Assembly: GCF_014138285.1 (NCBI RefSeq)
Contig: NZ_JACGXN010000002.1
Location: 1 to 64,000, forward strand
DNA length: 64,000 bases
Source: Phyllobacterium myrsinacearum
Lineage (GTDB): Bacteria > Pseudomonadota > Alphaproteobacteria > Rhizobiales > Rhizobiaceae
Reading direction: 5' to 3'
Shown here: positions 1 through 64,000 of the stretch, in pieces
Numbering within the stretch: the first letter of the stretch is position 1
Layout: every line of letters starts with the position of its first letter
The notes under the pieces: generated by a model
What the model saw: the letters and a program-made list of their open reading frames with translations, nothing else
Databases searched by the model: none
What the model was told of the DNA's origin: nothing
Program-made: the position numbers and the translations under genes

Positions 1-2
1 CA

Positions 3-101
3 TCCACATTCCGCGCTAAAGATGGCTTCCCCTCGGCAGTTTATCAAAGCATTATCTCAATAGCTGAACTGTCCGGCGAAACGGGGGGCACTCCAAGGTA
101 G
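3..101 (+). CDS. possible 3' end of a gene entering from outside the window
   Basis: An open frame runs from the window edge to a TAG at 99-101 (about 32 codons, ending in ...GETGGTPR). It is too short to identify and has no visible start inside the window. It is listed only because nothing else explains the first hundred bases. It could equally be a chance frame. Confidence 0.2.
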   Translation, partial: STFRAKDGFPSAVYQSIISIAELSGETGGTPR

Positions 102-272
102 CATTCGCCGATCGAGGGAGCCCGCCCACCGTGATCATGCTTGCCACCCGTAGCCGAACGGCATTACTTGAGCATCGGGAGCATTCCCACTCCACCGGGC
201 CGTGCATTCGCCGATGAGTATCACTTCGGCTTTGGTCCTATTATGCTGAGCGGAAACAGGAGAGGATGATCT

Positions 273-704
273 ATGTTCACAAGAAGCGATGATGAGCGTA
301 GCGAAGCAGGCCGGAACGTGTTTGAGGCGATGCGCATCTTCAATTCCGAGTTGAGAAAAGCGACGAAGCTGGGTCTCAACATTGAGGTCCAGCAGTTGAA
401 AATGCTCACCTCTGACGGCATGGTCCCGATTATATCGGTCGCCGTTCATAACGCTCCAACCTTTGTACCGGCTCCAGAAGTTTCCGTGGACGACCCGGCT
501 CGGAGTGTTCGTTGTCAAAGTGCGATGCAGATCGTCTTTCAAAATACGGCAGAACGGGCCATGGCCGCTGGCTGGAGAGAACAAGAAGTCGCCGTGGCGT
601 TAGTTGATCTTGCCGACAATCATATGCTCACGCTCGGATCCAATCAGGAGATCATGAAAGCCACCAAAAAAGCGATTTCAAAACTCGGCTCACGTCGACG
701 TTAG
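273..704 (+). CDS. hypothetical protein (143 aa)
   Basis: I do not recognise this family. The ATG at 273 has a good AGGAGAGG-like ribosome site about 10 bases upstream. The protein is soluble-looking, with no signal peptide or membrane segment, and ends in a basic tail (SKLGSRRR). Its middle part is rich in small hydrophobic residues and its last 60 residues are predicted helical (QNTAERAMAAGWREQ...). It lies 45 bp upstream of the P-loop kinase gene on the same strand and may be co-transcribed with it. Function unknown. Confidence 0.6.
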   Translation: MFTRSDDERSEAGRNVFEAMRIFNSELRKATKLGLNIEVQQLKMLTSDGMVPIISVAVHNAPTFVPAPEVSVDDPARSVRCQSAMQIVFQNTAERAMAAGWREQEVAVALVDLADNHMLTLGSNQEIMKATKKAISKLGSRRR

Positions 705-749
705 TTAGCAGTGTTTTGCACCGACTAAAATTTACCGTGGGACGATCAA

Positions 750-1274
750 ATGAAACGCATCTTGATTGTAGGCTGTCCGGGTGCAGGAAAATCCACCGTG
801 GCGAAGCAACTGGCAGAGATGACGGGCCTCCCGCTTATCCATCTGGATCGTCACTATTGGCTTCCCGGCTGGAAAAGACCAGACAGCGCAGCCTGGCATA
901 TGACCGTGGAGAAATTGGTCGCCCAACCAGCCTGGATCATGGACGGCAACTACAGCGGCACTCTTGAGCCACGATTGCGCAGTGCGGACACGCTGATCCA
1001 TCTGGATTATCCGACGTGGCTGTGCGTGTGGCGGGTGATACGCAGGACGGCTCGCGGATGGGGCCACAATCGGGATAACGAGCTCGCACCGGAATGCAGG
1101 GAGCGTTTCGATTGGCAGTTTCTTCGCTTCGTCATCAGGTATCGACGGGAGCAAAGGGACCGAGACTTGGCACGCATGACCGAATTTTCCGGCGAGATTC
1201 ATCGGTTCACATCACCGACCGCTTTAAAGTCATTCGTCAGAACGATCAAACTGACGGCCAGTAGCAGATTATAA
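750..1274 (+). CDS. P-loop nucleotide kinase-like protein (adenylate kinase/FlaR-like)
   Basis: The 174-residue protein starts with a beta strand and a classic Walker A loop, GCPGAGKST, at residues 8-16. A conserved LIHLDRHYWLPGW block follows, as in the small AAA_17/adenylate-kinase-like proteins often annotated as FlaR or topology modulation proteins. A DGNYSGTL segment and an Arg-rich lid region (RRTARGWGHNRDNE) complete the usual pattern of this family. The length matches family members (about 170-180 aa). A phosphotransferase reaction on a small substrate is inferred from the fold; the substrate is not known. A GGGA ribosome site precedes the ATG. Confidence 0.8.
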   Translation: MKRILIVGCPGAGKSTVAKQLAEMTGLPLIHLDRHYWLPGWKRPDSAAWHMTVEKLVAQPAWIMDGNYSGTLEPRLRSADTLIHLDYPTWLCVWRVIRRTARGWGHNRDNELAPECRERFDWQFLRFVIRYRREQRDRDLARMTEFSGEIHRFTSPTALKSFVRTIKLTASSRL

Positions 1275-1392
1275 AGAGACCGCTATCGACGGGCATCAGT
1301 TACCGCATATCTGTCGCCTGTTTGTTCAGGCTACAGAGTGCTCGGAGGCGGTCGCGATGACCGACCTTGTCGGCGCATTCGACCCTGATTTG

Positions 1393-1656
1393 CGAAATTA
1401 GGTAGCAACCGCCACCAAAGTTAGTTTCTCTCATTCTCTGTCGGGCATCACTGCGATCGTCGTACCGTTTTCAGCAAACCCGGCCGATTGCTCTCTGCCA
1501 AATGCTCGCCAACAATCCTGAACCTCGGAAAAATTAGAATATAGCCGTACGACAATAATCTAATTTTATAGTCGTATGGCTATATTCTCGCGGAATGGGA
1601 TTTCAGGATATCAAATGAATTCATCTATGTTTGGTGGCGGTTGCTACCTAATTCCG
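1393..1656. mobile_element. MITE-like element, 264 bp, with 26-bp terminal inverted repeats and 8-bp target duplication
   Basis: The left end (1393-1418 region) and the right end (1631-1656 region) are inverted copies of the motif AATTAGGTAGCAACCGCC, continuing to ACCAAA. They match over 24 bases exactly and over 27 of 28 when extended outward. The element is flanked on both sides by the direct repeat CTGATTTG (1385-1392 and 1657-1664), which is the expected target-site duplication. No transposase is encoded inside, so it would be a non-autonomous element moved in trans by a transposase that makes 8-bp duplications. The interior carries an additional dyad at 1536-1588. Confidence 0.75.
1536..1588. 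promoter_or_regulatory. internal dyad of the MITE (possible operator or RNA hairpin)
   Basis: AGAATATAGCCGTACGAC at 1536-1553 and GTCGTATGGCTATATTCT at 1571-1588 are inverted copies with one mismatch, separated by 17 AT-rich bases. The right arm is itself nearly palindromic (ATAGTCGTATGGCTAT), similar in style to operators bound by small ribbon-helix-helix or AbrB-type regulators. It could be a protein-binding site captured by the element or the stem of a cruciform/hairpin. No adjacent regulator gene is visible. Confidence 0.45.
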
Positions 1657-1686
1657 CTGATTTGAGCGAATGCTTTCAATTTCTTT

Positions 1687-1885
1687 TAAAAAAGCCACAA
1701 ATCGGATGCGCGTGTTGCGTGTTGTCTCCCAAGACAATGCGAGACCCTGTTTCCTGATTATGATGAAGGCAGGCGGCTGGGTCTCTTCTTGAAATTGCCA
1801 TGTATCGAGCCCACGTTTGAATTGTTGTCGCTCTCCAGTGTCAACGCGAGGCGCGGCAATCCCACCCCCGTTATTGCCGGGCCTC
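1687..1885 (+). repeat. dispersed intergenic repeat, copy 1
   Basis: About 200 bp that reappear as a diverged reverse-complement copy at 11214-11405. Both copies keep the hairpin TTGTCTCCCAAGACAA (stem TTGTCT/AGACAA), an exact shared 25-base block around GGGTCTCTTCTTGAAATTGC, and matching ends around AAAAAGCCACAAA and GGCAATCCCA. Overall identity looks near 75-80% by eye. The translated frames do not stay aligned between copies, so it is probably a non-coding or decayed repeat family. It starts about 30 bp from the MITE at 1393-1656. Confidence 0.7.
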
Positions 1886-1935
1886 ACCTATGCCGGACGC
1901 GAGACAGACCACGCCGAATGCAAGCGAGCGCGGGA

Positions 1936-2322
1936 TCACTTCTTGGCGAAGGGCTTTTTATCTTTAGCCGTTGCGAGGGTTTTCCCGGTAGCATCCAGTG
2001 CTTTTACCGTTATTGAATAGTAATGTGTACCTTCCGGCGGGCACGGTCCTTTGTACTTAACCGCTCCGTATGGCAGAGAGGCCTGCCCCGTATAGGCAAC
2101 TTTCCCGCCACCGTGATTGAAATCGATTGCGTTGGTATCCACCATTTTGACTTCAAGTTGTGTGGTTCCTTTAGGGACATCGCTCAATTTGATAGGCGGT
2201 GTGTTCGAGTCAAAACACTTCTTTGTCTGTCCCCACTCAAACGAGATACCCATTGCCGATGCACTCGTCATCATTGCTGCAGTCATGCATATTGTCAGAG
2301 CTGTTCTCAATTTAATCCCCAC
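1936..2322 (-). CDS. PEBP-family exported protein (YbhB/YbcL-like)
   Basis: The mature part contains the hallmarks of bacterial phosphatidylethanolamine-binding-like proteins: PPIKLSDVPKGTTQL, then VDTNAIDFNHGGGKV, then the ligand-site block YKGPCPPEGTHYYS and the ending VKALDATGKTLA. An N-terminal hydrophobic stretch ending in TSASA looks like a signal peptide, so the protein should be periplasmic. The frame stays open up to a GTG at 2373, but a GTG at 2322 or a TTG at 2310 with GGGG upstream gives a normal signal peptide. The start is therefore uncertain. It is shorter (about 120-128 aa) than typical 150-180 aa members. The ligand is unknown. Confidence 0.7.
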   Translation of the reverse strand: MGIKLRTALTICMTAAMMTSASAMGISFEWGQTKKCFDSNTPPIKLSDVPKGTTQLEVKMVDTNAIDFNHGGGKVAYTGQASLPYGAVKYKGPCPPEGTHYYSITVKALDATGKTLATAKDKKPFAKK

Positions 2323-2676
2323 CCCATTTTTACCGCCAGCGCATTGGCATTTGGCGTCAGCAAAACATCTCACATGAGTCCCGATAAAGAAAACGGGTTT
2401 TGCTGGTTTTATTTTGGAACCGCACTTTCGACGTGCTTATTACTGGATGTTTTAACGAAAGCACGCGTTTATTATCAATGCAGGAAAGGTCAATTGATGT
2501 GCGCCCTTATCAATAGAGATAACAATTACGCCTGAGAAATGACATTTGTTCTCATTGAGACTGATCTTTTATAATTGATTGAACTATAGCGGATTTAACA
2601 CTCGACGTCGCTTTCCCGACAACCTAAAAACAATCGAAAGAGTGTTGGCCTAGACTTGAACTATGTTGAGGTGTGC
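2323..2676. other. intergenic region upstream of vgrG
   Basis: About 350 bp between the divergent PEBP and vgrG genes. It is AT-rich and must hold both promoters, but I see no strong dyad, operator or RNA structure. A GAGG ribosome site at 2668-2671 serves the ATG of vgrG at 2677. Confidence 0.5.
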
Positions 2677-5091
2677 ATGGAATATGAGTTCTCGGACGCC
2701 GGTTTGATTCAGGCTGATCGCATTCTTCGCATCTCGACGTCGCTTGGTACGGATGTTCTTCTGTCCGAAAAGATGGATGTTCACGAAGAGATCAACGGCC
2801 TGTTCGTGATCGGAATTGACGTCAAATCCAAGCGAACCGACATCAGGGCCGATGAACTTGTTGGCACGTTGGCTGATGTTTCCCTTGAGGTTGCCTATGG
2901 CGAGCGCCGACCATGGAATGGACTTATAACGGGCTTTCGGGAAGGGCCGCCTGTTTCCCGAGGACTTCGCTCCTACAAGCTGACCATCCGCCCGCAATTA
3001 TGGCTGCTGTCCCAGCGCTCGGACTGCCGCATCTGGATGGATATGACCACGCTGCAGGTCGTGGAGACTCTGGTTTCGGAGCATGGGATCAAGGCAGCTG
3101 TAACTGGTGGTGTTGTCACACCTCCGGTGCCAATCCATTATTCTGTTCAATGGAACGAGACCGATCTTGCCTATCTCACGCGTCGCTTGGAATATGATGG
3201 TCTGTTCTATTGGTTCGAGCACAAGGATGGTGAACATACCCTCCACGTGGCCAGTCATCCTTATGGCTATACGCAAGGGCCGGAAACGGATGTCAGGTTT
3301 GCAGCGGGCTCAACCGACAGAAATCACATCAGCGAGTTTGCAAGAGATTATCAATTCACGCCGGGAAAACGCGCCGGAGGTGACTGGAATTTTGAAATGC
3401 CCAAGGGGCCGCAAGGGGCAACGACCCCCTCCCTTGTGTCACTGCCGAAGAATGCCGAGTACGAGCTTTTTCACTATCCATCAAAGGCCCTGGACCAATC
3501 CACCAATGATCAAGCCTCAAAATTACGCATGCAGGCGGTTGAAGCGGACCACGAGAAGATCGAGGGACATTCAACTGTCAGAACACTGGCTGCAGGACGG
3601 CGTTTCAAGCCGTATGAAGTAGCACACGCCGATCATGTCTTTGAAGAGTATGTGGTCACGGCGATTGTCCATCGTATAGTCGATCATTCCTACGAGACGG
3701 TGCAGGACGGTGAACTGGATTACAGCAATTCATTCATCGCGCTTCCCAGCCGGTTGCCCGCAACGCCGCATCGTCATACGCCCAACCCGCGCGTTGATGG
3801 TTCGCAGGTTGCCATCGTTGCAGGCCCCCCGGGAGAGGAAATCCATCCGGACGAATACGGGCGGATCAAGGTCTGGTTCCCGTGGCAGCGCAACCGTGCC
3901 AGAAAAGATGGTTCCGACACCTGCTGGATCCGCGTCATGCAATCATGGGCTGGCAGCACCTTCGGATCACAGATCATCCCACGCATCGGTATGGAAGTCA
4001 TGGTTACCTATCTCGAAGGTGATCCCGACAGACCTGTTGTCACCGGGGTTGTGCCCAATCCGAGCACCAAAGTCCCGTATACGCTACCTGAAAACAAAAC
4101 ACGTTCGGTTATAAGATCAAATTCGCACAAGAGTAGCGGGTTCAATGAGATAACGCTTGAGGACAAGACGGCGGAAGAAAATCTGTTCCTCCACGCGCAA
4201 AAAGACCAGACGAGGCGCGTTCTCAACAACAGCACTGCCCGGATCGACAATCACGACATTCATTCAGTTGGAGGTAATCGCTCTGTTGAGGTTGCCAGGA
4301 ACCAGAAGCATGAAGTTGGTGGATCAATGCATCTGACTGTTGGCGGCACAGGTCCGCAGGCAAAGGGCGAAGCTAACCGGCATAGGCAGATGGCCGAAGT
4401 AACGGCACAGATCATGAAAGAGGCGGCAAAACAGTCCGGCTATGCTGCCGATATCGACGCCTACGCCGATGCCATCCGCAAGTTGATGCTGGGCTTCTTT
4501 GAGGGAGAAAGTCTGAAAGGCCGCGATGGCGTAGTTGCGGGTTCCAGTCCCGGGGCTGATGCAGGAACCAAGCTTGCCAAGGCTGGTAGCAAGGTTGGCG
4601 AGGGAACAGGGGAACTCCTGCGGGAAAGCGGTATTCTCAACACCTTTGTCAGTCAGTTCCAGTCTGACACAGTCGGCATAGCGCGGGTTGAGCAGATTGG
4701 CGCAACCAAGGTAACTAATGTCGGTAAAACCCGTCAGCTGAATGTCGGGGATACCGATGTTACAACCATTGGTTCCACACAAGAGACACATGTCGGAAAG
4801 CACAAGGCCATCAACGTTGGCGATACATTCGACATTGAGGTGGGCAAGCGGTTTTCGGTTAAGGTTGGTGGCAATTCACTGGTCATGGACAGTAACGGAC
4901 TCATCACCATCAAGGCCGCAACCATGAGTATCGTGAAGGGTGGTGGCGCACAACTCACAATCGGCCCCGGCCCTATCCTTTACACCCCCGTTCTTGTAAA
5001 GGGAGGTTCGCCTGGTCCCGATGCACCGGGCGTTCCGAACAAGACGCGCAAGCCCTTTGCCGAAGAGTGTCCGGAAGAGACAAAAGCCTGA
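2677..5091 (+). CDS. vgrG: type VI secretion system tip protein VgrG
   Basis: VgrG forms the trimeric spike at the tip of the contractile type VI tail and carries effectors out of the cell. The N-terminal ~370 residues follow the gp27-like fold, with motifs such as NETDLAYLTRRLEYDGLFYWFEH. The gp5-like OB domain follows, with EIHPDEYGRIKVWFPW and WIRVMQSWAGSTFGSQIIPRIGMEVMV. The C terminus is a beta-helix needle with repeats such as TKVTNVGKTRQLNVG, GSTQETHVGKHKAINVG and GDTFDIEVGKRFSVKVGG. An Ala/Gly-rich helical stretch of about 100 residues (roughly 560-665) interrupts the needle. The frame is open from a TTG at 2656, but ATG 2677 has the better GAGG site. No sheath, baseplate or ATPase genes are present, so this is an orphan VgrG cassette. 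Confidence 0.95.
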   Translation: MEYEFSDAGLIQADRILRISTSLGTDVLLSEKMDVHEEINGLFVIGIDVKSKRTDIRADELVGTLADVSLEVAYGERRPWNGLITGFREGPPVSRGLRSYKLTIRPQLWLLSQRSDCRIWMDMTTLQVVETLVSEHGIKAAVTGGVVTPPVPIHYSVQWNETDLAYLTRRLEYDGLFYWFEHKDGEHTLHVASHPYGYTQGPETDVRFAAGSTDRNHISEFARDYQFTPGKRAGGDWNFEMPKGPQGATTPSLVSLPKNAEYELFHYPSKALDQSTNDQASKLRMQAVEADHEKIEGHSTVRTLAAGRRFKPYEVAHADHVFEEYVVTAIVHRIVDHSYETVQDGELDYSNSFIALPSRLPATPHRHTPNPRVDGSQVAIVAGPPGEEIHPDEYGRIKVWFPWQRNRARKDGSDTCWIRVMQSWAGSTFGSQIIPRIGMEVMVTYLEGDPDRPVVTGVVPNPSTKVPYTLPENKTRSVIRSNSHKSSGFNEITLEDKTAEENLFLHAQKDQTRRVLNNSTARIDNHDIHSVGGNRSVEVARNQKHEVGGSMHLTVGGTGPQAKGEANRHRQMAEVTAQIMKEAAKQSGYAADIDAYADAIRKLMLGFFEGESLKGRDGVVAGSSPGADAGTKLAKAGSKVGEGTGELLRESGILNTFVSQFQSDTVGIARVEQIGATKVTNVGKTRQLNVGDTDVTTIGSTQETHVGKHKAINVGDTFDIEVGKRFSVKVGGNSLVMDSNGLITIKAATMSIVKGGGAQLTIGPGPILYTPVLVKGGSPGPDAPGVPNKTRKPFAEECPEETKA

Positions 5092-5093
5092 CC

Positions 5094-6296
5094 ATGGTGG
5101 ATACAGAGAAGCAAGAAAGCCACGGTGCATTCTCGTCAGGCAGCGTTAGTCCTGCAGTCACTCCGGCCGCATTCACGGTGCCTGTTGACGTGTTGCTCGG
5201 TAATCTCTGGCAAAAAACCGACGAGGATTTGTCGGTCTGGGCGTTGCTTGACGGACAATGGGTGCCGGATTTATGTACGCATCTCATTGAAAGCGGCCTG
5301 GAGTTCTGTAGCCTGTTTGAAGGCCCCCTCACGCAGGCGCGAATTCTCAACAGCCCATATCTTGTGCGTCTGGAGCGAAACCATAGTTTTACCAACTGGC
5401 TGCTTGCAGAAGGCTGGGGGAATGGCTGGGGCATATATTTCCAGGCATCTATGCAGCACGGCAAACGTCTTTATCCAGACACCCCCTCGCCGCACATTGC
5501 CAAGCGCCGCATCAAGGGGGAGTTTTTTGGTTCGGAAGGGCTGGAAGATGATGAAGAGACTATCGCCTTGTTATTGCGCAAACATTTCCGCCGGTTCACT
5601 CGTATAGAGTTTGAGGATGACGGTCGCATTGTAGCCTTCCGTTTCTTTGATCCGGCTGTACTACGTATTTACCTAACTCATTGCACTCCAGAGGAACTCG
5701 ACGCGTTCTTTGGTCCGGTCAGATTCTTCCTTACTGAACGGTTCAGTGAGGCCGATACCCTCAACCGTTCCCACGAAATGCTCGTATTCTCGCGCGGCCT
5801 CGACACAGAGGCCATTGACGATAGACAATATCAATCCTCGCAACTGCGCGTGCAGATGCTCGATCTTGCGCAAATGGAGGTCATCCCCTTTATTCTTCCG
5901 GAAGCACGAATAGGAACTGCCTCGCGTTCGTCGCCCTATATGATGATCCGAAGCGGACATATTGAAGCGTTCCGGGAAGAAGAGACGAAACTGGAAATCG
6001 ACAGGATTGCCAACGCTCTTTGTAAAAGATTTCCAGAAAAGAATCTTGACCGTGGGTATCTGCACGAACTGATCGGCGACCAGGCACGGTTAGGCAAACG
6101 ATTCAATATTGATACAGAGAACGAGCTTCTTGCCCTGTCGTCATGTCGTCTCACCTTGGGCGAAATTTATTCGCAGCAGCCGCTTATCAAGCGGCTTTTA
6201 GAGGAAAATCTTGTGAGTAAAAACATAACTCTTGCAGAAGATCTGATCCAGGCGAGCGAGTATTACGCAGGCATGGCACCGGAGGGGACGCTGTAA
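5094..6296 (+). CDS. DUF4123 domain protein (VgrG-effector adaptor)
   Basis: Residues about 30-160 match the DUF4123 pattern: WALLDGQWVPDL, then LFEGPLTQARILNSPYLVRL, a Trp/Gly-rich block (LLAEGWGNGWGIYF), and the closing FRFFDPAVLRIYL. DUF4123 proteins (also called TEC/Tap) load a specific effector onto VgrG without being exported. The C-terminal ~200 residues are unrecognised and may contact the effector. The ATG lies 2 bases after the vgrG stop; an in-frame GTG at 5067 would overlap vgrG instead. The next gene begins immediately after its stop codon, as expected for a VgrG-adaptor-effector operon. Confidence 0.88.
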   Translation: MVDTEKQESHGAFSSGSVSPAVTPAAFTVPVDVLLGNLWQKTDEDLSVWALLDGQWVPDLCTHLIESGLEFCSLFEGPLTQARILNSPYLVRLERNHSFTNWLLAEGWGNGWGIYFQASMQHGKRLYPDTPSPHIAKRRIKGEFFGSEGLEDDEETIALLLRKHFRRFTRIEFEDDGRIVAFRFFDPAVLRIYLTHCTPEELDAFFGPVRFFLTERFSEADTLNRSHEMLVFSRGLDTEAIDDRQYQSSQLRVQMLDLAQMEVIPFILPEARIGTASRSSPYMMIRSGHIEAFREEETKLEIDRIANALCKRFPEKNLDRGYLHELIGDQARLGKRFNIDTENELLALSSCRLTLGEIYSQQPLIKRLLEENLVSKNITLAEDLIQASEYYAGMAPEGTL

Positions 6297-6950
6297 ATGG
6301 TGGAACTTCTTCAAGACCCGGCAGCAGAAAAGGTCGCAAATCGAATTACAGAAGAACAGGCGCGTCAAGCGGAAGAAAAAAAGCTCAATGACATTTGCGC
6401 TACCTGCACGTTCCAAATAACGATCTATGCCGGTTTTGAACCACCTGATACACTGGTCGGACATTCTTGGATACAAGTTGACGATGTCGATCCTTCAACC
6501 TGTAGGAAGAAAGGTGTAATCGTTAGAGGGTTTTGGCCGAAAGATCCGTTTAACTTCACAGATTTGAAGCAAGGCGTCTTTGGCGTTCCGGGTATTGTTA
6601 ATAACGATGCGGACAAAATCGGCCCAGGGTCCGACCATCCAGTACAAGCACATAAAACCTTCACAATTAGCTGCTCTCAAGCTGTTAGAGCAAAAAAAGA
6701 AATAGAAAAATGGGAGAAAGCTCCAGGCACTTATCATGGATATGCACGAATGTGCGCGACATTTGCCTTGACTGTCTTACGAGCTGCTGGACAAGATTTG
6801 CCAAATGCAAGTTCTGAAGTGCCGGACCCGGAGGGTACGATCGCCAAAGAAACAATTGGCTTAGCAATCCCAATCTATTCTGGTGTCGAGACCCCTGTAG
6901 GTATTTATCACGCCATAACGGGAAAGAAGATCACCGATGTTATTAAATAA
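6297..6950 (+). CDS. candidate T6SS effector, permuted papain-like cysteine hydrolase
   Basis: This 217-residue protein starts directly at the stop of the adaptor gene (TAA-ATG), the position where effectors sit. It has a GHSWIQVD motif (His56) and, about 95 residues later, YARMCATFALTVLRAAG (Cys153). A His-first, Cys-later order is typical of permuted NlpC/P60 and LRAT-like hydrolases that cleave peptidoglycan peptides or acyl chains. The target is not deducible here. There is no signal peptide, consistent with delivery by VgrG. The 3' part is more AT-rich than its neighbours. The enzyme class is inferred from motifs only; the effector role is inferred from position. Confidence 0.6.
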   Translation: MVELLQDPAAEKVANRITEEQARQAEEKKLNDICATCTFQITIYAGFEPPDTLVGHSWIQVDDVDPSTCRKKGVIVRGFWPKDPFNFTDLKQGVFGVPGIVNNDADKIGPGSDHPVQAHKTFTISCSQAVRAKKEIEKWEKAPGTYHGYARMCATFALTVLRAAGQDLPNASSEVPDPEGTIAKETIGLAIPIYSGVETPVGIYHAITGKKITDVIK

Positions 6951-7365
6951 CATTTGCAAATTAACGATCACATCATTCACTCTTTTTACATTTGGATCGC
7001 TCGTATGGGGAAATGAGATGGACGAAAGCAGGCAGACCATAACAAATTGCAAGTGTACGGGATTGAGCTTTTCATTAAGTCACGCAGTTAAAGATATTGC
7101 GGAAATGAGGTCGATAACTATTAACGCCGGGAGTCCGGGGCATTTCAATTTTCGTAGAGGAATGACATTAGGATCTAGTGAATTAAATAATATAAGATCA
7201 ATATCAATAAATAATAATGATATTGTTATTGAATTGGACACTTCGTATGCCAATGATCCTGATATCCAGAAATTTGAATTCAATAATGTGCAAGAAGAGT
7301 GTCTAGATAATATACGTTCCTTAATTCCACTTCTTGAGGGTCGCATTGGCACGCAAAATAAATAA
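6937..7365 (+). CDS. candidate periplasmic immunity protein
   Basis: The 142-residue product begins with a signal-peptide-like stretch (ICKLTITSFTLFTFGSLVWG) followed by a soluble domain with four or more Cys, including a CKC pair. Its start overlaps the end of the effector gene by 14 bp, the usual arrangement for effector-immunity pairs. The sequence is strikingly AT-rich (long runs of AAT/ATA codons around 7180-7240), unlike the flanking genes, which suggests recent acquisition. I do not recognise the family. A periplasmic immunity protein fits an effector that attacks the cell envelope; this is inference. Confidence 0.55.
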   Translation: MLLNNICKLTITSFTLFTFGSLVWGNEMDESRQTITNCKCTGLSFSLSHAVKDIAEMRSITINAGSPGHFNFRRGMTLGSSELNNIRSISINNNDIVIELDTSYANDPDIQKFEFNNVQEECLDNIRSLIPLLEGRIGTQNK

Positions 7366-7466
7366 TTGAAATCTTTATCTCTCCATGCTTGATCTCATCA
7401 ATGAGAATAGGCCCTACGATCCTATAACGTCCGCCGAGATGGCGTCACTATTGGGATGGGACAGAG

Positions 7467-7658
7467 CGGGGTGGATTCGTCAAAACCTTCAAGCGCGACT
7501 ATGTCTCTGTCAATCCCATTCCCGACACCGAAACCGTCATCGCCAAGTTCCCGTTGTGGTTCTAGCGCTACAACACGCTTCACCCGCACAAGGCATTAGG
7601 CTATCAGTCGCCGCGGGAGTTCTTGAACCGTCAAACAGAAATTGGAGAAGCTGCCTGA
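7467..7658 (+). pseudogene. remnant of an IS3-family (IS2-like) transposase OrfB, C-terminal end
   Basis: The frame reads GGFVKTFKRDYVSVNPIPDT, then VIAKFPLWF, a TAG stop (7563-7565) where Glu is usual, then RYNTLHPHKALGYQSPREFL to a TGA at 7656-7658. This is the C-terminal DDE end of IS3-family OrfB, including the HPHKALGYQSPREF signature. About 80% of the gene is missing and no terminal inverted repeat was found, so it is an inactive scar directly behind the T6SS cassette. Confidence 0.75.
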
Positions 7659-7713
7659 ATTGAGATCTCATGCCGCTTAGCGCTGAAAATTTAGGGAGCG
7701 ATAGTTCTGAAGA

Positions 7714-8427
7714 TCACAAGCGAGCTTTAGGGTTCTGTGAGATGGTGATGCCGTCAAGTTTGATCTCGTTTGCCTGTTTTATGGCCCCTTCGAAAATCCA
7801 GACAGGGTTTCCGATACAATCGACCACTCCGTCCGAAATGATGACGCCGTCACCATCATTGACAGCAATGATTGGCCTCCCGTTGTGCTGGCTGTAGCGC
7901 GTAAGCTCAGTAACATAGCGTGCGCTCGCGTTGAGATGAGGGAAGAACTCGAACGGCAGGAGGTTAAGTGCGTCACCGTCTGTCACCTCCTCCGGTTTCC
8001 CCCCAGAGAACAACGTATCAATGGCGATCGTCGGGGTCAGGAGAATTGCGCCAGCGCTCGTACCAACTAGAATTTCGCCTCGTAGTGCCCAGGTCCGCAA
8101 CAGATCGAACATACCGCTGTCTCTCAATCGTTTAAGGAAATTTCCTGTATGCCCACCTGATAGGTGGATCGCATCACAGTCGAAAAGCTCGGCCAGATGT
8201 TGACCGCTAAGTGGCTCGTTCAGATCGCAAAACCAGATCAGATCGAGGCCGTATTTGGCGTAATATGACTTTCTGTTTAAGTAGTAACGTCGATCTGGCT
8301 CGGGGCCGGATGGCAGATATGCCACCCGGGTTCCGGCTCTTTTCGTCTTTATCAATTCAACGAGACGGTAATCCATTGCCGAATTCTCAGGAATTACTTG
8401 ATCACTGTAGAGCGCGAGATTGACCAT
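7714..8427 (-). CDS. S51-family peptidase (dipeptidase E-like)
   Basis: The 237-residue protein has the class I glutamine-amidotransferase-like fold of peptidase E. The nucleophile elbow GTSAGAI (Ser near residue 123) is preceded by the AIHLSGGHTGNFL loop and followed by the D/H-rich LPFEFFPHLNASARYVTEL segment that carries the catalytic His. An acidic loop, AVNDGDGVII, follows. Peptidase E hydrolyses Asp-X dipeptides in the cytoplasm; whether this protein has that exact specificity cannot be told. Length matches the family (about 220-240 aa). Confidence 0.82.
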   Translation of the reverse strand: MVNLALYSDQVIPENSAMDYRLVELIKTKRAGTRVAYLPSGPEPDRRYYLNRKSYYAKYGLDLIWFCDLNEPLSGQHLAELFDCDAIHLSGGHTGNFLKRLRDSGMFDLLRTWALRGEILVGTSAGAILLTPTIAIDTLFSGGKPEEVTDGDALNLLPFEFFPHLNASARYVTELTRYSQHNGRPIIAVNDGDGVIISDGVVDCIGNPVWIFEGAIKQANEIKLDGITISQNPKARL

Positions 8428-8646
8428 CTTTCAGCCTACCGAGCCTTCTTCGGAACGAGCCCCGAAACTCACCGATTAAAATGACATTTGCAACGTCACA
8501 GAGGTGATGCGGTCGCAATGATTATTTAGTGGCATGATTATGAAGGAATGTCATTCGGTGAAAGCATGGCAGGTCTTTCGGCCCAGGATTTGTGCGCCGA
8601 GAGTTGGACATAAGAAATGGTGGCGTTTCTACTTGTGGCCGATGTT

Positions 8647-9445
8647 TCACACAGTTCCCATGAAGGCCGCACTTGCCAGCAGAATTCCAGTTAAGATATT
8701 CGCCAGGAACAGACGATAATTTACTTCCGGGCGGACAAGGTCAATCTTCCAAGTCTGCCATCCGAGATGCGCGGCGATGACCAGCATTCCAATGACATAA
8801 GGCGGAGACATACCCAACAGCCAGCCGCCAAACGACCACGCCCCGGTTGCCAGCGCAAAAAGTAGAACGACACAAGCCTTGCCGTGCCTGCCGAAGAGAA
8901 TTGCCGTCGATTTCAGGCCAAGGCGGGTGCCGTCCTTCACGTCAACGTAGGCATAGATTGTATTGTAGCCGATTTGCCATGGCCCTGCCCACAGAAGCAC
9001 AGCACCAGGCGGGATATACCCTGCTACCCTCTGCCCATACCATGAGCATTCCCCAATTGAAGGCTGCGCCCTGGACGGCTTGCTGCCACTGGGTAAAACG
9101 CTTGCACAGTGGATAGATGAACACCAGAGGCAGGACACATATTGCAATCGCACGCGTGTAAGAGGGGAGGAAAAGCAACAGTGAGGCCGCCAACCAGAGC
9201 TGAACGCCTAGAAAGACAAAGGCTTGTAGCGGGCCAATCTGCCCGCTTGCCAAGGGTCGGAAGCGATTCCGCTCAACATGGCCGTCAAAGTTCCGATCAG
9301 CAATATCGTTGGCTATGGAGCCAGCACTGCGCATCAAGAATGCGCCGAAAGAGAAGATAATCAGTTGCCAAGGGTTCGGGAACCCATAAGCCGCTTGAAT
9401 CAGCGCGGCCCGACAGGGAAACAGCGTCAGCCATACCCTCACCAC
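8647..9445 (-). pseudogene. ubiA: UbiA-family prenyltransferase, frameshifted
   Basis: Two frames together make one UbiA-type 4-hydroxybenzoate polyprenyltransferase. The first half (9445 down to about 9035) has WLTLFPC, the first Asp-rich motif NDIADRNFDGHVERNRFRPL and FNWGMLM. The second half (from about 9030 to 8647) has IGYNTIYAYVDVKDGTRLGL with KSTAI, the second Asp-rich motif. The break falls at about 9020-9038. The N terminus also looks about 20-30 residues short. UbiA attaches the ubiquinone side chain in the membrane, so an intact copy is expected elsewhere. A sequencing error is an alternative to true decay. Confidence 0.8.
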
Positions 9446-9530
9446 GGCAAAGAGCGTTGCAACTGGTTGTTTAACTCGGCAAGAATTTTACCTGGCCTGA
9501 ATGTTGATGGTCCGAGGAGGTAGTACAGCT

Positions 9531-10691
9531 TTACTCGTTGACGAAATAGTATCCGTTCAACCGCTTCTCCCTTACGTCGCGGAATAGCTTGTTGGTCGCC
9601 AAGTGATTCTCGAGCATTGCATCATGCTCCCATGGCTCATCGATCAGGCACCAATCCAAGTGAAGAAACTCACCATCTTTCGAAACTAGAACGCCGATGC
9701 CACGCCTCGCTTTGCTGAGGTATTTTGCACCCATTGTCAGGTTCTGCAAACCGATCCTCCGTGCATGCTCACCTTCGGAGCCCGTCGTCTGTTTTTCCGG
9801 TGGAAAAGGCGAGAACATGAAACTGCAGTCGGTTTCCGGGAAGTAGAACCTATAGGGCCGTTCGAACTGCCCGTTGCGCACGGTTTCGATCGACAAGTCA
9901 AGCCGTTCCTTGGCGGCTCTCCAAGCCGATCTCGGTAGCTTCGCGAATTCGAGTAAAATGCGCGTGTAATCGCTGCTGCTGTCTGGATTCTGGATGTGAT
10001 CCGCTAGACGGTTCATCACTGGAGCGAGATCGGCTTTGTCGGCATCGTCGACTAGGCGATCCAATGTCTTATGTGATGATGAGGACGGCAGTAGTTCATC
10101 GGACATAAAGGCCGCGAGTATGTCACCCTCGATAACTGTGTCCCCCGCTTCGGCCAGCTCCAGCACTACTTTCTCGCGATACTGAAGATATCGCCGGACC
10201 TCCTCGGGGACAGCCAGTGTCTGAACTACACGGCTATAGTCATTCCGTTCGAATACGTGGATGAAGCCAGCGGTCTTACTGACATGGTACTGAATGCGCC
10301 GACAATCATCTGGCAGTGAAGGACCGCCGGCATAGAGAATGATCTTCGCGAGATACCGTATATCGTTGCCGCTTACATCGTAACGCTGGCCGCGTTCATT
10401 GGCGATCGAGATTGTGTCGTGTTCTTTCAGAAAGCGAATGGAATCCTTGATCTGCCTAACTGCAGTACGCTGGATTGCATCTTTGAACCAGCGTCTCTCA
10501 ACTTCCGGGGCTTTCTTAGGTCCGGCGCGCTCTTTCATCTGAATGACGAACGCGGTGTCCCCAAGCCATACAAAGCTGTCGGCGAGTTCTAGTTCCTGTC
10601 CCGGTCTCGGGGAAAACTGGTTCTGCGAAAATGTGAACTCCTTCCAGAAGGTGGAGCCGTTCAACTGAGCGGTGAATTCCTCGAGGGTCAT
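9531..10691 (-). CDS. hypothetical protein, possible PD-(D/E)XK-like fold
   Basis: The 386-residue soluble protein is not recognised with certainty. Its N terminus has the pattern ELELADSFVWLGDTAFVIQMKER, where an Asp on one strand and Q-x-K on the next resemble the core of restriction-endonuclease-like nucleases. This is weak evidence. The middle is helical and acidic. The C terminus contains RGIGVLVSKDGEFLHLDWCL. The start codon has no convincing ribosome site; a small gene at 10723-10941 lies just upstream on the same strand. Confidence 0.5.
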   Translation of the reverse strand: MTLEEFTAQLNGSTFWKEFTFSQNQFSPRPGQELELADSFVWLGDTAFVIQMKERAGPKKAPEVERRWFKDAIQRTAVRQIKDSIRFLKEHDTISIANERGQRYDVSGNDIRYLAKIILYAGGPSLPDDCRRIQYHVSKTAGFIHVFERNDYSRVVQTLAVPEEVRRYLQYREKVVLELAEAGDTVIEGDILAAFMSDELLPSSSSHKTLDRLVDDADKADLAPVMNRLADHIQNPDSSSDYTRILLEFAKLPRSAWRAAKERLDLSIETVRNGQFERPYRFYFPETDCSFMFSPFPPEKQTTGSEGEHARRIGLQNLTMGAKYLSKARRGIGVLVSKDGEFLHLDWCLIDEPWEHDAMLENHLATNKLFRDVREKRLNGYYFVNE

Positions 10692-10722
10692 GCGTTGCCA
10701 TGTGCTTGAGATCGGTCTTGCG

Positions 10723-10941
10723 TCATATAGGTCTGATCGGCATCGTACTCAACAACAGCAGTTGATCGGTGTAACAATTCAGGTAAGGACCGTTTAAACG
10801 CTGACTCACCAGTGCCGAGAAATCTGGCCCAAACGCAAACTCACGGTTGAACGTCTGACTCGGGGTCAAAATGCATTCTGACCAAACAATCGACCAATGG
10901 AAGGTGTAGATAGGCAGCGACTGAATCTGCAGGTGCGCCAT
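10723..10941 (-). CDS. small hypothetical protein (72 aa)
   Basis: This short ORF has a clear AGGAAA ribosome site 6 bases before its ATG and ends 32 bp before the next gene on the same strand. The sequence (HWSIVWSECILTPSQTF, PDFSALVSQRLNG) does not match a family I know. It may be a real small gene co-transcribed with the 386-aa protein or the remains of a longer one. Confidence 0.35.
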   Translation of the reverse strand: MAHLQIQSLPIYTFHWSIVWSECILTPSQTFNREFAFGPDFSALVSQRLNGPYLNCYTDQLLLLSTMPIRPI

Positions 10942-11624
10942 TGGAGTTTCCTGTGATCAGCTTCATGGATTAATCCCGCAGTGATGTTAGCGGCCCCTAC
11001 CCTTTCAAATGCTACAGTGGGATGACAATGTCCGTTCACGAGGCCGTTCTATATATCTCCTAATCGAATGATTTGTCGTGCGGCGTCTGTTATCTGGACG
11101 TTGGCACACCGCTGTCACGCTTGCACAAGATTTGTATGAGTCCGGAATAAAAAAGCCCAATCGTGTCGAGTAAAACAATTGGTGAAGTGATCTAAAGATT
11201 CGCGCAAAAAAAGGCCGACAATAACGCGATGGGATTGCCGATCCTCACGTTGACACAGGAGAGCGACAACCATCCAAATCCGTGCCTGCGATATGGCAAT
11301 TTCAAGAAGAGACCCAGTTTCCAGCCTTCATCACCAGAAACAGGGCCTCATATTGTCTTGGGAGACAACGCGCGCAAAACACATCTGGTTTGTGGCTTTT
11401 TAAGGGAGTAGCCCCAAACTTCGGAACGAGATCCTCGCGCCCCGCATTGCAGGGAGTATTCAAAGCGACAAAATCCATCGATGGGCAATACATCAGTGTA
11501 TCTATACTTTTTTTCACTGATTGTTTTCCGCAGACACATCTTTCCGAGCCGTTTACAAAAACAGAAGAGAAGAATACTTTTCACATCCTCTTCTTAAATT
11601 ATCCTCTCCAACGAAAGTGTAATT
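10942..11624. other. intergenic region containing repeat copy 2
   Basis: About 680 bp without a supported gene. The centre is the dispersed repeat (11214-11405). The last 200 bp are AT-rich and contain the promoter and leader of the lipoprotein gene at 11625. I see no tRNA, riboswitch or CRISPR pattern. Confidence 0.5.
11214..11405 (-). repeat. dispersed intergenic repeat, copy 2
   Basis: Read on the minus strand this segment aligns with 1687-1885. It keeps the same hairpin TTGTCTCCCAAGACAA, the shared block around GGGTCTCTTCTTGAAATTGC and the ends AAAAAGCCACAAA and GGCAATCCCA. Substitutions and small indels are spread evenly, which suggests an old duplication or insertion from a repeat family. 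It lies alone in a large intergenic gap, with no gene on its own strand next to it. Confidence 0.7.
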
Positions 11625-12059
11625 ATGGTCAGCAAAATCGCACTTCCGCTCATGATGATTGGATCTCTTTCGCTTGCCGGATGTGTCAATACCGCAACCG
11701 GGCAGACTTACGATGCCGGAAATGCGAGTTTTCGGAAAGTTGCGGTTTCAGGGCAGCAAACGATGATCTGGAGTTCATTTTCCGCTAACAGCGATTGTTC
11801 GGGTGGGCCTGTCCCAATTACGAAGGTGTTGTCGGCACCTGCTCACGGACGGATATACATCATTGAAAAAATGGTGCACCCGACATTTGCGCCCGGCAAT
11901 CCCCGATACAAATGCAATTCCCGTGCGTACAAGCAAAGCGTCGTATATTACACATCCGTGCCCGGTTACACTGGAGAAGACTCTGTCAAATTATCTGCAG
12001 ATTTTCGGCATGACAATTTGATTGATTACGCGAATGTCGGGATCAGCGTGCGAAGGTAG
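11625..12059 (+). CDS. putative lipoprotein (144 aa)
   Basis: A signal peptide ending in the lipobox LAGC (Cys about residue 19) predicts a lipid-anchored envelope protein. The mature domain (about 125 aa) contains two or more Cys and a C-terminal beta-rich part (YYTSVPGYTGEDSVKLSADF) that resembles small Ig-like or cadherin-like domains. I do not recognise a functional family. It precedes another exported protein gene by 18 bp on the same strand, so the two probably form an operon. Confidence 0.65.
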   Translation: MVSKIALPLMMIGSLSLAGCVNTATGQTYDAGNASFRKVAVSGQQTMIWSSFSANSDCSGGPVPITKVLSAPAHGRIYIIEKMVHPTFAPGNPRYKCNSRAYKQSVVYYTSVPGYTGEDSVKLSADFRHDNLIDYANVGISVRR

Positions 12060-12077
12060 CGCACGGGCATAGCGCAC

Positions 12078-12617
12078 ATGTTGAGGAACCTTGTTGTTAT
12101 TGTCTTGACCATGCTGACCTTCGCAAACACGGCGAAGGCTGAAGACTTGCAGCTGACTCTCCCGCTACGGCCCAATGTTGAATACAAATTGGGAGATAAG
12201 TTTCCAAGCTTTGAGCAAATGCGGATTCAATGTTCAACAACGAAGATCAATAACTACCTCCCAGGCACCGAAGTCGAGAATTACTCGGTTTTCAGATCCG
12301 ATGGCCAATGTTTGGTCAACGTCTACAACATCCTTCAAACGACTCCCTGCGATGGGAAGGAATACGCGGCTTGTCTTCAACCTAGACTGCAGAAGATGTT
12401 CTCTGTCGATCTGAAGGTCGTCGATACTGAAGAAGTAATGTGTGACACACTTGAAACCTGCAGGATTTCCTTCACGTTCGTCGGGGCTGATGACCTGAAA
12501 CTACCCAAGGATTGCCAGTTTTATGTTTACGGACTGATGAAACAGGGCGAAAACGATGACACCCGCATCATTTGGGTCTACGAAATCTCTGTGAAGAATG
12601 AATGCTATCTGGGTTGA
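12078..12617 (+). CDS. putative exported protein (179 aa)
   Basis: An N-terminal signal peptide (LVVIVLTMLTFANTAKA) precedes a 157-residue mature domain with eight Cys, including CSTT, QCLVN, TPCDG, CLQP, MCDTLETC and CQFY. This pattern suggests disulphide bonds in the periplasm. The family is not recognised. It is 18 bp downstream of the lipoprotein gene and probably co-expressed with it. Confidence 0.6.
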   Translation: MLRNLVVIVLTMLTFANTAKAEDLQLTLPLRPNVEYKLGDKFPSFEQMRIQCSTTKINNYLPGTEVENYSVFRSDGQCLVNVYNILQTTPCDGKEYAACLQPRLQKMFSVDLKVVDTEEVMCDTLETCRISFTFVGADDLKLPKDCQFYVYGLMKQGENDDTRIIWVYEISVKNECYLG

Positions 12618-12739
12618 GTATTTTTTAGATCGCACCTCAGTAGACGGGCTCTGCTTTGCAAGCGGAATACGGCTCCGCACTAGCACAAGCAAGAGCGCCA
12701 TTTGCGGGCGACGTTCCATACAGAGCGGATGGGCAAACT

Positions 12740-13996
12740 CTAATCCTTGCCAATCAAGCCCTTGGCGTCCATTTGATCGAGAATATTTTTAGCTGATGCA
12801 TCGCCTTGTGCCGCGGCCTTGCGAAACCATTCAGCAGCCTGCCCCCAATCCTGAGGAACCCCGGTGCCCCAACCATACATGCGTCCCAAATTCGCCTGCG
12901 CATCGGCATTTCCCTGCTCGGCGGCTTTGCGAAACCATTCAACGGCTTTTGCGTCATCCTTATTCACCCCAAGGCCTTTTCCGTAGATAACACCAAGTTG
13001 ATTTTGAGCAGATGCATGTCCTTGATTTGCTGCTTTGCTCCACCATTCAAAAGCTTTGCTGTTGTCTTGGCCCACGCCGTGGCCCTTGGCATAAAGTTGT
13101 GCGAGATTGTACTGCGCCTCGGCATAACCTTGCTCGGCGGCCTTGCGAATCCATTCGGTAGCTTTCAAATCATCTTTTGGTACCCCGAACCCGTCCAGGT
13201 ACATTGTACCTAGATAGTTCTGCCCAATTGCGTAGTTTTGCTCGGCAGATTTTCGAACCCATTCGGCTGCTAGGGAATCATCCTTCGGCACGCCCTGTCC
13301 CTCATGGTAGTACCGCCCTAGAGTATGCTGTGCGCGATCATAGCCCTGCTCGGCAGCTTTTCGTATCCACTCGGCGGCGAAGACATAGTTTCGCTGCGTC
13401 CCCTTGCCTTCCGCATACATTGCCCCAAGATCATATTGTGCATCTCTATAATTCTGGTCTGCAGCTTTGCGAAGCCACTCCAAGGCCTTCACTTCATCTT
13501 GCGGTACCCCAATGCCGTCCCGATAGGCTAAACCCATAAAGTTCTGCGCTTGTGGAAAGTGTTGTTCGGCTGCTTTCCGAGCCCATTCAGCCGCCACAAA
13601 ATAATCCAACGGCACGCCCTCACCCTGCGCATACATGACGCCGACGTTATATTGCGCCGGGGCGTAACCTTGGTCTGCAGCTTTTCGATACCATTCGATT
13701 GCTTTGGCTTTGTCCTGTACTACACCTAATCCTTGATCAAAAATTAGCCCAAGATAGAATTGTCCCCAAGCGGAACCGCTCTCGGCCATGGGGACGAGTT
13801 CTTGATAGACCTTCTGCCAGTCTTTAGTAGCAAAAGCGGTTGCTACCTCAGCTTCGCCAGCAAATGATCTGTTGGATTCCGATGTGGCAAAAACTGCAAT
13901 AACCGCAGCCAAAGCTAATATCGCCAGTTTCATGCGCATTGCGCCTGAACGTTTACATGTGTCTGGCTCGCGTGCCTGTTCGACGATGTTTTCCAA
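12740..13996 (-). CDS. Sel1-repeat (SLR/TPR-like) exported protein
   Basis: At least nine tandem 36-residue Sel1-like repeats cover residues 75-410, each of the form A(Q/E)YNLG.MYA.G.GV..D...A.EW.RKAAEQG. Such alpha-solenoids act as scaffolds for protein-protein contacts. A hydrophobic segment (LAILALAAVIAVFATSES, about residues 24-41 of the longest frame) looks like a signal peptide or anchor. Possible starts are TTG at 13996, which has a GGGGGCGGGA site upstream, and ATG at 13939 or 13933. A second Sel1-repeat gene occurs at 21814-22890. Function is not deducible from the repeats alone. Confidence 0.85.
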   Translation of the reverse strand: MENIVEQAREPDTCKRSGAMRMKLAILALAAVIAVFATSESNRSFAGEAEVATAFATKDWQKVYQELVPMAESGSAWGQFYLGLIFDQGLGVVQDKAKAIEWYRKAADQGYAPAQYNVGVMYAQGEGVPLDYFVAAEWARKAAEQHFPQAQNFMGLAYRDGIGVPQDEVKALEWLRKAADQNYRDAQYDLGAMYAEGKGTQRNYVFAAEWIRKAAEQGYDRAQHTLGRYYHEGQGVPKDDSLAAEWVRKSAEQNYAIGQNYLGTMYLDGFGVPKDDLKATEWIRKAAEQGYAEAQYNLAQLYAKGHGVGQDNSKAFEWWSKAANQGHASAQNQLGVIYGKGLGVNKDDAKAVEWFRKAAEQGNADAQANLGRMYGWGTGVPQDWGQAAEWFRKAAAQGDASAKNILDQMDAKGLIGKD

Positions 13997-14033
13997 AATC
14001 CCGCCCCCTGCCCAAGCACATTATATCTAAGAA

Positions 14034-14162
14034 ATGACTGAAATTGCGCCTCTTTTATTGAAGCGGATCACCGGTGCATTAGCAGTGGCAACTGTGGCGG
14101 TTGGTGCAGTCTGGTTTTTTTCAGCCATTCAAAAATACCTTCAGAGATTGGGAGAGTATTGA
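14034..14162 (+). CDS. small single-span membrane protein (42 aa)
   Basis: The ATG at 14034 opens a 42-codon frame whose residues 14-31 (GALAVATVAVGAVWFFSA) form one clear transmembrane helix, followed by a basic-polar tail. It is divergent from the Sel1 gene. The ribosome site is weak (TAAGAA). The family is unknown; it may be a genuine small membrane protein or a fragment. Confidence 0.35.
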   Translation: MTEIAPLLLKRITGALAVATVAVGAVWFFSAIQKYLQRLGEY

Positions 14163-14429
14163 GGTTCCACTTATTGAAAAACAGGAGCAGATTGAGTTGG
14201 GAAGGCGGGGGACGTTGTCGCAAAACAGCTCGCTGCGCTTGCTCTGCAGCACAAAGAATACGTTCCACCTTGTCGATCTGACGAATATCCCGATACCATC
14301 TGACTTTCGCCCCCGATCATTTTTTGCATCCTCGGGGTCACTCCTTGTCACAGCAGCAAAGGCGAGCGGAATATCGCTGAAATCGACTTTCCGGAAGCAA
14401 CCTGGTACCCATCAGACGATATCGATATC

Positions 14430-15134
14430 GTGGCGACATCTCAGATTTCAGAAGAGCAACTGACAGCAATGGCGGCTGCATTCGATCGAAGCGTTCCTTT
14501 CGATGTCAACTTCCACATCGCTGAGACCGGAACAACGTTTTTGCCTTTGGTCGACGGAAAGGCGATCCGGGAAAATGGGCGCGCGCTGTCTACAGAGCGA
14601 CTCGAGGTGACGCAGTTCTTGCAAATTAAGGGAGATACCCAATTGGACGACCACTCTCATAAATTCAAGATCCTCGAAACGGAACACTGGCTGGTGAACC
14701 ACCGAACGGATTCGGCGCTTCCCGGCTATCTGATGATCGGTTCCAAGAAATTCACAAATGACCTGTGGGAACTACCCGAGAATGCGCTTGCGGAACTCGG
14801 TCCATTGTTTGCCAGATTTCAACGGGCATTACGGCTGAGACTGGATGCCAAGCGCGTCTATATTGGCCGTTATGGACACATGCCCGGATATCCCATCCAT
14901 TTCCACGTAATACCTATTTACAACTGGGTTGAATCCCTCTTCTGGCAAGATGAACGTTATCGAGCACTTGCTGGCTTTGGTGAACCTACGGAAGAACTAG
15001 ATACCGACGGCGCAGAACTGACCTTTTTCGTCTGGCGGGAGTTTTGTGAGCGACGAGTGCCGCCACCTGTAAGCGGGCCATCCGTTTCAGAGATAATTGG
15101 AATATTGCGGGGAACTGATCGTATTACCCAATGA
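14430..15134 (+). CDS. HIT-like domain protein with N-terminal extension
   Basis: Residues about 75-175 follow the histidine-triad fold: ILETEHWLVNHR, then LPENALAELGPLF, and IHFHVIPIYNW near residue 157, where the His-x-His nucleotide-binding motif sits. HIT proteins hydrolyse or transfer nucleoside monophosphates. The first ~70 residues (IAETGTTFLPLVDGKAIREN...) are not part of a normal HIT domain, and the same frame stays open upstream to about 14300 without a good start codon. The start is therefore unsure. The upstream 14163-14429 segment may be the decayed 5' part of a longer gene. Confidence 0.6.
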   Translation: MATSQISEEQLTAMAAAFDRSVPFDVNFHIAETGTTFLPLVDGKAIRENGRALSTERLEVTQFLQIKGDTQLDDHSHKFKILETEHWLVNHRTDSALPGYLMIGSKKFTNDLWELPENALAELGPLFARFQRALRLRLDAKRVYIGRYGHMPGYPIHFHVIPIYNWVESLFWQDERYRALAGFGEPTEELDTDGAELTFFVWREFCERRVPPPVSGPSVSEIIGILRGTDRITQ

Positions 15135-15199
15135 TGTTATTCGAAATTATTTATGACCTGATCAAGGGCGCTTTGCCCAAGCGTGGAAAAGACTGGTAA
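15131..15199 (+). CDS. possible tiny ORF coupled to the HIT gene
   Basis: ATGATG overlaps the stop of the HIT gene and opens 22 codons (MMLFEIIYDLIKGALPKRGKDW), an amphipathic helix with a basic tail. The ATGA overlap would allow translational coupling. There is no other support. Confidence 0.2.
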   Translation: MMLFEIIYDLIKGALPKRGKDW

Positions 15200-15235
15200 C
15201 GCGACGACTTCAATTAAACAAGATCGGTGGTGATT

Positions 15236-15995
15236 ATGACGACAGTGACACGACATGTGGTCGAGCGGGATGACGGAGCTGCAGTAGAGTTATTCCAAGC
15301 TCACACCTCCAGCGCCTCGCCTACTGGAGTGATGCTATTTGTTCATGGCAATCAGGGTGGTCTTCTTCTCGGCGCGAAAGAGTTTGTCGACACTGGAACA
15401 CTGCTTCGGGTTTCAGCTGGCCTAAACATCACGGCAGCCGCTGTCTCACAGCCCGGTTTCGGCGCTTCTGACGGTCCTGCCGATTTCTGTGGTCCAAGCA
15501 CCCAGCAAGCGATCATAGCCGCTTTGTCCTTTTTGAAGAAGCAGCCGTCTGTCGATCCTGGTCGGATCGTTCTCTACGGCAATAGCCGCGGGCCGGTTGC
15601 TTCGGCGATGGTTGCCTCTCAGGTTGCTTATCTGCGAGCCCTCATTTTATCCAGCGGCGTTTATGATCTCAGGGCGGCCTTCAAGAACAGTTCTCCAAGG
15701 TATCCGACAAGCGATCGAAAGCGAGGCAGGCCTATCTAGTGAAGCCTTTATGGCTCGTTCTGCTCTGCATCATGCCCATGAAATCCGATCGGAAGTTTTG
15801 CTCTTACACGGCAGGCACGATAACCGCGCTCCAGTTGCCCAAGCTGAATTATTCTCCAAAGTTCTCTCGAACGCGGGAGTTTCGGTCGGTCTCAGCGTGT
15901 TTGAATGTGGGCATCAAATTCCTCGCGAACACTCGCAGGGTGTTCTACGGCCCTTCCTGAAGAGGGTGTTCATTCCCGTTGATATCCATCACTAG
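15236..15995 (+). pseudogene. alpha/beta hydrolase, frameshifted
   Basis: Two frames make one dienelactone-hydrolase or S9-like alpha/beta hydrolase. Frame one carries the oxyanion strand VMLFVHGNQGG and the nucleophile elbow GNSRG (Ser near residue 120). From about 15690 the protein continues in another frame (LQGIRQAIESEAGLSSEAF), with the acid motif LLLHGRHDNRAP and the His in FECGHQIP. All three catalytic positions are present, so only the single shift near 15685-15700 separates it from an intact gene of about 250 aa. It is either a recent pseudogene or a base-call error. The substrate is unknown. Confidence 0.75.
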
Positions 15996-16084
15996 ATTCG
16001 CGAATCGGTGCTCTGTACAAACAAGTATGTGATGAGAAAACGATGGATTGAGCGGCGAACTTGCTCTCACTTATCTGCCCTGAA

Positions 16085-17701
16085 TTATCGAAAAAACAGG
16101 CTGCTCTGTAAGCCGTCAGATTCATCGTCTAGTGGGCTTCGTCCTTCACGTAGCATCTGATGAAACTCACCGCGCGCGTAAGCTTCGTGGTCGTCAGGGA
16201 AAAGTCCCGTGTCCACGTACCCGCGGAACAACTCGAACTCCGCCAAGATCACCAAGGACTTCCGCAGCACGGATTTGCGTGAAACTGGAAGGCTTGTTGC
16301 CAATCGGTCAAAGGCAGGCAATTCCGATCTCGCATCCGGTAGTCTGCGGTTACCAACTATCTTCTTGGCGGCACGCAAATCCGACCTGGCTTGTGTCAAG
16401 ATTTTGCCGGAGAAGCCTTTGGCAGTACACAACCACATTTCGTAATCCGGATGCTCCTCAAAATCAGAAGGTAGGATTATTTTCACACCGTTGGCATGGT
16501 CTTTGATAGACCTTCCTATCGCTTCTGCAAGCATGGGAGAGACGCTGTTGGCGAGCATCTGCTTCTTGGCTTCCTGACCGACAAAGGCTGCTTTCGCTGA
16601 ACTCCCCGATTTCCCGCGTTGCACTTCAACATCCCATCGCCAGGTATCGGGGAAACCAAAGAGCTTTGCGAACTGGGTGAAGGTCAGTGTTTCCATAATC
16701 CGCATATCCAGCGGATCGGTAGGTTTCGGCTCGTACTGTCTGCTGAAGCCGTCAAGTGCGGAATTCGTAAGGGTGGGTATCGGTTCATCAACTGGATTTA
16801 GGACGCCCGACGATTTTCCGCCGGGATAACGCCAGTAAAACCGGGACCCATCGGGGTACGCTGCCAAGAGCTGCTTATCTTGCGCGCGGTTTCCAAAACC
16901 TGAAGTGTCGAGGCCCTTGCCATGTCGGAAGGCGGAGTCCGCAGTGATATAATCTCCTCCCCGTGTCCAAAGAGGTAATCCCGACGGATCAGGTGTGCTG
17001 AAGAGGGGCGTCCCAAAATTGGGACCAAGTACATCCGAGACGCAGAGTGGTGATTGTTTGCGGGCTTCCATGTGAGGCAGAAGCCAGCCGTCCGTTTCGC
17101 CGAGACAGCCCGCAACTATCAACCTTTCACGCGATTGCGCGGTCCCGTAGTCGTTCGCATTGTATATCGCCTTGGTCAGCCCGTATTCCGCGGCACGGAA
17201 TATGGCTATCGCACCTTCAAATGCAGCTGTCCTGTCAATTTCGGGTACGTTCTCCATGACGAAATACCGGGGACGGCTGCTTGCGACCAGGATTGCAAAC
17301 GCATCGGTCAAATTGGATTTCGGATCATCATCTCCATGCTGCTTGCCCGACTTTGAGAAAGGCTGACAAGGCGGCCCTCCAAAGACGATATCGGGGCGCA
17401 ATCGCGCTAAATCGGGAGCCAGTTCAACAACTGCAGAAAGGTCTGCACTGTGCACACGGCTGTTGCTTCGAAACATGTTCCCGCGCTTCGATCGCGCCTC
17501 ACCCGATATGCTTGGTTGACCCGAGGCGCGTGGCGGCGGCGGACGTTTGATCAATCCATGGAATTCGACATGTCTGATATTTGCTTTGTGAACCGCAAGC
17601 GCATGTGCATTGAAATCAATGGATCGGATGATATCGAATCCCGAGCGTTGCATTCCCAGCGCAAAGCCGCCTGCCCCGCAGAAAAGATCTATTGCACGCA
17701 T
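16085..17701 (-). CDS. C5 cytosine-specific DNA methyltransferase
   Basis: The 538-residue enzyme transfers a methyl group from AdoMet to cytosine C5. Motif I ([17 protein letters not shown]), motif IV with the catalytic Cys ([12 protein letters not shown]), motif VI (ENVPE), motif VIII ([10 protein letters not shown]) and motif X ([13 protein letters not shown]) are all present in order. The variable target-recognition region lies between about residues 240 and 350. About 140 extra residues follow motif X, a helical tail of unknown role (about residues 400-538). No restriction endonuclease or Vsr repair gene is next to it, so it is a solitary methyltransferase or part of an undefined defence or mobile module. 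The recognition site cannot be read from sequence. Confidence 0.92.
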
Positions 17702-17806
17702 ATGCCGGAGAGCCCCCCCGTTTCAGTCGGACAGACATTACAGATTTCGATTGAATATCGGTAAATAGTTCAGAAGAAGAGGTGAATGGTAGTGAAGGGA
17801 ACCAGC

Positions 17807-18031
17807 CTAATCAAAGGCATCTTTGACATCAGCATCAGAAAGCAGCCCGCCCGCAGCAAGCTTCTTTTTGGATGACGCAGCTCTCGATGTCGCGCCGGAA
17901 TCCTTCGCCTGAATGACATATGTACGGCCATTGTGCGAAATTTCTTGCGCACCAACCCGGTCGACCAACTTCAACAGGTCGTCAAACCTTTTGCTAACAT
18001 CTTCAAAGGACCAGATCTCATTGATTCTCAT
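17807..18031 (-). CDS. Phd/YefM-like antitoxin
   Basis: This 74-residue protein has the N-terminal pattern INEIWSFEDVSKRFDDLLKLVDRVGAQEISHNGRTYVI, matching Phd/YefM antitoxins, which dimerise and bind operator DNA. A disordered Ser/Ala/Lys-rich segment follows, then an acidic C-terminal tail (LLSDADVKDAFD) that could wrap the toxin. It faces away from the PIN toxin gene at 18172, with a 140-bp shared promoter region. Pairing with that gene is inferred from proximity. Confidence 0.65.
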   Translation of the reverse strand: MRINEIWSFEDVSKRFDDLLKLVDRVGAQEISHNGRTYVIQAKDSGATSRAASSKKKLAAGGLLSDADVKDAFD

Positions 18032-18171
18032 GCCTATATCATACGCCCAAACCGGTTAATTCAGAACTCAATATTGTGGTCCACTTCTTGAATTTCCAGG
18101 GCAGTAACCTTTCGCCGGTGATTTTGACCTAGAAGGCGTGACTAACGATTCGCTTCAAACAGAATGATTCG

Positions 18172-18711
18172 ATGCAGCAGCGCCGCAGATTTCTTCTGGA
18201 CACGAATGTTGTGTCGGAAACGAGCAGGATCCGCCCTCACCGCGGGTTGCTGGCCTGGCTGATTGCGCAGCCCGACCATATGTTCGCAATATCCTTTAGC
18301 ACCAGCTTCGAGGTAAAGCGCGGAGCGGAGCGTCTGGCGCGGACACATCCGGACAAGGCCTACGCACTCGAACAGTGGTTCGATGAGATTCTGGCCACCG
18401 ACATACTCTACATCGAAGAAGGAGATACAATCGCCCGTCTTCTGGCCAAGATGACAATGGTGCCTGCCCTGCGTGGCCTTTGGGTCCCCCATCTAAAAAA
18501 AGATGAACCGACTTGTGGCCAAGACCTTGCCATAGCAGCCACAGCCATCGTGCATGGGTTCACGGTTGCTACGCGCGACGTGGCAGACTTTCTGATGATT
18601 GACCATTATTTCCCACTGCCCGGTTTGGTAAATCCATTCACGCCGGCTTGGATAATTCATCCCGATGAACGCCAATCGCCTGCTCCACCACTTTACGTCG
18701 AACCCACTTGA
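18172..18711 (+). CDS. PIN-domain toxin (VapC/FitB-like)
   Basis: The 179-residue protein opens with FLLDTNVVSETSR, the first acidic PIN motif. It continues with FEVKRGAERLAR and ends with DLAIAATAIVHGFTVATRDVADF, which supplies the other acidic residues of the Mg-dependent RNase active site. VapC-type PIN toxins cut specific RNAs. It is longer than usual (130-140 aa), with an insertion rich in His/Pro/Lys around residues 105-122 and a Pro-rich tail. The ATG has little ribosome-site signal. The likely antitoxin is divergent at 17807-18031. Its stop codon overlaps the -35 element of the next operon. Confidence 0.8.
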   Translation: MQQRRRFLLDTNVVSETSRIRPHRGLLAWLIAQPDHMFAISFSTSFEVKRGAERLARTHPDKAYALEQWFDEILATDILYIEEGDTIARLLAKMTMVPALRGLWVPHLKKDEPTCGQDLAIAATAIVHGFTVATRDVADFLMIDHYFPLPGLVNPFTPAWIIHPDERQSPAPPLYVEPT

Positions 18712-18736
18712 CAGTGTCAATTTTGTTCACTATTTG
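18708..18736 (+). promoter_or_regulatory. predicted promoter of the SOS-type operon
   Basis: A perfect -35 TTGACA (18708-18713) is followed after 17 bases by TATTTG (18731-18736) as a modest -10. The -35 overlaps the stop codon of the PIN toxin gene. The LexA-type box at 18725-18739 covers the end of the spacer and the -10, where a bound repressor would block RNA polymerase. Confidence 0.5.
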
Positions 18737-18739
18737 TTC
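18725..18739 (+). promoter_or_regulatory. alphaproteobacterial LexA (SOS) box GTTC-N7-GTTC
   Basis: The sequence GTTCACTATTTGTTC is an exact match to GTTC-N7-GTTC, the direct-repeat SOS box of alphaproteobacteria. It sits about 100 bp upstream of the gene at 18838 and overlaps its predicted promoter. This predicts induction of the whole operon after DNA damage through RecA-driven LexA cleavage. One exact match by chance in 64 kb is possible, but the promoter position makes it convincing. Confidence 0.65.
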
Positions 18740-18837
18740 ACTTATCATGGAAACCAAGCGCAACCAGCTCATACGTTGATCACTCCGCTCCACCGCTCGT
18801 ATCGGTGGCCGATCAACGTTGTTGCGCCGAGAGTGCC

Positions 18838-19452
18838 ATGTATTCTCAAAAGAACATTCTTATTGGTCATGCGACCAACTCAGTAGACAGCACCGATGGG
18901 TATTTTCCACCCCGGGGGACCGTACGATGCAGTGGGATTGCAAGATTCCGCAATCAGCTCGCTCGCGATTATGGTTGCCTCCTCGACCTCGACGCCGATG
19001 TGTCCTCATGGTCGTGTTTGGATATCGAACTTGTACAATCGGAACGAACCCACCTTCCCGATTTCTCCGTCGTTCGGAACGGCATCCAATCTCTTGTCGA
19101 CATCATTCCTGACGAAACAGGCCTGCCCGCGTGGGTGTCGCACGCTGTTGTAGCTGCTGGATACAACCATCAGGTGGTGAAATTCCGAGACGTACCGCAG
19201 AATTTGCGGCTTCAGAATGCACGTGACCTTCTGCGCTACGCCAGATGGGTGTGCCCGCTCGGTGACCGCATTCGGATCGTTGCGGCACTGGACGAGCACG
19301 GCTCCCTCTCCCTGTCCGATTGCCTTTCGGCTTTCCGGGAAATCCCGCCGATAGCCGGACTCTCCTCCCTCATTCTGCACCGACACATTCAGATCGAAAT
19401 CGATGACGCGCTGATCGGACCGGACACTATGGTTCGCCACTTCGAGCGCTGA
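18838..19452 (+). CDS. TnsA-like fold protein, apparently catalytically degenerate
   Basis: From ATG 18838 the 204-residue protein follows the layout of TnsA: an N-terminal endonuclease-like domain with FRNQLARDYGCLLDLDADV and HLPDFSVVRNG plus LVDIIP, then a C-terminal winged-helix-like domain (LQNARDLLRYARW ... LSDCLSAFREIPPIAGLSSLILHRHIQIEI). In active TnsA the first motif supplies Glu and the third a Lys (E...D...QxK). Here the Asp (D75) remains, but the Glu position is Asn/Gln and the Lys position is Pro91, so DNA cleavage is doubtful. It is the first gene of an SOS-box operon and is followed after 21 bp by an FtsH-like protease. The TnsA assignment rests on pattern similarity and is moderate. 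Confidence 0.55.
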   Translation: MYSQKNILIGHATNSVDSTDGYFPPRGTVRCSGIARFRNQLARDYGCLLDLDADVSSWSCLDIELVQSERTHLPDFSVVRNGIQSLVDIIPDETGLPAWVSHAVVAAGYNHQVVKFRDVPQNLRLQNARDLLRYARWVCPLGDRIRIVAALDEHGSLSLSDCLSAFREIPPIAGLSSLILHRHIQIEIDDALIGPDTMVRHFER

Positions 19453-19473
19453 CAGCAATTCACGGAGTTAGAA

Positions 19474-21492
19474 ATGTATGATCCCAAAGCCAAGCGTGGG
19501 TTTGCCAAATCACCATTGGCGCTGTTCCTTGCGCGATGTTCATTGGTTGCCACTCTGAGAGACATTCCCCAACTGTGGAGTGGCATGCCCGTATTCATCG
19601 GACTTATTGTTCCAAACCCCAACCAGGTCGAGACATATATCGAGGCAACTCCCGGTTTTGTTGAGAAGCATCTCTCCGGTAGCACCATGACCGATATTTA
19701 TCGTGGTACCGAACTCGTGATTCTTGAGACGGAAAAGTCGGTGTCCAAGTGTTCGGGCAGCGCGTTCAGCACCGTTCTCAAACTGTACGATCGTGTCGCA
19801 ATGGTTGTGTCTGAAGAAGCCGAGTTCCCCGATCAGTTTCGTCTTGCGTCCGACGTGATCAGAACCGTCACTCCCATTACTGCTGAGTATATCAGGGCTG
19901 GGGTGCGCGTATGCTTTGGGGCTGAAATGACTCTTGAGCAAGCCACCGCATTCTTGGAAGTGCCGTTGGAAACCATTGATCTCGTCCTGAAACAAGGACG
20001 CAGCATCCAAGACTCGATGGAGCGCATCGGTAGAGCGATGAAGGCAAGTGAGCCACAACCTGCCCCGTCCTCGGATAATCCGCTGCTGGACTTGAGTAGT
20101 CTTCGTGGTCTTGGTGAAGCGACGGTTTGGGGCCATGAGCTCGCCCAGGATATTGCCGATTGGAAGAACAGGCATATTAGTTGGAAAGATGTGGATCGCG
20201 GAGTGCTCATCAGCGGACCGCCGGGCACAGGCAAGACAACATTTGCGGCTGCCCTCGCACGGACCTGTGGCGTACCGCTGATCGCTGCATCATTGGCGAT
20301 TTGGCAATCAAAAGGTCATCTCGGCGATACACTTGCGGCAATGCGGAAGTCATTTACCGAAGCGTCGATGAAAAAGCCAAGCATTCTCTTCATTGATGAG
20401 ATCGATGCAGTAGGTGATCGCAACAGTTTCTCCGGGCATAACGCTCACTACTGCAGGGAAGTTGTCGCAGCCCTCCTGGAATGCATGGACGGAACCGGGA
20501 AACGCGACGGGGTTGTCATTGTTGGGGCAACCAACACACCAGAACTCATTGATCCGGCGCTAACCCGTTCAGGCAGATTGGATCGGCACATTGCCATTCC
20601 GCTTCCGGATCAGGATGCCCGGGTAGGTATCCTGCGTTGGCATCTACAGGGATCATTGGCGGGCGAAGACCTGCAACCCGTCGTCATGAGAACAGAGGGC
20701 GGGAGTGGCGCTGACCTTGAGCAGATTGTCAGGCATGCCAGACGCTTGGCCCGCCGATCAAGGCGTGAAATCACCGTGGAAGACCTAACGGCGATGTTGC
20801 CGGAACGTGTGCCACTTTCACCGGAAGCACGCTGGCGTTATGCGGTGCATGAAAGCGGTCACGTGATGGTCGCACTTGCTATTGGCTTCGTCGGGATCGA
20901 GAGCGTGTCGATCACAGACAGCGCCGATGCATCGGCGGTTTCAACGTCGGCTGGGGAGACGCACTACACCAGCACATTGGAATGGGCCTTCACCCGCGAT
21001 CATTACCTCGCTCAAATTTGTACATGTTTTGGTGGGATGGCGGCAGAAGAAGTCATTCTCGGCATCAGGTCGACGTCCGCTGGCGGTGTTCCCCAATCCG
21101 ATCTTTACCAAGCCACCATCACAGCGGTTCAAATCGAAGCCAGTTACGGTTTGGGCGGCTCACTTGGCTACCTAGCGTCCCACAAAGCAGACGAGGCCCT
21201 GACTGCTTACCGATCCGACTTCAGTATCCGCAAACGGACCGATGAGCTGCTTACCCAGCAGTACGCGATCACTAAGGGCGTCGTCGAACGCCATCGCGAC
21301 GAAATCCTAGCTTTGGCCTCTGCCCTGATCGAACGCGGACGTCTGGACGGCGCGCAGATCGAGGAAATTCTCAAAAGCGCACGAAGACCATCGCATCTAG
21401 CCGAACAGCCTTCGTCACCGGCATCAACAGACAACACTTATCAACCTCAAGAATTCGAAGCGGTTTCCGGCTTCGTTGGAGATAAATCATGA
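19474..21492 (+). CDS. soluble FtsH-like AAA+ zinc metalloprotease (M41-type)
   Basis: The 672-residue protein combines an AAA+ ATPase with an M41 peptidase, as in FtsH. It has Walker A GPPGTGKTT (about 247-255), Walker B ILFIDEIDA (about 304-312), the second region of homology DPALTRSGRLDRHI, the zinc site HESGH (about 459-463) and the third-ligand motif SDLYQAT (about 545). FtsH normally has two N-terminal transmembrane helices; here the first ~200 residues are a soluble, unrecognised domain, so it should act in the cytoplasm. It would unfold and degrade a chosen substrate using ATP. It sits between the TnsA-like gene and a DUF6634-like gene (ATGA overlap) behind a LexA box. A GGAG ribosome site precedes the ATG. 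Confidence 0.9.
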   Translation: MYDPKAKRGFAKSPLALFLARCSLVATLRDIPQLWSGMPVFIGLIVPNPNQVETYIEATPGFVEKHLSGSTMTDIYRGTELVILETEKSVSKCSGSAFSTVLKLYDRVAMVVSEEAEFPDQFRLASDVIRTVTPITAEYIRAGVRVCFGAEMTLEQATAFLEVPLETIDLVLKQGRSIQDSMERIGRAMKASEPQPAPSSDNPLLDLSSLRGLGEATVWGHELAQDIADWKNRHISWKDVDRGVLISGPPGTGKTTFAAALARTCGVPLIAASLAIWQSKGHLGDTLAAMRKSFTEASMKKPSILFIDEIDAVGDRNSFSGHNAHYCREVVAALLECMDGTGKRDGVVIVGATNTPELIDPALTRSGRLDRHIAIPLPDQDARVGILRWHLQGSLAGEDLQPVVMRTEGGSGADLEQIVRHARRLARRSRREITVEDLTAMLPERVPLSPEARWRYAVHESGHVMVALAIGFVGIESVSITDSADASAVSTSAGETHYTSTLEWAFTRDHYLAQICTCFGGMAAEEVILGIRSTSAGGVPQSDLYQATITAVQIEASYGLGGSLGYLASHKADEALTAYRSDFSIRKRTDELLTQQYAITKGVVERHRDEILALASALIERGRLDGAQIEEILKSARRPSHLAEQPSSPASTDNTYQPQEFEAVSGFVGDKS

Positions 21493-21827
21493 TTATCGTA
21501 CGTGAATCCGGCACGACGTCGGACGGCCTTTCAATGGAGATTCAAGTTCTAAAAGAACTCCTGCAAGATCTTGAAAATATTAGAAGAGGTCGACTTCCAG
21601 ATGCACGTGCACTCGCCAATGCGCCTCTGATCGACAACTGGTCGTTGCGCTATCGGAACGTGCCGTGTTTGGCGGGGGCAATTTCGTCTCATCCCAGGCT
21701 TGGTCATGCCGAAAATGGGATCACCAGCGATCTCTGGATCCTTGCTCCGCACCACGGTTTTGCGCGAACAATGTCCAGGTTTTACAACTTGGGCAGTCCT
21801 GCAAAGCCCAAAAATGGCAGCCATTGA
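21489..21827 (+). CDS. DUF6634-like protein
   Basis: The 112-residue protein overlaps the protease stop (ATGA) and has a GGAGATAAATC ribosome site, so it is translationally coupled. The pattern ELLQDLENIRRGRLPDAR, ALANAPLIDNWSLRYRNVPCL, TSDLWILAPHHGFARTMSRFY and a final NLG fits small proteins I recall as DUF6634, common in Hyphomicrobiales accessory regions. No enzyme motif is visible. Co-occurrence with the AAA+ protease suggests an adaptor or substrate-recognition role, which is inference only. Confidence 0.6.
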   Translation: MIIVRESGTTSDGLSMEIQVLKELLQDLENIRRGRLPDARALANAPLIDNWSLRYRNVPCLAGAISSHPRLGHAENGITSDLWILAPHHGFARTMSRFYNLGSPAKPKNGSH

Positions 21828-22890
21828 AATTCCAAATGGCGGTCATGCGGCGAACGAGATTCTAAGCGGGATGTTTGAGATGTTTCGCTTAGAAGGATTC
21901 CCGAAAAATAATGCTTCGGCAATGATAGTTCAGTATATTGGTGTTCTGCGGTGGGGGATCAACTTGGGTAACATAATCGAGCAAGCATATCGACCCGAAC
22001 CTACGCCTTCGGGCAGTAGGTATGGTAAGGTACTGGCAGCATCAGCATTGGTAGCGCTCGCCGCTATTGTGGCAGCTTGGTTATTTGTACCAGGGCCGTT
22101 GGAGCGGGGCGGAAAGGCGCTGATTGCCAAAGATTATCCAACCGCTCTTAAACTGCTGACGCCACTTGCGCAAAGAAACTATGCTCCTGCCCAATTCGGT
22201 CTCGGATATCTCTATGAAAATGGATTTGGTGTCGAAAAGAATCTGCCTCTCGCATTTGATTTATATCAGAAGGCGGCCGAACAGAACCATTCGGCCGCGC
22301 AAATGTTGTTGGGGAACATGTACTTTTCGGGAATCGGTGCTCCCCAAAATGATTCTCTGGCTGTCGACTGGTACCGAAAAGCGGGTATTTCCGGTAGAGC
22401 CGATGCGCAGCATAATCTCGGATACATGTACTACCTTGGTCGTGGCGTGGAGAAGAACGCTGCGCTGGCTGCATTCTGGTATGAAAAAGCTGCAAAGCAA
22501 GGGAAACCGGAATCTCAATGCAATCTGGGAAAACTATACCAGGATGGCGAAGGCGTACCCCAAGACGATGTAATTGCGCTCAAATGGTTTCAGATGGCCG
22601 CCGATCAAGGCACTGCGTACGCACAGAACATGTTGGGATATATCCATCTTTTAGGACGCGGAATTCCCAAAGACCCGCTTTTGGCGAAAAAATGGTTTGA
22701 ACTGGCGGCTGCACAAGACTACGCAGAATCTCAACGCCTTCTCGGAACGTTCTATTTCAATGGCATTGGAGTTGAAAAGAATTATAGCCGTGCTGCTGAA
22801 TGGTATCAGAAGGCGGCAAAAAATGGGGATGGGGAAGCACAGCGTCTTTTGGATGTAATGCAAGCAGCGGGTCTGCTATCAAAAACTTAG
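21814..22890 (+). CDS. Sel1-repeat membrane protein
   Basis: From ATG 21814 the 358-residue protein has an N-terminal cytoplasmic part of about 70 residues, one transmembrane helix (VLAASALVALAAIVAAWLFV, about residues 70-89), then seven or eight Sel1-like repeats (such as AQFGLGYLYENGFGVEKN and AQNMLGYIHLLGRGIPKD). The longer open frame to 21700 overlaps the DUF6634-like gene out of frame and is unlikely to be used. ATG 21871 is another possible start. It overlaps the preceding gene by 14 bp and is probably the last gene of the SOS-type operon. Sel1 scaffolds organise protein complexes; the partner is unknown. Confidence 0.8.
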   Translation: MAAIEIPNGGHAANEILSGMFEMFRLEGFPKNNASAMIVQYIGVLRWGINLGNIIEQAYRPEPTPSGSRYGKVLAASALVALAAIVAAWLFVPGPLERGGKALIAKDYPTALKLLTPLAQRNYAPAQFGLGYLYENGFGVEKNLPLAFDLYQKAAEQNHSAAQMLLGNMYFSGIGAPQNDSLAVDWYRKAGISGRADAQHNLGYMYYLGRGVEKNAALAAFWYEKAAKQGKPESQCNLGKLYQDGEGVPQDDVIALKWFQMAADQGTAYAQNMLGYIHLLGRGIPKDPLLAKKWFELAAAQDYAESQRLLGTFYFNGIGVEKNYSRAAEWYQKAAKNGDGEAQRLLDVMQAAGLLSKT

Positions 22891-22967
22891 ACACCGTCAT
22901 GCTGCACATTGCGATGCAATCAAAAGATAATCGCACTTAAGCAAAAGCTGCGGCTTGCGCTCCATTT

Positions 22968-23165
22968 TCAATGAACGTTGACGTACTTCATGATTGTCGC
23001 AAGGGCTTTGTCGTAGTTACCGGAAAGGGCCTCATTGATGACCTTGTCGATAGCGCGCTTCTCCACACCACCCTGCCGAAGCGATTTTGAAACCCTCGCC
23101 ATCAGGGACATCGCATCGCTATCTGTCTCTGTCAGCTTCACGTTCACATGGTCGTAGATTGCCAT
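22968..23165 (-). CDS. small hypothetical protein (65 aa)
   Basis: From the ATG at 23165, with a GGAGAAACTA ribosome site, the product is helical and charged (MAIYDHVNVKLTETDSDAM ... GNYDKALATIMKYVNV). An internal SLRQGGVEKRAIDKVINEAL segment is repeat-like. I do not recognise it. It is convergent with the Sel1 gene and divergent from the transposition operon. Confidence 0.5.
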   Translation of the reverse strand: MAIYDHVNVKLTETDSDAMSLMARVSKSLRQGGVEKRAIDKVINEALSGNYDKALATIMKYVNVH

Positions 23166-23623
23166 TAGTTTCTCCGTTGAAATCCTGCGCCTACAAGAAT
23201 GGTGACCAGGATATTCAATGCAATCGAGCGCCGTTTGGATTTCATTCTTCCGGAAAAAATATTTTCGCATAGCCCGAAATCTATTCCTTGATGCAGCACC
23301 AGTGAACGAAACGCGAAACCCACCGGCATGTTGTGCCTGCAGGATTAACCATAGGACTAAATCCGGAAGTGCTCCGGAAAATATTCCTTATTTGGGATCT
23401 TGCCGGAGCAAATCTTCCGTGACATATATCGCGACATCGGCGGTAAATGCCGAAAACAAAGGACCGAATGACCATGACGAAATTCATACGGATATCTGCG
23501 CAGGACAAACGCGCAACCGCCTAAAGGCATCGGTATGATTTCACCGGTGCCAGCAGGTACCGGTTTCGGTTTGTCCCTCTCCGCAGTCAGCAATAACGCT
23601 GTTTTCAATGGAAGGGATCTACA
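23166..23623. other. 458-bp non-coding region upstream of the Tn7-like operon
   Basis: No supported gene. It contains repeated TCCGGAA-type motifs: TCCGGAAAAAATATT at 23249-23263, TCCGGAAGTG at 23362-23371 and TCCGGAAAATATT at 23373-23385. In Tn7-like elements the right end with its TnsB sites lies upstream of tnsA, so this is where such sites should be. I could not match these motifs to the repeats at 30181-30219, nor find a TGT/ACA terminus with a 5-bp duplication. Confidence 0.4.
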
Positions 23624-23890
23624 ATGAACACCCAACGTATCTATGCCCGAACTCGCAGGCTCCGCCGCCTAGACGACACGAATTCGGTTTCCGGCGAAAG
23701 CGCAACTGGTCTCAACAACCGCCGTTCGCGACGTCGCACCAATGGGGTCCGTCGCAAGCTCGGTGCCGACCACTTGAACACGCCCCGTGTCACGACTTTC
23801 CGTCTGCCGTCGCAGTGTGATGCCTTCACGCTACTGTCGGGTATTCTCAACAGTATCGCCGACCAAGTGCATTCGGACGGTAATACGTGA
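23624..23890 (+). CDS. small Arg-rich protein (88 aa) upstream of tnsA
   Basis: The 88-residue product has a strongly basic N-terminal half (IYARTRRLRRLDD and NRRSRRRTNGVRRKL) and a short non-basic C-terminal helix (AFTLLSGILNSIADQV). A GAAGGGA ribosome site precedes the ATG. It is the first ORF of the transposition operon region. The composition would fit nucleic-acid binding, but no domain is recognised. Function unknown. Confidence 0.5.
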   Translation: MNTQRIYARTRRLRRLDDTNSVSGESATGLNNRRSRRRTNGVRRKLGADHLNTPRVTTFRLPSQCDAFTLLSGILNSIADQVHSDGNT

Positions 23891-23902
23891 GTGCACTTTC
23901 TT

Positions 23903-23928
23903 GTCCTGCTGCCAACTGGCAGCGGGAC
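23903..23928 (+). promoter_or_regulatory. strong RNA hairpin after the 88-aa ORF
   Basis: GTCCTGCTGCC and GGCAGCGGGAC form an 11-bp stem with one G-T pair and an AACT loop, 13 bp after the stop of the 88-aa ORF. No U-run follows, so it is not a classic terminator. A processing, attenuation or Rho-related role in the tns leader is possible. Confidence 0.5.
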
Positions 23929-24001
23929 ACCAGCCCAACTTTCTATTTGTATTCCATCTTTGGACAACCCTGCCCTAGCCAACACCGAAAGGAGGCACAA
24001 A

Positions 24002-24067
24002 ATGACTAATGCTCGATACAGCCCTGCCTCCCGCCGCACTCTTCTCCAACACCTCATAGCCCTCTGA
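24002..24067 (+). CDS. 21-aa leader-like ORF upstream of tnsA
   Basis: A near-perfect ribosome site AAAGGAGG sits 6 bases before the ATG of a 21-codon ORF rich in Arg/Ser/Leu. Stem-loops follow it (24070-24087) before tnsA. The strong ribosome site for such a short frame suggests a leader peptide that controls downstream translation or transcription, though a remnant is possible. Confidence 0.4.
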   Translation: MTNARYSPASRRTLLQHLIAL

Positions 24068-24069
24068 TC

Positions 24070-24087
24070 TGCAGGCTACTGCCTGCA
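24070..24087 (+). promoter_or_regulatory. hairpin between the leader ORF and tnsA
   Basis: TGCAGGC-TACT-GCCTGCA is a perfect 7-bp stem with a 4-base loop, 2 bases after the stop of the 21-aa ORF. A second small stem, CCGGATTCCGG, lies at about 24110-24120. tnsA follows with its own GAGGAG ribosome site. Confidence 0.45.
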
Positions 24088-24165
24088 TGATTTACGGCAC
24101 GGGAAACCACCCGGATTCCGGTTTTCAACCCCGCGCCAAGCGTTGGGGTACAGAGGAGTTGTGTC

Positions 24166-24987
24166 ATGTCGAAAGAAGAAGATTTCAATCAATCCGAAGA
24201 AGCAGTCGAAACTCGGGATAGCGAAAGCGAGCTCAAACCCAAAAGCTTCCCTCGCCGTAAATCGGGCAGAGCCCGTGCACGGGAAGCGATTGCACCGGGT
24301 GCACCGCGCGAGGGGCAGCTTTGGTTACCTCCATCCGCTTCGCTTTCAACCCGCGCAATCAAATTCAGGGGCTTGAGTTCCTTCCGGGGCGCAATGGTCA
24401 ATCCAAAAGACCACAGGGAGATGCATTACGAGAGCACGTTGGAGCGTGACACCGCATACATCCTTCTCGCCAATCCCGACATTACCGACATTCGCGACCA
24501 ACCGCCAAAGGTTCATTTTTTTGACCGCAGCAGCAAGCCACACTCGCACACGTTCGATTTCGACTTCCGGCTGAAAACCGGAGAACGGATGGCAATTGCG
24601 GTGAAGCTAGAAAGTCAAGTCGAGCGTAGCGGGATCCTGGAGACGCTTGCCCTCATCCGGGAGCAGCGACCAAAAGGCTGCGCTGACTATGTCGAGCTCC
24701 GCACGGAGCGCCTTATCACCCGTATCCGTGCCCGCAACGCCCGGATGATCGTTAGGGCCATCAACAATCGCGTCGAGCGGAATGTCGATGCAGTGCGTGA
24801 TGCATTTTCTCGCTGCGCAGGTGCCATCCGGATTTCGGATTTGATCGAAGTCTCGGTGCCTGCCGGCCCCGGCTTCATGGCAATCCTCTGCCTGATTGCA
24901 GACGGGATCATTGAACAGGTCGGCAACGACAACCTCTCATACGACAGCTTCGTTTGCCAACGCGCGAACAACAAAAAAGGAGAATGA
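24166..24987 (+). CDS. tnsA: TnsA-like transposon endonuclease
   Basis: TnsA cuts the 5' ends of a Tn7-like transposon, allowing cut-and-paste movement together with TnsB. In this 273-residue protein a basic tail (residues 25-45) precedes the nuclease domain. That domain has YESTLERDTAYILLANPDI (Glu89/Glu93), HTFDFDFRL (Asp131/Asp133) and MAIAVKLES (Lys147), matching the E-D-(x)K arrangement, although the residue two before Lys is Ala rather than Gln/Glu. The C-terminal part has the winged-helix-like SDLIEVSVPAGPGFMAIL region. The ATG has a GAGGAG site. It is followed by tnsB with a 2-bp gap. Confidence 0.82.
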   Translation: MSKEEDFNQSEEAVETRDSESELKPKSFPRRKSGRARAREAIAPGAPREGQLWLPPSASLSTRAIKFRGLSSFRGAMVNPKDHREMHYESTLERDTAYILLANPDITDIRDQPPKVHFFDRSSKPHSHTFDFDFRLKTGERMAIAVKLESQVERSGILETLALIREQRPKGCADYVELRTERLITRIRARNARMIVRAINNRVERNVDAVRDAFSRCAGAIRISDLIEVSVPAGPGFMAILCLIADGIIEQVGNDNLSYDSFVCQRANNKKGE

Positions 24988-24989
24988 AC

Positions 24990-27176
24990 ATGACCAACGA
25001 AATCGAACAAACCAACGTTGAGCCCAACCAACTTTCACCTGTCGTGCGCTGGCGCTTCAGTGCCCGCGACCGCATCGTGATTGATGAGGTAAATTGGTTG
25101 TGGAATTCCACAAGCGAAGACGCTCAGGTGCTGCAGATGGAAAACGATGAGGACCGCTTCCAATCGTTCTCGCACGCTGAACTCTATGCGTTGTGGACTG
25201 TAGGTCGCATGACCCACATCGGAGAATACCACTCGCGTAAAAGAGCCCGTGCACGCCACGGCAAACAGGAACTGAAGGTCACCGACCTGCCCAAAAAGCA
25301 ACAGGAAATCATTCTGTGGCGCATGGAATACTGCGATCAATTCAAGCGAATGGAAAAGCTTGGCAAGTGCACCCGTTCGGATGCCTCCATGAAGGCTGCC
25401 ATCGCCGAAATCAGCATGCATGTGAACGCGATGTACCAGAACAACAAGGCACGAGGCGGGGATGTGATCAAGGTCCGCAAGTCGCCTAGTCCGACTCAAC
25501 TGCGCGCTCACCTTCGCAAATACGAAAGCTGGAACGAAAATCCGATGCTCCTGCAGAAGCGAACCAACCGAAGCGGCAATCGCAAACCAAGGCTTGATGA
25601 AGAGGTCTATCGCCTTCTGCAAACGGCTGCCGAATCCTACGCAGATGAACGCCGCCCGACCAAGGCCAGCGCCTATCTCGGCATGCAGGTGGAGTTCAGA
25701 AAGGTCAATGCTGTTCGTGTGGCCACGGGACTCCCTGAATTGAAGGTGCCCAGCATCCAAACCCTCAACAGGGAGATCGGCAAGATGCATGCTCAACGTC
25801 TCTGTGCTGTCCGTGAAGGTGAAGGAGAAGCGAAGAAGGCTTTCTACAAGGTCAACGGCGGAATGGGGGCGTGTATGCCATTGGAGCACGTCGAGATGGA
25901 TGAGTGGAACGCGTCGTTGCGCACGATCCTGATCAAGGCAGGCGCATGGCGGGCGATGACACCTAAGCAGCGCAAAGAGCACAAGAATACTCGAATTTGG
26001 TTTTCGGTCGCCATCGACAAGGCAACCCGCTGTGTCCCGGCAATTCATGCGGTTGTGGGCGCACCCTCCACGAGATCAGGCATTGAAACACTTCGGATGG
26101 CTGTGACAGATAAAAACAAGCTCGCGATCGCTGCAGGATGTAAAACGCCGTGGGAAATGGGCGGGCAAATGGACACGGTTTGCGCTGACCTGGGATCCGC
26201 ATGGATCAATCACGAAGTGCGGGCTGCGGGTATCGATCTCAACGTCGAATTCATGTACCCGCCCGGCGGCCGGCCCCAAATGCGGGGAACCATCGAACGT
26301 CTGTTTCGCTCGTTTCACACGCAGTTTGTTTCGTGCTTCCACGGCAGGACGTTCGAGAATGTTGTTGCCAAGGGAGATTACGATCCCGACGAGAATGTCA
26401 CGATCGACGCTACGGAACTGAACCGCATGCTGATCAGGGCAGTGGTGGACGATTATCACAACCGACCTCACAAAGGACTCATGGGCGAAACCCCACGCAA
26501 TGCTTGGTTGAGGCTGACCAAAAAATTCGACGCGCCAGTATACGTCGATGAGGATACCTGTCGCACGGTGTTCGGAACGACTTTGGAGCGTGAACTACGC
26601 AAGGAAGGCGTCCAGGTTTTCGGTGTATTTTATCAGCACGACGATCTGGCACGTTTCTTCCGGAAATCGGGGAAGCGGAAGGTTTTCGTCCGGGTCGATC
26701 AAGGTAATATTGGCCGGGTATCAGTGCAGACTGACCAAGGCTGGCTCACGGTCGGAAGCGTAAATCCGGGCATGGACGGTGTCGTGCTGCGTGAATGGGT
26801 TCTCGCCAACCAAAAGATCCGCAGGGAGTTCGCCCGGCAAGCAGCCGTATCACACGATGTTCGGCTTCAGGCTGTCGCCGACATCCGAGCCGAGGCGGAC
26901 AGGGCCGGCGAGATGGCGGGCTTGAAGCTGGCGAACTACAACTCCGACCGGATCATTCGGCTTGCTGAATGGGGTATCCGCGGTCAACGCAACGAAGCCA
27001 TTGCCGACGAAACTGCCGACTTTGCTGCTCCTACCAGCGAACCCAAACTCATCAATAGCGACGATAATAATCTCACGGAAAGCGTTGCGGATGTTGTCGA
27101 TGATTATCGAAACCCGGCCGGGCAGTCTGTTCAGGATGATGCCCCGGAAGACGACGACACATTTTTGGAAGGATGA
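24990..27176 (+). CDS. tnsB: TnsB-like Mu/retroviral-type DDE transposase
   Basis: TnsB binds the transposon ends and joins the 3' ends to target DNA. The 729-residue protein has an N-terminal DNA-binding part (about 1-280), then an RNase-H-like integrase core with Asp304 (VEMDEWN), Asp400 (CADLGSAW) and Glu436 (MRGTIERLFR), followed by the Mu-type C-terminal beta domain (TVFGTTLERELRKEGVQVFG). HNRPHKGLMGETP is the usual motif after the catalytic core. The C-terminal ~80 residues are acidic and probably contact TnsC. ATG 24990 has an AGGAG site 7 bases upstream. Its end overlaps or abuts tnsC. Confidence 0.92.
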   Translation: MTNEIEQTNVEPNQLSPVVRWRFSARDRIVIDEVNWLWNSTSEDAQVLQMENDEDRFQSFSHAELYALWTVGRMTHIGEYHSRKRARARHGKQELKVTDLPKKQQEIILWRMEYCDQFKRMEKLGKCTRSDASMKAAIAEISMHVNAMYQNNKARGGDVIKVRKSPSPTQLRAHLRKYESWNENPMLLQKRTNRSGNRKPRLDEEVYRLLQTAAESYADERRPTKASAYLGMQVEFRKVNAVRVATGLPELKVPSIQTLNREIGKMHAQRLCAVREGEGEAKKAFYKVNGGMGACMPLEHVEMDEWNASLRTILIKAGAWRAMTPKQRKEHKNTRIWFSVAIDKATRCVPAIHAVVGAPSTRSGIETLRMAVTDKNKLAIAAGCKTPWEMGGQMDTVCADLGSAWINHEVRAAGIDLNVEFMYPPGGRPQMRGTIERLFRSFHTQFVSCFHGRTFENVVAKGDYDPDENVTIDATELNRMLIRAVVDDYHNRPHKGLMGETPRNAWLRLTKKFDAPVYVDEDTCRTVFGTTLERELRKEGVQVFGVFYQHDDLARFFRKSGKRKVFVRVDQGNIGRVSVQTDQGWLTVGSVNPGMDGVVLREWVLANQKIRREFARQAAVSHDVRLQAVADIRAEADRAGEMAGLKLANYNSDRIIRLAEWGIRGQRNEAIADETADFAAPTSEPKLINSDDNNLTESVADVVDDYRNPAGQSVQDDAPEDDDTFLEG

Positions 27177-27181
27177 AGAAA

Positions 27182-28270
27182 ATGAATATTCAGAACGTAG
27201 AATCGTCTCCGGAACCCGCTGAAGAAGCCAAGCCCTTGAGCCGCGCCGCCCGCGCCGAGATCATGGGACGTGTCCTCGGCATGTATTTCGGAGGCAAGCT
27301 CGACAAGGAACTTAGCTCTGAGATTGAACGCTTGATTGATGCGTGTGAGATGAGCAACACTGCAAAAGTCGGCGTGGGCCGATTGGCTGAAGGGCGAATC
27401 CTTGCCGTCATCGGCAGACCAGGTGCTGGCAAGTCGCGGTCGCTAGAGCGACAGTTCTACACCCGGGAGGAATTCGCTGGATTCCGTAGTGAAGATTCCA
27501 ATTGCCGACTCATCTCAGTCAAGGCCCCTTCCCCTTGTACTCTCAAGCAACTGGGTAACTCAATTCTTGTTGCCACCGGGTACGAAATCGAACGGGACCT
27601 CAAAGAGAACATGGTGTGGATGCTCGTCCATAAGCGCTTGCAGAAATGTGGCATCCAATACCTTCACATTGACGAAGCGCAACACGCAACGGAAACGGCC
27701 AACAAGCTTGAGTTGAAAAAAGTGCGGGATACCGTAAAGGCGCTACTTCAGAACCCCGATTGGCCCGTTTGGTTGATCATCTCCGGGAAACCATCGCTGG
27801 CATCATTCATTGAACACGACATCCAGTTGAAGAGACGTGCCCGCACCGTAAGGATCGAAGACATTACGTTTGCGAAACATGCGCAGCGAGTACGGGGAAT
27901 GATGAAAGCACTTGTAACGAACGCAACTGAGCTCACGATCGACCCTGCTGACGAGGACAGGATTTTGCCAAGGTTGATTCACGCTGCCCAAGGCCAGTTT
28001 GGGATCGCCGTGGAATATGTGCAGGACTCCATCAATGAAGCCCTGATCGCCGGCGACATCATGATGGGCACAAAACATTTCGCTTCAAGCTATTCCAGCC
28101 GCTCAGGTTGTTCCTCGGATGCGAATGTCTTCACCGCTGCCAACTGGCACGAAATCAACGTGGCGCGTGCCCTTGAAGACGCGCAAAATGAAATTGAAGT
28201 AGAGGAGAATTATGAAGGTGCAGAATCCGCGGCTGCAAAAAAGATCAGGATTCAAAGGAGTCAATCATGA
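27182..28270 (+). CDS. tnsC: TnsC/TniB-like AAA+ ATPase
   Basis: TnsC is the ATP-dependent regulator that links target selection by TniQ/TnsD to the TnsAB transposase. Walker A GRPGAGKSR lies near residues 78-86 and Walker B LHIDEAQHA near 160-168. A sensor-like WLIISGKPSL follows at about 197. The ATG at 27182 is preceded by GGAAGG at 9 bases; ATG 27173 overlaps the tnsB stop but has almost no spacing. It overlaps tniQ by 4 bp (ATGA). Length (about 362 aa) is intermediate between TniB and Tn7 TnsC. Confidence 0.9.
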   Translation: MNIQNVESSPEPAEEAKPLSRAARAEIMGRVLGMYFGGKLDKELSSEIERLIDACEMSNTAKVGVGRLAEGRILAVIGRPGAGKSRSLERQFYTREEFAGFRSEDSNCRLISVKAPSPCTLKQLGNSILVATGYEIERDLKENMVWMLVHKRLQKCGIQYLHIDEAQHATETANKLELKKVRDTVKALLQNPDWPVWLIISGKPSLASFIEHDIQLKRRARTVRIEDITFAKHAQRVRGMMKALVTNATELTIDPADEDRILPRLIHAAQGQFGIAVEYVQDSINEALIAGDIMMGTKHFASSYSSRSGCSSDANVFTAANWHEINVARALEDAQNEIEVEENYEGAESAAAKKIRIQRSQS

Positions 28271-30111
28271 TCACGCCACTTGGAAAACTGCGGATTCCGC
28301 CTGAAGCGGACGAGACTTCTGCGAGCTTCTGCTCCAGAACTGCATTCCTCAATGGCCGACATGCGCGCGATTTCTGCCTCGATTTCGGAATGCACTTTCA
28401 AAAAGTGGTGGACGGCGACCCATCCACTCTCGAGAAGCTGGCCAATCTTACTGGAGCGAACCCGGAATATCTCCTCAAATCGACTTTTCGTAGAACCGCC
28501 GATCGGGAATATTGGTTCCGTGGTGAAAAAATCCGACGTGAAGGATTAGTCAGGGCATACCTACGCATCTGTCCCGCGTGCGTCGCAGATGACCTGCAGC
28601 GTCTAACTTGCGAAGAACCCGCGCGCCCGTATCAGCGGTCTACCTGGCTTCTGTCGAATATCCGCACTTGTAGCGTCCACAACCGGGCAATTACGCATTT
28701 CCCCGACACCATCAGCGTTCATAATCTGCACGACTTCACTACGTTGATCCACCCGAGATTATCGAGCATCGAAACCGAATTGGCACGAGGGGTCGCACGC
28801 ACGCCATCCTCATTGGAAACCTACTTGTGTTCCCGCCTTGACGGAACCGCATCAGAGTCCCATTGGCTTTCCGGTTTCCGTTTCGACGCGGCAGCAAAGC
28901 TCTGCGAAACGGTGGGCGCAGTTGGTATTCATGGCATCAAAACGCGGTACTCCAGTCTAACGGAAGACCAATTATATGAAGCCGGGGGCCATGGATTTGA
29001 AATCGTCTCGAAAGGTGCGCGTGGCATCCGCGACTTCCTCTCGGCACTCCAGGATGAAAGGTCCGATGACAAGTTTGCTTCTGGCCCCAAGAAAACATTC
29101 TCGAAATTGTATGAATGGCTCTCGCACGAGAGTGACGATTCCGCGTACGATCCAATGCGCACCATCATGGCGGAGCATTGTGTAGAGACCATGCCGCTTG
29201 GCCCCGGAGACCAACTTTTCGGCAAACCTATTCCGGTCAGAAAATTGCATTCAATCCATACCGCATCTCTGGAAACAGGCCTGCACCCCAAACGCTTTCG
29301 CAAACTCCTCCAGCTTGCCGGGCATATCGGCGAAGATTCAGTGGGTGTGGTGAATGATCGCGTATTGTTCGATGCGGCAGCAACGCAAGGTTTCATCGAA
29401 CGTGTAGTTGACTCGCTTACGTTCAAGGACGCTGCAGAATACATCAACGTCCCGCGGCCACACGATCGGGGGCTATTCGAAAGCGGCCTCATCCGCCCCC
29501 TCTCTGAAATCGACAGTAGTTTGCTCTCACAGTACGTATTTGTAAAAAGCGATCTCGACGAATTTTTATCGCAGTTACTATCAACAGCGTCCGATCTAAA
29601 GGACGGCGAACAAGGATTCATGGGAATCCTCCAAGCACAAAGACGCGCATGTTGTGCGGTGTCAGAGATCGTAAAACTTATTATGGAAAAGAAACTTTCA
29701 AGGATTCGAAAACTCTCCGGCGAACGAGGATTCATGTCCGTACTTGTCGATGTTGATGAGGTTAAACCACTTGTCCGTCTGAAGGATCATGGTGGACTAT
29801 CACTGCGCAAGACCGAAAAAGTATTGGGTGTAACAACAGGCGTTTTAAACTCATTGATCGGGAATGGAGTGTTAGCAGCTCGGTCAGCTATCAATCCAAC
29901 CAACCGTTGCCCCCAGACTGTCGTCGACGTCACAGACATCGAGGCTTTTCGGAAGAGCTACGTATCGCTCATCAAGCTGGCACAAGAAACGGGCATCCAC
30001 TTCAATCCCCTCAAGAAGATTTTAGAATCGTCGAAAGTTCCCCTCGCCTTTGACAGGAATGTTATTGGATCGACGTTCTATCGTCGCGACCAAATCCCTG
30101 ACCTTCATTAA
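28267..30111 (+). CDS. tniQ: TniQ/TnsD-like target-selection protein
   Basis: TniQ-family proteins choose the insertion target, either by binding a specific DNA site (TnsD) or through an RNA-guided partner. The N-terminal region has the TniQ pattern (DETSASFCSRTAFLNGRHAR) and a zinc-finger module with CPAC at residues 102-105 and CSVH at 135-138. The remaining ~450 residues carry helix-turn-helix-like units (TFKDAAEYINVPR, SLRKTEKVLGVTTGVLNSLI, SLIKLAQETGIHFNPLKKIL). This favours direct recognition of a DNA site. No Cas genes are nearby. A terminator follows at 30134. Confidence 0.88.
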   Translation: MITPLGKLRIPPEADETSASFCSRTAFLNGRHARDFCLDFGMHFQKVVDGDPSTLEKLANLTGANPEYLLKSTFRRTADREYWFRGEKIRREGLVRAYLRICPACVADDLQRLTCEEPARPYQRSTWLLSNIRTCSVHNRAITHFPDTISVHNLHDFTTLIHPRLSSIETELARGVARTPSSLETYLCSRLDGTASESHWLSGFRFDAAAKLCETVGAVGIHGIKTRYSSLTEDQLYEAGGHGFEIVSKGARGIRDFLSALQDERSDDKFASGPKKTFSKLYEWLSHESDDSAYDPMRTIMAEHCVETMPLGPGDQLFGKPIPVRKLHSIHTASLETGLHPKRFRKLLQLAGHIGEDSVGVVNDRVLFDAAATQGFIERVVDSLTFKDAAEYINVPRPHDRGLFESGLIRPLSEIDSSLLSQYVFVKSDLDEFLSQLLSTASDLKDGEQGFMGILQAQRRACCAVSEIVKLIMEKKLSRIRKLSGERGFMSVLVDVDEVKPLVRLKDHGGLSLRKTEKVLGVTTGVLNSLIGNGVLAARSAINPTNRCPQTVVDVTDIEAFRKSYVSLIKLAQETGIHFNPLKKILESSKVPLAFDRNVIGSTFYRRDQIPDLH

Positions 30112-30133
30112 ACATTAAAATTCTCAAATAGTT

Positions 30134-30157
30134 AGCCCGGATTTTCCGGGCTTTTTT
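30134..30157 (+). terminator. Rho-independent terminator of the tns operon
   Basis: AGCCCGGA-TTT-TCCGGGCT is a perfect 8-bp stem followed by TTTTTG. It begins 22 bp after the tniQ stop codon. Confidence 0.85.
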
Positions 30158-30180
30158 GTTGTGCACGCTGGATTTGAGGC

Positions 30181-30219
30181 GGTTTAATGAGTCTGCTTTG
30201 AGCAGGTTAAATGAGTTTG
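30181..30219 (+). repeat. short direct repeats, candidate transposase-binding sites
   Basis: GGTTTAATGAGTCTG (30181-30195) and GGTTAAATGAGTTTG (30205-30219) match at 13 of 15 bases with a 24-bp pitch. Spaced direct repeats of this size beyond the transposition genes are typical of TnsB binding sites in a Tn7-like end. I did not find matching inverted copies on the other side, so this remains tentative. Confidence 0.4.
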
Positions 30220-30336
30220 TCGTTAAAATTCTGAGCCAGACATTGAAATATATATCAATGAATACAATATGTTATAGAGAAGTTGAGGCGATTTTTTGTG
30301 TTCCCGACACTAGTGTCCAAAGGATCTAAAAAATAC

Positions 30337-30376
30337 GAAAAGCCCGAACTTATCAGTTCGGGCTTTTTCTTTTCGA
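30337..30376. terminator. bidirectional Rho-independent terminator
   Basis: AAAAGCCCGAAC-TTATCA-GTTCGGGCTTTT forms a 12-bp stem with A-rich and T-rich flanks on both sides, extended by CGAAAAG/CTTTTCG. It could end transcription from either direction between tniQ and the RNase HI gene. Confidence 0.85.
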
Positions 30377-30436
30377 ATGATGTTCCCAGGTCCTCCAACT
30401 AAGGCTGACGCCAGTTTGGCGAAAGAGGCAGACACC

Positions 30437-30550
30437 ATGAACGATCAGGATCCTCGTTACCGCGTAACTGATCCTCGTTCCCGCAACGAACTCTCCCGAT
30501 TTAATCCTTCCAAGCCTCATGGCATCGGATGGACGAACCTCCAACGTTGA
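30437..30550 (+). CDS. small ORF (37 aa) before the RNase HI gene
   Basis: An AGAGG ribosome site precedes a 37-codon ORF (MNDQDPRYRVTDPRSRNELS ...) that is polar and Arg-rich and contains an internal DPRYR/DPRSR duplication. It ends 14 bp before the RNase HI start. Unknown; it may be a real small protein of the element. Confidence 0.35.
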   Translation: MNDQDPRYRVTDPRSRNELSRFNPSKPHGIGWTNLQR

Positions 30551-30564
30551 GCCAATAGTGTCTC

Positions 30565-31083
30565 ATGAACGACGTGTCCGGTAATTCCTCGTTAAAGGAA
30601 AACGATACTTCTCGAGCCCTGACCGATCAAAGGCTCGAAATCTTCGTCGACGGGTGTTTTGAACCTGCCTCACGACGAGGTGGCTGGGCGTTCGTCGCCT
30701 ACCGCGATGGTGTGGAAGTTGGTTTCGACTTTGGCGGCGAACCAGATTCCTCCAACAATGCGATGGAGGCGATCGCGGTGTTGAAAGCGATAGTTTGGAT
30801 CCAGGCCAACGCTTTAAAAGAACAAGCAATCATTTGGTCCGACTCCATTTATGCCGTCACTGGATGCAATAACTGGCTTCCGGTCTGGAAGGAAAATGGG
30901 TGGAAAAAAATTCAAGCGAACCCGAATGCCCGACGTCGAACCATATCCAATGCCGACGTCTGGAAAGCGATTGACCTTCACCTGCACAGGGACAACCTGA
31001 TTAACATTGTATGGTGTAAGGGCCACTCCGGCATTCCAGGCAACGAACGCGCCGATGAACTGGCGGATCGGGGACGCTTATGA
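30565..31083 (+). CDS. RNase HI
   Basis: RNase HI cuts the RNA strand of RNA-DNA hybrids. The 172-residue protein has an extra ~22 residues before the core and all catalytic positions in order: Asp in IFVDGCF, Glu in NNAMEAIAVL, Asp in WSDSIYAV, then the substrate-binding KENGWKK handle and KGHSGIPGNERADELA with the catalytic His and Asp. It is downstream of a Tn7-like operon and may be cargo rather than the housekeeping rnhA. The next gene is convergent. Confidence 0.9.
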   Translation: MNDVSGNSSLKENDTSRALTDQRLEIFVDGCFEPASRRGGWAFVAYRDGVEVGFDFGGEPDSSNNAMEAIAVLKAIVWIQANALKEQAIIWSDSIYAVTGCNNWLPVWKENGWKKIQANPNARRRTISNADVWKAIDLHLHRDNLINIVWCKGHSGIPGNERADELADRGRL

Positions 31084-31194
31084 CGGTCAAACACCCGATC
31101 AACCGTTTACTCTCTCAACCACGCCACTCGTCACAGGGTCACGTGCGTCCCGCGAAAGGTCCCATCGCGGCGCACTATCCACCTGCCGGTCTCT

Positions 31195-31743
31195 TTATGC
31201 TCGGGCAAGCTCTTTTGCCACGGCTGTGACAAGTCGGGGATCATCGGGTGCCACATCGGGGGCAAAGCGGGCAGCTATCTTGCCGTCGCGGCCAAGAAGA
31301 AACTTCTCAAAGTTCCAGAGAACTTCACCATTTTCACTGACTGGAATGCCACGAGACTGGAGCAGTTCGCGCATCGGACCATCGCCGGTGGTTGCGGGAG
31401 ATGAGGCAATCAACTGCTTGTAGAGCGGGTGTTTTTCTTCGCCCTTGACGGTTATCTTCGAGAAAATCGGAAACTGCACGTCATAGGTACTGGTACAGAA
31501 TGCGACAATATCCGCATCGGACCCGGGTTCCTGCTCCTTGAAATCATTGGCGGGAAATGCGGCTATGACCAGACCTGCATCCCGCTTGCCCTCATATAGT
31601 TTTTCCAATGCTTCATACTGCTTGGTCAGCCCGCATTTCGAGGCAACGTTGACAATGAGGATAACTTTTCCGCTGTAGTCATTCAGCGTTGTCTCAACGC
31701 CATCGGCACGTTTCACCGGGATATCCAACAGGTTACCACTCAC
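31195..31743 (-). CDS. glutathione peroxidase family protein
   Basis: The 182-residue protein reduces hydroperoxides using a thiol donor. The active Cys lies in NVASKCGLTKQY (residue 37), and WNFEKFLLGRDGK supplies the conserved Trp-Asn pair. The second motif reads FPANDFKEQEPG, where the catalytic-tetrad Gln is replaced by Asp, as in some bacterial thioredoxin-dependent members. It is slightly longer than the 160-aa core. The protein should be cytoplasmic. Confidence 0.9.
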   Translation of the reverse strand: MSGNLLDIPVKRADGVETTLNDYSGKVILIVNVASKCGLTKQYEALEKLYEGKRDAGLVIAAFPANDFKEQEPGSDADIVAFCTSTYDVQFPIFSKITVKGEEKHPLYKQLIASSPATTGDGPMRELLQSRGIPVSENGEVLWNFEKFLLGRDGKIAARFAPDVAPDDPRLVTAVAKELARA

Positions 31744-31864
31744 GAGAGTACTCCATTTGTTAATGTATTGTTACGAATCATCATCAGACAGCCTTGCACC
31801 TGCATCGTAGCCAGGAAATGCGTTTCCGGGCCAGAACGAAAGCTCCGGCCCGTGCTTCACTCAG

Positions 31865-32800
31865 TTAACGCTGTGGATCGACATCAGCTCTCAATGCGCC
31901 CTCAAGGAAGGTAGCGGCACCCTTCAGGGCCTCCATTCCCTCCGTTAGAATGGCTGCAAACATATGCCAGACGTGAAACATACCGGGCCAAACTTCCAAA
32001 GAAACGCGGACGCGGTTTTCGGCGAGATGCATTGCGAGCCGCATGGCATCGCTGAGCATGACTTCGCTCTCACCGATTTGAACCAGTATTGGCGGAAGCC
32101 CGCGCACGTCCGCAAACACGGGTGAGGCTTCCGGGTTGTTTTTCAACGCACCATTCAAAAAAGCGTTTGCCATCAGGTTGAGGCCCGTGAGACTGACGGT
32201 CGGATCGATCCCGTCACGCGTCATCATTGAAGAACCCGAATGTTCCAGATTGGCCCAGGGAGAGATGGCAACGCCCGCTGCCGGAAGCGCTAGTCCGGCA
32301 TTGCGGGCCGCGACCATCACGGACACAACCATCGCACCCCCAGCGGAATCACCTGAGAAAGCAATCGACTTGGGACTATGGCCCTGGTCGAGCAGCCATT
32401 TGTAGGACGCCAGGGTATCAACAATGGCAGCCGGAAAAGGATGTTCCGGCGCGAGACGATAATCAGGCATGTACACCACAGCTTTCAGAAGCCTTGCGTA
32501 GTGCCCTGCCAGGCCATGGTAGGCTGCAGGACTTCCCGCGATGTAGCCACCACCGTGGATGTAAAGCAGTATTCTGCCGTCTTCGACACAACCGGGAGTT
32601 ACCACGGTGGCTGCAATGCCGCCCATATCCGCTTGTGTGATCGTCACGCCATCCGGCGTCGGGTGCTGGGCGAGAACGTTCACATACTTTTCTCTTTCGA
32701 CGGCCCAGTCTCCAGGCTTGCCCTGCAACAAGGGGCCGAAGGACGCTGAAGCTTCGTTCCACGCATCGATATGCTGCTGGACAACGGGAGTGATAGGCAT
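31865..32800 (-). CDS. alpha/beta hydrolase, hormone-sensitive lipase (HSL) type
   Basis: The oxyanion motif YIHGGGYIAGSP and the nucleophile elbow GDSAGG (Ser about residue 153) define the HSL/family IV esterases. The acid lies in IGESEVMLSDA and the His in WPGMFHVWHMF. ATG 32800 has a GAGG site 8 bases upstream; an in-frame ATG at 32818 lacks one. It is divergent from the LysR gene at 32927, which probably regulates it. Short-chain ester hydrolysis is inferred from the family. Confidence 0.88.
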   Translation of the reverse strand: MPITPVVQQHIDAWNEASASFGPLLQGKPGDWAVEREKYVNVLAQHPTPDGVTITQADMGGIAATVVTPGCVEDGRILLYIHGGGYIAGSPAAYHGLAGHYARLLKAVVYMPDYRLAPEHPFPAAIVDTLASYKWLLDQGHSPKSIAFSGDSAGGAMVVSVMVAARNAGLALPAAGVAISPWANLEHSGSSMMTRDGIDPTVSLTGLNLMANAFLNGALKNNPEASPVFADVRGLPPILVQIGESEVMLSDAMRLAMHLAENRVRVSLEVWPGMFHVWHMFAAILTEGMEALKGAATFLEGALRADVDPQR

Positions 32801-32926
32801 TTTGAAAACCTCATTCATTGAGTACGTCCGCTATCGACTTGACGCGGGATTACAGTTCACCATAACCAAACAATTCGGGAATGAGTTTCCCGTCTTTGGT
32901 GACGAACAGCAGCGGAAATTTGGATC

Positions 32927-33838
32927 GTGCGCGGAAATCTGGACGAGATATTTGCATTCATCGCTGTCGTTGATGCTGGAAGTTTCAGCGGTGGCGGGCA
33001 GGCGATTGGCTTGACGAGGTCGGCAGTCGGCAAGGCTATCGCGCGGCTGGAAAAGCGTCTTGGAGTTCGCCTTCTCAATCGAACAACGCGCAAGCTGAGT
33101 GTGACAGACGATGGCCGTGTGTATTATGAACATTGCACACGGGTCGTCAGCGTTTTGGAAGAAACGGAGGCCAGTGTCGGGCAGAAGAGTGCGATGCCCA
33201 TGGGTTTGTTGCGCCTGACCGTGCCCGAAGCCTTCGGGCGCATCCACATCCTTCCCTTGCTGCAGCGATATATGAAGGAATGGCCCGATCTGCAGATTGA
33301 GGTGAACTTCAGCGACCGTATTGCCGACATGGTTGAAGACGGTTTTGATCTGGCCGTCAGGATTGGCACCGGCGGAACAGACACGCGGCTGATTTCTCGG
33401 GTTGTAGCGGAGCACAAAGGCGTAATATGTGCTGCGCCGTCCTATCTTGATACGCATGGCAGGCCGGAAACTCCTGATGACCTTGCATCGCACGACTGCT
33501 TGGTTTTCAAAAGCGGGACGAGGAAACAGGCATGGCGTCTTCGGGAGGTTGACGGTACTTGGTCGACAGTAGGCGGACATGGCCGACTCCGTCTCGATAG
33601 CGGCGAGGCAATTAGGGATGCAGCGATTGTTGGAATGGGTGTTGCCTATCTTCCAAGCTTTTTGGTTGATGATGCCATTGCCGACGGACGCCTTGAACAG
33701 GTGCTGACGGCATCCGAAACGCAGACGATCCCAATTGTTGCCGTGTATCCAAGCAAGCGCTATCTATCTGCGAAGGTCCGACGTTTTATCGACCTGATGG
33801 CGGATGAATGGGCGTACACCCGGATGCCCGGCAGGTAG
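32927..33838 (+). CDS. LysR-family transcriptional regulator
   Basis: The 303-residue protein has the N-terminal winged helix-turn-helix (FAFIAVVDAGSFSGGGQAIGLTRSAVGKAIARLEKRLGVRLLNRTTRKLSVTDDG) and the periplasmic-binding-like effector domain with RVVAEHKGVICAAPSYL and GEAIRDAAIVGMGVAYLPSF. It belongs to the CrgA-like LysR group by the RLLNRTTRKLSVT signature. It is divergent from the HSL esterase gene. The GTG start lacks a strong ribosome site. The effector is unknown. Confidence 0.92.
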   Translation: MRGNLDEIFAFIAVVDAGSFSGGGQAIGLTRSAVGKAIARLEKRLGVRLLNRTTRKLSVTDDGRVYYEHCTRVVSVLEETEASVGQKSAMPMGLLRLTVPEAFGRIHILPLLQRYMKEWPDLQIEVNFSDRIADMVEDGFDLAVRIGTGGTDTRLISRVVAEHKGVICAAPSYLDTHGRPETPDDLASHDCLVFKSGTRKQAWRLREVDGTWSTVGGHGRLRLDSGEAIRDAAIVGMGVAYLPSFLVDDAIADGRLEQVLTASETQTIPIVAVYPSKRYLSAKVRRFIDLMADEWAYTRMPGR

Positions 33839-34012
33839 CGCCTGACAGCAGGTCTATCTCGTCTTTGCGGCTATTCACGTGGGACTCGGTTTACCGCTCG
33901 ATCTCTGGCCGGTCTCATTGTCGAAGATGGCTTTGCATGGGATAAATGATCCCCGCGCTTGCGCCGCGCCCAACTCACGTCACGATCTGCGGATCGGGAA
34001 ACTGGAACTGCA

Positions 34013-35425
34013 GTGACATCGAAGACGACATTAAACGCGAAGAACCTCGAAGCACTTGGCACTGAACGACTTGCCGCATTGCTGATTGAAATCAGCACGG
34101 GCAGCGCCGCAAGCAAGCGGCGTCTGCGCATTGAACTTGCGGGAACGCAAAGCAGCGAAGAGGTAATTCGGGAAATCACCAAGAGACTGGCTGCCATCGA
34201 CAGGTCACGTTCAAAAATAGGATGGCGGCAGGTCAAAACCCTGAAGAAGGACCTCGAAACGCAGTGGAAGGTCATAACGGATACAATTGCCCCCAGCAAT
34301 CCAGCCGAAGCATTGGAGGTCATGTGGCGTTTTATGGACCTTGCCAGTTCCGTGCTCGCGCGTACCGCAGACACAAACGGAACGCTTTTGACTGTGTTTC
34401 GCTTGGCATGCACGGATCTCGGGACAATCGCGATCAAAACAAACCCTGATCAAGCAGCACTTGCTGATCGCGCGTTTAGTGCCCTCCACAACAACGAGTA
34501 TGGACAATATGAAGGCCTTATTCCCGCGCTCAGTCAGGCACTGCAAAGACAAGGCATGGATCACCTCAAATCGTTATTTATCGCGGAATTGAATGCGTTG
34601 AAGAGAGCGGCGGCCAATAACAGTCGGCGGGTGTCATATGCCGATAGTCTCGAACAACGCAGGCATGAAGCAGCGGTTCGAACATCCCTGCGGCAGATTG
34701 CAGATGCTCAGGGCGACGTGGACGCCTTCATAGAAACATACGGCGACGATGGGACCAGTCCTCTCGTCACCGTGGAGATCGCAAGCCGGCTCCTTGCGGC
34801 GGGGCGATCGCGTGAAGCCTTGGATTCATTGGAACGCGCCGACCGGGTAGCGGGCGAACCACTGCCGGTTGAATGGGAGTCCATTTATGCCGATACGTTG
34901 GAAAAACTCGAACGCAAAGACGATGCCCAAACATTGCGATGGCGGTGGTTTGAACGGAACCTTACCGGAGAACATCTTCGCGCCTTTCTCAAGCGTCTGC
35001 CGGATTTCGACGACATGGAAGCGGAGGAAAAAGCCCTGTCCTATGTTATCGCCTATCCCGACGCGCATCAGGCCCTGCGCTTCCTTTTGACATGGCCCGA
35101 TCTGGAAAAAGCGGCACGGTTCATCATCTCCAGAGAGGCAGAGCTGAATGGCGGCGACCATGAACTTCTGAGCCTTGCCGCCGATACGCTTCGGGACAGT
35201 TTTCCCATGGCATCAACCATCGCGCTCCGAACGATGATCGATTTCACGCTGGGTTGGAACCGGGCCGCGCGATACAGGCACGCGGCGCGCCAATTGACAG
35301 AACTCGAGACAATATCAGCGGAGATCGCTGATTTTGGTTCAGCCTTGTCTCATGACGCCTACACCGCAAAGTTGAGAATTCAGCACAGAACAAAGATCAG
35401 GTTTTGGAAACTCCGGAGATTTTGA
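34013..35425 (+). CDS. DUF6880 family protein
   Basis: The 470-residue protein from GTG 34013 (the frame stays open up to 33959) matches the family recalled as DUF6880: TLNAKNLEALGTERLAALLIEISTGSAASKRRLRIELAG at the N terminus, a repeat-rich helical body with TPR-like pairs (ASRLLAAGRSREALDSLERA), and IQHRTKIRFWKL at the C terminus. It is alpha-helical and cytoplasmic, with no enzymatic motif. Function is unknown. It stands alone downstream of the LysR gene. Confidence 0.72.
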   Translation: MTSKTTLNAKNLEALGTERLAALLIEISTGSAASKRRLRIELAGTQSSEEVIREITKRLAAIDRSRSKIGWRQVKTLKKDLETQWKVITDTIAPSNPAEALEVMWRFMDLASSVLARTADTNGTLLTVFRLACTDLGTIAIKTNPDQAALADRAFSALHNNEYGQYEGLIPALSQALQRQGMDHLKSLFIAELNALKRAAANNSRRVSYADSLEQRRHEAAVRTSLRQIADAQGDVDAFIETYGDDGTSPLVTVEIASRLLAAGRSREALDSLERADRVAGEPLPVEWESIYADTLEKLERKDDAQTLRWRWFERNLTGEHLRAFLKRLPDFDDMEAEEKALSYVIAYPDAHQALRFLLTWPDLEKAARFIISREAELNGGDHELLSLAADTLRDSFPMASTIALRTMIDFTLGWNRAARYRHAARQLTELETISAEIADFGSALSHDAYTAKLRIQHRTKIRFWKLRRF

Positions 35426-35722
35426 GAAAGCGCAACGTACCTTTGATAACGTCCTTTTGGCATCGGCGTTTGACTGTGCTCCCCGAGATGAAACAGGAGC
35501 GCGCCGCTCTCGAAAATCGAGAGGTCGACGTAACTCAATCTACACTGACCCCAAACCTTATTTCCAACCACTATCACACAGGTTTATTGAATGTCAGCCA
35601 AGTGATTGGCTAAAAAGCTCGGCGGTTATCATACGGTCAAGTCGGATGCCTCTTCTGGCCGACGTTTGAACATGTGTGGCAAGCCAGATATTTAAACGGC
35701 ATTAAAAATGATGGAGCGGTTG
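35426..35722. other. intergenic region
   Basis: Just under 300 bp between the DUF6880 gene and the next gene. I see no conserved RNA, dyad or intact small gene here. Confidence 0.4.
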
Positions 35723-36100
35723 ATGCCTTGGGCTGTTAAATTTCACGGAAAGAATTTCATGCTCGATGACGCGTTTGATCCCGATTACGAAAGCGAATTC
35801 AAGCACGCATTGAGTGACCGTGACGAGGTGCCGGGTTCGGTATCGATTGTATTCCACGGCAATGGCGCAATCGAGGATATTACGTTCAAGGAGTCGGATG
35901 ATCCCGATGCCCTGCCCTTTACAGGTGTCCACGGCAAGCATCCGGAACTTGGAGAGACATACATTTTTCATGGTACTCCGGACGATGGAGATGGCCAGGT
36001 GATAGTGCTCTACGAAAATGTCAAGGTTGCGGAACCCGCGTTTAACGAGAAGAGATTTCCCCTCAAGCGAACAACGCGAAAACTGACCCGAAAAACGTGA
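35723..36100 (+). CDS. hypothetical protein (125 aa)
   Basis: From ATG 35723 (GGAG site 6 bases upstream; two other in-frame ATGs lie just before) the protein is acidic and soluble with a basic tail (PLKRTTRKLTRKT). Motifs such as VKFHGKNFMLDDAFDPDYESEF and ETYIFHGTPDDGDGQVIVLYENV are not linked to a family I know. No signal peptide. Confidence 0.55.
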   Translation: MPWAVKFHGKNFMLDDAFDPDYESEFKHALSDRDEVPGSVSIVFHGNGAIEDITFKESDDPDALPFTGVHGKHPELGETYIFHGTPDDGDGQVIVLYENVKVAEPAFNEKRFPLKRTTRKLTRKT

Positions 36101-36288
36101 AACGGTACCACAGGGCTGACGATGCCGCCCTTACCTGCGCTGGTTAGGTCGCGACACAATTTGGGATGTTCTCTTGTCCGCTTCGCGCATGGCGCTCTTG
36201 TGACCCATCATTTCATCGCCCTTATGTTTTATTGAACGAAGGGTACAAGACGGCCACCTCGCCGGGAATGGCATTCGAATTAATCTGC

Positions 36289-36453
36289 TTAGCGCATTGA
36301 ATCATCACTGTTGGGGTATCGGTCGCTGCTCACACGATTACGCATTTGCCAGCCAGGCGGTCTTTCACTGCGCAGCTGCATTGCAACAGCGATTACAGCG
36401 CCCAACAGAATTGGACCGCCTACAAGAGCAAATACCCATAGAATGTCTTCCAT
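36289..36453 (-). CDS. small membrane protein (54 aa)
   Basis: MEDILWVFALVGGPILLGAV forms one transmembrane helix, followed by a polar tail (MQLRSERPPGWQMRNRVSSD). It starts by overlapping the stop of the upstream 48-aa gene by one base (TGATG), so the pair is translationally coupled. Small membrane proteins of this kind are common in general stress loci of Hyphomicrobiales. Confidence 0.6.
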   Translation of the reverse strand: MEDILWVFALVGGPILLGAVIAVAMQLRSERPPGWQMRNRVSSDRYPNSDDSMR

Positions 36454-36599
36454 CACTGCGTTCCTTCCCCGGTTGACTGGTCAAGTGCATGCGGAGCTGG
36501 TTTTCCTCGTGACGGCTCGTTAATGGGCACGAGCCAAAAGAATGCGGCTAAGCCTATGATGAGGACGGCAACTCCAATGAGTATTGGCTGTGTACGCAT
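36453..36599 (-). CDS. small membrane protein (48 aa)
   Basis: ATG 36599 has a strong GGAGG ribosome site. The protein MRTQPILIGVAVLIIGLAAF... has one hydrophobic helix and a polar C terminus. It is the first gene of a two-gene operon divergent from katE. An EcfG-like promoter precedes it (36622-36646). Function unknown; a stress-related role is inferred from that promoter and its neighbours. Confidence 0.65.
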   Translation of the reverse strand: MRTQPILIGVAVLIIGLAAFFWLVPINEPSRGKPAPHALDQSTGEGTQ

Positions 36600-36621
36600 T
36601 TGTGCCTCCGGTTTTACCGAT

Positions 36622-36646
36622 AACCGTGAGAAGCCAAGATGGTTCC
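36622..36646 (-). promoter_or_regulatory. EcfG-like general stress promoter for the small membrane operon
   Basis: On the minus strand GGAAC (36646-36642) is followed after 16 bases by GGTT (36625-36622), close to the EcfG consensus GGAAC-N16/17-CGTT. It lies 23 bp upstream of the ATG at 36599. Confidence 0.5.
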
Positions 36647-36698
36647 AGAAACATTGCCGCGACAGCGCAACAGATAGTTCTGTTTGTACGTGCAATCA

Positions 36699-36723
36699 GG
36701 AACCATCCCCTCCATCCGTCGTT
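36699..36723 (+). promoter_or_regulatory. EcfG-type general stress promoter of katE
   Basis: GGAAC (36699-36703), a 16-base spacer and CGTT (36720-36723) match exactly the consensus of promoters read by the alphaproteobacterial general stress sigma factor EcfG. It lies 35 bp upstream of the katE start codon. Confidence 0.7.
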
Positions 36724-36758
36724 AGAATTGTATTCGATCAAGCGCGGAGGATTTTCCC

Positions 36759-38849
36759 ATGACCAGCACATTCGAAACGGATAAAGGTAATGGCGGTGAG
36801 ACACATCAGCATGTTCCCGAGAAAGGTCCTCACGAGACCGCGGATCATCTGACCACAAATCAGGGCATTCGCGTCACTGACAATCAGAACAGTCTCAGAT
36901 CCGGCGAACGTGGGCCAACACTCCTGGAGGATTTCGTTCTTCGCGAAAAGATCTTTCACTTTGACCACGAGCGCATTCCAGAACGCATTGTTCACGCACG
37001 GGGCTCGGCTGCGCACGGATACTTCGAACTCTATGAGTCATTGGCTGACATTACAAAAGCCGACCTGTTTCAGCGAGCAGGTGAAAAAACACCGCTGTTT
37101 ACGCGATTTTCCACCGTTGCAGGTGGCGCGGGTTCCGTTGACACCCCTCGCGACGTGAGGGGATTTGCCGTCAAATTCTATACCAAGGAGGGAAACTGGG
37201 ATCTCGTTGGCAATAACATTCCCGTATTCTTCATTCAGGATGCCATCAAGTTTCCGGATTTGGTCCATGCGGTAAAGATGGAAGCTGATCGCGCATTTCC
37301 GCAAGCTGGCAGTGCGCATGATACGTTCTGGGATTGGGCGTCTCTCATGCCGGAAACGACCCACATGTTGATGTGGGCCATGTCTGATCGCACTATCCCC
37401 CGGTCGCTGCGGATGATGGAAGGATTTGGCATCCACACCTTCCGTCTCGTCAACGCAAAAGGCAAATCCACGTTTGTCAAATTCCACTGGAAGCCAAAGC
37501 TTGGTCTTCAGTCGACCGTTTGGGATGAAGCATTGAAGCTTCAGGCAGCAGACAACGATTATCATCGCCGCGATCTGTGGGAATCCATACATTCCGGCAA
37601 CTACCCCGAATGGGAACTCGGTCTCCAGCTGTTCGATCAGGAATTCGCCGACGCTCAGCCTTATGACGTGCTGGATGCCACGAAACTCATTCCCGAAGAA
37701 GTCATTCCAATCAGGCTGGTCGGGCGTATGGTTCTCGACCGCAACCCGGACAATTTCTTTGCGGAAACCGAGCAGGCCGCGTATTGCCCTGCCAATATTG
37801 TTCCTGGAGTAGATTTCTCCAATGATCCCCTGCTGCAAGGCAGGCTCTTCAGTTATCTGGATACGCAAAAATCCCGCCTCGGAACGGCAAACTTCCATCA
37901 GTTGCCGATCAATGCACCGAAATGTCCCGTCATGAACTTTCAACGTGATGGCCAGATGCAGATGAACGTTCCGAAGGGACGTGCCAATTACGAGCCCAAC
38001 AGTCTCTCCGACCACAACGAGGAAGGTGGTCCGCGTGAATGTCCGGTAACGGGATTCAGTACATTCGAAGGACGGTCTGAGCACGGCGAACAGGGTGACA
38101 AGCTGCGCATTCGCGCCGAACTGTTTGCCGATCATTACAGTCAGGCACGGCTGTTCTGGCATTCGCAACAGCCCGCAGAACAAGCTCATATAGCGTCGTC
38201 GTTTGTTTTCGAGTTGTCGAAGGTGGTTCTTGCGCAGGTCCCCCCGCGGATGGTCGCTAACCTGCGCAACGTCGACGAGAATCTGGCAAAACGCGTCGCA
38301 GACGGGCTTGGCATAGAGCTTCCGAAAAAAAATGCAGCGGCGCGGACACCTGTCGATATGGCTCCCTCGCCTGCCCTGAGTATCCATGCGAATATGAAGG
38401 GGACACTGGTTGGCCGCACGATTGCGGTGCTTATAGCAGATGGGACAGACGCTGCTGCTCTGACAACACTCGGAAAATCAATCGAGAAAGCCGGAGCCAA
38501 GTGCGCACTCATCGCTCTAAAGATCGGTGGCGCAACATTGTCCGATGGCAAGAAAATCAAAGCGGATGGTCAATTGCAGGGATCGCCGTCGCAGCTGTTT
38601 GATGCGGTAGCGGTTCTAACTACAAAAACCGCGACGGAAAAGCTCGCAAAGGAAGGGGCAGCTGTTCAATGGGTTATGGACGCCTTCGGACATCTCAAAG
38701 CGATCGGCTTCACTGCCGACTCCAAGGCGCTGCTTGATAAGGCTGGCGTTACTCCTGATGAAGGCGTGATGGACATTGCCACGGGGTTCGTGGAAGCGGC
38801 TTCCAAACGATACTGGGCTCGCGAACCAAGCATACGCAACTTGGCATGA
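36759..38849 (+). CDS. katE: large-subunit catalase (HPII type)
   Basis: Catalase HPII splits hydrogen peroxide with haem in a cytoplasmic tetramer. The 696-residue protein has the catalytic His in [13 protein letters not shown], the Asn in [19 protein letters not shown] and the proximal haem Tyr in [14 protein letters not shown]. The C-terminal ~150 residues ([20 protein letters not shown] ...) form the extra flavodoxin/DJ-1-like domain found only in large catalases. A GGAGG ribosome site precedes the ATG, and an EcfG-type promoter lies just upstream, which predicts control by the general stress response. Confidence 0.95.
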
Positions 38850-38966
38850 ACCGGCTCGGCAACGTTATGGACTGCGTTGCCGGAAATGCTGGCAAGTTTT
38901 TGAATAAAGCGGACACTTTGAGACGTGGCCAGTTGGCGACCAACTCAACTTCACTCCAGTGGAGAG

Positions 38967-39353
38967 CTAGCGGCTGTTTGGATTTTCGATTTTCGGATCA
39001 CGTTTGCGGGTGTAACCATCGATGCGTGGAAGCTCATCGGCAAACTCGATCCACGGCAGTCGCATTTTCCAGTAGCCGTGAGCATGCGGCTGGAACCGTT
39101 CCGGATGATCGAAGAAGCCAATTGTAACATAATACTCATCCGGTATTCCCTCATCGCAGTAACCGATCGAGGAACCACACCGGCCGCAGAAACTCCGGGT
39201 TACTCCAGACGTCTTCGAGAAAGTTTTTGGCTCCCCTCTTGTTATTTTGAATTGGTTGGGACGGTAGCCTACCCAGATCGTCAGAGGTCCACCAATTGCC
39301 TGCCGGCAATCATCATCGTGATCGTAGTTGATCCAGAACGGCTCGCCACGCAT
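38967..39353 (-). CDS. GFA-family (glutathione-dependent formaldehyde-activating-like) domain
   Basis: The 128 residues contain SFCGRCGSSIGYC, the second zinc-Cys cluster of the GFA/CENP-V domain. The first cluster (TAACFCGDIRAEM) lies upstream of this ATG in the same frame, and no ATG, GTG or TTG lies between it and the preceding VOC domain. The true product is therefore probably the C-terminal half of a VOC-GFA fusion that starts at 39826 and is now interrupted by a frameshift. Zinc-dependent thiol-adduct chemistry is typical of the family; the substrate is unknown. Confidence 0.6.
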   Translation of the reverse strand: MRGEPFWINYDHDDDCRQAIGGPLTIWVGYRPNQFKITRGEPKTFSKTSGVTRSFCGRCGSSIGYCDEGIPDEYYVTIGFFDHPERFQPHAHGYWKMRLPWIEFADELPRIDGYTRKRDPKIENPNSR

Positions 39354-39449
39354 CTCGGCCCGTATGTCACCACAAAAACAAGCAGCCGTCTCAATACGCG
39401 GTTCACCATTTTCAACCCTGGCCCCGACCGGAAAATGCTCCGGAATTGC

Positions 39450-39826
39450 CCCACGGTAGACGGCTTCTATGTTGTTGCCGTCCGGATCGAGAACGAAGGC
39501 AGCATAGTAACTTGTGAGATGCCCTTCTGAGGGATCGCGCAGTCCGGGCGGCCCATTGTCGGTTCCCCTGCCAACATGGCTGCGGCGTAAAAAGCATCGA
39601 CCTGCGCCCGATCCTTGGCCGCGAACGCCGTGTGTTGCCTGACACCATGCGGATGAAAGCGATCAATCCAGAAGATGGCGAATTCTATGCCATACCCGAT
39701 ACCGTCAGTACCCGCATTGTCAGGCATTTGCATGACCCGGCGCAAACCCAATGCTGCCAGAGCAGCGTCATAGAAGACGGCGGAACGACTAACATCAGCA
39801 ACGCCGATTCCAGTGTGATCAATCAT
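39450..39826 (-). pseudogene. VOC/glyoxalase domain, frameshifted, originally fused to the GFA domain
   Basis: Frame one starts MIDHTGIGVADVSRSAVFYD and runs to GEPTMGRP, a glyoxalase-like VOC domain. After a single-base loss near 39545-39550 it continues in a second frame as LRDPSEGHLTSYYAAFVLDP, then DGNNIEAVYRG, the usual VOC ending. That second frame then runs without a stop into the GFA domain. Metal-binding His and Glu positions are present. One missing base could be a real mutation or a sequencing error. Confidence 0.7.
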
Positions 39827-39862
39827 GATGCTTCCTGCATTGAATTGAGAGCCCAGCTCCGC

Positions 39863-41095
39863 CTACCCATGTTCGAGGCGACGCATGACTGGCGTTACCG
39901 CTATCCCATGCAAAATGACGGACATCAAAACGACGAGCGAAACAGTCAGCCAAAGGATATCCGAACGGACAAAACTGGCTTGGCCCACCGCATAAGCAAG
40001 ATAATAGAATGACCCTAGGCCACGAATGCCAAAGAATGAAATGATCGCTTTTTCTTTGCCGGAAATTTGACTGCCAATCAAACCGATCCAGCCAGCCAAT
40101 GGGCGCACGAGGAAGATAATTGCCAGCGCAGCGATAACGATCTTCCAATTCAACGCACCGAATACGGATCCTTCGGCAATAGCCGCGCCGAAACACACCA
40201 AAACCACCATCATCAGCAGTCTCTCAATCTGCTCGGCGAAATCATGCAGGCTCGCATGGTAACCGCTATCGCGTTCGGCCGCCCGCAGCGTCAAAGCAGT
40301 GACAAAAACACCAACGAAACCATAGCCATGTGCCATTTCAATGAGACCGTAGCTCAGGCATGTAATGCCCAGCACGACAAACCCGTCACCCGTTCGCGCC
40401 AGCGCTGCCCGCTTCGGCAAATGAAATGTCAGATATCCGAGCAGTTTTCCTGTCACCCATCCAAGCCCTGCACCGGCAACTAAGCGCCAGAAGACATCAA
40501 AAAGCAGCCAATCGGAAAGCCAGGGTTTTCCCGTTGTCGAGGACAGGGCAACAGCAACTGCCAAGTGTACAAACGGAAAACTCAACCCATCGTTCAGGCC
40601 AGCTTCAGAGGTGAGCGCAAAACGCACCTCACTTTTCTCTCCGGACTGAGGAGGACCAACTTGAATGTCGCTTGCCAATACTGGATCAGTCGGAGCCAAT
40701 GCTGCCCCCAACAGTAAAGCTGATGCGGAGCCAAGCCCGAGAAAACCCCAGCCGAGCACGGCAATTGCCCCAATCGTGAGCGGCATGGAAATGGCGAGCA
40801 GTCGCCATGTGGTGTTCCAGTTGCCCCAGCCAAACGGCCGGTCAATCTTAAGTCCCGCGCCCATTAATGAGATGATGACAACAAGTTCCGTCAGCTTCTC
40901 CGTGATATAGCGGCTGTCCAAAGGGTTCGATCCAACGACGGTCGAGAGCGGCGTCCAGACAAACACGGCACCGAATGCTATGCACACGATCGGCAAAGAC
41001 AGTGGAAACTCTCTCAGAACCATGGGAAGCCATGCCGTCAGCAGTACCACAAGCCCAAACAATGCAAGAAGAAGGACATAGGTTTCACTCGGCAT
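39863..41095 (-). CDS. cation:proton antiporter (CPA1/NhaP type)
   Basis: The 410-residue protein has about 11-12 hydrophobic helices. LLGAALAPTDPVLASD contains the Thr-Asp-Pro signature of CPA1 exchangers and LTSEAGLNDGLSFPFVHLA holds the Asn-Asp motif that binds the exchanged ions. FFGIRGLGSFYYLAYA, near the end, contains a conserved Arg. It probably exchanges sodium or potassium for protons across the inner membrane. It is clustered with katE and other stress genes. Confidence 0.92.
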   Translation of the reverse strand: MPSETYVLLLALFGLVVLLTAWLPMVLREFPLSLPIVCIAFGAVFVWTPLSTVVGSNPLDSRYITEKLTELVVIISLMGAGLKIDRPFGWGNWNTTWRLLAISMPLTIGAIAVLGWGFLGLGSASALLLGAALAPTDPVLASDIQVGPPQSGEKSEVRFALTSEAGLNDGLSFPFVHLAVAVALSSTTGKPWLSDWLLFDVFWRLVAGAGLGWVTGKLLGYLTFHLPKRAALARTGDGFVVLGITCLSYGLIEMAHGYGFVGVFVTALTLRAAERDSGYHASLHDFAEQIERLLMMVVLVCFGAAIAEGSVFGALNWKIVIAALAIIFLVRPLAGWIGLIGSQISGKEKAIISFFGIRGLGSFYYLAYAVGQASFVRSDILWLTVSLVVLMSVILHGIAVTPVMRRLEHG

Positions 41096-41151
41096 TCAAG
41101 TGAATATCCTGATGCCTCAGCTGGTCCGATATTGGATCGTTTTCCAACTTT

Positions 41152-41394
41152 TCAAGAATCGTCTGTGACATCGACTTCCGGTCTGTCATTGCCACCTGCA
41201 GACTCCTCATGCCAAGCTCCGTCAGCGGTCTGATAACTGATCTGAGCATCCTTTCCGCCGATTTGTTGCCGTGCGGCCGCACTTCTTGCTGCTTTCAACG
41301 CAGCGTCGTGGGAAGGAAATGTTTCCGACCAAACATCCGCCAGCCTGTAACCCCAGCCGCCATCATGCTCATCCACGTGATAGGTCAGATGCAT
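41152..41394 (-). CDS. DUF2188-family protein
   Basis: From ATG 41394 (AGGAGG site) the 80-residue protein has the DUF2188 pattern: a beta hairpin (GWGYRLADVWSETFPSHDAALKAA), then KDAQISYQTADGAWHEE. It is small and soluble, with an acidic tail. An EcfG-like promoter lies about 90-110 bp upstream (41480-41504), which places it in the general stress regulon by inference. No biochemical role is known for this family as far as I can recall. Confidence 0.75.
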   Translation of the reverse strand: MHLTYHVDEHDGGWGYRLADVWSETFPSHDAALKAARSAAARQQIGGKDAQISYQTADGAWHEESAGGNDRPEVDVTDDS

Positions 41395-41479
41395 ACTGCT
41401 TCCTCCTGATTTCGACACGTCGCCCCATGGTTTTGCACATGGGGTTCTCCAGATGTTGTTTTTTGCATCGCGAAAGAAG

Positions 41480-41504
41480 AACCGTCGAGCTCCGGAAAAG
41501 TTCC
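41480..41504 (-). promoter_or_regulatory. EcfG-like general stress promoter for the DUF2188 gene
   Basis: On the minus strand GGAAC (41504-41500), a 16-base spacer and GGTT (41483-41480) resemble the EcfG consensus, in the same form as the one at 36622-36646. Confidence 0.5.
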
Positions 41505-41686
41505 TGATCAGACAAGGCAATCATGGCATTGCCGGATAAAACCGAACTCGTCATTTGAACGCTCACGGCAGCGTGGAACCAAATGGACGTCAAAGTACTT
41601 TATTCAAAGCTGGGGAACGGACGCATCTGTTCTCTGACACTGAGGCAACAATGCCTCGGTAGATTGTAATCACGCAGGAGGTTTCT

Positions 41687-41764
41687 ATGGGACGCGGAAT
41701 TTTACTTTGGTTACTTGGAGTTCCACTTCCAATTATTCTTATCCTCTTTCTGTTCATGCGATAG
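41687..41764 (+). CDS. tiny membrane protein (25 aa)
   Basis: A strong CAGGAGG ribosome site precedes MGRGILLWLLGVPLPIIL..., almost entirely one transmembrane helix. It lies 9 bp before the 302-aa membrane protein gene and is likely co-transcribed. It may regulate or stabilise the larger membrane protein. Confidence 0.6.
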   Translation: MGRGILLWLLGVPLPIILILFLFMR

Positions 41765-41773
41765 GAGAGTGAT

Positions 41774-42682
41774 ATGTCTTTGACCGAACTCAACGCCGGA
41801 ACAAGCCCCGGCGCCGAATCCAATACGAGCGCCGTCAGTTGGGGACCGATTATTGCAGGTGCTGTCGCAGCTGTTTCAATCACGATACTCCTTACATTAT
41901 TGGGCTCGGGCTTTGGATTGACCATGGTCTCGCCCTGGGCTACCGAAGGCTCGTCAGCAGCAACCTTTGCGGTCTCCACTGCAATTGGCCTCATTGTCAT
42001 TCAGTGGATTTCAGCCGGGGTCGGCGGTTATCTGACAGGGCGTCTGAGGACCAAATGGTCTGGGGTCCATAATGACGAAATATACTTTCGCGATACGGCA
42101 CATGGTTTCATTGCCTGGGCATTGTCGACGTTGTTCATTGTAGCAGTCCTTGGATCAGCGATCACCTCAACCGTCAGTGGTGGCGTTCACACGGCGGCCA
42201 CGGTTGCTTCCGGGGCAGCGAGCGCTGCAACATCAGCTGCAGGATCAGCTTCCAACGATACGTCCGTGACCTACTTCGTTGACAGCTTGTTGAGACCATC
42301 GACAATACGGTCGGGTTCATCGGAGGGATCCGAAACTGCAACGTCCCAGGTCTCACGCATTTTGCTGAACGCGGCCGCCACCGGAACTCTTCCTGCGGAC
42401 GATCGCACCTATCTCGATCAAATTGTCGCCGCCCGCAGTGGTTTGTCAGAAGCAGACGCCAAAGCGCGTGTCGATGCAATTTTGACCCGCATTGACGCAG
42501 CGAAGACATCAGCGAAAGAAGCTGCTGACAAGGCCCGCAAAGTCGGCGCAACCACAGCGTTCATGGGAGCATTCTCGCTGCTGATTGGCGCATTCATCGC
42601 AAGCGTCGCTGCAGCCCTTGGCGGTAAACAGCGTGATGATGACGAAGAAACATACAGGTCCGCACAGGCACCGTATAAATAG
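41774..42682 (+). CDS. membrane protein of unknown function (302 aa)
   Basis: Transmembrane segments occur at about residues 22-45, 60-82, 108-135 and 265-290, with Ala/Ser/Gly-rich, repeat-like linkers and a coiled segment (DAAKTSAKEAADKARK). GAGAG ribosome signals precede the ATG. Such proteins are common in Hyphomicrobiales stress loci, but I know no function. It probably forms an operon with the 25-aa membrane protein and ends at the terminator 42707-42740. Confidence 0.7.
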   Translation: MSLTELNAGTSPGAESNTSAVSWGPIIAGAVAAVSITILLTLLGSGFGLTMVSPWATEGSSAATFAVSTAIGLIVIQWISAGVGGYLTGRLRTKWSGVHNDEIYFRDTAHGFIAWALSTLFIVAVLGSAITSTVSGGVHTAATVASGAASAATSAAGSASNDTSVTYFVDSLLRPSTIRSGSSEGSETATSQVSRILLNAAATGTLPADDRTYLDQIVAARSGLSEADAKARVDAILTRIDAAKTSAKEAADKARKVGATTAFMGAFSLLIGAFIASVAAALGGKQRDDDEETYRSAQAPYK

Positions 42683-42706
42683 TCAGGACCAAATGTCTAT
42701 TGACCT

Positions 42707-42740
42707 CCCGCTTGGCGCCACAGTGCCAAGCGGGTTTTTT
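42707..42740 (+). terminator. Rho-independent terminator
   Basis: CCCGCTTGGC and GCCAAGCGGG form a perfect 10-bp stem with an 8-base loop, followed by six T. It lies 24 bp after the stop of the membrane protein gene. Confidence 0.9.
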
Positions 42741-42899
42741 ATTTCTTCCCGGCTCAGCCTTCAGGAGGTTTGCGAGGTGAGTGCTCTTGCGCGCCAGTAT
42801 GTCCACAACATTGGTGACAACATCGGGCACTTTTTGAGTTTCATGAGTTCTCGGTGCTGCAGCCATGATCGCGCTAACCACCAAGCGTGACTGCATGAC

Positions 42900-42924
42900 C
42901 CCCCGCTCTGAGCGGGGGTTCGTT
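42900..42924. terminator. possible terminator hairpin between convergent genes
   Basis: CCCCCGCT-CTG-AGCGGGGG is an 8-bp stem with a TT-containing tail on the plus side and no U-run on the minus side. It may end transcription near the BA14K gene end; support is modest. Confidence 0.4.
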
Positions 42925-42945
42925 ATCGCTTATTTGCTTAATCGA

Positions 42946-43359
42946 TTATTGGCACTGGCGACGAGGGCCGCTGTTCGGCTGATAAGTATTGTCTGACGCT
43001 CTGTATGAACGATAGCGATTGTAGCAACTTTGCTCATGGGATCCTGCAGAATTGGCACGCGCCGCAGAGCTAAGCGCGCCGCCAATGATTGCGCCGGCTG
43101 CAAGACCACCAATCACCGCGCCTGCTCGATTATGGTGCCCTCTCCGCCAACCATGGCGAGAATGATGACGATCACCCCGCCAGCCATCATGACGTCCTCC
43201 GCGCCAGTTATTGTGGCGGCGGAAATGTCCACGATCACGGATTTGGACAATGTCCGCTTTGGGACCGCTAACGGTGCTAACTGTAGGAAATGCCTGAGCG
43301 GGAACGTAACTGGAGAAAGCCGTGGCCAGAGACAGGAATACAATTGCCAATCTTCTCAT
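42946..43359 (-). CDS. BA14K-family protein
   Basis: A signal peptide (LAIVFLSLATAFSSYVPAQA) leads into a His/Arg/Gly-rich segment, a short glycine-zipper-like helix (AGAVIGGLAAGAIIGGAL) and the C-terminal BA14K motif CYNRYRSYRASDNTYQP with a closing Cys. BA14K is the Brucella 14-kDa immunoreactive, lectin-like envelope protein family, restricted largely to Hyphomicrobiales. The product should be exported or anchored in the envelope. Confidence 0.88.
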   Translation of the reverse strand: MRRLAIVFLSLATAFSSYVPAQAFPTVSTVSGPKADIVQIRDRGHFRRHNNWRGGRHDGWRGDRHHSRHGWRRGHHNRAGAVIGGLAAGAIIGGALSSAARANSAGSHEQSCYNRYRSYRASDNTYQPNSGPRRQCQ

Positions 43360-43704
43360 AATTTTTGCCTTTCATTGAGCTTAGCTGCGGATCCGGGGTG
43401 AACCCGTTGCTTTAACAACAATGGTCGCCCGTTAAGGTTCCCAAAGACCAAGCAAAGGGTCTTGGTGTCATGGAATATGAAAGACAGCATTCACGCTTTC
43501 CAGACGATGAAAGCATATCTACGCCAGATAACTGATAGCAGGCGTCAAAAAGACTTTGGGGGAAATCCCCTCGCCCCTTCCTCTTTTGCAAATGGTTTTC
43601 AATGTCAAACATATTGTTTGCATTGAGGTTTTCGGAACGCTATCCCGTCGCATTACTTGTGGCGGCAGCGATTGTTGCCGATACACCAAAAGCGGATCGC
43701 CTCA
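43360..43704. other. intergenic region between BA14K and the CDF gene
   Basis: About 345 bp, the divergent promoter region for both genes. No clear dyad, RNA gene or ECF promoter was found. GGAAC elements occur, but without a matching -10. Confidence 0.4.
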
Positions 43705-44595
43705 ATGGACAAGACCCTCAGACTTGCGATGGGAAGCATTGCCATCGGCCTTTTGGTTCTGGCACTCAAATACTTTGCTTACATTCTGACCGGAAGCATC
43801 GCGCTCTATTCTGACGCCCTTGAAAGCATCATCAATGTGGCAACTGCGATTGCGGCATTCTTCGCAATACGCCTGAGCGCCGTTCCAGCGGATGCCAATC
43901 ATCCCTATGGCCATCACAAGGCAGAATACCTTTCGGCCGTGCTCGAAGGTGTGCTGATTGTTGTGGCTGCACTGGCGATCCTGCGCGAGTCGTATTACGG
44001 TTTTCTGGCTCCGAAACCTTTGGATGCTCCATTTGAAGGTCTGATGATCAACGCCGCCGCGAGTGTCATCAATGCAATCTGGTGCAGCATTCTGTTCCGC
44101 TACGGCCGTCTTTGGCGCTCTCCGGCCCTTGTCGCGGACGCTCGGCATCTATGGACAGATGTGGTTACATCGGGCGGGGTACTGATTGGTGTAGGACTGG
44201 TTGCTGTCACGGGATGGCTGCAGCTGGACGCGGCCATTGCCGCGCTTGTAGCTCTCAACATTCTCTGGTCCGGATGGACCCTGATGCGGGAATCCATCGG
44301 AGGACTGATGGACGAAGCAGCACCATCCGAGATAGTCGCTCGCATCCGCGAGATCATTTCCACCCATGCGGAAGGCGCAATCGAGGCTCATGACCTTCGG
44401 ACCAGACAGGCCGGACGTGTGACCTTTATCGAATTCCACCTAGTGGTGCTCGGCACTATGAGTGTGACGGAATCTCATGTCATTTGCGACCGGATCGAAG
44501 CTACTCTTCATGCGGAAATCGAGGATTCCGTGGTCACAATTCACGTTGAACCCGAAGAGAAGGCCAAACACCACGGCGGTGTTCCGGTCCTGTGA
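43705..44595 (+). CDS. cation diffusion facilitator (CDF) transporter
   Basis: The 296-residue protein (ATG 43705) has six transmembrane helices and the metal-site motifs ALYSDALESIINV (helix 2) and DARHLWTDVVTSGGVLIGV (helix 5), where His-x3-Asp replaces the Asp-x3-Asp of iron/manganese types. HPYGHHKAEYLSA is the conserved loop. A C-terminal cytoplasmic metal-sensing domain ends in IHVEPEEKAKHHGG. It exports a divalent metal such as zinc in exchange for protons; specificity is inferred. Confidence 0.92.
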   Translation: MDKTLRLAMGSIAIGLLVLALKYFAYILTGSIALYSDALESIINVATAIAAFFAIRLSAVPADANHPYGHHKAEYLSAVLEGVLIVVAALAILRESYYGFLAPKPLDAPFEGLMINAAASVINAIWCSILFRYGRLWRSPALVADARHLWTDVVTSGGVLIGVGLVAVTGWLQLDAAIAALVALNILWSGWTLMRESIGGLMDEAAPSEIVARIREIISTHAEGAIEAHDLRTRQAGRVTFIEFHLVVLGTMSVTESHVICDRIEATLHAEIEDSVVTIHVEPEEKAKHHGGVPVL

Positions 44596-44729
44596 TGTTC
44601 CGCACATCAACAAACGGCGCCATTCAAAAACCAGAGTTTATCGTCAAATCGAACGCAGAGCCTTTCTACGTATGGAAATTCCATAAACGGCATCGATTGT
44701 CAGCGCTCTACCCGGCAATGACACAACCG

Positions 44730-45407
44730 TTATGTATTAACATCCGTTTCAACGTGACTGACCGTGGGCAAGCTTTTAATGCGGCCAACAATCCGATTTA
44801 GAGCTTGAGGAGAAAGCCTCACAAACATGATCTCGACATCATCAACATCTTCAGTACCGCTGGGTTGAACGATGAATTGTTTAATGAGAGATTTTTGAGC
44901 GCCAGCAACATCGCCAATGACATCCACCGATATTGAACCGCGTTTGGCGCTGATGAGGATTTTGTGCGTTTGGGTGCGGCTGCGAAACCGTTCTTCCAAA
45001 GGTTTTATCCCTGCCAGGATCAACAGAATGATCACCGTGGCAGCAAAGCCAGCAAGATAAAGTCCGCCGCCAACGGCAAGGCCAATGCTCGCAACGCCCC
45101 AGAGGCTTGCGGCCGTCGTTAGCCCGCGAACGACTTCTCCACGCAACAAAATTGTACCTGCACCTAAAAACCCTACCCCCGTTATGACCTGAGCAGCGAT
45201 ACGTGAAGGATCAAGAACGACATGTGGCGATCCCAAAACGTCAGCAAAACCAAAGGCAGAAACGAGCATTGCGAGACAAGCGCCAACGGCAACCAGCATG
45301 TGTGTTCGAAGTCCAGCGGCCCAAAGCAGCCTCTCCCGCTCAAAGCCAACCAGACTACCCAAAACAGCTGCAAGCAAAAGGCGGAGAACCATTTCGTAGT
45401 CGGTCAA
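44730..45407 (-). CDS. MgtC/SapB family membrane protein
   Basis: The protein has the MgtC core, LLLAAVLGSLVGFERERLLWAAGLRTHMLVAVG, then AAQVITGVGFLGAGTI and RGLTTAASLWGVASIGLAVG, forming five helices. A cytoplasmic C-terminal ACT-like domain follows. MgtC proteins affect magnesium homeostasis and intracellular survival; some inhibit the F-ATPase. TTG 45407 has a GGAG site; ATG 45392 has none, and the frame is open to 45533. Confidence 0.88.
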   Translation of the reverse strand: MTDYEMVLRLLLAAVLGSLVGFERERLLWAAGLRTHMLVAVGACLAMLVSAFGFADVLGSPHVVLDPSRIAAQVITGVGFLGAGTILLRGEVVRGLTTAASLWGVASIGLAVGGGLYLAGFAATVIILLILAGIKPLEERFRSRTQTHKILISAKRGSISVDVIGDVAGAQKSLIKQFIVQPSGTEDVDDVEIMFVRLSPQALNRIVGRIKSLPTVSHVETDVNT

Positions 45408-45719
45408 GATTATCTCGCTCCATGTTTTTGCAGAATATTTCCAATCCTCGGCGAAACGCCATGCCGACGCATGGCCGTCATGCCAGTCATTTTTATAGAG
45501 CTTTTTCTGATTGATCTTCTCAAATCGCTGCATCGTCCAAGTTTTTTGATTCCGGCAAGAACCGGTACACCAAAAAACAGCCGACGGCGCAATTCTAAGC
45601 GAGCAAGGAGCTACGCGGGTCTGATGGTTGCCTCACACTAACACACTAACGAACCTTCATATTGGCAGATAACTGGACTTGAGCTTCAGAGGATATGGTC
45701 CGTATAACCTGATGAGCAT

Positions 45720-46397
45720 TCAGTTGTCCGCTCCTCGCAGCAAGTCCAATATTGTATTCTTGAGTTCTGAAGGGCTGTTGATCAACGCATCGGCTCCCGC
45801 CAATTCGAGTTCCTCCCTGCTGCCATAACCCCAAGCAACACCGATCGCTTTCATATTGTTGGCGTGCGCCCCGGAAATATCATACTTGCGATCTCCAACC
45901 ATAATGCATTTGTCCGGGTTAAGCTGGTTTTGTTTCAGGATATGCGCGATCAACTCGGGCTTGTGATCTGTAACAACACCGGGTTCAGAACCATAAATTC
46001 CAGTAAATATGTCACTTTGTTCGAGATTTTGCAGAATTCTTCGAGCGTAGAAGACGCGCTTTGATGTAGCCAGAAACAGTCTCACACCCGTATCACGAAG
46101 GGAGCTCAGCGCTGCCGGGATCCCATCATAAAGCGTGCTCATGAGCAGCCCCTGAGCACTGTAGTCGCTTCGATAGGCATCAACCGCGTCAGAGATGCGA
46201 CTGTCACCATAGGGTTCGAGCAAATATCGCATCCCGTCTTCGATAGGAGGGCCGATTATCGATTGAATATCCATTACTTCGGGCGGCTCGTGCCCGAGTG
46301 CACGCAGCGCCGCGCGACAGCTGGATACAATACCGGGTTGAGAGTCGATTAATGTGCCGTCGAGGTCCAGAAGAACAGAAAGGTCAGAGTTTGGCAT
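45720..46397 (-). CDS. HAD-family hydrolase (phosphoglycolate phosphatase-like)
   Basis: From ATG 46397 (AGGAAA site) the 225-residue protein has HAD motif I VLLDLDGTLIDS, motif II FLATSKR, motif III K (DHKPELIAHIL) and motif IV MVGDRKYDISGAHAN. The alpha-helical cap inserted after motif I is of the beta-phosphoglucomutase/Gph type. It removes phosphate from a small metabolite. The best guess is 2-phosphoglycolate or a nucleotide, and it is uncertain. Confidence 0.88.
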   Translation of the reverse strand: MPNSDLSVLLDLDGTLIDSQPGIVSSCRAALRALGHEPPEVMDIQSIIGPPIEDGMRYLLEPYGDSRISDAVDAYRSDYSAQGLLMSTLYDGIPAALSSLRDTGVRLFLATSKRVFYARRILQNLEQSDIFTGIYGSEPGVVTDHKPELIAHILKQNQLNPDKCIMVGDRKYDISGAHANNMKAIGVAWGYGSREELELAGADALINSPSELKNTILDLLRGADN

Positions 46398-46699
46398 TTG
46401 GATGGGGTTTCCTGTCAGTTTCCTCTTCCTGTACCTGCAAAAGACGCCAACAGTCACCCACAATTCTAGTTCCAGTTCCCCCTAGTTCCGATCCGCATGG
46501 CAGCGACAGGGATAGCGAATCCTAGGTCGTATACTCATAAATCTGGTTGAAATGGTGTGAGGCCATTTGTTCGGATACGAGGAGCATGGTGCAGATATCA
46601 ATCTGCGCATGCATCTTTGGGCCCGGCCAGAGGCCGGAACATGCGCGGTATCTCTTGCCGTCTCAGGTGCCATTTCGACCAGATTTGTGAATGCACAAC
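46398..46699. other. intergenic region
   Basis: About 300 bp upstream of the HAD gene and downstream of the DMT transporter. CTAGTTCC occurs twice near 46460-46490, but no convincing operator or RNA was found. Confidence 0.35.
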
Positions 46700-47581
46700 C
46701 TAAAACATCGCAGGATCAAGTTTCGCTCTTCGTCCAAGTGTTCCGGCAATCAGGTGCACGCAAACCGCAATAAAGACAATCACCGCGCCCATAATCGTGC
46801 TTGCCCCAGGTGTTTCGTTGAATGCCAGCCAAACCCAAAGCGGCGCAAGGGGAGCGTCTAACGATCCAATCAAGGCTGTTTCAATTGCGGGAAGATGCCG
46901 GGCACCCAGCGTAAAAAGCGCCAGACCAACGGCCGAATTAACAACACCAAACAGGGCCAGGATCAAAAGCTCATGCCCAGTAATTGCAAGCGGATCACCG
47001 ACTGGCCAGCAGACCAATCCACTGAGCAAAGCCGACACACAGGCGGCAGGCATGATCGGGATATTCTGAAATCGCCGTGCGATAACCATTATGATGGCCA
47101 TACAGACTGTGAGTCCAAACGCCAGGATGTCGCCCAGCAATCCACCTTCCACCCCCAGTCCCATCATCAGCATCACACCAGCAAGGGCGAACAAACTTGC
47201 AATGATGGCACTGCGCGTAGGCCGCTCGCCAAGAACAACCCAACTTAAACCGGCAGCAACGAACGGGACCGTCGCGTAAATGACGGCTCCATGCGCGACC
47301 GTTGTGTGCCGGAGCGACGTGATGAAAAAGATCATTCCAATCGCGGAAACGACCGCGAACATCCATCCCGGAAAACCCATTGAACGAAATGCCTGCCAAC
47401 TTCGGCGGCCTTCCAATGCGAAAATCACCAAGGCTACTGCAATCGCCCCGAAGATGCCGCGCCACGCCAACATCGTCCAGCTATCCAAGGGAATAAGCCG
47501 TGTGAAAAATCCGGCAGTGCTCCAAGCGACCGCAGAACCTGTAACAAATACCAATCCCAGTCGATATCCCACGGCGCTCAT
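46700..47581 (-). CDS. DMT-superfamily (EamA) transporter
   Basis: The 293-residue protein has ten predicted transmembrane helices in two EamA repeats. The first includes FTRLIPLDSWTMLAWRGIFG and the second DAPLAPLWVWLAFNETPGAS. Helix-end motifs such as ATVPFVAAGLSWVVLGERPT are typical. It probably exports a small metabolite or drug; the substrate is unknown. Confidence 0.9.
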   Translation of the reverse strand: MSAVGYRLGLVFVTGSAVAWSTAGFFTRLIPLDSWTMLAWRGIFGAIAVALVIFALEGRRSWQAFRSMGFPGWMFAVVSAIGMIFFITSLRHTTVAHGAVIYATVPFVAAGLSWVVLGERPTRSAIIASLFALAGVMLMMGLGVEGGLLGDILAFGLTVCMAIIMVIARRFQNIPIMPAACVSALLSGLVCWPVGDPLAITGHELLILALFGVVNSAVGLALFTLGARHLPAIETALIGSLDAPLAPLWVWLAFNETPGASTIMGAVIVFIAVCVHLIAGTLGRRAKLDPAMF

Positions 47582-47751
47582 TGATCTGCCTCTGATTGAA
47601 CAGAGACACTATAGATCTGCTGCTGACATCATCCTGTCAGGAAACAACGGGTTTTTAAATTGGATTTCCCGCTTCCAGGACGAGGATGTGAGCCACATCG
47701 AACTGCTTTTTCCTTTTACGGGAAACAAAGAATTCCTGATCGAAAAAAGGT

Positions 47752-48597
47752 TCACAACATTTCCAGCGGCACCCTGTTTGTGGGGCGTCTGAACGCGCGG
47801 TCCAAAGCATTCAGGTGTGCGGGTGTCAGCTCAAGATCTGCCGCCAGCCGATTGCTACGTATATGTTCGGGATTGCTGGACTTTGGAATAGCGATAACGC
47901 CGTCATGGCTCAGGACCCAGCCAAGCGCCACTGCCGCTGCGGTTGTTTCCAACTCCTGCGCGATACCGGTCAAACTTGGATGGTTCAGCAACCTTCCCTG
48001 CTCGATCGGCGAATAAGCCATCAATGGAATGCTCCGCGAACTGCACCAGGGCATCAATGCCACCTCGGGGCCGCGCCGTTTCAGATTGTAGAGTATCTGG
48101 TTGACCGAAACAGCAGCGCCACCTGCAACCGCATCCAGATCTTCCATGTCATCAATGTCAAAATTGCTTACCCCCCAGCTGCGAATCTTGCCGGACTCCA
48201 TCAGGGTCTCAAAGGCCGCAACTGTTTCCTCCAGGGCATAGCCGCCACGCCAGTGCAAAAGGTAGAGATCAATGACATCGGTCTGCAATCTGCGCAGACT
48301 TTGCTCGCAGGCCTTGATGGTGCCATCCCGGGAGGCGTTGGATGGAAGAACTTTGCTCACAACAAAAACGCTGTCGCGTTGTCCTCGGATTGCCTCTGCC
48401 ACCACTTCTTCGGCACCGCCGCTGGCATACATTTCCGCCGTGTCGATCAAGCTCATTCCAAGATCAATGCCGAGCTTAAGCGCATCTGCTTCTTCGGTGC
48501 GTCTACGGGCATCGTCTCCCATGTACCAGGTTCCCTGTCCAAGCGCGGGTACTTTTGATCCGGAAGGCAGCGTTACTGTAGATATAACAGTCATCAT
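47752..48597 (-). CDS. aldo/keto reductase
   Basis: The (beta/alpha)8 NADPH-dependent reductase fold is clear: GQGTWYMGDD, catalytic Asp-Tyr in IDTAEMYASGGAEE, Lys in VFVVSKVLPSNAS, His in LYLLHWRGG, and the cofactor segment AIPKSSNPEHIRSN. ATG 48597 (or 48594) follows an AAGGAAAC site. Length is 281 aa, as usual. It reduces an aldehyde or ketone; the substrate cannot be told. Confidence 0.93.
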   Translation of the reverse strand: MMTVISTVTLPSGSKVPALGQGTWYMGDDARRRTEEADALKLGIDLGMSLIDTAEMYASGGAEEVVAEAIRGQRDSVFVVSKVLPSNASRDGTIKACEQSLRRLQTDVIDLYLLHWRGGYALEETVAAFETLMESGKIRSWGVSNFDIDDMEDLDAVAGGAAVSVNQILYNLKRRGPEVALMPWCSSRSIPLMAYSPIEQGRLLNHPSLTGIAQELETTAAAVALGWVLSHDGVIAIPKSSNPEHIRSNRLAADLELTPAHLNALDRAFRRPTNRVPLEML

Positions 48598-48810
48598 GTT
48601 TCCTTGGTGTCTGGCCTCTTTGGGCACGCCCTACTTTAAGGTAATTCTTCGCCTGACCGCAGCCTTCGCTTCGGCTTCCCTCTCAACTGGTCTCCTGCCG
48701 TCGAATGTCACGACTGCGGTTCGCGACCAGCAGAAATGCCGTTTCCCCAATCGATACTCGCTTCATGTCATTGCTCCCGGGCGCGCGCAGGTTGCCGCTG
48801 AGCAAGCCCC

Positions 48811-49851
48811 TCATTCAAGAGGGTTGATGCGCTCGATGATGAGCGGATCATGCTCATCTTTCGGGAATACCGGGAGGCTGGAGCTGGAAACACCCAACCC
48901 GCACGCGATCACTTCCGGAGAGAATCCGTTAGCAACAGCCCGATAACCGATATCGCCTGGAATGCTCTGGTCGAAGAAGATGAGAATATGCAACGTCTCC
49001 GCTCCGAGATTTTCGATGTGATGCGGGTAGGCTCTGGGAATGAAATACGTATCGCCCGCATGAATCTCATAGGTATCGGACGAACCATCAGGATCGAGAA
49101 TGGTCATCCTGCCGTGACCTTCAACGACGTAGCCCAGTTCGGCGGTTTCAGGATGCCAATGGGGTTCACGCATTCCCTGATCGGTAATGCGCACTGAAAA
49201 CATCGCTAGATTACTGAGGATGGGCCATGCATCGGATTTGGCAGTATGGGCTGAGCCGGCGGCAGAAAAGGTCGCCGGGGCAACGCTTTCGACACCATAC
49301 TTGTACAGGCTATTGTCTGTGACGATCCCAGGCTCCTGAGATGCTTCAGTCACTTCAAAGATTGCCATGTCGTTATGGCGGATGCGGTTCGAGCGCCGCA
49401 AGGCGTCAGCGTTTGTGTTGAACGTGTTTCCCAGCACTGCGTCCGACATGACATCAAATGAACCTGAGAGCCCGAAGTCTTCCGGCAGTTCATGCGAGAA
49501 GGTCAATATGAACTCCGCTTCACTGTCACCTGTGTTGTGGATGCTGTGAATTGTGCCGGACGGAAAGAAGAACATCTCGCCCTTGCCCACGACAAACATG
49601 TTCTGCTGCCCATGATTTTGCACGATGGTGATCAGTGCGCTGCCCCGCAAACAATACCCGAGTTCATTGGCATTGGCGTGCCAATGCGGTTCCCGGGTCG
49701 CATTCGGTGCGAGCAGAAGACGCCGGACAGACATCCGCCGCAGCAGGGGGAGCCGATTCTTGTCAATTGAGGTAATCGAACCCGCCGCGTTTTCGAAATC
49801 GGCGACTTGCCCGGACAGTGATATCACGTGTTTGGATGCTGCAGTTGTCAT
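48811..49851 (-). CDS. bicupin, oxalate decarboxylase-like
   Basis: Two cupin domains are present, each with manganese-site motifs: REPHWHANANELGYCLRG with FPSGTIHSIHN in the first, and REPHWHPETAELGYVVEG with IPRAYPHHIEN in the second. This duplicated EPHWHxxxxE pattern matches oxalate decarboxylase/oxidase-type bicupins. The acid of the decarboxylase lid (SENS/ST motif) is not obvious, so activity could be oxalate-related or another carboxylic-acid reaction. No signal peptide, so it should be cytoplasmic. Confidence 0.85.
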   Translation of the reverse strand: MTTAASKHVISLSGQVADFENAAGSITSIDKNRLPLLRRMSVRRLLLAPNATREPHWHANANELGYCLRGSALITIVQNHGQQNMFVVGKGEMFFFPSGTIHSIHNTGDSEAEFILTFSHELPEDFGLSGSFDVMSDAVLGNTFNTNADALRRSNRIRHNDMAIFEVTEASQEPGIVTDNSLYKYGVESVAPATFSAAGSAHTAKSDAWPILSNLAMFSVRITDQGMREPHWHPETAELGYVVEGHGRMTILDPDGSSDTYEIHAGDTYFIPRAYPHHIENLGAETLHILIFFDQSIPGDIGYRAVANGFSPEVIACGLGVSSSSLPVFPKDEHDPLIIERINPLE

Positions 49852-49952
49852 TGCCTGACGTCTCCGAGAGTACTGGTTGCCTGGAGCCCAACGTAGGCCA
49901 TTTCGTTCACAAGATAACGCTTCAGGATGTCAAGCGTCAGGAGGCAACGCCG

Positions 49953-50948
49953 CTATTCCTGAGATATTTTCGGGGCCAGCCGTGCCAGCGCTGCACCGAT
50001 CACCCTTTGCAATGCCGGGCGCGCAGGGGCGAAAAACGTTGTTCCGGTCAGTGGCGTCGAGACGTCCAGCAACCTGTCATACGATCCAACGGGGTCCCCG
50101 ACGTACATGCGCCGCAGCATCTCCTCGATTACCCACAGATGGCGGGCATATCCAATGAAATAAGTCCCGAACTCCTGCCGCCCGGGCTGACCGAACGGCA
50201 TGTTGTCACGCAGGATGTCGCATTCATTACCGTCTGCATCAACGATGGTTGCCAGCGATTTATGTGATTTTCGTGGCGCATCATCGTCGTCGATTTCAAC
50301 ATTGTCTATCTTGGTACGACCAATAATTGCTTCTTGAACGTGTGTTGGAATGGCTTTCCAGGCGTTGAGGTCATGCTGGTATTTTTGCACGACGACGTAA
50401 CTGCCACCTGCGAAGTCCGGATCCTCATCACCGATGAGAGCCGAAGCGGGCAAGTCGACGCCTGTAGGATTGGCAGTGCCGTCGACGAAACCTAGAAGGT
50501 CGCGTGAATCGAAATAGCGAAAACCTGAAACCTCGTCGATGACAGTAACACTTGTGCCGAGGCTATCGAGAAGCAGACGTTCGAACTCGAAACAGAGATC
50601 GGCACGCTCTGCCCGAATGTGAAATAACAGGTCTCCCGGCGTTGCGGGAGCCACGTGAACGGGCCCTTCGATGCGTGCGAACGGACGCAATTGAGTCGGC
50701 TGCCGATCCGGTGCGATCCGATTCCATGCAAGGTGGCCGATGCCAACCACACAGGAAAGCCGTCCCGAGAGGTCCCGGAATCCGACAGTCTTGATGAGAT
50801 CATCAATCCCATCAAGGGCCGAGCATGCCTGCTCGAGTGCCGTCGGATTGTCTTTGACAGTCACTACGAGAAAAATAGCTGATTGTGATAATGGTGCATC
50901 AACGCTCTGTGCGTCGATCGGCACTCTGTCCCACTGTTGTTGAGGCAT
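49953..50948 (-). CDS. dye-decolorizing (DyP-type) peroxidase
   Basis: The 331-residue protein has the DyP signature GFVDGTANP (catalytic Asp) near residue 155 and a proximal His in the HVQEAIIGRTK or SHKSLA region. An essential Arg occurs in the GTYFIGYARHL segment. It matches the YfeX-like group and binds haem in the cytoplasm (no signal sequence). It oxidises phenolic or dye substrates with hydrogen peroxide; the natural substrate is unknown. Confidence 0.9.
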   Translation of the reverse strand: MPQQQWDRVPIDAQSVDAPLSQSAIFLVVTVKDNPTALEQACSALDGIDDLIKTVGFRDLSGRLSCVVGIGHLAWNRIAPDRQPTQLRPFARIEGPVHVAPATPGDLLFHIRAERADLCFEFERLLLDSLGTSVTVIDEVSGFRYFDSRDLLGFVDGTANPTGVDLPASALIGDEDPDFAGGSYVVVQKYQHDLNAWKAIPTHVQEAIIGRTKIDNVEIDDDDAPRKSHKSLATIVDADGNECDILRDNMPFGQPGRQEFGTYFIGYARHLWVIEEMLRRMYVGDPVGSYDRLLDVSTPLTGTTFFAPARPALQRVIGAALARLAPKISQE

Positions 50949-51102
50949 TCTTATCTTGCCCTCTCTAAAAGCCGCCGGCCTGGAATCGATATGAATCTGA
51001 CATCTGTTATGCCGACAATTCCAATGAAAGTATAAGAATTACTGCAAGTCACCAATTGCTGCCAGCAGATCGGTGACAGAGGTCCGTGCGATAAGCGGAA
51101 CT

Positions 51103-52464
51103 TCAAGCGTCGTGGCTTCGGCAGGCGGCGCGGGTGGCGGAAAATGCGTTCTGCGGACGCTGCAAGCCCAGACGATCACGCAATGTGCCGGGCTCATACT
51201 CAGTCCTGAACAAACCGCGCCTTTGCAATTCTGGCACCACGGTTTGCATGAAATTCATCCAATCCTCCGGGAGCAACGGAAACATCAAATTATATCCGTC
51301 GGCGGCTCCCGAAACGAACCAGGCTTCGAGTTGATCTGCGACTTGCGAAGGGGTTCCCACAACGAGAGGAACCGAACCGGTATTGGCGATCTTGCGTGCC
51401 AGCTGACGTATGGAAAGACCTTTATTGGCGTCGTCTTTCACCAGAGCAAGCCAGGTGCGCCAGCCATTGAACGTGCCCTCCTCAGGCAGATCCGGTATTG
51501 GCCCATCGAGCGGATAGAGGGACAGGTCCCGCCCCGCCCAGCTGGAAAGAAGATCGACTGCGACTTCATCAAGCATCAATGTCTCGAGATATTCCTGTTT
51601 TTCCTGCGCCTCGGATGCTGAAGCGCCGACGATCGGCAGAATACCGGGAAGGAGCTTGAGGCTTTCCGGTGCGCGGCCGAATTTCGCCAGGCGATTGTCA
51701 ATATCAGTGCGATAGGTCAGTCCTTCCGCCTCGCTGCGAATAACGGCAAAATGCACATCCGCATGCGCTGCAGCCAGATTCTTGCCCGCATCCGAAGACC
51801 CCGCCTGGACGATCACGGGATGGCCCTGCGGTGGCCGCGGTACGTTGAGCGGCCCTTTTACCTTGAAGTGCTTTCCCTGATGGTTGAGATAATGGACGCG
51901 TTCGCGGTTGGCAAACAGGCCGGTCTCCTTGGCGATGACGAGGGCGTCGTCTTCCCAGCTGTCCCATAATGCTTTGGCCACATCGAGGAACTCTGCGGCA
52001 CGCTCGTAGCGAACAGCGTGTTCGATATTGGAATCGCGACCAAAGTTGGCGGCTTCTTCCTCAAGCGCCGATGTCACCACATTCCATGCAACGCGGCCCT
52101 TGCTGATATGATCCATCGAAGCAAACATACGGGCAGTGTTGAACGGCTCGGTATAGGAACTCGAGGCCGTAACCATGAAGCCGATGTTCCTGGTGACAGC
52201 CGAAAGAGCAGATACCAGTGACAAAGGTTCGAGTCTGGGGTTGGCATAATGCGCAAGTCCACTGCCATGGGTATCCCATACACCAAGATGGTCAGCGATG
52301 AAGATCGTATCGAGTTTGGCACACTCTGCGGCTTCCACAAGGCGGCGATAGTAGTCCAAATCAAGAAATTCGCGATCGGGTGCACGCGGGTGCCGCCACG
52401 ACAGACGATGATCTCCCTGCGGATTGAAGAAGAACGCGGCTAAAATCATATGTCGACGCGGCAT
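51103..52464 (-). CDS. LLM-class FMN-dependent monooxygenase (NtaA/SnaA/DszA family)
   Basis: The protein begins ILAAFFFNPQGDHRLSWRHPRAP and has the TIM-barrel features of nitrilotriacetate monooxygenase-like enzymes: FIADHLGVWDTHGS, TASSSYTEPFNTARMFASMDHIS with GRVAWNVVTS, HPVIVQAGSSDAG and LVVGTPSQVADQLE. It uses FMNH2 and oxygen to attack an organic substrate, often a sulphonate or aminopolycarboxylate. ATG 52464 has an AGGAAG site; the frame is open to 52497. It is divergent from the LysR gene at 52620, which likely controls it. Confidence 0.92.
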   Translation of the reverse strand: MPRRHMILAAFFFNPQGDHRLSWRHPRAPDREFLDLDYYRRLVEAAECAKLDTIFIADHLGVWDTHGSGLAHYANPRLEPLSLVSALSAVTRNIGFMVTASSSYTEPFNTARMFASMDHISKGRVAWNVVTSALEEEAANFGRDSNIEHAVRYERAAEFLDVAKALWDSWEDDALVIAKETGLFANRERVHYLNHQGKHFKVKGPLNVPRPPQGHPVIVQAGSSDAGKNLAAAHADVHFAVIRSEAEGLTYRTDIDNRLAKFGRAPESLKLLPGILPIVGASASEAQEKQEYLETLMLDEVAVDLLSSWAGRDLSLYPLDGPIPDLPEEGTFNGWRTWLALVKDDANKGLSIRQLARKIANTGSVPLVVGTPSQVADQLEAWFVSGAADGYNLMFPLLPEDWMNFMQTVVPELQRRGLFRTEYEPGTLRDRLGLQRPQNAFSATRAACRSHDA

Positions 52465-52586
52465 CTCAGATCTTCCTTTAGCGGGTGTTTCATTCATCGC
52501 GCCTGCCCCGGAAGAGCCGTCTTCTGCGCCGACTGTTTAAAATAAGCAGAACATTGTCTTTTCAAAAGAGATGATTTCTGCAAAAT

Positions 52587-52605
52587 AGATAAGCTTAACT
52601 TATCT
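52587..52605. promoter_or_regulatory. LysR-type operator between the monooxygenase and LysR genes
   Basis: AGATAAG-CTTAA-CTTATCT is a perfect 7-bp inverted repeat containing the LysR-type T-N11-A core. It lies 15 bp before the LysR start and upstream of the divergent monooxygenase gene. Confidence 0.65.
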
Positions 52606-52619
52606 TATTCGGCGGCACG

Positions 52620-53558
52620 ATGACAGTTATCCCATCTTTACGCGGATTGCAGGCAGTCGAAGCCGCCGCACGCTCAGGAAGTTTTGTCGCCGCATCCGAG
52701 GAGCTGGCGATTTCGGCCGCCGCCGTCAGTCAGCTCATTCGCGCACTTGAGGATCAGGTAGGGCGCAAACTGTTTCATCGCATCAATCGACGCGTTGTGC
52801 TAACCGAAGCCGGGGTGGAGATTTTTCCACGGCTTGCCAATGCTTTCAATGAACTAAGGAGCGTGGCGCGCGAGCTTGGCAGCGGCAATCAGCGATCCTC
52901 CCTGGTTGTATCGGTGGCACCGTCCGTTGCCATGGGTTGGCTTTCCTCGCGTTTACCGGGATTTGTCAATATCCATGGGCCCGTCGACATCTCTCTCAGG
53001 GGCGAAGATGATCCGGCTCCGTTCGACCGCGATCTTATCGATATACGCTTGTCCTACGGACGATTTCATTACCCGGAGCATATGACTGAAGAGATTGTCA
53101 CGGATGCAGTCTATCCGGTCTGTTCGCCACGCTTTCTGGCCAAGCATGATCCGATGACGTCTCCTGCAAGTTTATTGTCCGCAGCCTTGATCCATACTGA
53201 TTGGGGCCCAGCGGGTGCTTCCTTTCCGTCATGGCGAAACTGGTTCGCGTCCGCCGATGTAACGCCGGACCGACATATCCAACATGGGATGAGAGCGAAC
53301 TCCTCCATGGCTGCGCTTGACCTCGCGCTCGGCGGACTGGGCATAACGCTCGCACAGGGACTATTCTGTGCCCGTCAGGTGGAAGCAGGTGAACTGGTCG
53401 TTGCCTTCAATCACGTGCTTGAACTGGGCAATCCTTATTGCATCACCACGCCGCACAGAAGCGCGCAACGTTCGGTTGTGGCGGCTTTTAAGGCATGGTT
53501 CATTGATGAATGCTTGCATTGCGTCAACTCGCCTTCACTATCGGGTTTCAAGCCTTGA
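52620..53558 (+). CDS. LysR-family regulator, GcvA-like
   Basis: The 312-residue protein has a wHTH with LRGLQAVEAAARSGSFVAASEELAISAAAVSQLIRALEDQVGRKLFHRINRRVVLTEAGVEI, and the GcvA-group effector domain including SFPSWRNWFASADV and GGLGITLAQGLFCARQVEAGELV. It probably autoregulates and controls the monooxygenase through the dyad at 52587. The effector is unknown. Confidence 0.92.
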   Translation: MTVIPSLRGLQAVEAAARSGSFVAASEELAISAAAVSQLIRALEDQVGRKLFHRINRRVVLTEAGVEIFPRLANAFNELRSVARELGSGNQRSSLVVSVAPSVAMGWLSSRLPGFVNIHGPVDISLRGEDDPAPFDRDLIDIRLSYGRFHYPEHMTEEIVTDAVYPVCSPRFLAKHDPMTSPASLLSAALIHTDWGPAGASFPSWRNWFASADVTPDRHIQHGMRANSSMAALDLALGGLGITLAQGLFCARQVEAGELVVAFNHVLELGNPYCITTPHRSAQRSVVAAFKAWFIDECLHCVNSPSLSGFKP

Positions 53559-53665
53559 AATGCCGTTCCAACAGAGTTAATCGGCAACGTGGAGATCAGG
53601 GAACCAAAAAACCGAACAATGGATAGAAGTCCTCCACGGCCTTCTGCATCGAAGTGGAATATTCT

Positions 53666-53872
53666 ATGGAAACCGTCGAAATAACCACGCGAAGTGATTT
53701 TGCGCTTTGGGCGATTGAGCGCGCTCAGGAGATTGTCAGGTCTGAGGGATCGGCACTGGCATTGGCTGCACGCGATATGGATGAGGCCGGAATTAAAGAA
53801 TGCGGAACCGCATTGGGCAAAGCTATTGCCGATGCTATGCTTGAAGTGTTCGATGGTCTTGTGCCCGAATAG
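53666..53872 (+). CDS. small hypothetical protein (68 aa)
   Basis: From ATG 53666 (GTGGA site; an in-frame GTG at 53654 is possible) the product is a small acidic helical protein (METVEITTRSDFALWAIERA ... GTALGKAIADAMLEVFDGLV). No family recognised. Confidence 0.5.
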   Translation: METVEITTRSDFALWAIERAQEIVRSEGSALALAARDMDEAGIKECGTALGKAIADAMLEVFDGLVPE

Positions 53873-53913
53873 GCTGTCAGGGGCCTGCTTGGCCCATCAA
53901 ACAGTTGCTTCAG

Positions 53914-54186
53914 TCAGTTCAACTTGAACTCACCATCGACGTGCCGCCATTCGCTGGGGCCAATGAGGCGTCTATGGCAATAGCGAACAGAATGAAGCGG
54001 GCCATCAAGTTTTCTTTGCCAGAAATCGAGAAATTTCCTCATCTCGGGAAATTCCGGAGCAAGATCATAGTCCTGCCAGATGTAGGTCTGCAGAACGGAT
54101 TCAAAATGGGGGATGCGGTACAGAATATGAGCAGTTGTGATACCGTAGCCCTTAAGCTGGTGTTCCATCTCTGACGAAAAGTGCAT
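53914..54186 (-). CDS. usg: Usg-like protein
   Basis: The 90-residue protein contains QLKGYGITTAHILYRIPH, LQTYIWQDYDLAPEFPEM and KFLDFWQRKLDGPLHSVRY with a final WRHVDGEFKLN, a near-complete match to the Usg family first seen near trp genes of alphaproteobacteria. Its biochemical role is unknown. ATG 54186 has a CGGAG site; the frame is open to 54207. No trp gene is adjacent. Confidence 0.92.
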   Translation of the reverse strand: MHFSSEMEHQLKGYGITTAHILYRIPHFESVLQTYIWQDYDLAPEFPEMRKFLDFWQRKLDGPLHSVRYCHRRLIGPSEWRHVDGEFKLN

Positions 54187-54367
54187 CGCAATCTCCGTTG
54201 TTCTCACATCGGAAAATGGTGCCGCACATTTTTGCAGATTTCAATGCAAGATCAACGGAATCCACACAATAATCATTATATTACAATATATTAGCAGCGA
54301 TCATCAATGACTGCTAATTTTTGCGAAATCTACTCGGAATATAAGCCGCCTGGTAAGCAGTGCCGCC

Positions 54368-54898
54368 TCACCGCCGCGGGACAGATTGCAGCTTGGTTTG
54401 CAGGATGGCATGCATGTCCGGTGTCAATGCCCGGAGCGGTATGAACTGCATCAACCTGTCACTCTGATACACAATAAACGCGTGGCTGTTTTGGCTCCAG
54501 CCGATAAAGTCCGACCAGGACACAAAACTATCCTGTGTCGGCGTCACGGCGCGCAAACCGTTCTCGGTGAAATCAGTCCGCCATTCCTGCTGCAGGTTCT
54601 TCTGCTGTGCGACATTGCGGCGGGCAACAATTGGACAGACGCTGTAGAGGATAGGGTAATAGCCAATCATCCAGAACAGAATAAATGCTCCGGGGGTCAG
54701 CGTGATGAGACTGAATGAATTGGTCAACCATGCAGTTATGGCCGTAAACATCACGATCAGGGCAGCGACCGTCAGCCATATCCGTACTCTGGTGTAGGAC
54801 CAGCGCAGATAGGTTCTATACATCTCGGCTACATCTTCAGGCGTGACACGGAAGGTTGTTGAAGCGAGGACGGTTCCGGATCGAGGCTCAGACATCAT
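54368..54898 (-). CDS. YcxB-like membrane protein
   Basis: The 176-residue protein has two adjacent transmembrane helices (IWLTVAALIVMFTAITAWL and GAFILFWMIGYYPILYSVC), flanked by a short cytoplasmic N terminus and a C-terminal YcxB-like domain (FTENGLRAVTPTQDSFVSWSDFIGWSQNSHAFIVY). The domain is related to PH-like folds. Function unknown. Confidence 0.75.
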   Translation of the reverse strand: MMSEPRSGTVLASTTFRVTPEDVAEMYRTYLRWSYTRVRIWLTVAALIVMFTAITAWLTNSFSLITLTPGAFILFWMIGYYPILYSVCPIVARRNVAQQKNLQQEWRTDFTENGLRAVTPTQDSFVSWSDFIGWSQNSHAFIVYQSDRLMQFIPLRALTPDMHAILQTKLQSVPRR

Positions 54899-55084
54899 GT
54901 GACATGATTAACGCTCCTTGTGACGCCTGGCTATGGCTGGCCTCTGTACCACTGCGAATTTCAGGGTGAATGTTAATCTCTACCGGTGCGAGCAATACTC
55001 GACTATACACCTCGTGTAAAAGGTGGCTCAGATGAACCGCCCTTTTCATTCCAAATGCCTGCAAACCTGCCAAAGGAATCATCC

Positions 55085-56053
55085 ATGTTCGCTTTAACGC
55101 TTGAGGAATTTGGTGGAGCCGATGCATTGCACTGGCGCGAGATTCCTGATCCGCGGCTGGAACCGGGTTTCGCACTCGTGCGCATCAAGGCGGCTGGTTT
55201 GAACTTTGCCGATATCTATCGTCGCAAAGGCAATTATCACATGGATGCCATCCCACCCTGGGTTCTCGGCTACGAAGGTGCCGGCGAGATTGTCGCCCTC
55301 GCCGGAGACAATCTTCAGGGTTTTCGGATTGGTACAAGAGTTGGCTTTGCCGACGCGCCCCGCGCCAACGCAGAAATTGTTGCCATCCCATTGGATAAAC
55401 TCATACCACTGCCGGATGATATTGGTTTCGATGTTGCTGCGTCATTGCTGCTTCAGGGGCTGACGGCTCAATATCTTGTCAGCGACAGCTACAATATCCG
55501 CGGCGGCGAATGGGCATTGGTACACGCGGCCGCGGGCGGCGTCGGGTTGCTGTTGACGCAAATGCTGGCGGCGCGAGGTGCGAAAGTTATCGCGCTGGCA
55601 TCCAGCCCCGAGAAGCGGGCTGCCGCAAGCGCCGCCGGGGCGCTCCACTCCATCTGTTACGAAGGTGACTGGTCTGCGCATGTCATTGAATTGAGTGGTC
55701 ATGGCGTCGACGTGGTCTACGAATCCGTAGGATCGACTTTACCGGAAAGTTTGGCGGCAACGCGTACGGGTGGTGCGATCATCTTTTACGGTTTCGCCGG
55801 CGGCAATCCAGCTCCCATCGACCCTCGCATACTGATGGATCGTTCACTGACAATCACAGGTGGTGATTTATGGAACGTTCTGACCGGCCCGGAAGAACGG
55901 CGCCGACGCGCGGCTACTCTCTTCGCCATGGTTCAGAGCGAGAAGATCAAAACCACCATCGCTGCGCGTATTCCGATGCAGAATGGTGCCGAAGCACATC
56001 GCCTGCTGGAAAGCAGAGGTATCATCGGAAAAGTGATCCTGACATTGGACTAA
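55085..56053 (+). CDS. quinone oxidoreductase (zinc-independent MDR family)
   Basis: The 322-residue protein (ATG 55085, AAGGAA site) belongs to the zeta-crystallin-like NADPH:quinone reductases. AAGLNFADIYRRKGNY and the nucleotide-binding AAAGGVGLLLTQMLAARGAKVIAL are typical, as is YESVGSTLPESLAA. No zinc ligands are present, as expected. It reduces quinones or alkenals with NADPH. It converges on the MFS gene with no gap. Confidence 0.92.
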   Translation: MFALTLEEFGGADALHWREIPDPRLEPGFALVRIKAAGLNFADIYRRKGNYHMDAIPPWVLGYEGAGEIVALAGDNLQGFRIGTRVGFADAPRANAEIVAIPLDKLIPLPDDIGFDVAASLLLQGLTAQYLVSDSYNIRGGEWALVHAAAGGVGLLLTQMLAARGAKVIALASSPEKRAAASAAGALHSICYEGDWSAHVIELSGHGVDVVYESVGSTLPESLAATRTGGAIIFYGFAGGNPAPIDPRILMDRSLTITGGDLWNVLTGPEERRRRAATLFAMVQSEKIKTTIAARIPMQNGAEAHRLLESRGIIGKVILTLD

Positions 56054-57208
56054 TCATTTATTGCCAGCATGGGTACGACGGACGGCGGTGATGGCCGACA
56101 CCACCGCAAGACTCGCAAGAACTGTTCCCGACCAAGGGAGTGCTAACAGTGACAGCTTCTCCGTCGTCAGTCCGCCAATGGCGGTCCCTGCACCCACTCC
56201 AAGATGCATCGCGGAAAAGTTAAGGCTGACACCAGTATCAGCCGTCTCGGGGCTGGTGGTGATCAGAAAGCTTTGCACCACTGGGGAAATCATCCAGCTT
56301 ATGCAGGACCAAACCATCATAACCATGAATGCCAGCCATGGGACACCGACAACGAGCGGGATGGATGCCAAAGCCGTCAAATATGCAAGTGGTGTAAATA
56401 GGATAGCAGACCGGGGCGAAATTACGTCAGATAGCCAGCCGCCAAGATAACCGCCGCTGACACCTGCGACACCCAGAGCGATAAAGCACAGGATAATCAG
56501 AGGCTTGGGAACACCGACAACATCTGCGGCATAGGGTGCCAGATAGGCAAATACAACGAAATGCCCTGCGATCATCAGGATCGAAAGCAGCTGTGCACAG
56601 ACAAGAGGAAGTGCACGCAAGTGGAGTAGATAGCCAATAGGATCCTTTCCCCTTCGGTATGATACGGGCAAGGTGAACGCGCTGGCGATGAGCACCAATG
56701 ACGTCAGCGAGGCCAAGCCGACGAAGACGCTCCGCCAGCCAAACCACTCATCGAACGCCATCCCGATTGGTACGCCCAATACGAGCGACCCGCTGATCCC
56801 CATGAAGATTACGCCTATTGCCCGCCCCTTCATCTCGGTGCGGACCATCTCTGTTGCCAGTGTTGTCCCCACAAGACAAATGGTTGCGCTAGCCGCCCCC
56901 ATTCCGACGCGTGCTATGAACAGAGAGGCAAAGTTTGGACTGACTGCTGCGAACAGGTTGCTGGCAATAAAGAGAACAAGGGCACCGAGAAAAACTTTCT
57001 TGCGCTCAATGCGCGTCGCCAACCAAAGTGCGAGAGGTGCAGCTAAAGCAAAAGCCACCGAAAACACTGCGGTAAGTTGACCAGCGAGCGCTATTGAAAC
57101 ACCGAGGCCTGAAGCAATATCCGGCAAAACTCCAACAATGATGTTTTCGGCAGTGCCCGTCGCAAAGGTTGCGAATGCCAGAAAAATTACATTGATATTC
57201 ATCATCAA
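56054..57208 (-). CDS. MFS transporter (AraJ/Cml-like)
   Basis: The 384-residue protein has 12 transmembrane helices. GQLTAVFSVAFALAAPLALWLATRIERKKVF is the MFS motif A region after helix 2. IGVIFMGISGSLVLGVPIGMAF corresponds to helix 5 motif C of drug:proton antiporters. It probably exports a drug or sugar-like compound. Two further ATGs follow the first Met, so the start may shift by 1-2 codons. Confidence 0.92.
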   Translation of the reverse strand: MMMNINVIFLAFATFATGTAENIIVGVLPDIASGLGVSIALAGQLTAVFSVAFALAAPLALWLATRIERKKVFLGALVLFIASNLFAAVSPNFASLFIARVGMGAASATICLVGTTLATEMVRTEMKGRAIGVIFMGISGSLVLGVPIGMAFDEWFGWRSVFVGLASLTSLVLIASAFTLPVSYRRGKDPIGYLLHLRALPLVCAQLLSILMIAGHFVVFAYLAPYAADVVGVPKPLIILCFIALGVAGVSGGYLGGWLSDVISPRSAILFTPLAYLTALASIPLVVGVPWLAFMVMMVWSCISWMISPVVQSFLITTSPETADTGVSLNFSAMHLGVGAGTAIGGLTTEKLSLLALPWSGTVLASLAVVSAITAVRRTHAGNK

Positions 57209-57375
57209 CCCTCCAATGCATGGCCATTCATGCAGTGAAGGAGCGATTACCTTCCCGACATGGCCAAGTGCCTGTCGGGTTTCGCGGCGACGCTTCGGTT
57301 ATCCCTTGTCAAACCAAGTATCATGCCATGGAGCTAACCGGAAGACGGTGAAACAGAAGTCCTCGCGGAGCAGAA

Positions 57376-58050
57376 CTATTCGGCGTAAGCGACCCAGCCT
57401 TTCATGCTCAGTCCCGCATAGAACAGGCTGACATTCGAAAATCCTCCGTGATGCAGCATGGTCACCTCGTCCTCCGGCGACAGGATTGTCAGCCTGCTGC
57501 TGATTGCCTGGCGCGCGCGCTCCGCATGGGCAGGATCTGTTCCATTTGACAGGCCGTATGCAACGTGACGGGCTATCCATGTCGACCGTTCAGGCTCCGT
57601 CTGCGGGAAGCTGAGATGGACCAGGACGAAGGGTCCGCCAACCTTCAACCGCCGCCGAATTTGCTTCAGGGTTTCGAGCCGCTGGTCATGAGGGATGAAA
57701 TGGAAAGTCAGAATGGAGGTGGCGGCATCGAAAGGCCCTTCCGGAGCGTCACCGATATAGCCTTCATGAAACCGCACGCGCGCGGCGTGCGGCTCGACCA
57801 CCTGTTCGGCCAGGCGAAGCATATCAATCGAGGGATCCACGCCATCGAATGACCATCCTGAATGCGCTTCCGCAAGTGCCTTGATCTCCTGGCCGCCACC
57901 CGCTCCCAGAATCAGCACGCGGCCATCCGGCGGGGTATGTTCTTTGAGCAACAGCGATACCATGCAGTGAAGACTGGAATAACCTGGAACCTGTCGTGGC
58001 GGACCTTCGCCGTAAGTGCTGACAGCCTGTGCGTCAAAGGCGGGTTTCAT
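57376..58050 (-). CDS. class I SAM-dependent methyltransferase
   Basis: The 224-residue protein has the Rossmann motif I VLILGAGGGQEIKALAEA, motif II FDGVDPSIDMLRLAE and the post-motif SFPQTEPERSTWIARHVAYG. ATSILTFHFIPHDQRLETLKQIRRRLKVGG is the usual motif III-IV region. It methylates a small molecule; the substrate is unknown. A palindromic operator lies about 225 bp upstream (58276-58300). Confidence 0.9.
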   Translation of the reverse strand: MKPAFDAQAVSTYGEGPPRQVPGYSSLHCMVSLLLKEHTPPDGRVLILGAGGGQEIKALAEAHSGWSFDGVDPSIDMLRLAEQVVEPHAARVRFHEGYIGDAPEGPFDAATSILTFHFIPHDQRLETLKQIRRRLKVGGPFVLVHLSFPQTEPERSTWIARHVAYGLSNGTDPAHAERARQAISSRLTILSPEDEVTMLHHGGFSNVSLFYAGLSMKGWVAYAE

Positions 58051-58134
58051 ACTGCATCTCCATAAATGTTTTCCACGTCAACAGCGTCAAGGTATTGCCT
58101 GAACCCTGATGGAAGTCGGCATTGAAAGAGTAAC

Positions 58135-58269
58135 TCACCAAACCGGGTCATCGGCAGCCATGACCTCTCCGGGATCGCGCTGATCAATCATGACTCGACA
58201 ACGGACCACAGAGTTGACGCGCGTGATCTCTGTCAGAACCTCCCGGGAGCACGCCTGATAAACAGTCAC
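58135..58269 (-). CDS. possible 44-aa ORF between the methyltransferase and the palindrome
   Basis: GTG 58269 opens a 44-codon frame (VTVYQACSREVLTEITRVNS ... DPGEVMAADDPVW) 6 bp downstream of the palindrome at 58276-58300. It could be a short regulatory ORF, a truncated gene, or chance. It has no ribosome site that stands out. Confidence 0.25.
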   Translation of the reverse strand: MTVYQACSREVLTEITRVNSVVRCRVMIDQRDPGEVMAADDPVW

Positions 58270-58275
58270 CCCAAC

Positions 58276-58300
58276 TTACGTAACATAAAATGTTACGTAA
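58276..58300. promoter_or_regulatory. perfect 25-bp palindromic operator
   Basis: TTACGTAACAT-AAA-ATGTTACGTAA is a perfect inverted repeat with 11-bp arms, in the size and symmetry range of TetR-family operators. It lies upstream of the methyltransferase gene (58050, minus strand). No TetR gene is nearby, so the regulator would act from elsewhere. Confidence 0.65.
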
Positions 58301-58610
58301 TAAGCTGAATGTCAAGGCCAGAACGCCGACAAATTGGCCGTCGTGCACACCGCGCACCGAGCCGCAAGTCAGGTGAATATCAATGTCCAAGAAGGCTACG
58401 GGCGGATGTATTAGTTGTCGCGAGGGCCCAGTTTCACAACACTTCAACCATTCATTGAAAACAGCATTTCATTTTCACAATCGCTCACCATATTGTTGAT
58501 ATTAATCAACCAATACGATGGCTGTCTGATATAGAATCCGAATTGTTCAACGGCAGATGGATTGCGACGCGCGTTGGCTGCCATTGCATCAAATCCACAA
58601 GGAAGCGTTT
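58301..58610. other. intergenic region upstream of the DUF2971 gene
   Basis: About 310 bp. The last 100 bp are AT-rich and likely hold the promoter. No RNA gene or second operator was seen. Confidence 0.35.
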
Positions 58611-59585
58611 ATGGAAAACTGGGATCCGGCGATTATCAAATTGCTCAGCATATTCATGCCTACTACCTTCGAGCGCCGTGCGGCAATCACACCGAAATCC
58701 CGGTTCGTTCATTACACCACGTCGAAAAATATGCTCGAAATTCTTGACTGCGACGAGATCGAATTCAGAAATACCCGGGACATGAACGATCACCAAGATG
58801 TCGAAATCGGCATCGAACGCGTTCAGCATTGGATTGATCATTCAGACAGTGCCGCACTGGCGGACACCCTCGATCGGTATGCATCCGGGGTTTGGGGCGA
58901 AGGTGTAACGAAATTTCAGGACTGGTTGTCAGGGTTGAGAAACGAAACCTATGTCTTGTCTGTCGCCGAACATGATCCTGCTGAGAACAACACCGGACGC
59001 TTGTCGTTGTGGCGAGCCTTTGAAAAAGAAGCCGTCGGGGTTGCGGTCGTTGTCAACACCTCGCCATTCGTGCAGCTGGCCGACGTGTTGAAGGCCTATT
59101 CAAGCCCGGTTGCCTATTGGACGAGACAGCAATTTGTTGGAGAATTTGAAACTGTCACCGCGTCTATTTTGAATAATGAGCATTTCGTGTCCCACACCAG
59201 CAGGTATGTACTGCGCGAAGTGATATTCTTGATGCTGCTTTTTGCAGCCACGTGCTCAAAACATCCTGGTCTTCGCGATGAACGGGAATGGCGAGTCTTG
59301 ACCAATCCGCTTCTATGGCCATCAACCATGATCACAAAGCAGAGCTCTGGTGCCGAAAGTGGCAACAGGACAATCTACAAAATGCCTCTCAAAAACCGAC
59401 CAATGGAAAACATCGTCGGATTGGAGTTTCCCCAGCTGATTGAGCGGGTCATTATTGGACCCGCTGTGAATGCGGAAGCAATCCGGGAAGAAATCGTGTC
59501 AAAACTTGCTGAGAAAAACGTTCCGCAACCGGCTGCAAAAGTGATTTTATCGAAATTGCCTGTCCGTGTGAAAGCGATGGGGTAA
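58611..59585 (+). CDS. DUF2971 family protein
   Basis: The 324-residue protein (ATG 58611, AAGGAAG site) has the DUF2971 layout: SRFVHYTTSKNMLEILDCDEIEFRNTRDMNDHQDVEIG near the N terminus, YVLSVAEHDPAENNTGRLSLWRAF, a hydrophobic central helix (EVIFLMLLFAATCSKH) and REWRVLTNP with a C-terminal IIGP. The family is found in bacterial accessory regions and near defence genes. No function is established. Confidence 0.78.
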   Translation: MENWDPAIIKLLSIFMPTTFERRAAITPKSRFVHYTTSKNMLEILDCDEIEFRNTRDMNDHQDVEIGIERVQHWIDHSDSAALADTLDRYASGVWGEGVTKFQDWLSGLRNETYVLSVAEHDPAENNTGRLSLWRAFEKEAVGVAVVVNTSPFVQLADVLKAYSSPVAYWTRQQFVGEFETVTASILNNEHFVSHTSRYVLREVIFLMLLFAATCSKHPGLRDEREWRVLTNPLLWPSTMITKQSSGAESGNRTIYKMPLKNRPMENIVGLEFPQLIERVIIGPAVNAEAIREEIVSKLAEKNVPQPAAKVILSKLPVRVKAMG

Positions 59586-59727
59586 AGCAGCTGATGATCG
59601 GACACAAAATCGGACTGTGAGGCAAATCGAACCGGCATGCTTGCTTGCGTTATCCTTGCACCGGTATTGAATGGATGCGCGAACGTCTTTGGCTGTGAAG
59701 CAGGAATGCAACTGGACTTACGCCCTT

Positions 59728-59757
59728 GATCGATATATCTGAATAAATATAACGATC
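59728..59757. promoter_or_regulatory. dyad upstream of the fdh-linked LysR gene
   Basis: GATCGATATAT and an imperfect inverted AATATAACGATC flank a short centre. Within it ATATATCTGAATAAATATAA matches 15-16 positions of the 21-bp dyad upstream of dipZ (62767-62790), differing mainly at the centre. It ends about 11 bp before the LysR start, an autoregulatory position. Confidence 0.6.
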
Positions 59758-59768
59758 AACGAAGGCGC

Positions 59769-60695
59769 GTGACAGGAATGCTGATCAGACATCTTTCGTT
59801 CTTTGTGACACTGGCGCAGGAACAGCATTTCGCTAGGGCAGCGGCACTCTGCAATGTGGCACAGCCAACGCTGTCAGCGGCCATCCGCAAACTGGAAGAA
59901 GACCTGAATACCATGTTGATCGTCCGTGGTCACCGATACATGGGCCTCACGCCGGAAGGCGAGAAAGCACTTGTGTGGGGTCGCCAGATCCTGACCGATT
60001 ACGACAGTCTGCAAAAAGACCTGAACGGGGCACGTAAAGGGCTGACCGGGACACTAAGACTGGGCGTGATACCCGCAGCGATGCCGTCCGTTTCATTCCT
60101 GACCGAAAGGTTCAGCCACGACCATCCCGACGCCACCGTCGAGATCAAATCGATGACCTCCCGTGCCATCCAGCATGGATTGGATGCGTTCGAGATTGAT
60201 GGCGGCCTGACCTATCTCGACAATGAACCGCTGGAGAATGTACGGCGGGTTCCGCTTTATCGTGAACGCTATGTGTTCGTCTGCCGCCCGGATCATCCTT
60301 TCGCCAATCGCAGTTCGGTGGATTGGTCGGAGGCGGTCCAACAACCGCTGTGCCTGTTGAGCAACGACATGCAGAATCGCCGCATTCTCAACGGCATTGC
60401 TGCATCGGTTGGGCTGACGATGAAGCCATCGATTGTGAGCGATTCATTTCTGGGTGTTTGTTCGCATTTGCGAAACGGCAAATGGTGCGGGATTGTCCCA
60501 CACACCTTCTTTTATGTTTTTGGCGGCACCCATGAGTTGGTTTCGATCAATCTGGTCAATCCGCATCATAGCCAGTCCATAGGCCTCGTCCTGTCGTCTC
60601 GCAACCCGCAATCACCCATGGCCGGTGCTCTTGTCCGCGCTGTGCAACATGCGGATTTTGAACAGAGTTTTCTCGACGCAGATCAGGCGGCTTGA
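59769..60695 (+). CDS. LysR-family regulator linked to formate dehydrogenase
   Basis: The 308-residue protein has the wHTH LSFFVTLAQEQHFARAAALCNVAQPTLSAAIRKLEEDLNTMLIVRGHRYMGLTPEG and a C-terminal effector domain with PSIVSDSFLGVCSHLRNGKWCGIVPHTFFY. The HFARAAALCNVAQPTLSAAI pattern matches regulators next to formate dehydrogenase genes (FdsR type). The start is GTG 59769 (AAGG site) or ATG 59778. It lies 247 bp upstream of fdh on the same strand. It probably controls fdh and perhaps dipZ. Confidence 0.9.
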   Translation: MTGMLIRHLSFFVTLAQEQHFARAAALCNVAQPTLSAAIRKLEEDLNTMLIVRGHRYMGLTPEGEKALVWGRQILTDYDSLQKDLNGARKGLTGTLRLGVIPAAMPSVSFLTERFSHDHPDATVEIKSMTSRAIQHGLDAFEIDGGLTYLDNEPLENVRRVPLYRERYVFVCRPDHPFANRSSVDWSEAVQQPLCLLSNDMQNRRILNGIAASVGLTMKPSIVSDSFLGVCSHLRNGKWCGIVPHTFFYVFGGTHELVSINLVNPHHSQSIGLVLSSRNPQSPMAGALVRAVQHADFEQSFLDADQAA

Positions 60696-60941
60696 TCGAA
60701 ACCGTCTATCAATCGTTCCAAACCATTCATTTGAACACTTCCGGCTTGCATGCAAATCTACTGGTATTCTGTACACCAAGCACCAAGTGACGGCGCAGTG
60801 TCAGGATGGGAAACACCGGGAGCCGAGCACCACCGCGATATAAGCGGGAACATTCGCTTCAATTCATGCTGAACCATGGAACGGACTGCGCTTTTGCGCT
60901 GCCGATGTGTCTCCTGTTGTCCAACACGAGAAGGAAACGTT

Positions 60942-62144
60942 ATGGCCAAGGTAGTTTGCGTTCTTTACGATGATCCGATCGACGGATATCCGAAATCCTA
61001 TGCACGGGATGATCTGCCAACAATCGATCACTATCCCGGCGGGCAGACACTCCCGACACCCAAGGCGACCGACTTTCAGCCAGGCACGTTGCTTGGCAGT
61101 GTTTCGGGCGAACTCGGCTTGCGAAAATATCTAGAATCCCTCGGCCACACGCTGGTCGTCACCTCCGACAAGGATGGTCCGAACTCCCAGTTCGAGAAGG
61201 AATTGCATGACGCCGAGATCGTCATTTCGCAACCCTTCTGGCCGGCCTACCTCACCGCCGAACGTATTGCGAAGGCCCCAAAGCTCAAGCTGGCATTGAC
61301 CGCCGGGATCGGCTCGGATCACGTCGATCTTCAAGCCGCCATCGACCGTAGCATCACCGTTGCGGAAGTCACCTACTGCAATTCCATCAGTGTTTCCGAA
61401 CACGTGGTGATGATGATCCTCGGTCTGGTACGCAACTACATCCCCTCATACCAGTGGGTCGTGAAGGGCGGCTGGAATATCGCCGATTGCGTGACCCGTT
61501 CCTATGATGTCGAAGGCATGCATGTGGGTACCGTTGCGGCCGGCCGCATTGGCCTTGCCGTTCTGCGCCGCCTCAAGCCCTTTGATATGCACCTGCATTA
61601 TTACGACCGGCATCGCCTTCCGGAAGCCGTCGAAAAAGAACTCAATCTCATCTGGCATGCAACGGTCGAGGATATGGTCAAAGTTTGCGACGTCGTGACC
61701 ATCAATTGCCCTCTGCATCCGGAAACCGAAAATCTCTTCGATGAAAAGATGCTGTCGAAGATGAAACGCGGTGCCTACCTGGTGAACACGGCACGCGGCA
61801 AGATTTGTGACCGCGATGCCATTGTCCGTGCCCTGGAGAGCGGTCAGCTTGCCGGTTACGCGGGCGACGTGTGGTTCCCGCAGCCGGCACCACAGGATCA
61901 TCCATGGAGAACCATGCCGCATCATGGCATGACCCCGCACATCTCGGGAACCTCCCTTTCGGCACAGACACGCTATGCCGCAGGGACACGCGAAATTCTG
62001 GAATGCTGGTTCGAAAAGCGGCCTATCCGCGACGAGTATCTCATTGTCGACGGCGGCAAACTCGCTGGCGTCGGTGCTCATTCCTATAGCGCCGGGAATG
62101 CCACGGGCGGTTCGGAAGAAGCGGCGCGCTTCAAGGTCGCCTAG
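60942..62144 (+). CDS. fdh: NAD-dependent formate dehydrogenase
   Basis: The 400-residue protein is a D-2-hydroxyacid-dehydrogenase-type FDH that oxidises formate to CO2 with NAD. It matches FDH-specific segments: PTIDHYPGGQTLPTP at the N terminus, LALTAGIGSDHVDLQAA, VTYCNSISVSEHVVMM, the Rossmann GTVAAGRIGLAVLRRL, YYDRHRLP (Asp and Arg for NAD) and LVNTARGKICDRDAI (catalytic Arg) with TPHISGTSLSAQ (catalytic His). AGAAGGAAAC precedes ATG 60942. It is cytoplasmic and useful for C1 or oxalate/formate metabolism. Confidence 0.96.
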   Translation: MAKVVCVLYDDPIDGYPKSYARDDLPTIDHYPGGQTLPTPKATDFQPGTLLGSVSGELGLRKYLESLGHTLVVTSDKDGPNSQFEKELHDAEIVISQPFWPAYLTAERIAKAPKLKLALTAGIGSDHVDLQAAIDRSITVAEVTYCNSISVSEHVVMMILGLVRNYIPSYQWVVKGGWNIADCVTRSYDVEGMHVGTVAAGRIGLAVLRRLKPFDMHLHYYDRHRLPEAVEKELNLIWHATVEDMVKVCDVVTINCPLHPETENLFDEKMLSKMKRGAYLVNTARGKICDRDAIVRALESGQLAGYAGDVWFPQPAPQDHPWRTMPHHGMTPHISGTSLSAQTRYAAGTREILECWFEKRPIRDEYLIVDGGKLAGVGAHSYSAGNATGGSEEAARFKVA

Positions 62145-62215
62145 TTCTGACAGGCCGCCGTCTCAAACCATGAGGCGGCGGCTTAATATTGAATGCAGAC
62201 TATCGGGAGTGGCAG

Positions 62216-62743
62216 ATGTTGGCAGACGAACAAGTCTCGAAGATCGAGAGAACAACGACCTTGCGAAAATTGCTCAACGCCCCGATCACCGGAAAACTGT
62301 TTGCGGCTGCAGTTTCAGGAATAGGCGGCATGCTGGCCATCGCTTTGCTGGCGCGTTTGAGTGTCTCATTGAATACGCCGCTTCTGATCGCTCCTTTCGG
62401 GGCCAGTTGCGTTCTCGTCTTCGCCATTCCGCAAAGCCCGCTTGCCCAGCCACGCAACGTCATTGGCGGACATCTGCTTTCATCGGCAATTGGCCTGGCA
62501 GTTTTCGGGTTAATGGGCGCATCGCCCCTCGCCTATGGACTGGCTGTCGGTCTGGCCATTGCCGCTATGCAATTCAGCGGAACGTTGCATCCCCCTGCTG
62601 GCGCCGACCCGATCGTCGTCATTCTGGCCTGAGCCAGCTGGCATTTTCTGGCGTTACCCGTACTGGCTGGAACGATGGCGATCGTCCTGACCGCTGCAGT
62701 TTATCACAAGCTGATTTCGAAGCGGCCTTACCCCACCCCTTAA
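62216..62743 (+). pseudogene. HPP-family membrane protein with in-frame stop
   Basis: ATG 62216 (GGGAG site) opens an HPP-family protein with four predicted helices: LAIALLARLSVSLNTPLLIAPFGASC, QPRNVIGGHLLSS, then FSGTLHPPAGADPIVVILA, containing the His-Pro-Pro motif. A TGA at 62630-62632 replaces what should be a Gly codon, and the frame continues with ASWHFLALPVLAGTMAIVLT to a TAA at 62741-62743. One substitution (GGA to TGA) would explain it. The HPP role is unclear, with some members linked to nitrite transport. It could be a recent nonsense mutation or a base error. Confidence 0.7.
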
Positions 62744-62766
62744 ACACGTGATCTCACAGATATGAT

Positions 62767-62790
62767 CGCTATATTTTGATAAATATAGCG
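62767..62790. promoter_or_regulatory. palindromic operator upstream of dipZ
   Basis: CGCTATATTT-TGAT-AAATATAGCG is a perfect inverted repeat with 10-bp arms, 90 bp before the dipZ start. A related 21-bp sequence lies in front of the LysR gene at 59769, so one regulator may bind both. Confidence 0.65.
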
Positions 62791-62880
62791 AAATCGCTGT
62801 AACTTATTCGGGTCGGCCAACATATTTCAGATGGGCAGTGCGAAATGCTGCCTAACAGCTGACATCAGAAGGCAGACAGC

Positions 62881-64000
62881 ATGATCCTCTTTCTTGTTTC
62901 CTATATCGGTGGCGCACTGACAATTCTGAGCCCCTGCATCCTGCCGGTGCTTCCCTTTGTCTTCGCGCGCACCAATCAGCCATTCATGAAAAGCGGACTG
63001 CCGCTGCTTCTTGGCATGGCCATCACCTTCGCGGGTGTCGCCAGCCTTGCAGCCGTCGGCGGCGGCGGGGCGGTTCAGGCCAATCAATACGGCCGGATTG
63101 CTGCGATCCTGCTTCTCGGGTTCTTTGGGCTGACACTGCTGTTTCCACAACTTGCCGACCGGATGACACGCCCGCTCGTCGCCATCGGAGCACGGCTGTC
63201 GCAATCGGCATCTGATGGAACGCGAGCCGGTTCTACCGTCGCGCCTTCCTTCCTGCTTGGCATTGCAACAGGGTTGCTCTGGGCACCCTGCGCTGGCCCC
63301 ATTCTCGGCCTGCTGTTGACAGGGGCTGCACTTGGCGGCGCAAGCATCCAGACCTCGCTGTTGCTCCTCGCCTATGCCGCGGGCGCTGCCACGTCGCTTG
63401 CACTGGCGTTGCTCATTGGCGGGCGGGTGTTCAGCGCCATGAAACGCGCGCTTGGGGCGGGTGAATGGATCAGGCGCGGCTTGGGCATTGCCGTACTTGC
63501 CGGTGTTGCCGCCATCGCCCTTGGCCTCGATACCGGTTTTCTCACCCAGGTGTCTCTCGCAAGCACGTCTCATCTGGAACAATCGCTGATTGACAAAATC
63601 CAGCCGGAACCAACGGCCGACTCATCTCAAGTATCCGTCGCCATGACCGGAAAGCCGGAAATTACGGCGAATGCCCTGCCGGTTGAAGGCCAGTTTCCTT
63701 CACTTTCGGGTGCAGTGGAGTGGTTGAACTCACCGCCCCTGACGGCCGAGAGCCTCCGCGGCAAGGTTGTGCTTGTCGACTTCTGGACCTATTCCTGCAT
63801 CAATTGCCTGCGAGCCATCCCCTATGTCCGCGCCTGGGCCGAGAAGTACAAGGATCAGGGACTTGTGGTCATCGGCGTGCATGCACCGGAATTCGCATTC
63901 GAAAAGAACATCGACAATGTTCACGCCGCAGCGAAGAACCTCAAGGTCGATTATCCCATCGCCATTGATAATGACTACGGCATATGGCGGGCATTCAACA
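62881..64000 (+). CDS. dipZ: DipZ-like protein: CcdA/DsbD membrane domain plus thioredoxin domain (partial at the window end)
   Basis: The frame starts at ATG 62881 (AGAAGG site) and runs off the window, so the 3' end is missing. The N-terminal ~240 residues form the CcdA/DsbD-type membrane domain with the Cys pair in TILSPCILPVLPF and LWAPCAGPILGLLL. A linker leads to a thioredoxin-like domain with TYSCINCLRAIPYV (Cys306/Cys309). Such proteins move electrons from cytoplasmic thioredoxin across the membrane and reduce periplasmic targets. The palindrome at 62767 may link its expression to the nearby LysR regulator. Confidence 0.92.
   Translation, partial: MILFLVSYIGGALTILSPCILPVLPFVFARTNQPFMKSGLPLLLGMAITFAGVASLAAVGGGGAVQANQYGRIAAILLLGFFGLTLLFPQLADRMTRPLVAIGARLSQSASDGTRAGSTVAPSFLLGIATGLLWAPCAGPILGLLLTGAALGGASIQTSLLLLAYAAGAATSLALALLIGGRVFSAMKRALGAGEWIRRGLGIAVLAGVAAIALGLDTGFLTQVSLASTSHLEQSLIDKIQPEPTADSSQVSVAMTGKPEITANALPVEGQFPSLSGAVEWLNSPPLTAESLRGKVVLVDFWTYSCINCLRAIPYVRAWAEKYKDQGLVVIGVHAPEFAFEKNIDNVHAAAKNLKVDYPIAIDNDYGIWRAFN

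Follow-up and report, generated by a model that had tools for sequence, protein, structure and literature searches.

In IetAS, a defence system described in Agrobacterium, an AAA+ ATPase is paired with an S8 protease. The toxin TisB is induced in the SOS response under the control of LexA together with control at the level of the RNA, and the leaders of the erm and cat genes are translational attenuators in which the end of a mini-ORF anneals close to the ribosome site of the downstream gene. The locus described here, found in a stretch of 64,000 nucleotides from Phyllobacterium myrsinacearum (the whole of which is termed the window), is composed of genes for a TnsA-like protein and an FtsH-type (M41) protease that follow an SOS-type promoter and a leader mini-ORF. 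Many relatives have this pair behind the same apparent locks, and the module may therefore represent an undescribed emergency system. It is tentatively interpreted as a doubly locked emergency proteolysis effector whose main role would be defence, a reading to which we give somewhat less than an even chance.

Results

The protease of the module, a putative soluble AAA+/M41 (FtsH-type) metalloprotease, is encoded at 19474..21492 on the forward strand and is assigned from Pfam domains, motifs, hydropathy, and a structure model. It matches the AAA (1.2e-32) and Peptidase_M41 (1.5e-18) domains, and its N terminus is made up of a domain of approximately 200 residues in place of membrane anchors. 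The highest hydropathy over 19 residues, 1.73, is reached at residue 462, beside the HExGH motif, so the protein is predicted to lack a membrane anchor; among 25 M41 proteins, a value above 2 is reached only in L076 (2.26 at residue 197). The Gly-Lys-Thr of the Walker A motif, the HExGH motif, and the Asp that serves as third metal ligand are invariant in 25/25 of these proteins, and a model built with 12 sequences (pLDDT 75.5) finds its best full-domain matches in FtsH structures. A soluble AAA+ M41 protease without anchors, as the initial annotation had proposed, is thus well supported by intact motifs and hydropathy. A pattern search of genome contigs with the M41 protein gave one weak match.

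The TnsA-like protein is encoded immediately upstream, at 18838..19452 on the forward strand; the mechanical ORF begins at 18805, and the ATG at 18838 was judged by eye to be the likely start. Searches of Pfam, NCBIfam, and PADLOC give nothing above their cut-offs for this protein (one Pfam match, at E 0.27, is far below), and a search of solved structures with the family profile gives no match, the single entry standing at E 0.84. When the profile of the family is aligned by hhalign with that of true TnsA, the match extends over 164 columns and both domains (P 4.2e-9, probability 96), and the relationship to TnsA that had been suggested initially holds over the full length. A structure model from the single sequence failed (pLDDT 33), so the fold is assigned from the profile comparison.

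For the catalytic Glu, Asp, and Lys of TnsA, we take the positions to be those of Tn7. Among 21 TnsA-like proteins, the Glu is found in 0/21 (19 have Arg), the Asp in 21/21, and the Lys in 0/21. The true TnsA of the window keeps all three residues. Invariant columns of the TnsA-like family lie mostly in the C-terminal half. Because two of the three catalytic positions are lost, the TnsA-like protein is probably a dead nuclease that has been kept for binding and serves as an adaptor, and the idea of an active nuclease finds no support, given the absence of the Glu and the Lys.

Two further genes follow on the forward strand. A DUF6634 protein is encoded at 21489..21827 (27.8 bits against a cut-off of 27), and a Sel1-repeat protein with one hydrophobic helix at 21814..22890, for which the mechanical ORF begins at 21700 and the likely start, by eye, is the ATG at 21814. 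To these, the TnsA-like gene, and the M41 gene the initial annotation had given the status of a single four-gene unit. Co-occurrence was examined in 60 M41 loci (L035-L094) taken from the top of the list of M41 relatives: a TnsA-like gene lies upstream of the M41 gene in 28/60, a DUF6634 gene is near in 18/60, and a Sel1 match is near in 0/60. The pair of TnsA-like and M41 genes is therefore real, DUF6634 is an optional partner, and the Sel1 gene, which is not linked in relatives, falls outside the conserved module.

Upstream of the TnsA-like gene lies a candidate SOS-type promoter (18708..18739, forward strand), in which a -35 element TTGACA (18708-18713) is followed by a LexA box (18725-18739) placed over the presumed -10 region. 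The exact box overlapping a TTGACA-type promoter that the initial annotation had reported is present as described. The preceding gene, which encodes a PIN-domain (VapC-like) protein (18172..18711, forward strand) and is a recurrent neighbour of the module, overlaps the -35 element with its stop codon. The box itself, GTTCACTATTTGTTC, is an exact match and the sole GTTC-N7-GTTC in the 64 kb; 2.16 such boxes are expected by chance in the window, so the box by itself is no proof. Of the composite TTGAC-N12-GTTCnnTATnnGTTC (18708-18739), the window contains one copy against 0.02 expected, with up to two mismatches allowed. In the genome of 5.97 Mb, TTGAC followed by a spacer of 8-12 and the box is found once, as is the reversed control pattern; since the control is equally frequent, the composite promoter is not significant within a single genome, and the evidence for it lies in conservation.

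A box on the coding strand is found within 250 bp of the gene at 25/29 TnsA-like loci (28 fetched M41 loci and the window), and after the addition of 17 loci, a same-strand box precedes 38/46 TnsA-like genes of the host's family, against a background of 70 boxes in 883 kb, or 0.05 per 630 bp. The exact box is missing at eight TnsA-like loci (L037, L047, L051, L087, L108, L118, L119, and L120), of which L108 has a box with one mismatch and L047 lies on a contig that gives merely 83 upstream bases. Plasmid loci, for which 11 of 17 matching records were fetched, were kept aside from the definition of the motif, and 9/11 carry the box, these loci being relatives of the first set and not independent of it. 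Where the M41 gene has no TnsA-like partner, the box stands directly before it in 4/32 loci and is absent in 28. In a tree of 58 M41 sequences, the box-bearing members are scattered across several deep branches. Conservation of box and promoter among divergent relatives is thus evident in sequence comparisons, rules out a chance origin of the box, and bears out the SOS-type promoter that had been proposed.

The lexA promoter of the host (L095) contains GTTC-N7-GTTC as well, in the form GTTCCAGCATTGTTC. In the host's own genome, GTTCNNTATNNGTTC has five matches against two for the reversed control. Beyond the window, one match precedes a SRAP gene (1.1e-21), one precedes an HhH-GPD gene (2.2e-9), one lies, by eye, inside a uvrC-like gene, and one precedes an unnamed gene. 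GTTC-N7-GTTC is stated to be the alphaproteobacterial LexA site in the part of PMC3323433 consulted, and GTTC and GAAC consensus motifs are spoken of in the part seen of PMC6473078. With GTTC-N7-GTTC overlapping its promoter, the module would belong to the alphaproteobacterial LexA regulon, and LexA presumably binds at 18725-18739.

A Tn7-like tnsA-tnsB-tnsC-tniQ operon (24166-30111), overlooked in the initial annotation, lies downstream in the same direction. It encodes a TnsA (24166..24987, forward strand) that scores 24.8 bits, just below the cut-off of 26.5, with Glu, Asp, and Lys present; a TnsB-type transposase (24954..27176, forward strand; Mu-transpos_C); a TnsC-type ATPase (27173..28270, forward strand; TniB, 2.1e-13); and TniQ (28267..30111, forward strand; 2.7e-21). 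The closest relative found, L105, shares 52% identity in TnsA, 46% in TnsB, 49% in TnsC, and 48% in TniQ. Its order is PIN gene, LexA box, TnsA-like gene, DUF6634 gene, and then tnsA-tnsB-tnsC-tniQ, with an M41 remnant in the opposite direction between the DUF6634 gene and tnsA. Neither an inverted-repeat search nor the comparison with L105 gave element ends or terminal repeats. When 20 genomes of the same genus were compared with positions 30100-40000, matches fell mostly in the catalase region, and no empty site was readable; a catalase region nearby shares 84% identity with Phyllobacterium sp. 628. Megablast of positions 18000-31200 against plasmids gave no match.

The distribution of these genes was followed in 297 genomes of the host's family, with cut-offs of E ≤1e-50 for M41, ≤1e-6 for the TnsA-like protein, and ≤1e-40 for the tnsB lineage, which gave 97 genomes with M41 relatives, 41 with a TnsA-like gene, and 35 with the tnsB lineage. 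A search with the TnsA-like profile across 385 genomes of the class gave, apart from the window itself, two weak matches, so the gene seems largely confined to the family. Among seven pattern matches in viral contigs, no TnsA-like relative was found.

Several of these observations fit a role in which the element's own transposition is controlled: upon DNA damage, the dead TnsA would compete with TnsA, or would bring the protease to the TnsA-TnsB-TnsC complex for disassembly or release, much as ClpX acts on the Mu complex. Genomes with tnsB carry the TnsA-like gene in 29/35 cases, against 41/297 overall (hypergeometric 7e-25), and M41 in 33/35, against 97/297 overall (hypergeometric 4e-16), both values ignoring relatedness. 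The linkage of the module to tnsA-tnsB-tnsC-tniQ is likewise apparent from gene order, the module lying on the tnsA side of the operon in 28/29 pairs found on the same contig within 50 kb (G042:C1 and G256, with pairs beyond 50 kb, are outside the 29). The TnsA-like protein is moreover homologous to TnsA, and at L116, a tns operon without the module bears its own LexA box behind TTGACA. The tight association with tnsB (29/35 genomes) thus fits a role in the transposon no less well than it fits defence. On the other hand, 12/41 genomes with a TnsA-like gene have no tnsB at the cut-off used, tns genes are near 0/11 plasmid loci (6 or 14 kb fetched), and the distance between the module and the tns operon ranges from 1.4 to 39 kb, with the same direction in just 14/29 pairs. 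Control of transposition is accordingly held to be a serious possibility, if a doubtful one, and as a close rival is ranked behind defence.

Defence, the preferred reading, draws on the neighbours of the pair on plasmids. On the R. leguminosarum BT01 plasmid, the pair adjoins the CBASS genes TRIP13, HORMA, and cyclase; on the R. acidisoli plasmid, IetA, IetS, and KwaB; and on the R. leguminosarum Ta1k plasmid, HamA and HamB (Hachiman). These are the three loci with known defence genes among the six of 11 plasmid loci that were annotated. None was recognised by eye at the other three, one of which has an N-6 methylase and another Ku genes and no M41. In a wider scan of neighbours, 158 mechanical ORFs of at least 190 residues were obtained from 23 TnsA-like loci, and 114 of them, from 18 loci, were scanned; among the 25 of 73 families listed, eight proteins are cytosine methyltransferases, and HamA, DpnII-type, E2, FRG, KAP, and STAND proteins are each represented once or twice. 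The plasmid neighbours favour a defence role, as weak evidence, since the cargo of Tn7-like elements is in any case rich in defence genes (PMC8649781, in the part seen). In PADLOC, the M41 protein has no match beyond the general AAA domain and is by this criterion not a known anti-phage system.

Between the promoter and the TnsA-like gene lies a leader mini-ORF, METKRNQLIR* (18747..18779, forward strand), with the rare codon ATA in frame. It had been missed in the initial annotation. The predicted leader structure (18758..18847, forward strand) pairs 18758-18764 with 18821-18827 and 18773-18781 with 18811-18819. In the window, the main stem stops one base before GAGAG (18829-18833), and a second hairpin (18829-18847) encloses GAGAG and the ATG at 18838. 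The ribosome site itself here falls in this separate hairpin, right after the main stem.

Leaders of 42 loci were compared. Four of these loci (L057, L058, L071, and L072) have M41 but no TnsA-like gene; they entered the set because the box is present and are outside the 38/46 given above. The ATG of the mini-ORF lies 3-8 bases past the box in 40/42 leaders, and its length is 8-13 codons in 33/42. The short mini-ORF is missing from 9/42, and removal of these nine, which have longer or divergent leaders, gives a set of 33 that includes L057 and L058. Near-identical pairs among the loci as a whole are L053/L054, L052/L114, L078/L080, L046/L047, and L071/L072. An in-frame ATA is present in 31/33 short mini-ORFs, whereas this codon makes up 0.26% of those used by the TnsA-like and M41 genes, and the commonest ends among the 33 are CTC ATA CGC TGA (10), CGA ATA GGT TGA (7), and CGA ATA CGT TGA (4). 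Among the plasmid loci set apart from the motif definition, every boxed one (9/9) likewise shows an in-frame ATA in its mini-ORF.

The tail of the mini-ORF pairs with a segment 25-70 bases past its stop, which by eye takes in the TnsA-like ribosome site in most leaders. Relative to dinucleotide shuffles, the leaders fold more stably, with a mean z of -2.29 (n=42), z being below -1 in 34/42 and -3.52 in the window. RNAalifold on a plain MAFFT alignment of the leaders found no pairs and no consensus structure, a result put down to misalignment, and covariation was tested instead by comparing the energies of cognate and shuffled duplexes. In the 33 leaders, the cognate duplexes of tail and site average -18.2 kcal/mol against -13.8 kcal/mol for shuffled pairings, and 0/5000 permutations were as good. 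The result was upheld after thinning at 60% identity to 25 leaders, and four control segment pairs were not significant (z -1.03 to 0.91). For the plasmid loci, the same test gave 225/5000 permutations, which is suggestive at most. No match reached the Rfam gathering score in positions 14000-32000. A transcription terminator in the leader was considered and rejected, there being by eye no T-run behind the hairpins.

The mini-ORF and the RNA pairing are thus conserved at the level of sequence, and the leader is likely a translational attenuator. It is quite unlikely that the mini-ORF and stem are no more than a means of translational coupling, or a side effect of the near-leaderless start, with no sensor and with the module as an SOS-expressed passenger. 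Such a reading is consistent with the covariation, which demonstrates pairing and not regulation, and the pairing itself could preserve the ATA codons; however, the distance from ATA to the stop shifts by whole codons, and the M41 locus L093 retains a leader of the same kind without a LexA box.

Discussion

In the proposed mechanism, the first lock would be LexA on the promoter, with transcription of the operon restricted to the SOS response. The second would lie in an mRNA that starts almost at the mini-ORF and in which the tail of the mini-ORF forms a duplex with the bases at the TnsA-like ribosome site. The switch would presumably work in the opening direction: a ribosome that passes, or that pauses on the rare codons ATA/CGA, would open the stem, and the TnsA-like protein and the protease would be translated. 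The TnsA-like protein, with its cutting residues lost and its C-terminal domain kept, may serve as an adaptor: after attaching to DNA, or to a complex seated on it, the protein would bring this target to the cytosolic FtsH-type protease. The presumed targets would be phages or rival mobile elements, the module being carried near Tn7-like genes and in defence islands of Rhizobiaceae plasmids.

A stricter form of this mechanism is unlikely. Here, the module would be an AND gate that fires given DNA damage, through LexA, plus pausing at AUA in the leader, for example under tRNA depletion by a phage or toxin, and the dead TnsA adaptor would then pass DNA-bound enemy machinery to the FtsH-type protease in Rhizobiaceae immunity or element warfare. 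A function in DNA repair, in which the SOS-induced protease clears DNA-crosslinked or stuck proteins and the TnsA-like protein is the adaptor that binds DNA, is very unlikely: the SOS-type promoter, the like box before the SRAP gene (the SRAP family being linked to crosslinks), and the Ku genes beside the TnsA-like gene of L220, though on a stretch without M41, would suit it, but the distribution is patchy (41/297 genomes), the contexts are mobile, and M41 is lost or shortened at L102 and L114.

The initial annotation knew of no described system with this make-up, and no description of the pair of TnsA-like and M41 genes was found in the profile libraries and the openly licensed literature searched, an absence that is provisional. 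The terms FtsH, M41, LexA, and SOS do not occur in the main text of PMC8649781, and no openly licensed paper on DUF6634 was found. Effector modules built on AAA+ proteases are already known, as are attenuators in leaders; it is their combination that was not found described. We know of no earlier case in which a transposition nuclease is reused as a non-cutting protease partner. If the interpretation is true, this would be the first such reuse known to us, together with a rare stacking of SOS control on translational attenuation that uses a rare codon. Testable predictions also follow from the leader, which is moreover a marker by which more copies may be found.

The protease shares with FtsH its AAA+ and M41 domains, the HExGH motif, the Asp ligand, and its best structural matches. 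The main differences are that it lacks a membrane anchor, has another N-terminal domain, a patchy distribution, and an SOS-type promoter, and scores 204.7 bits against the FtsH equivalog cut-off of 600. Similar to TnsA, the TnsA-like protein matches over both domains; it differs in the missing catalytic Glu and Lys and in having a protease as gene partner. As in IetAS, an AAA+ unfoldase is coupled to proteolysis. IetA is the top PADLOC match of the M41 protein (6.9e-28), and an IetA/IetS pair adjoins one copy of the module; however, the match is confined to the general AAA domain (M41 residues 242-438), and in the module, the protease is an M41 domain fused to the ATPase, with a TnsA-like partner. 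The mini-ORF tail pairs near the next ribosome site as in the erm and cat leaders, from which the module leader differs in its SOS promoter, its near-leaderless start, its rare ATA, and the absence of a known stall peptide. Reminiscent of tisB, LexA and an RNA-level lock would together guard a presumably harmful product, which in the module is an operon encoding an adaptor and a protease.

Gene neighborhood of the module

In a separate group of loci encoding the soluble FtsH-type protease (M41), namely L039, L060, L061, L065, L066, L069, L070 and L091, the gene directly upstream of M41 encodes a protein of ~320 residues that, judged by eye, resembles a PD-(D/E)xK fold, which suggests that M41 has been paired more than once with nuclease-fold partners. 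A calcineurin-like metallophosphoesterase gene is observed 3′ of M41 in ten loci (L046, L047, L053, L054, L074, L090, L130, L131, L215 and L219), with the M41 stop and the metallophosphoesterase start overlapping in several of them. TnsA-like genes are also visualized without a working M41 behind them: no M41 was matched behind the TnsA-like gene of L102, L114 retains no more than an N-terminal fragment, which shares 78% identity with M41 from L052, and L105 carries a remnant in the reversed direction.

Upstream of the module, the window contains a cytosine-5 DNA methyltransferase gene (16085-17701), whose family is present in 11 of the 61 M41 loci, the window included, and a divergent small gene beside a PIN gene (17807-18711). 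The small gene has a Phd/YefM-type match at E 0.15 only, and the two are a possible toxin-antitoxin pair; PIN genes adjoin the module repeatedly (15/61 loci). Elsewhere, an RNase H gene (30565-31083; Pfam 1.7e-26) directly follows TniQ, and an inverted repeat of ~190 bases, 79% identical, lies at 1689-1880 and 11215-11401.

Leader and LexA-type box

Upstream of M41 in L093, a leader mini-ORF (MNATLRIAR*) with apparent pairing is found without a LexA box; thus, the leader can occur without SOS control. In L116, a stretch of genome G258 in which searches for TnsA-like and M41 gave no match, a Tn7-like tnsA-tnsB-tnsC-tniQ operon is preceded by TTGACA and, behind it, a LexA-type box, GTTCCCTATTTGTTC (oriented position 1708; forward strand 11725); these transposition genes may be under direct SOS control.
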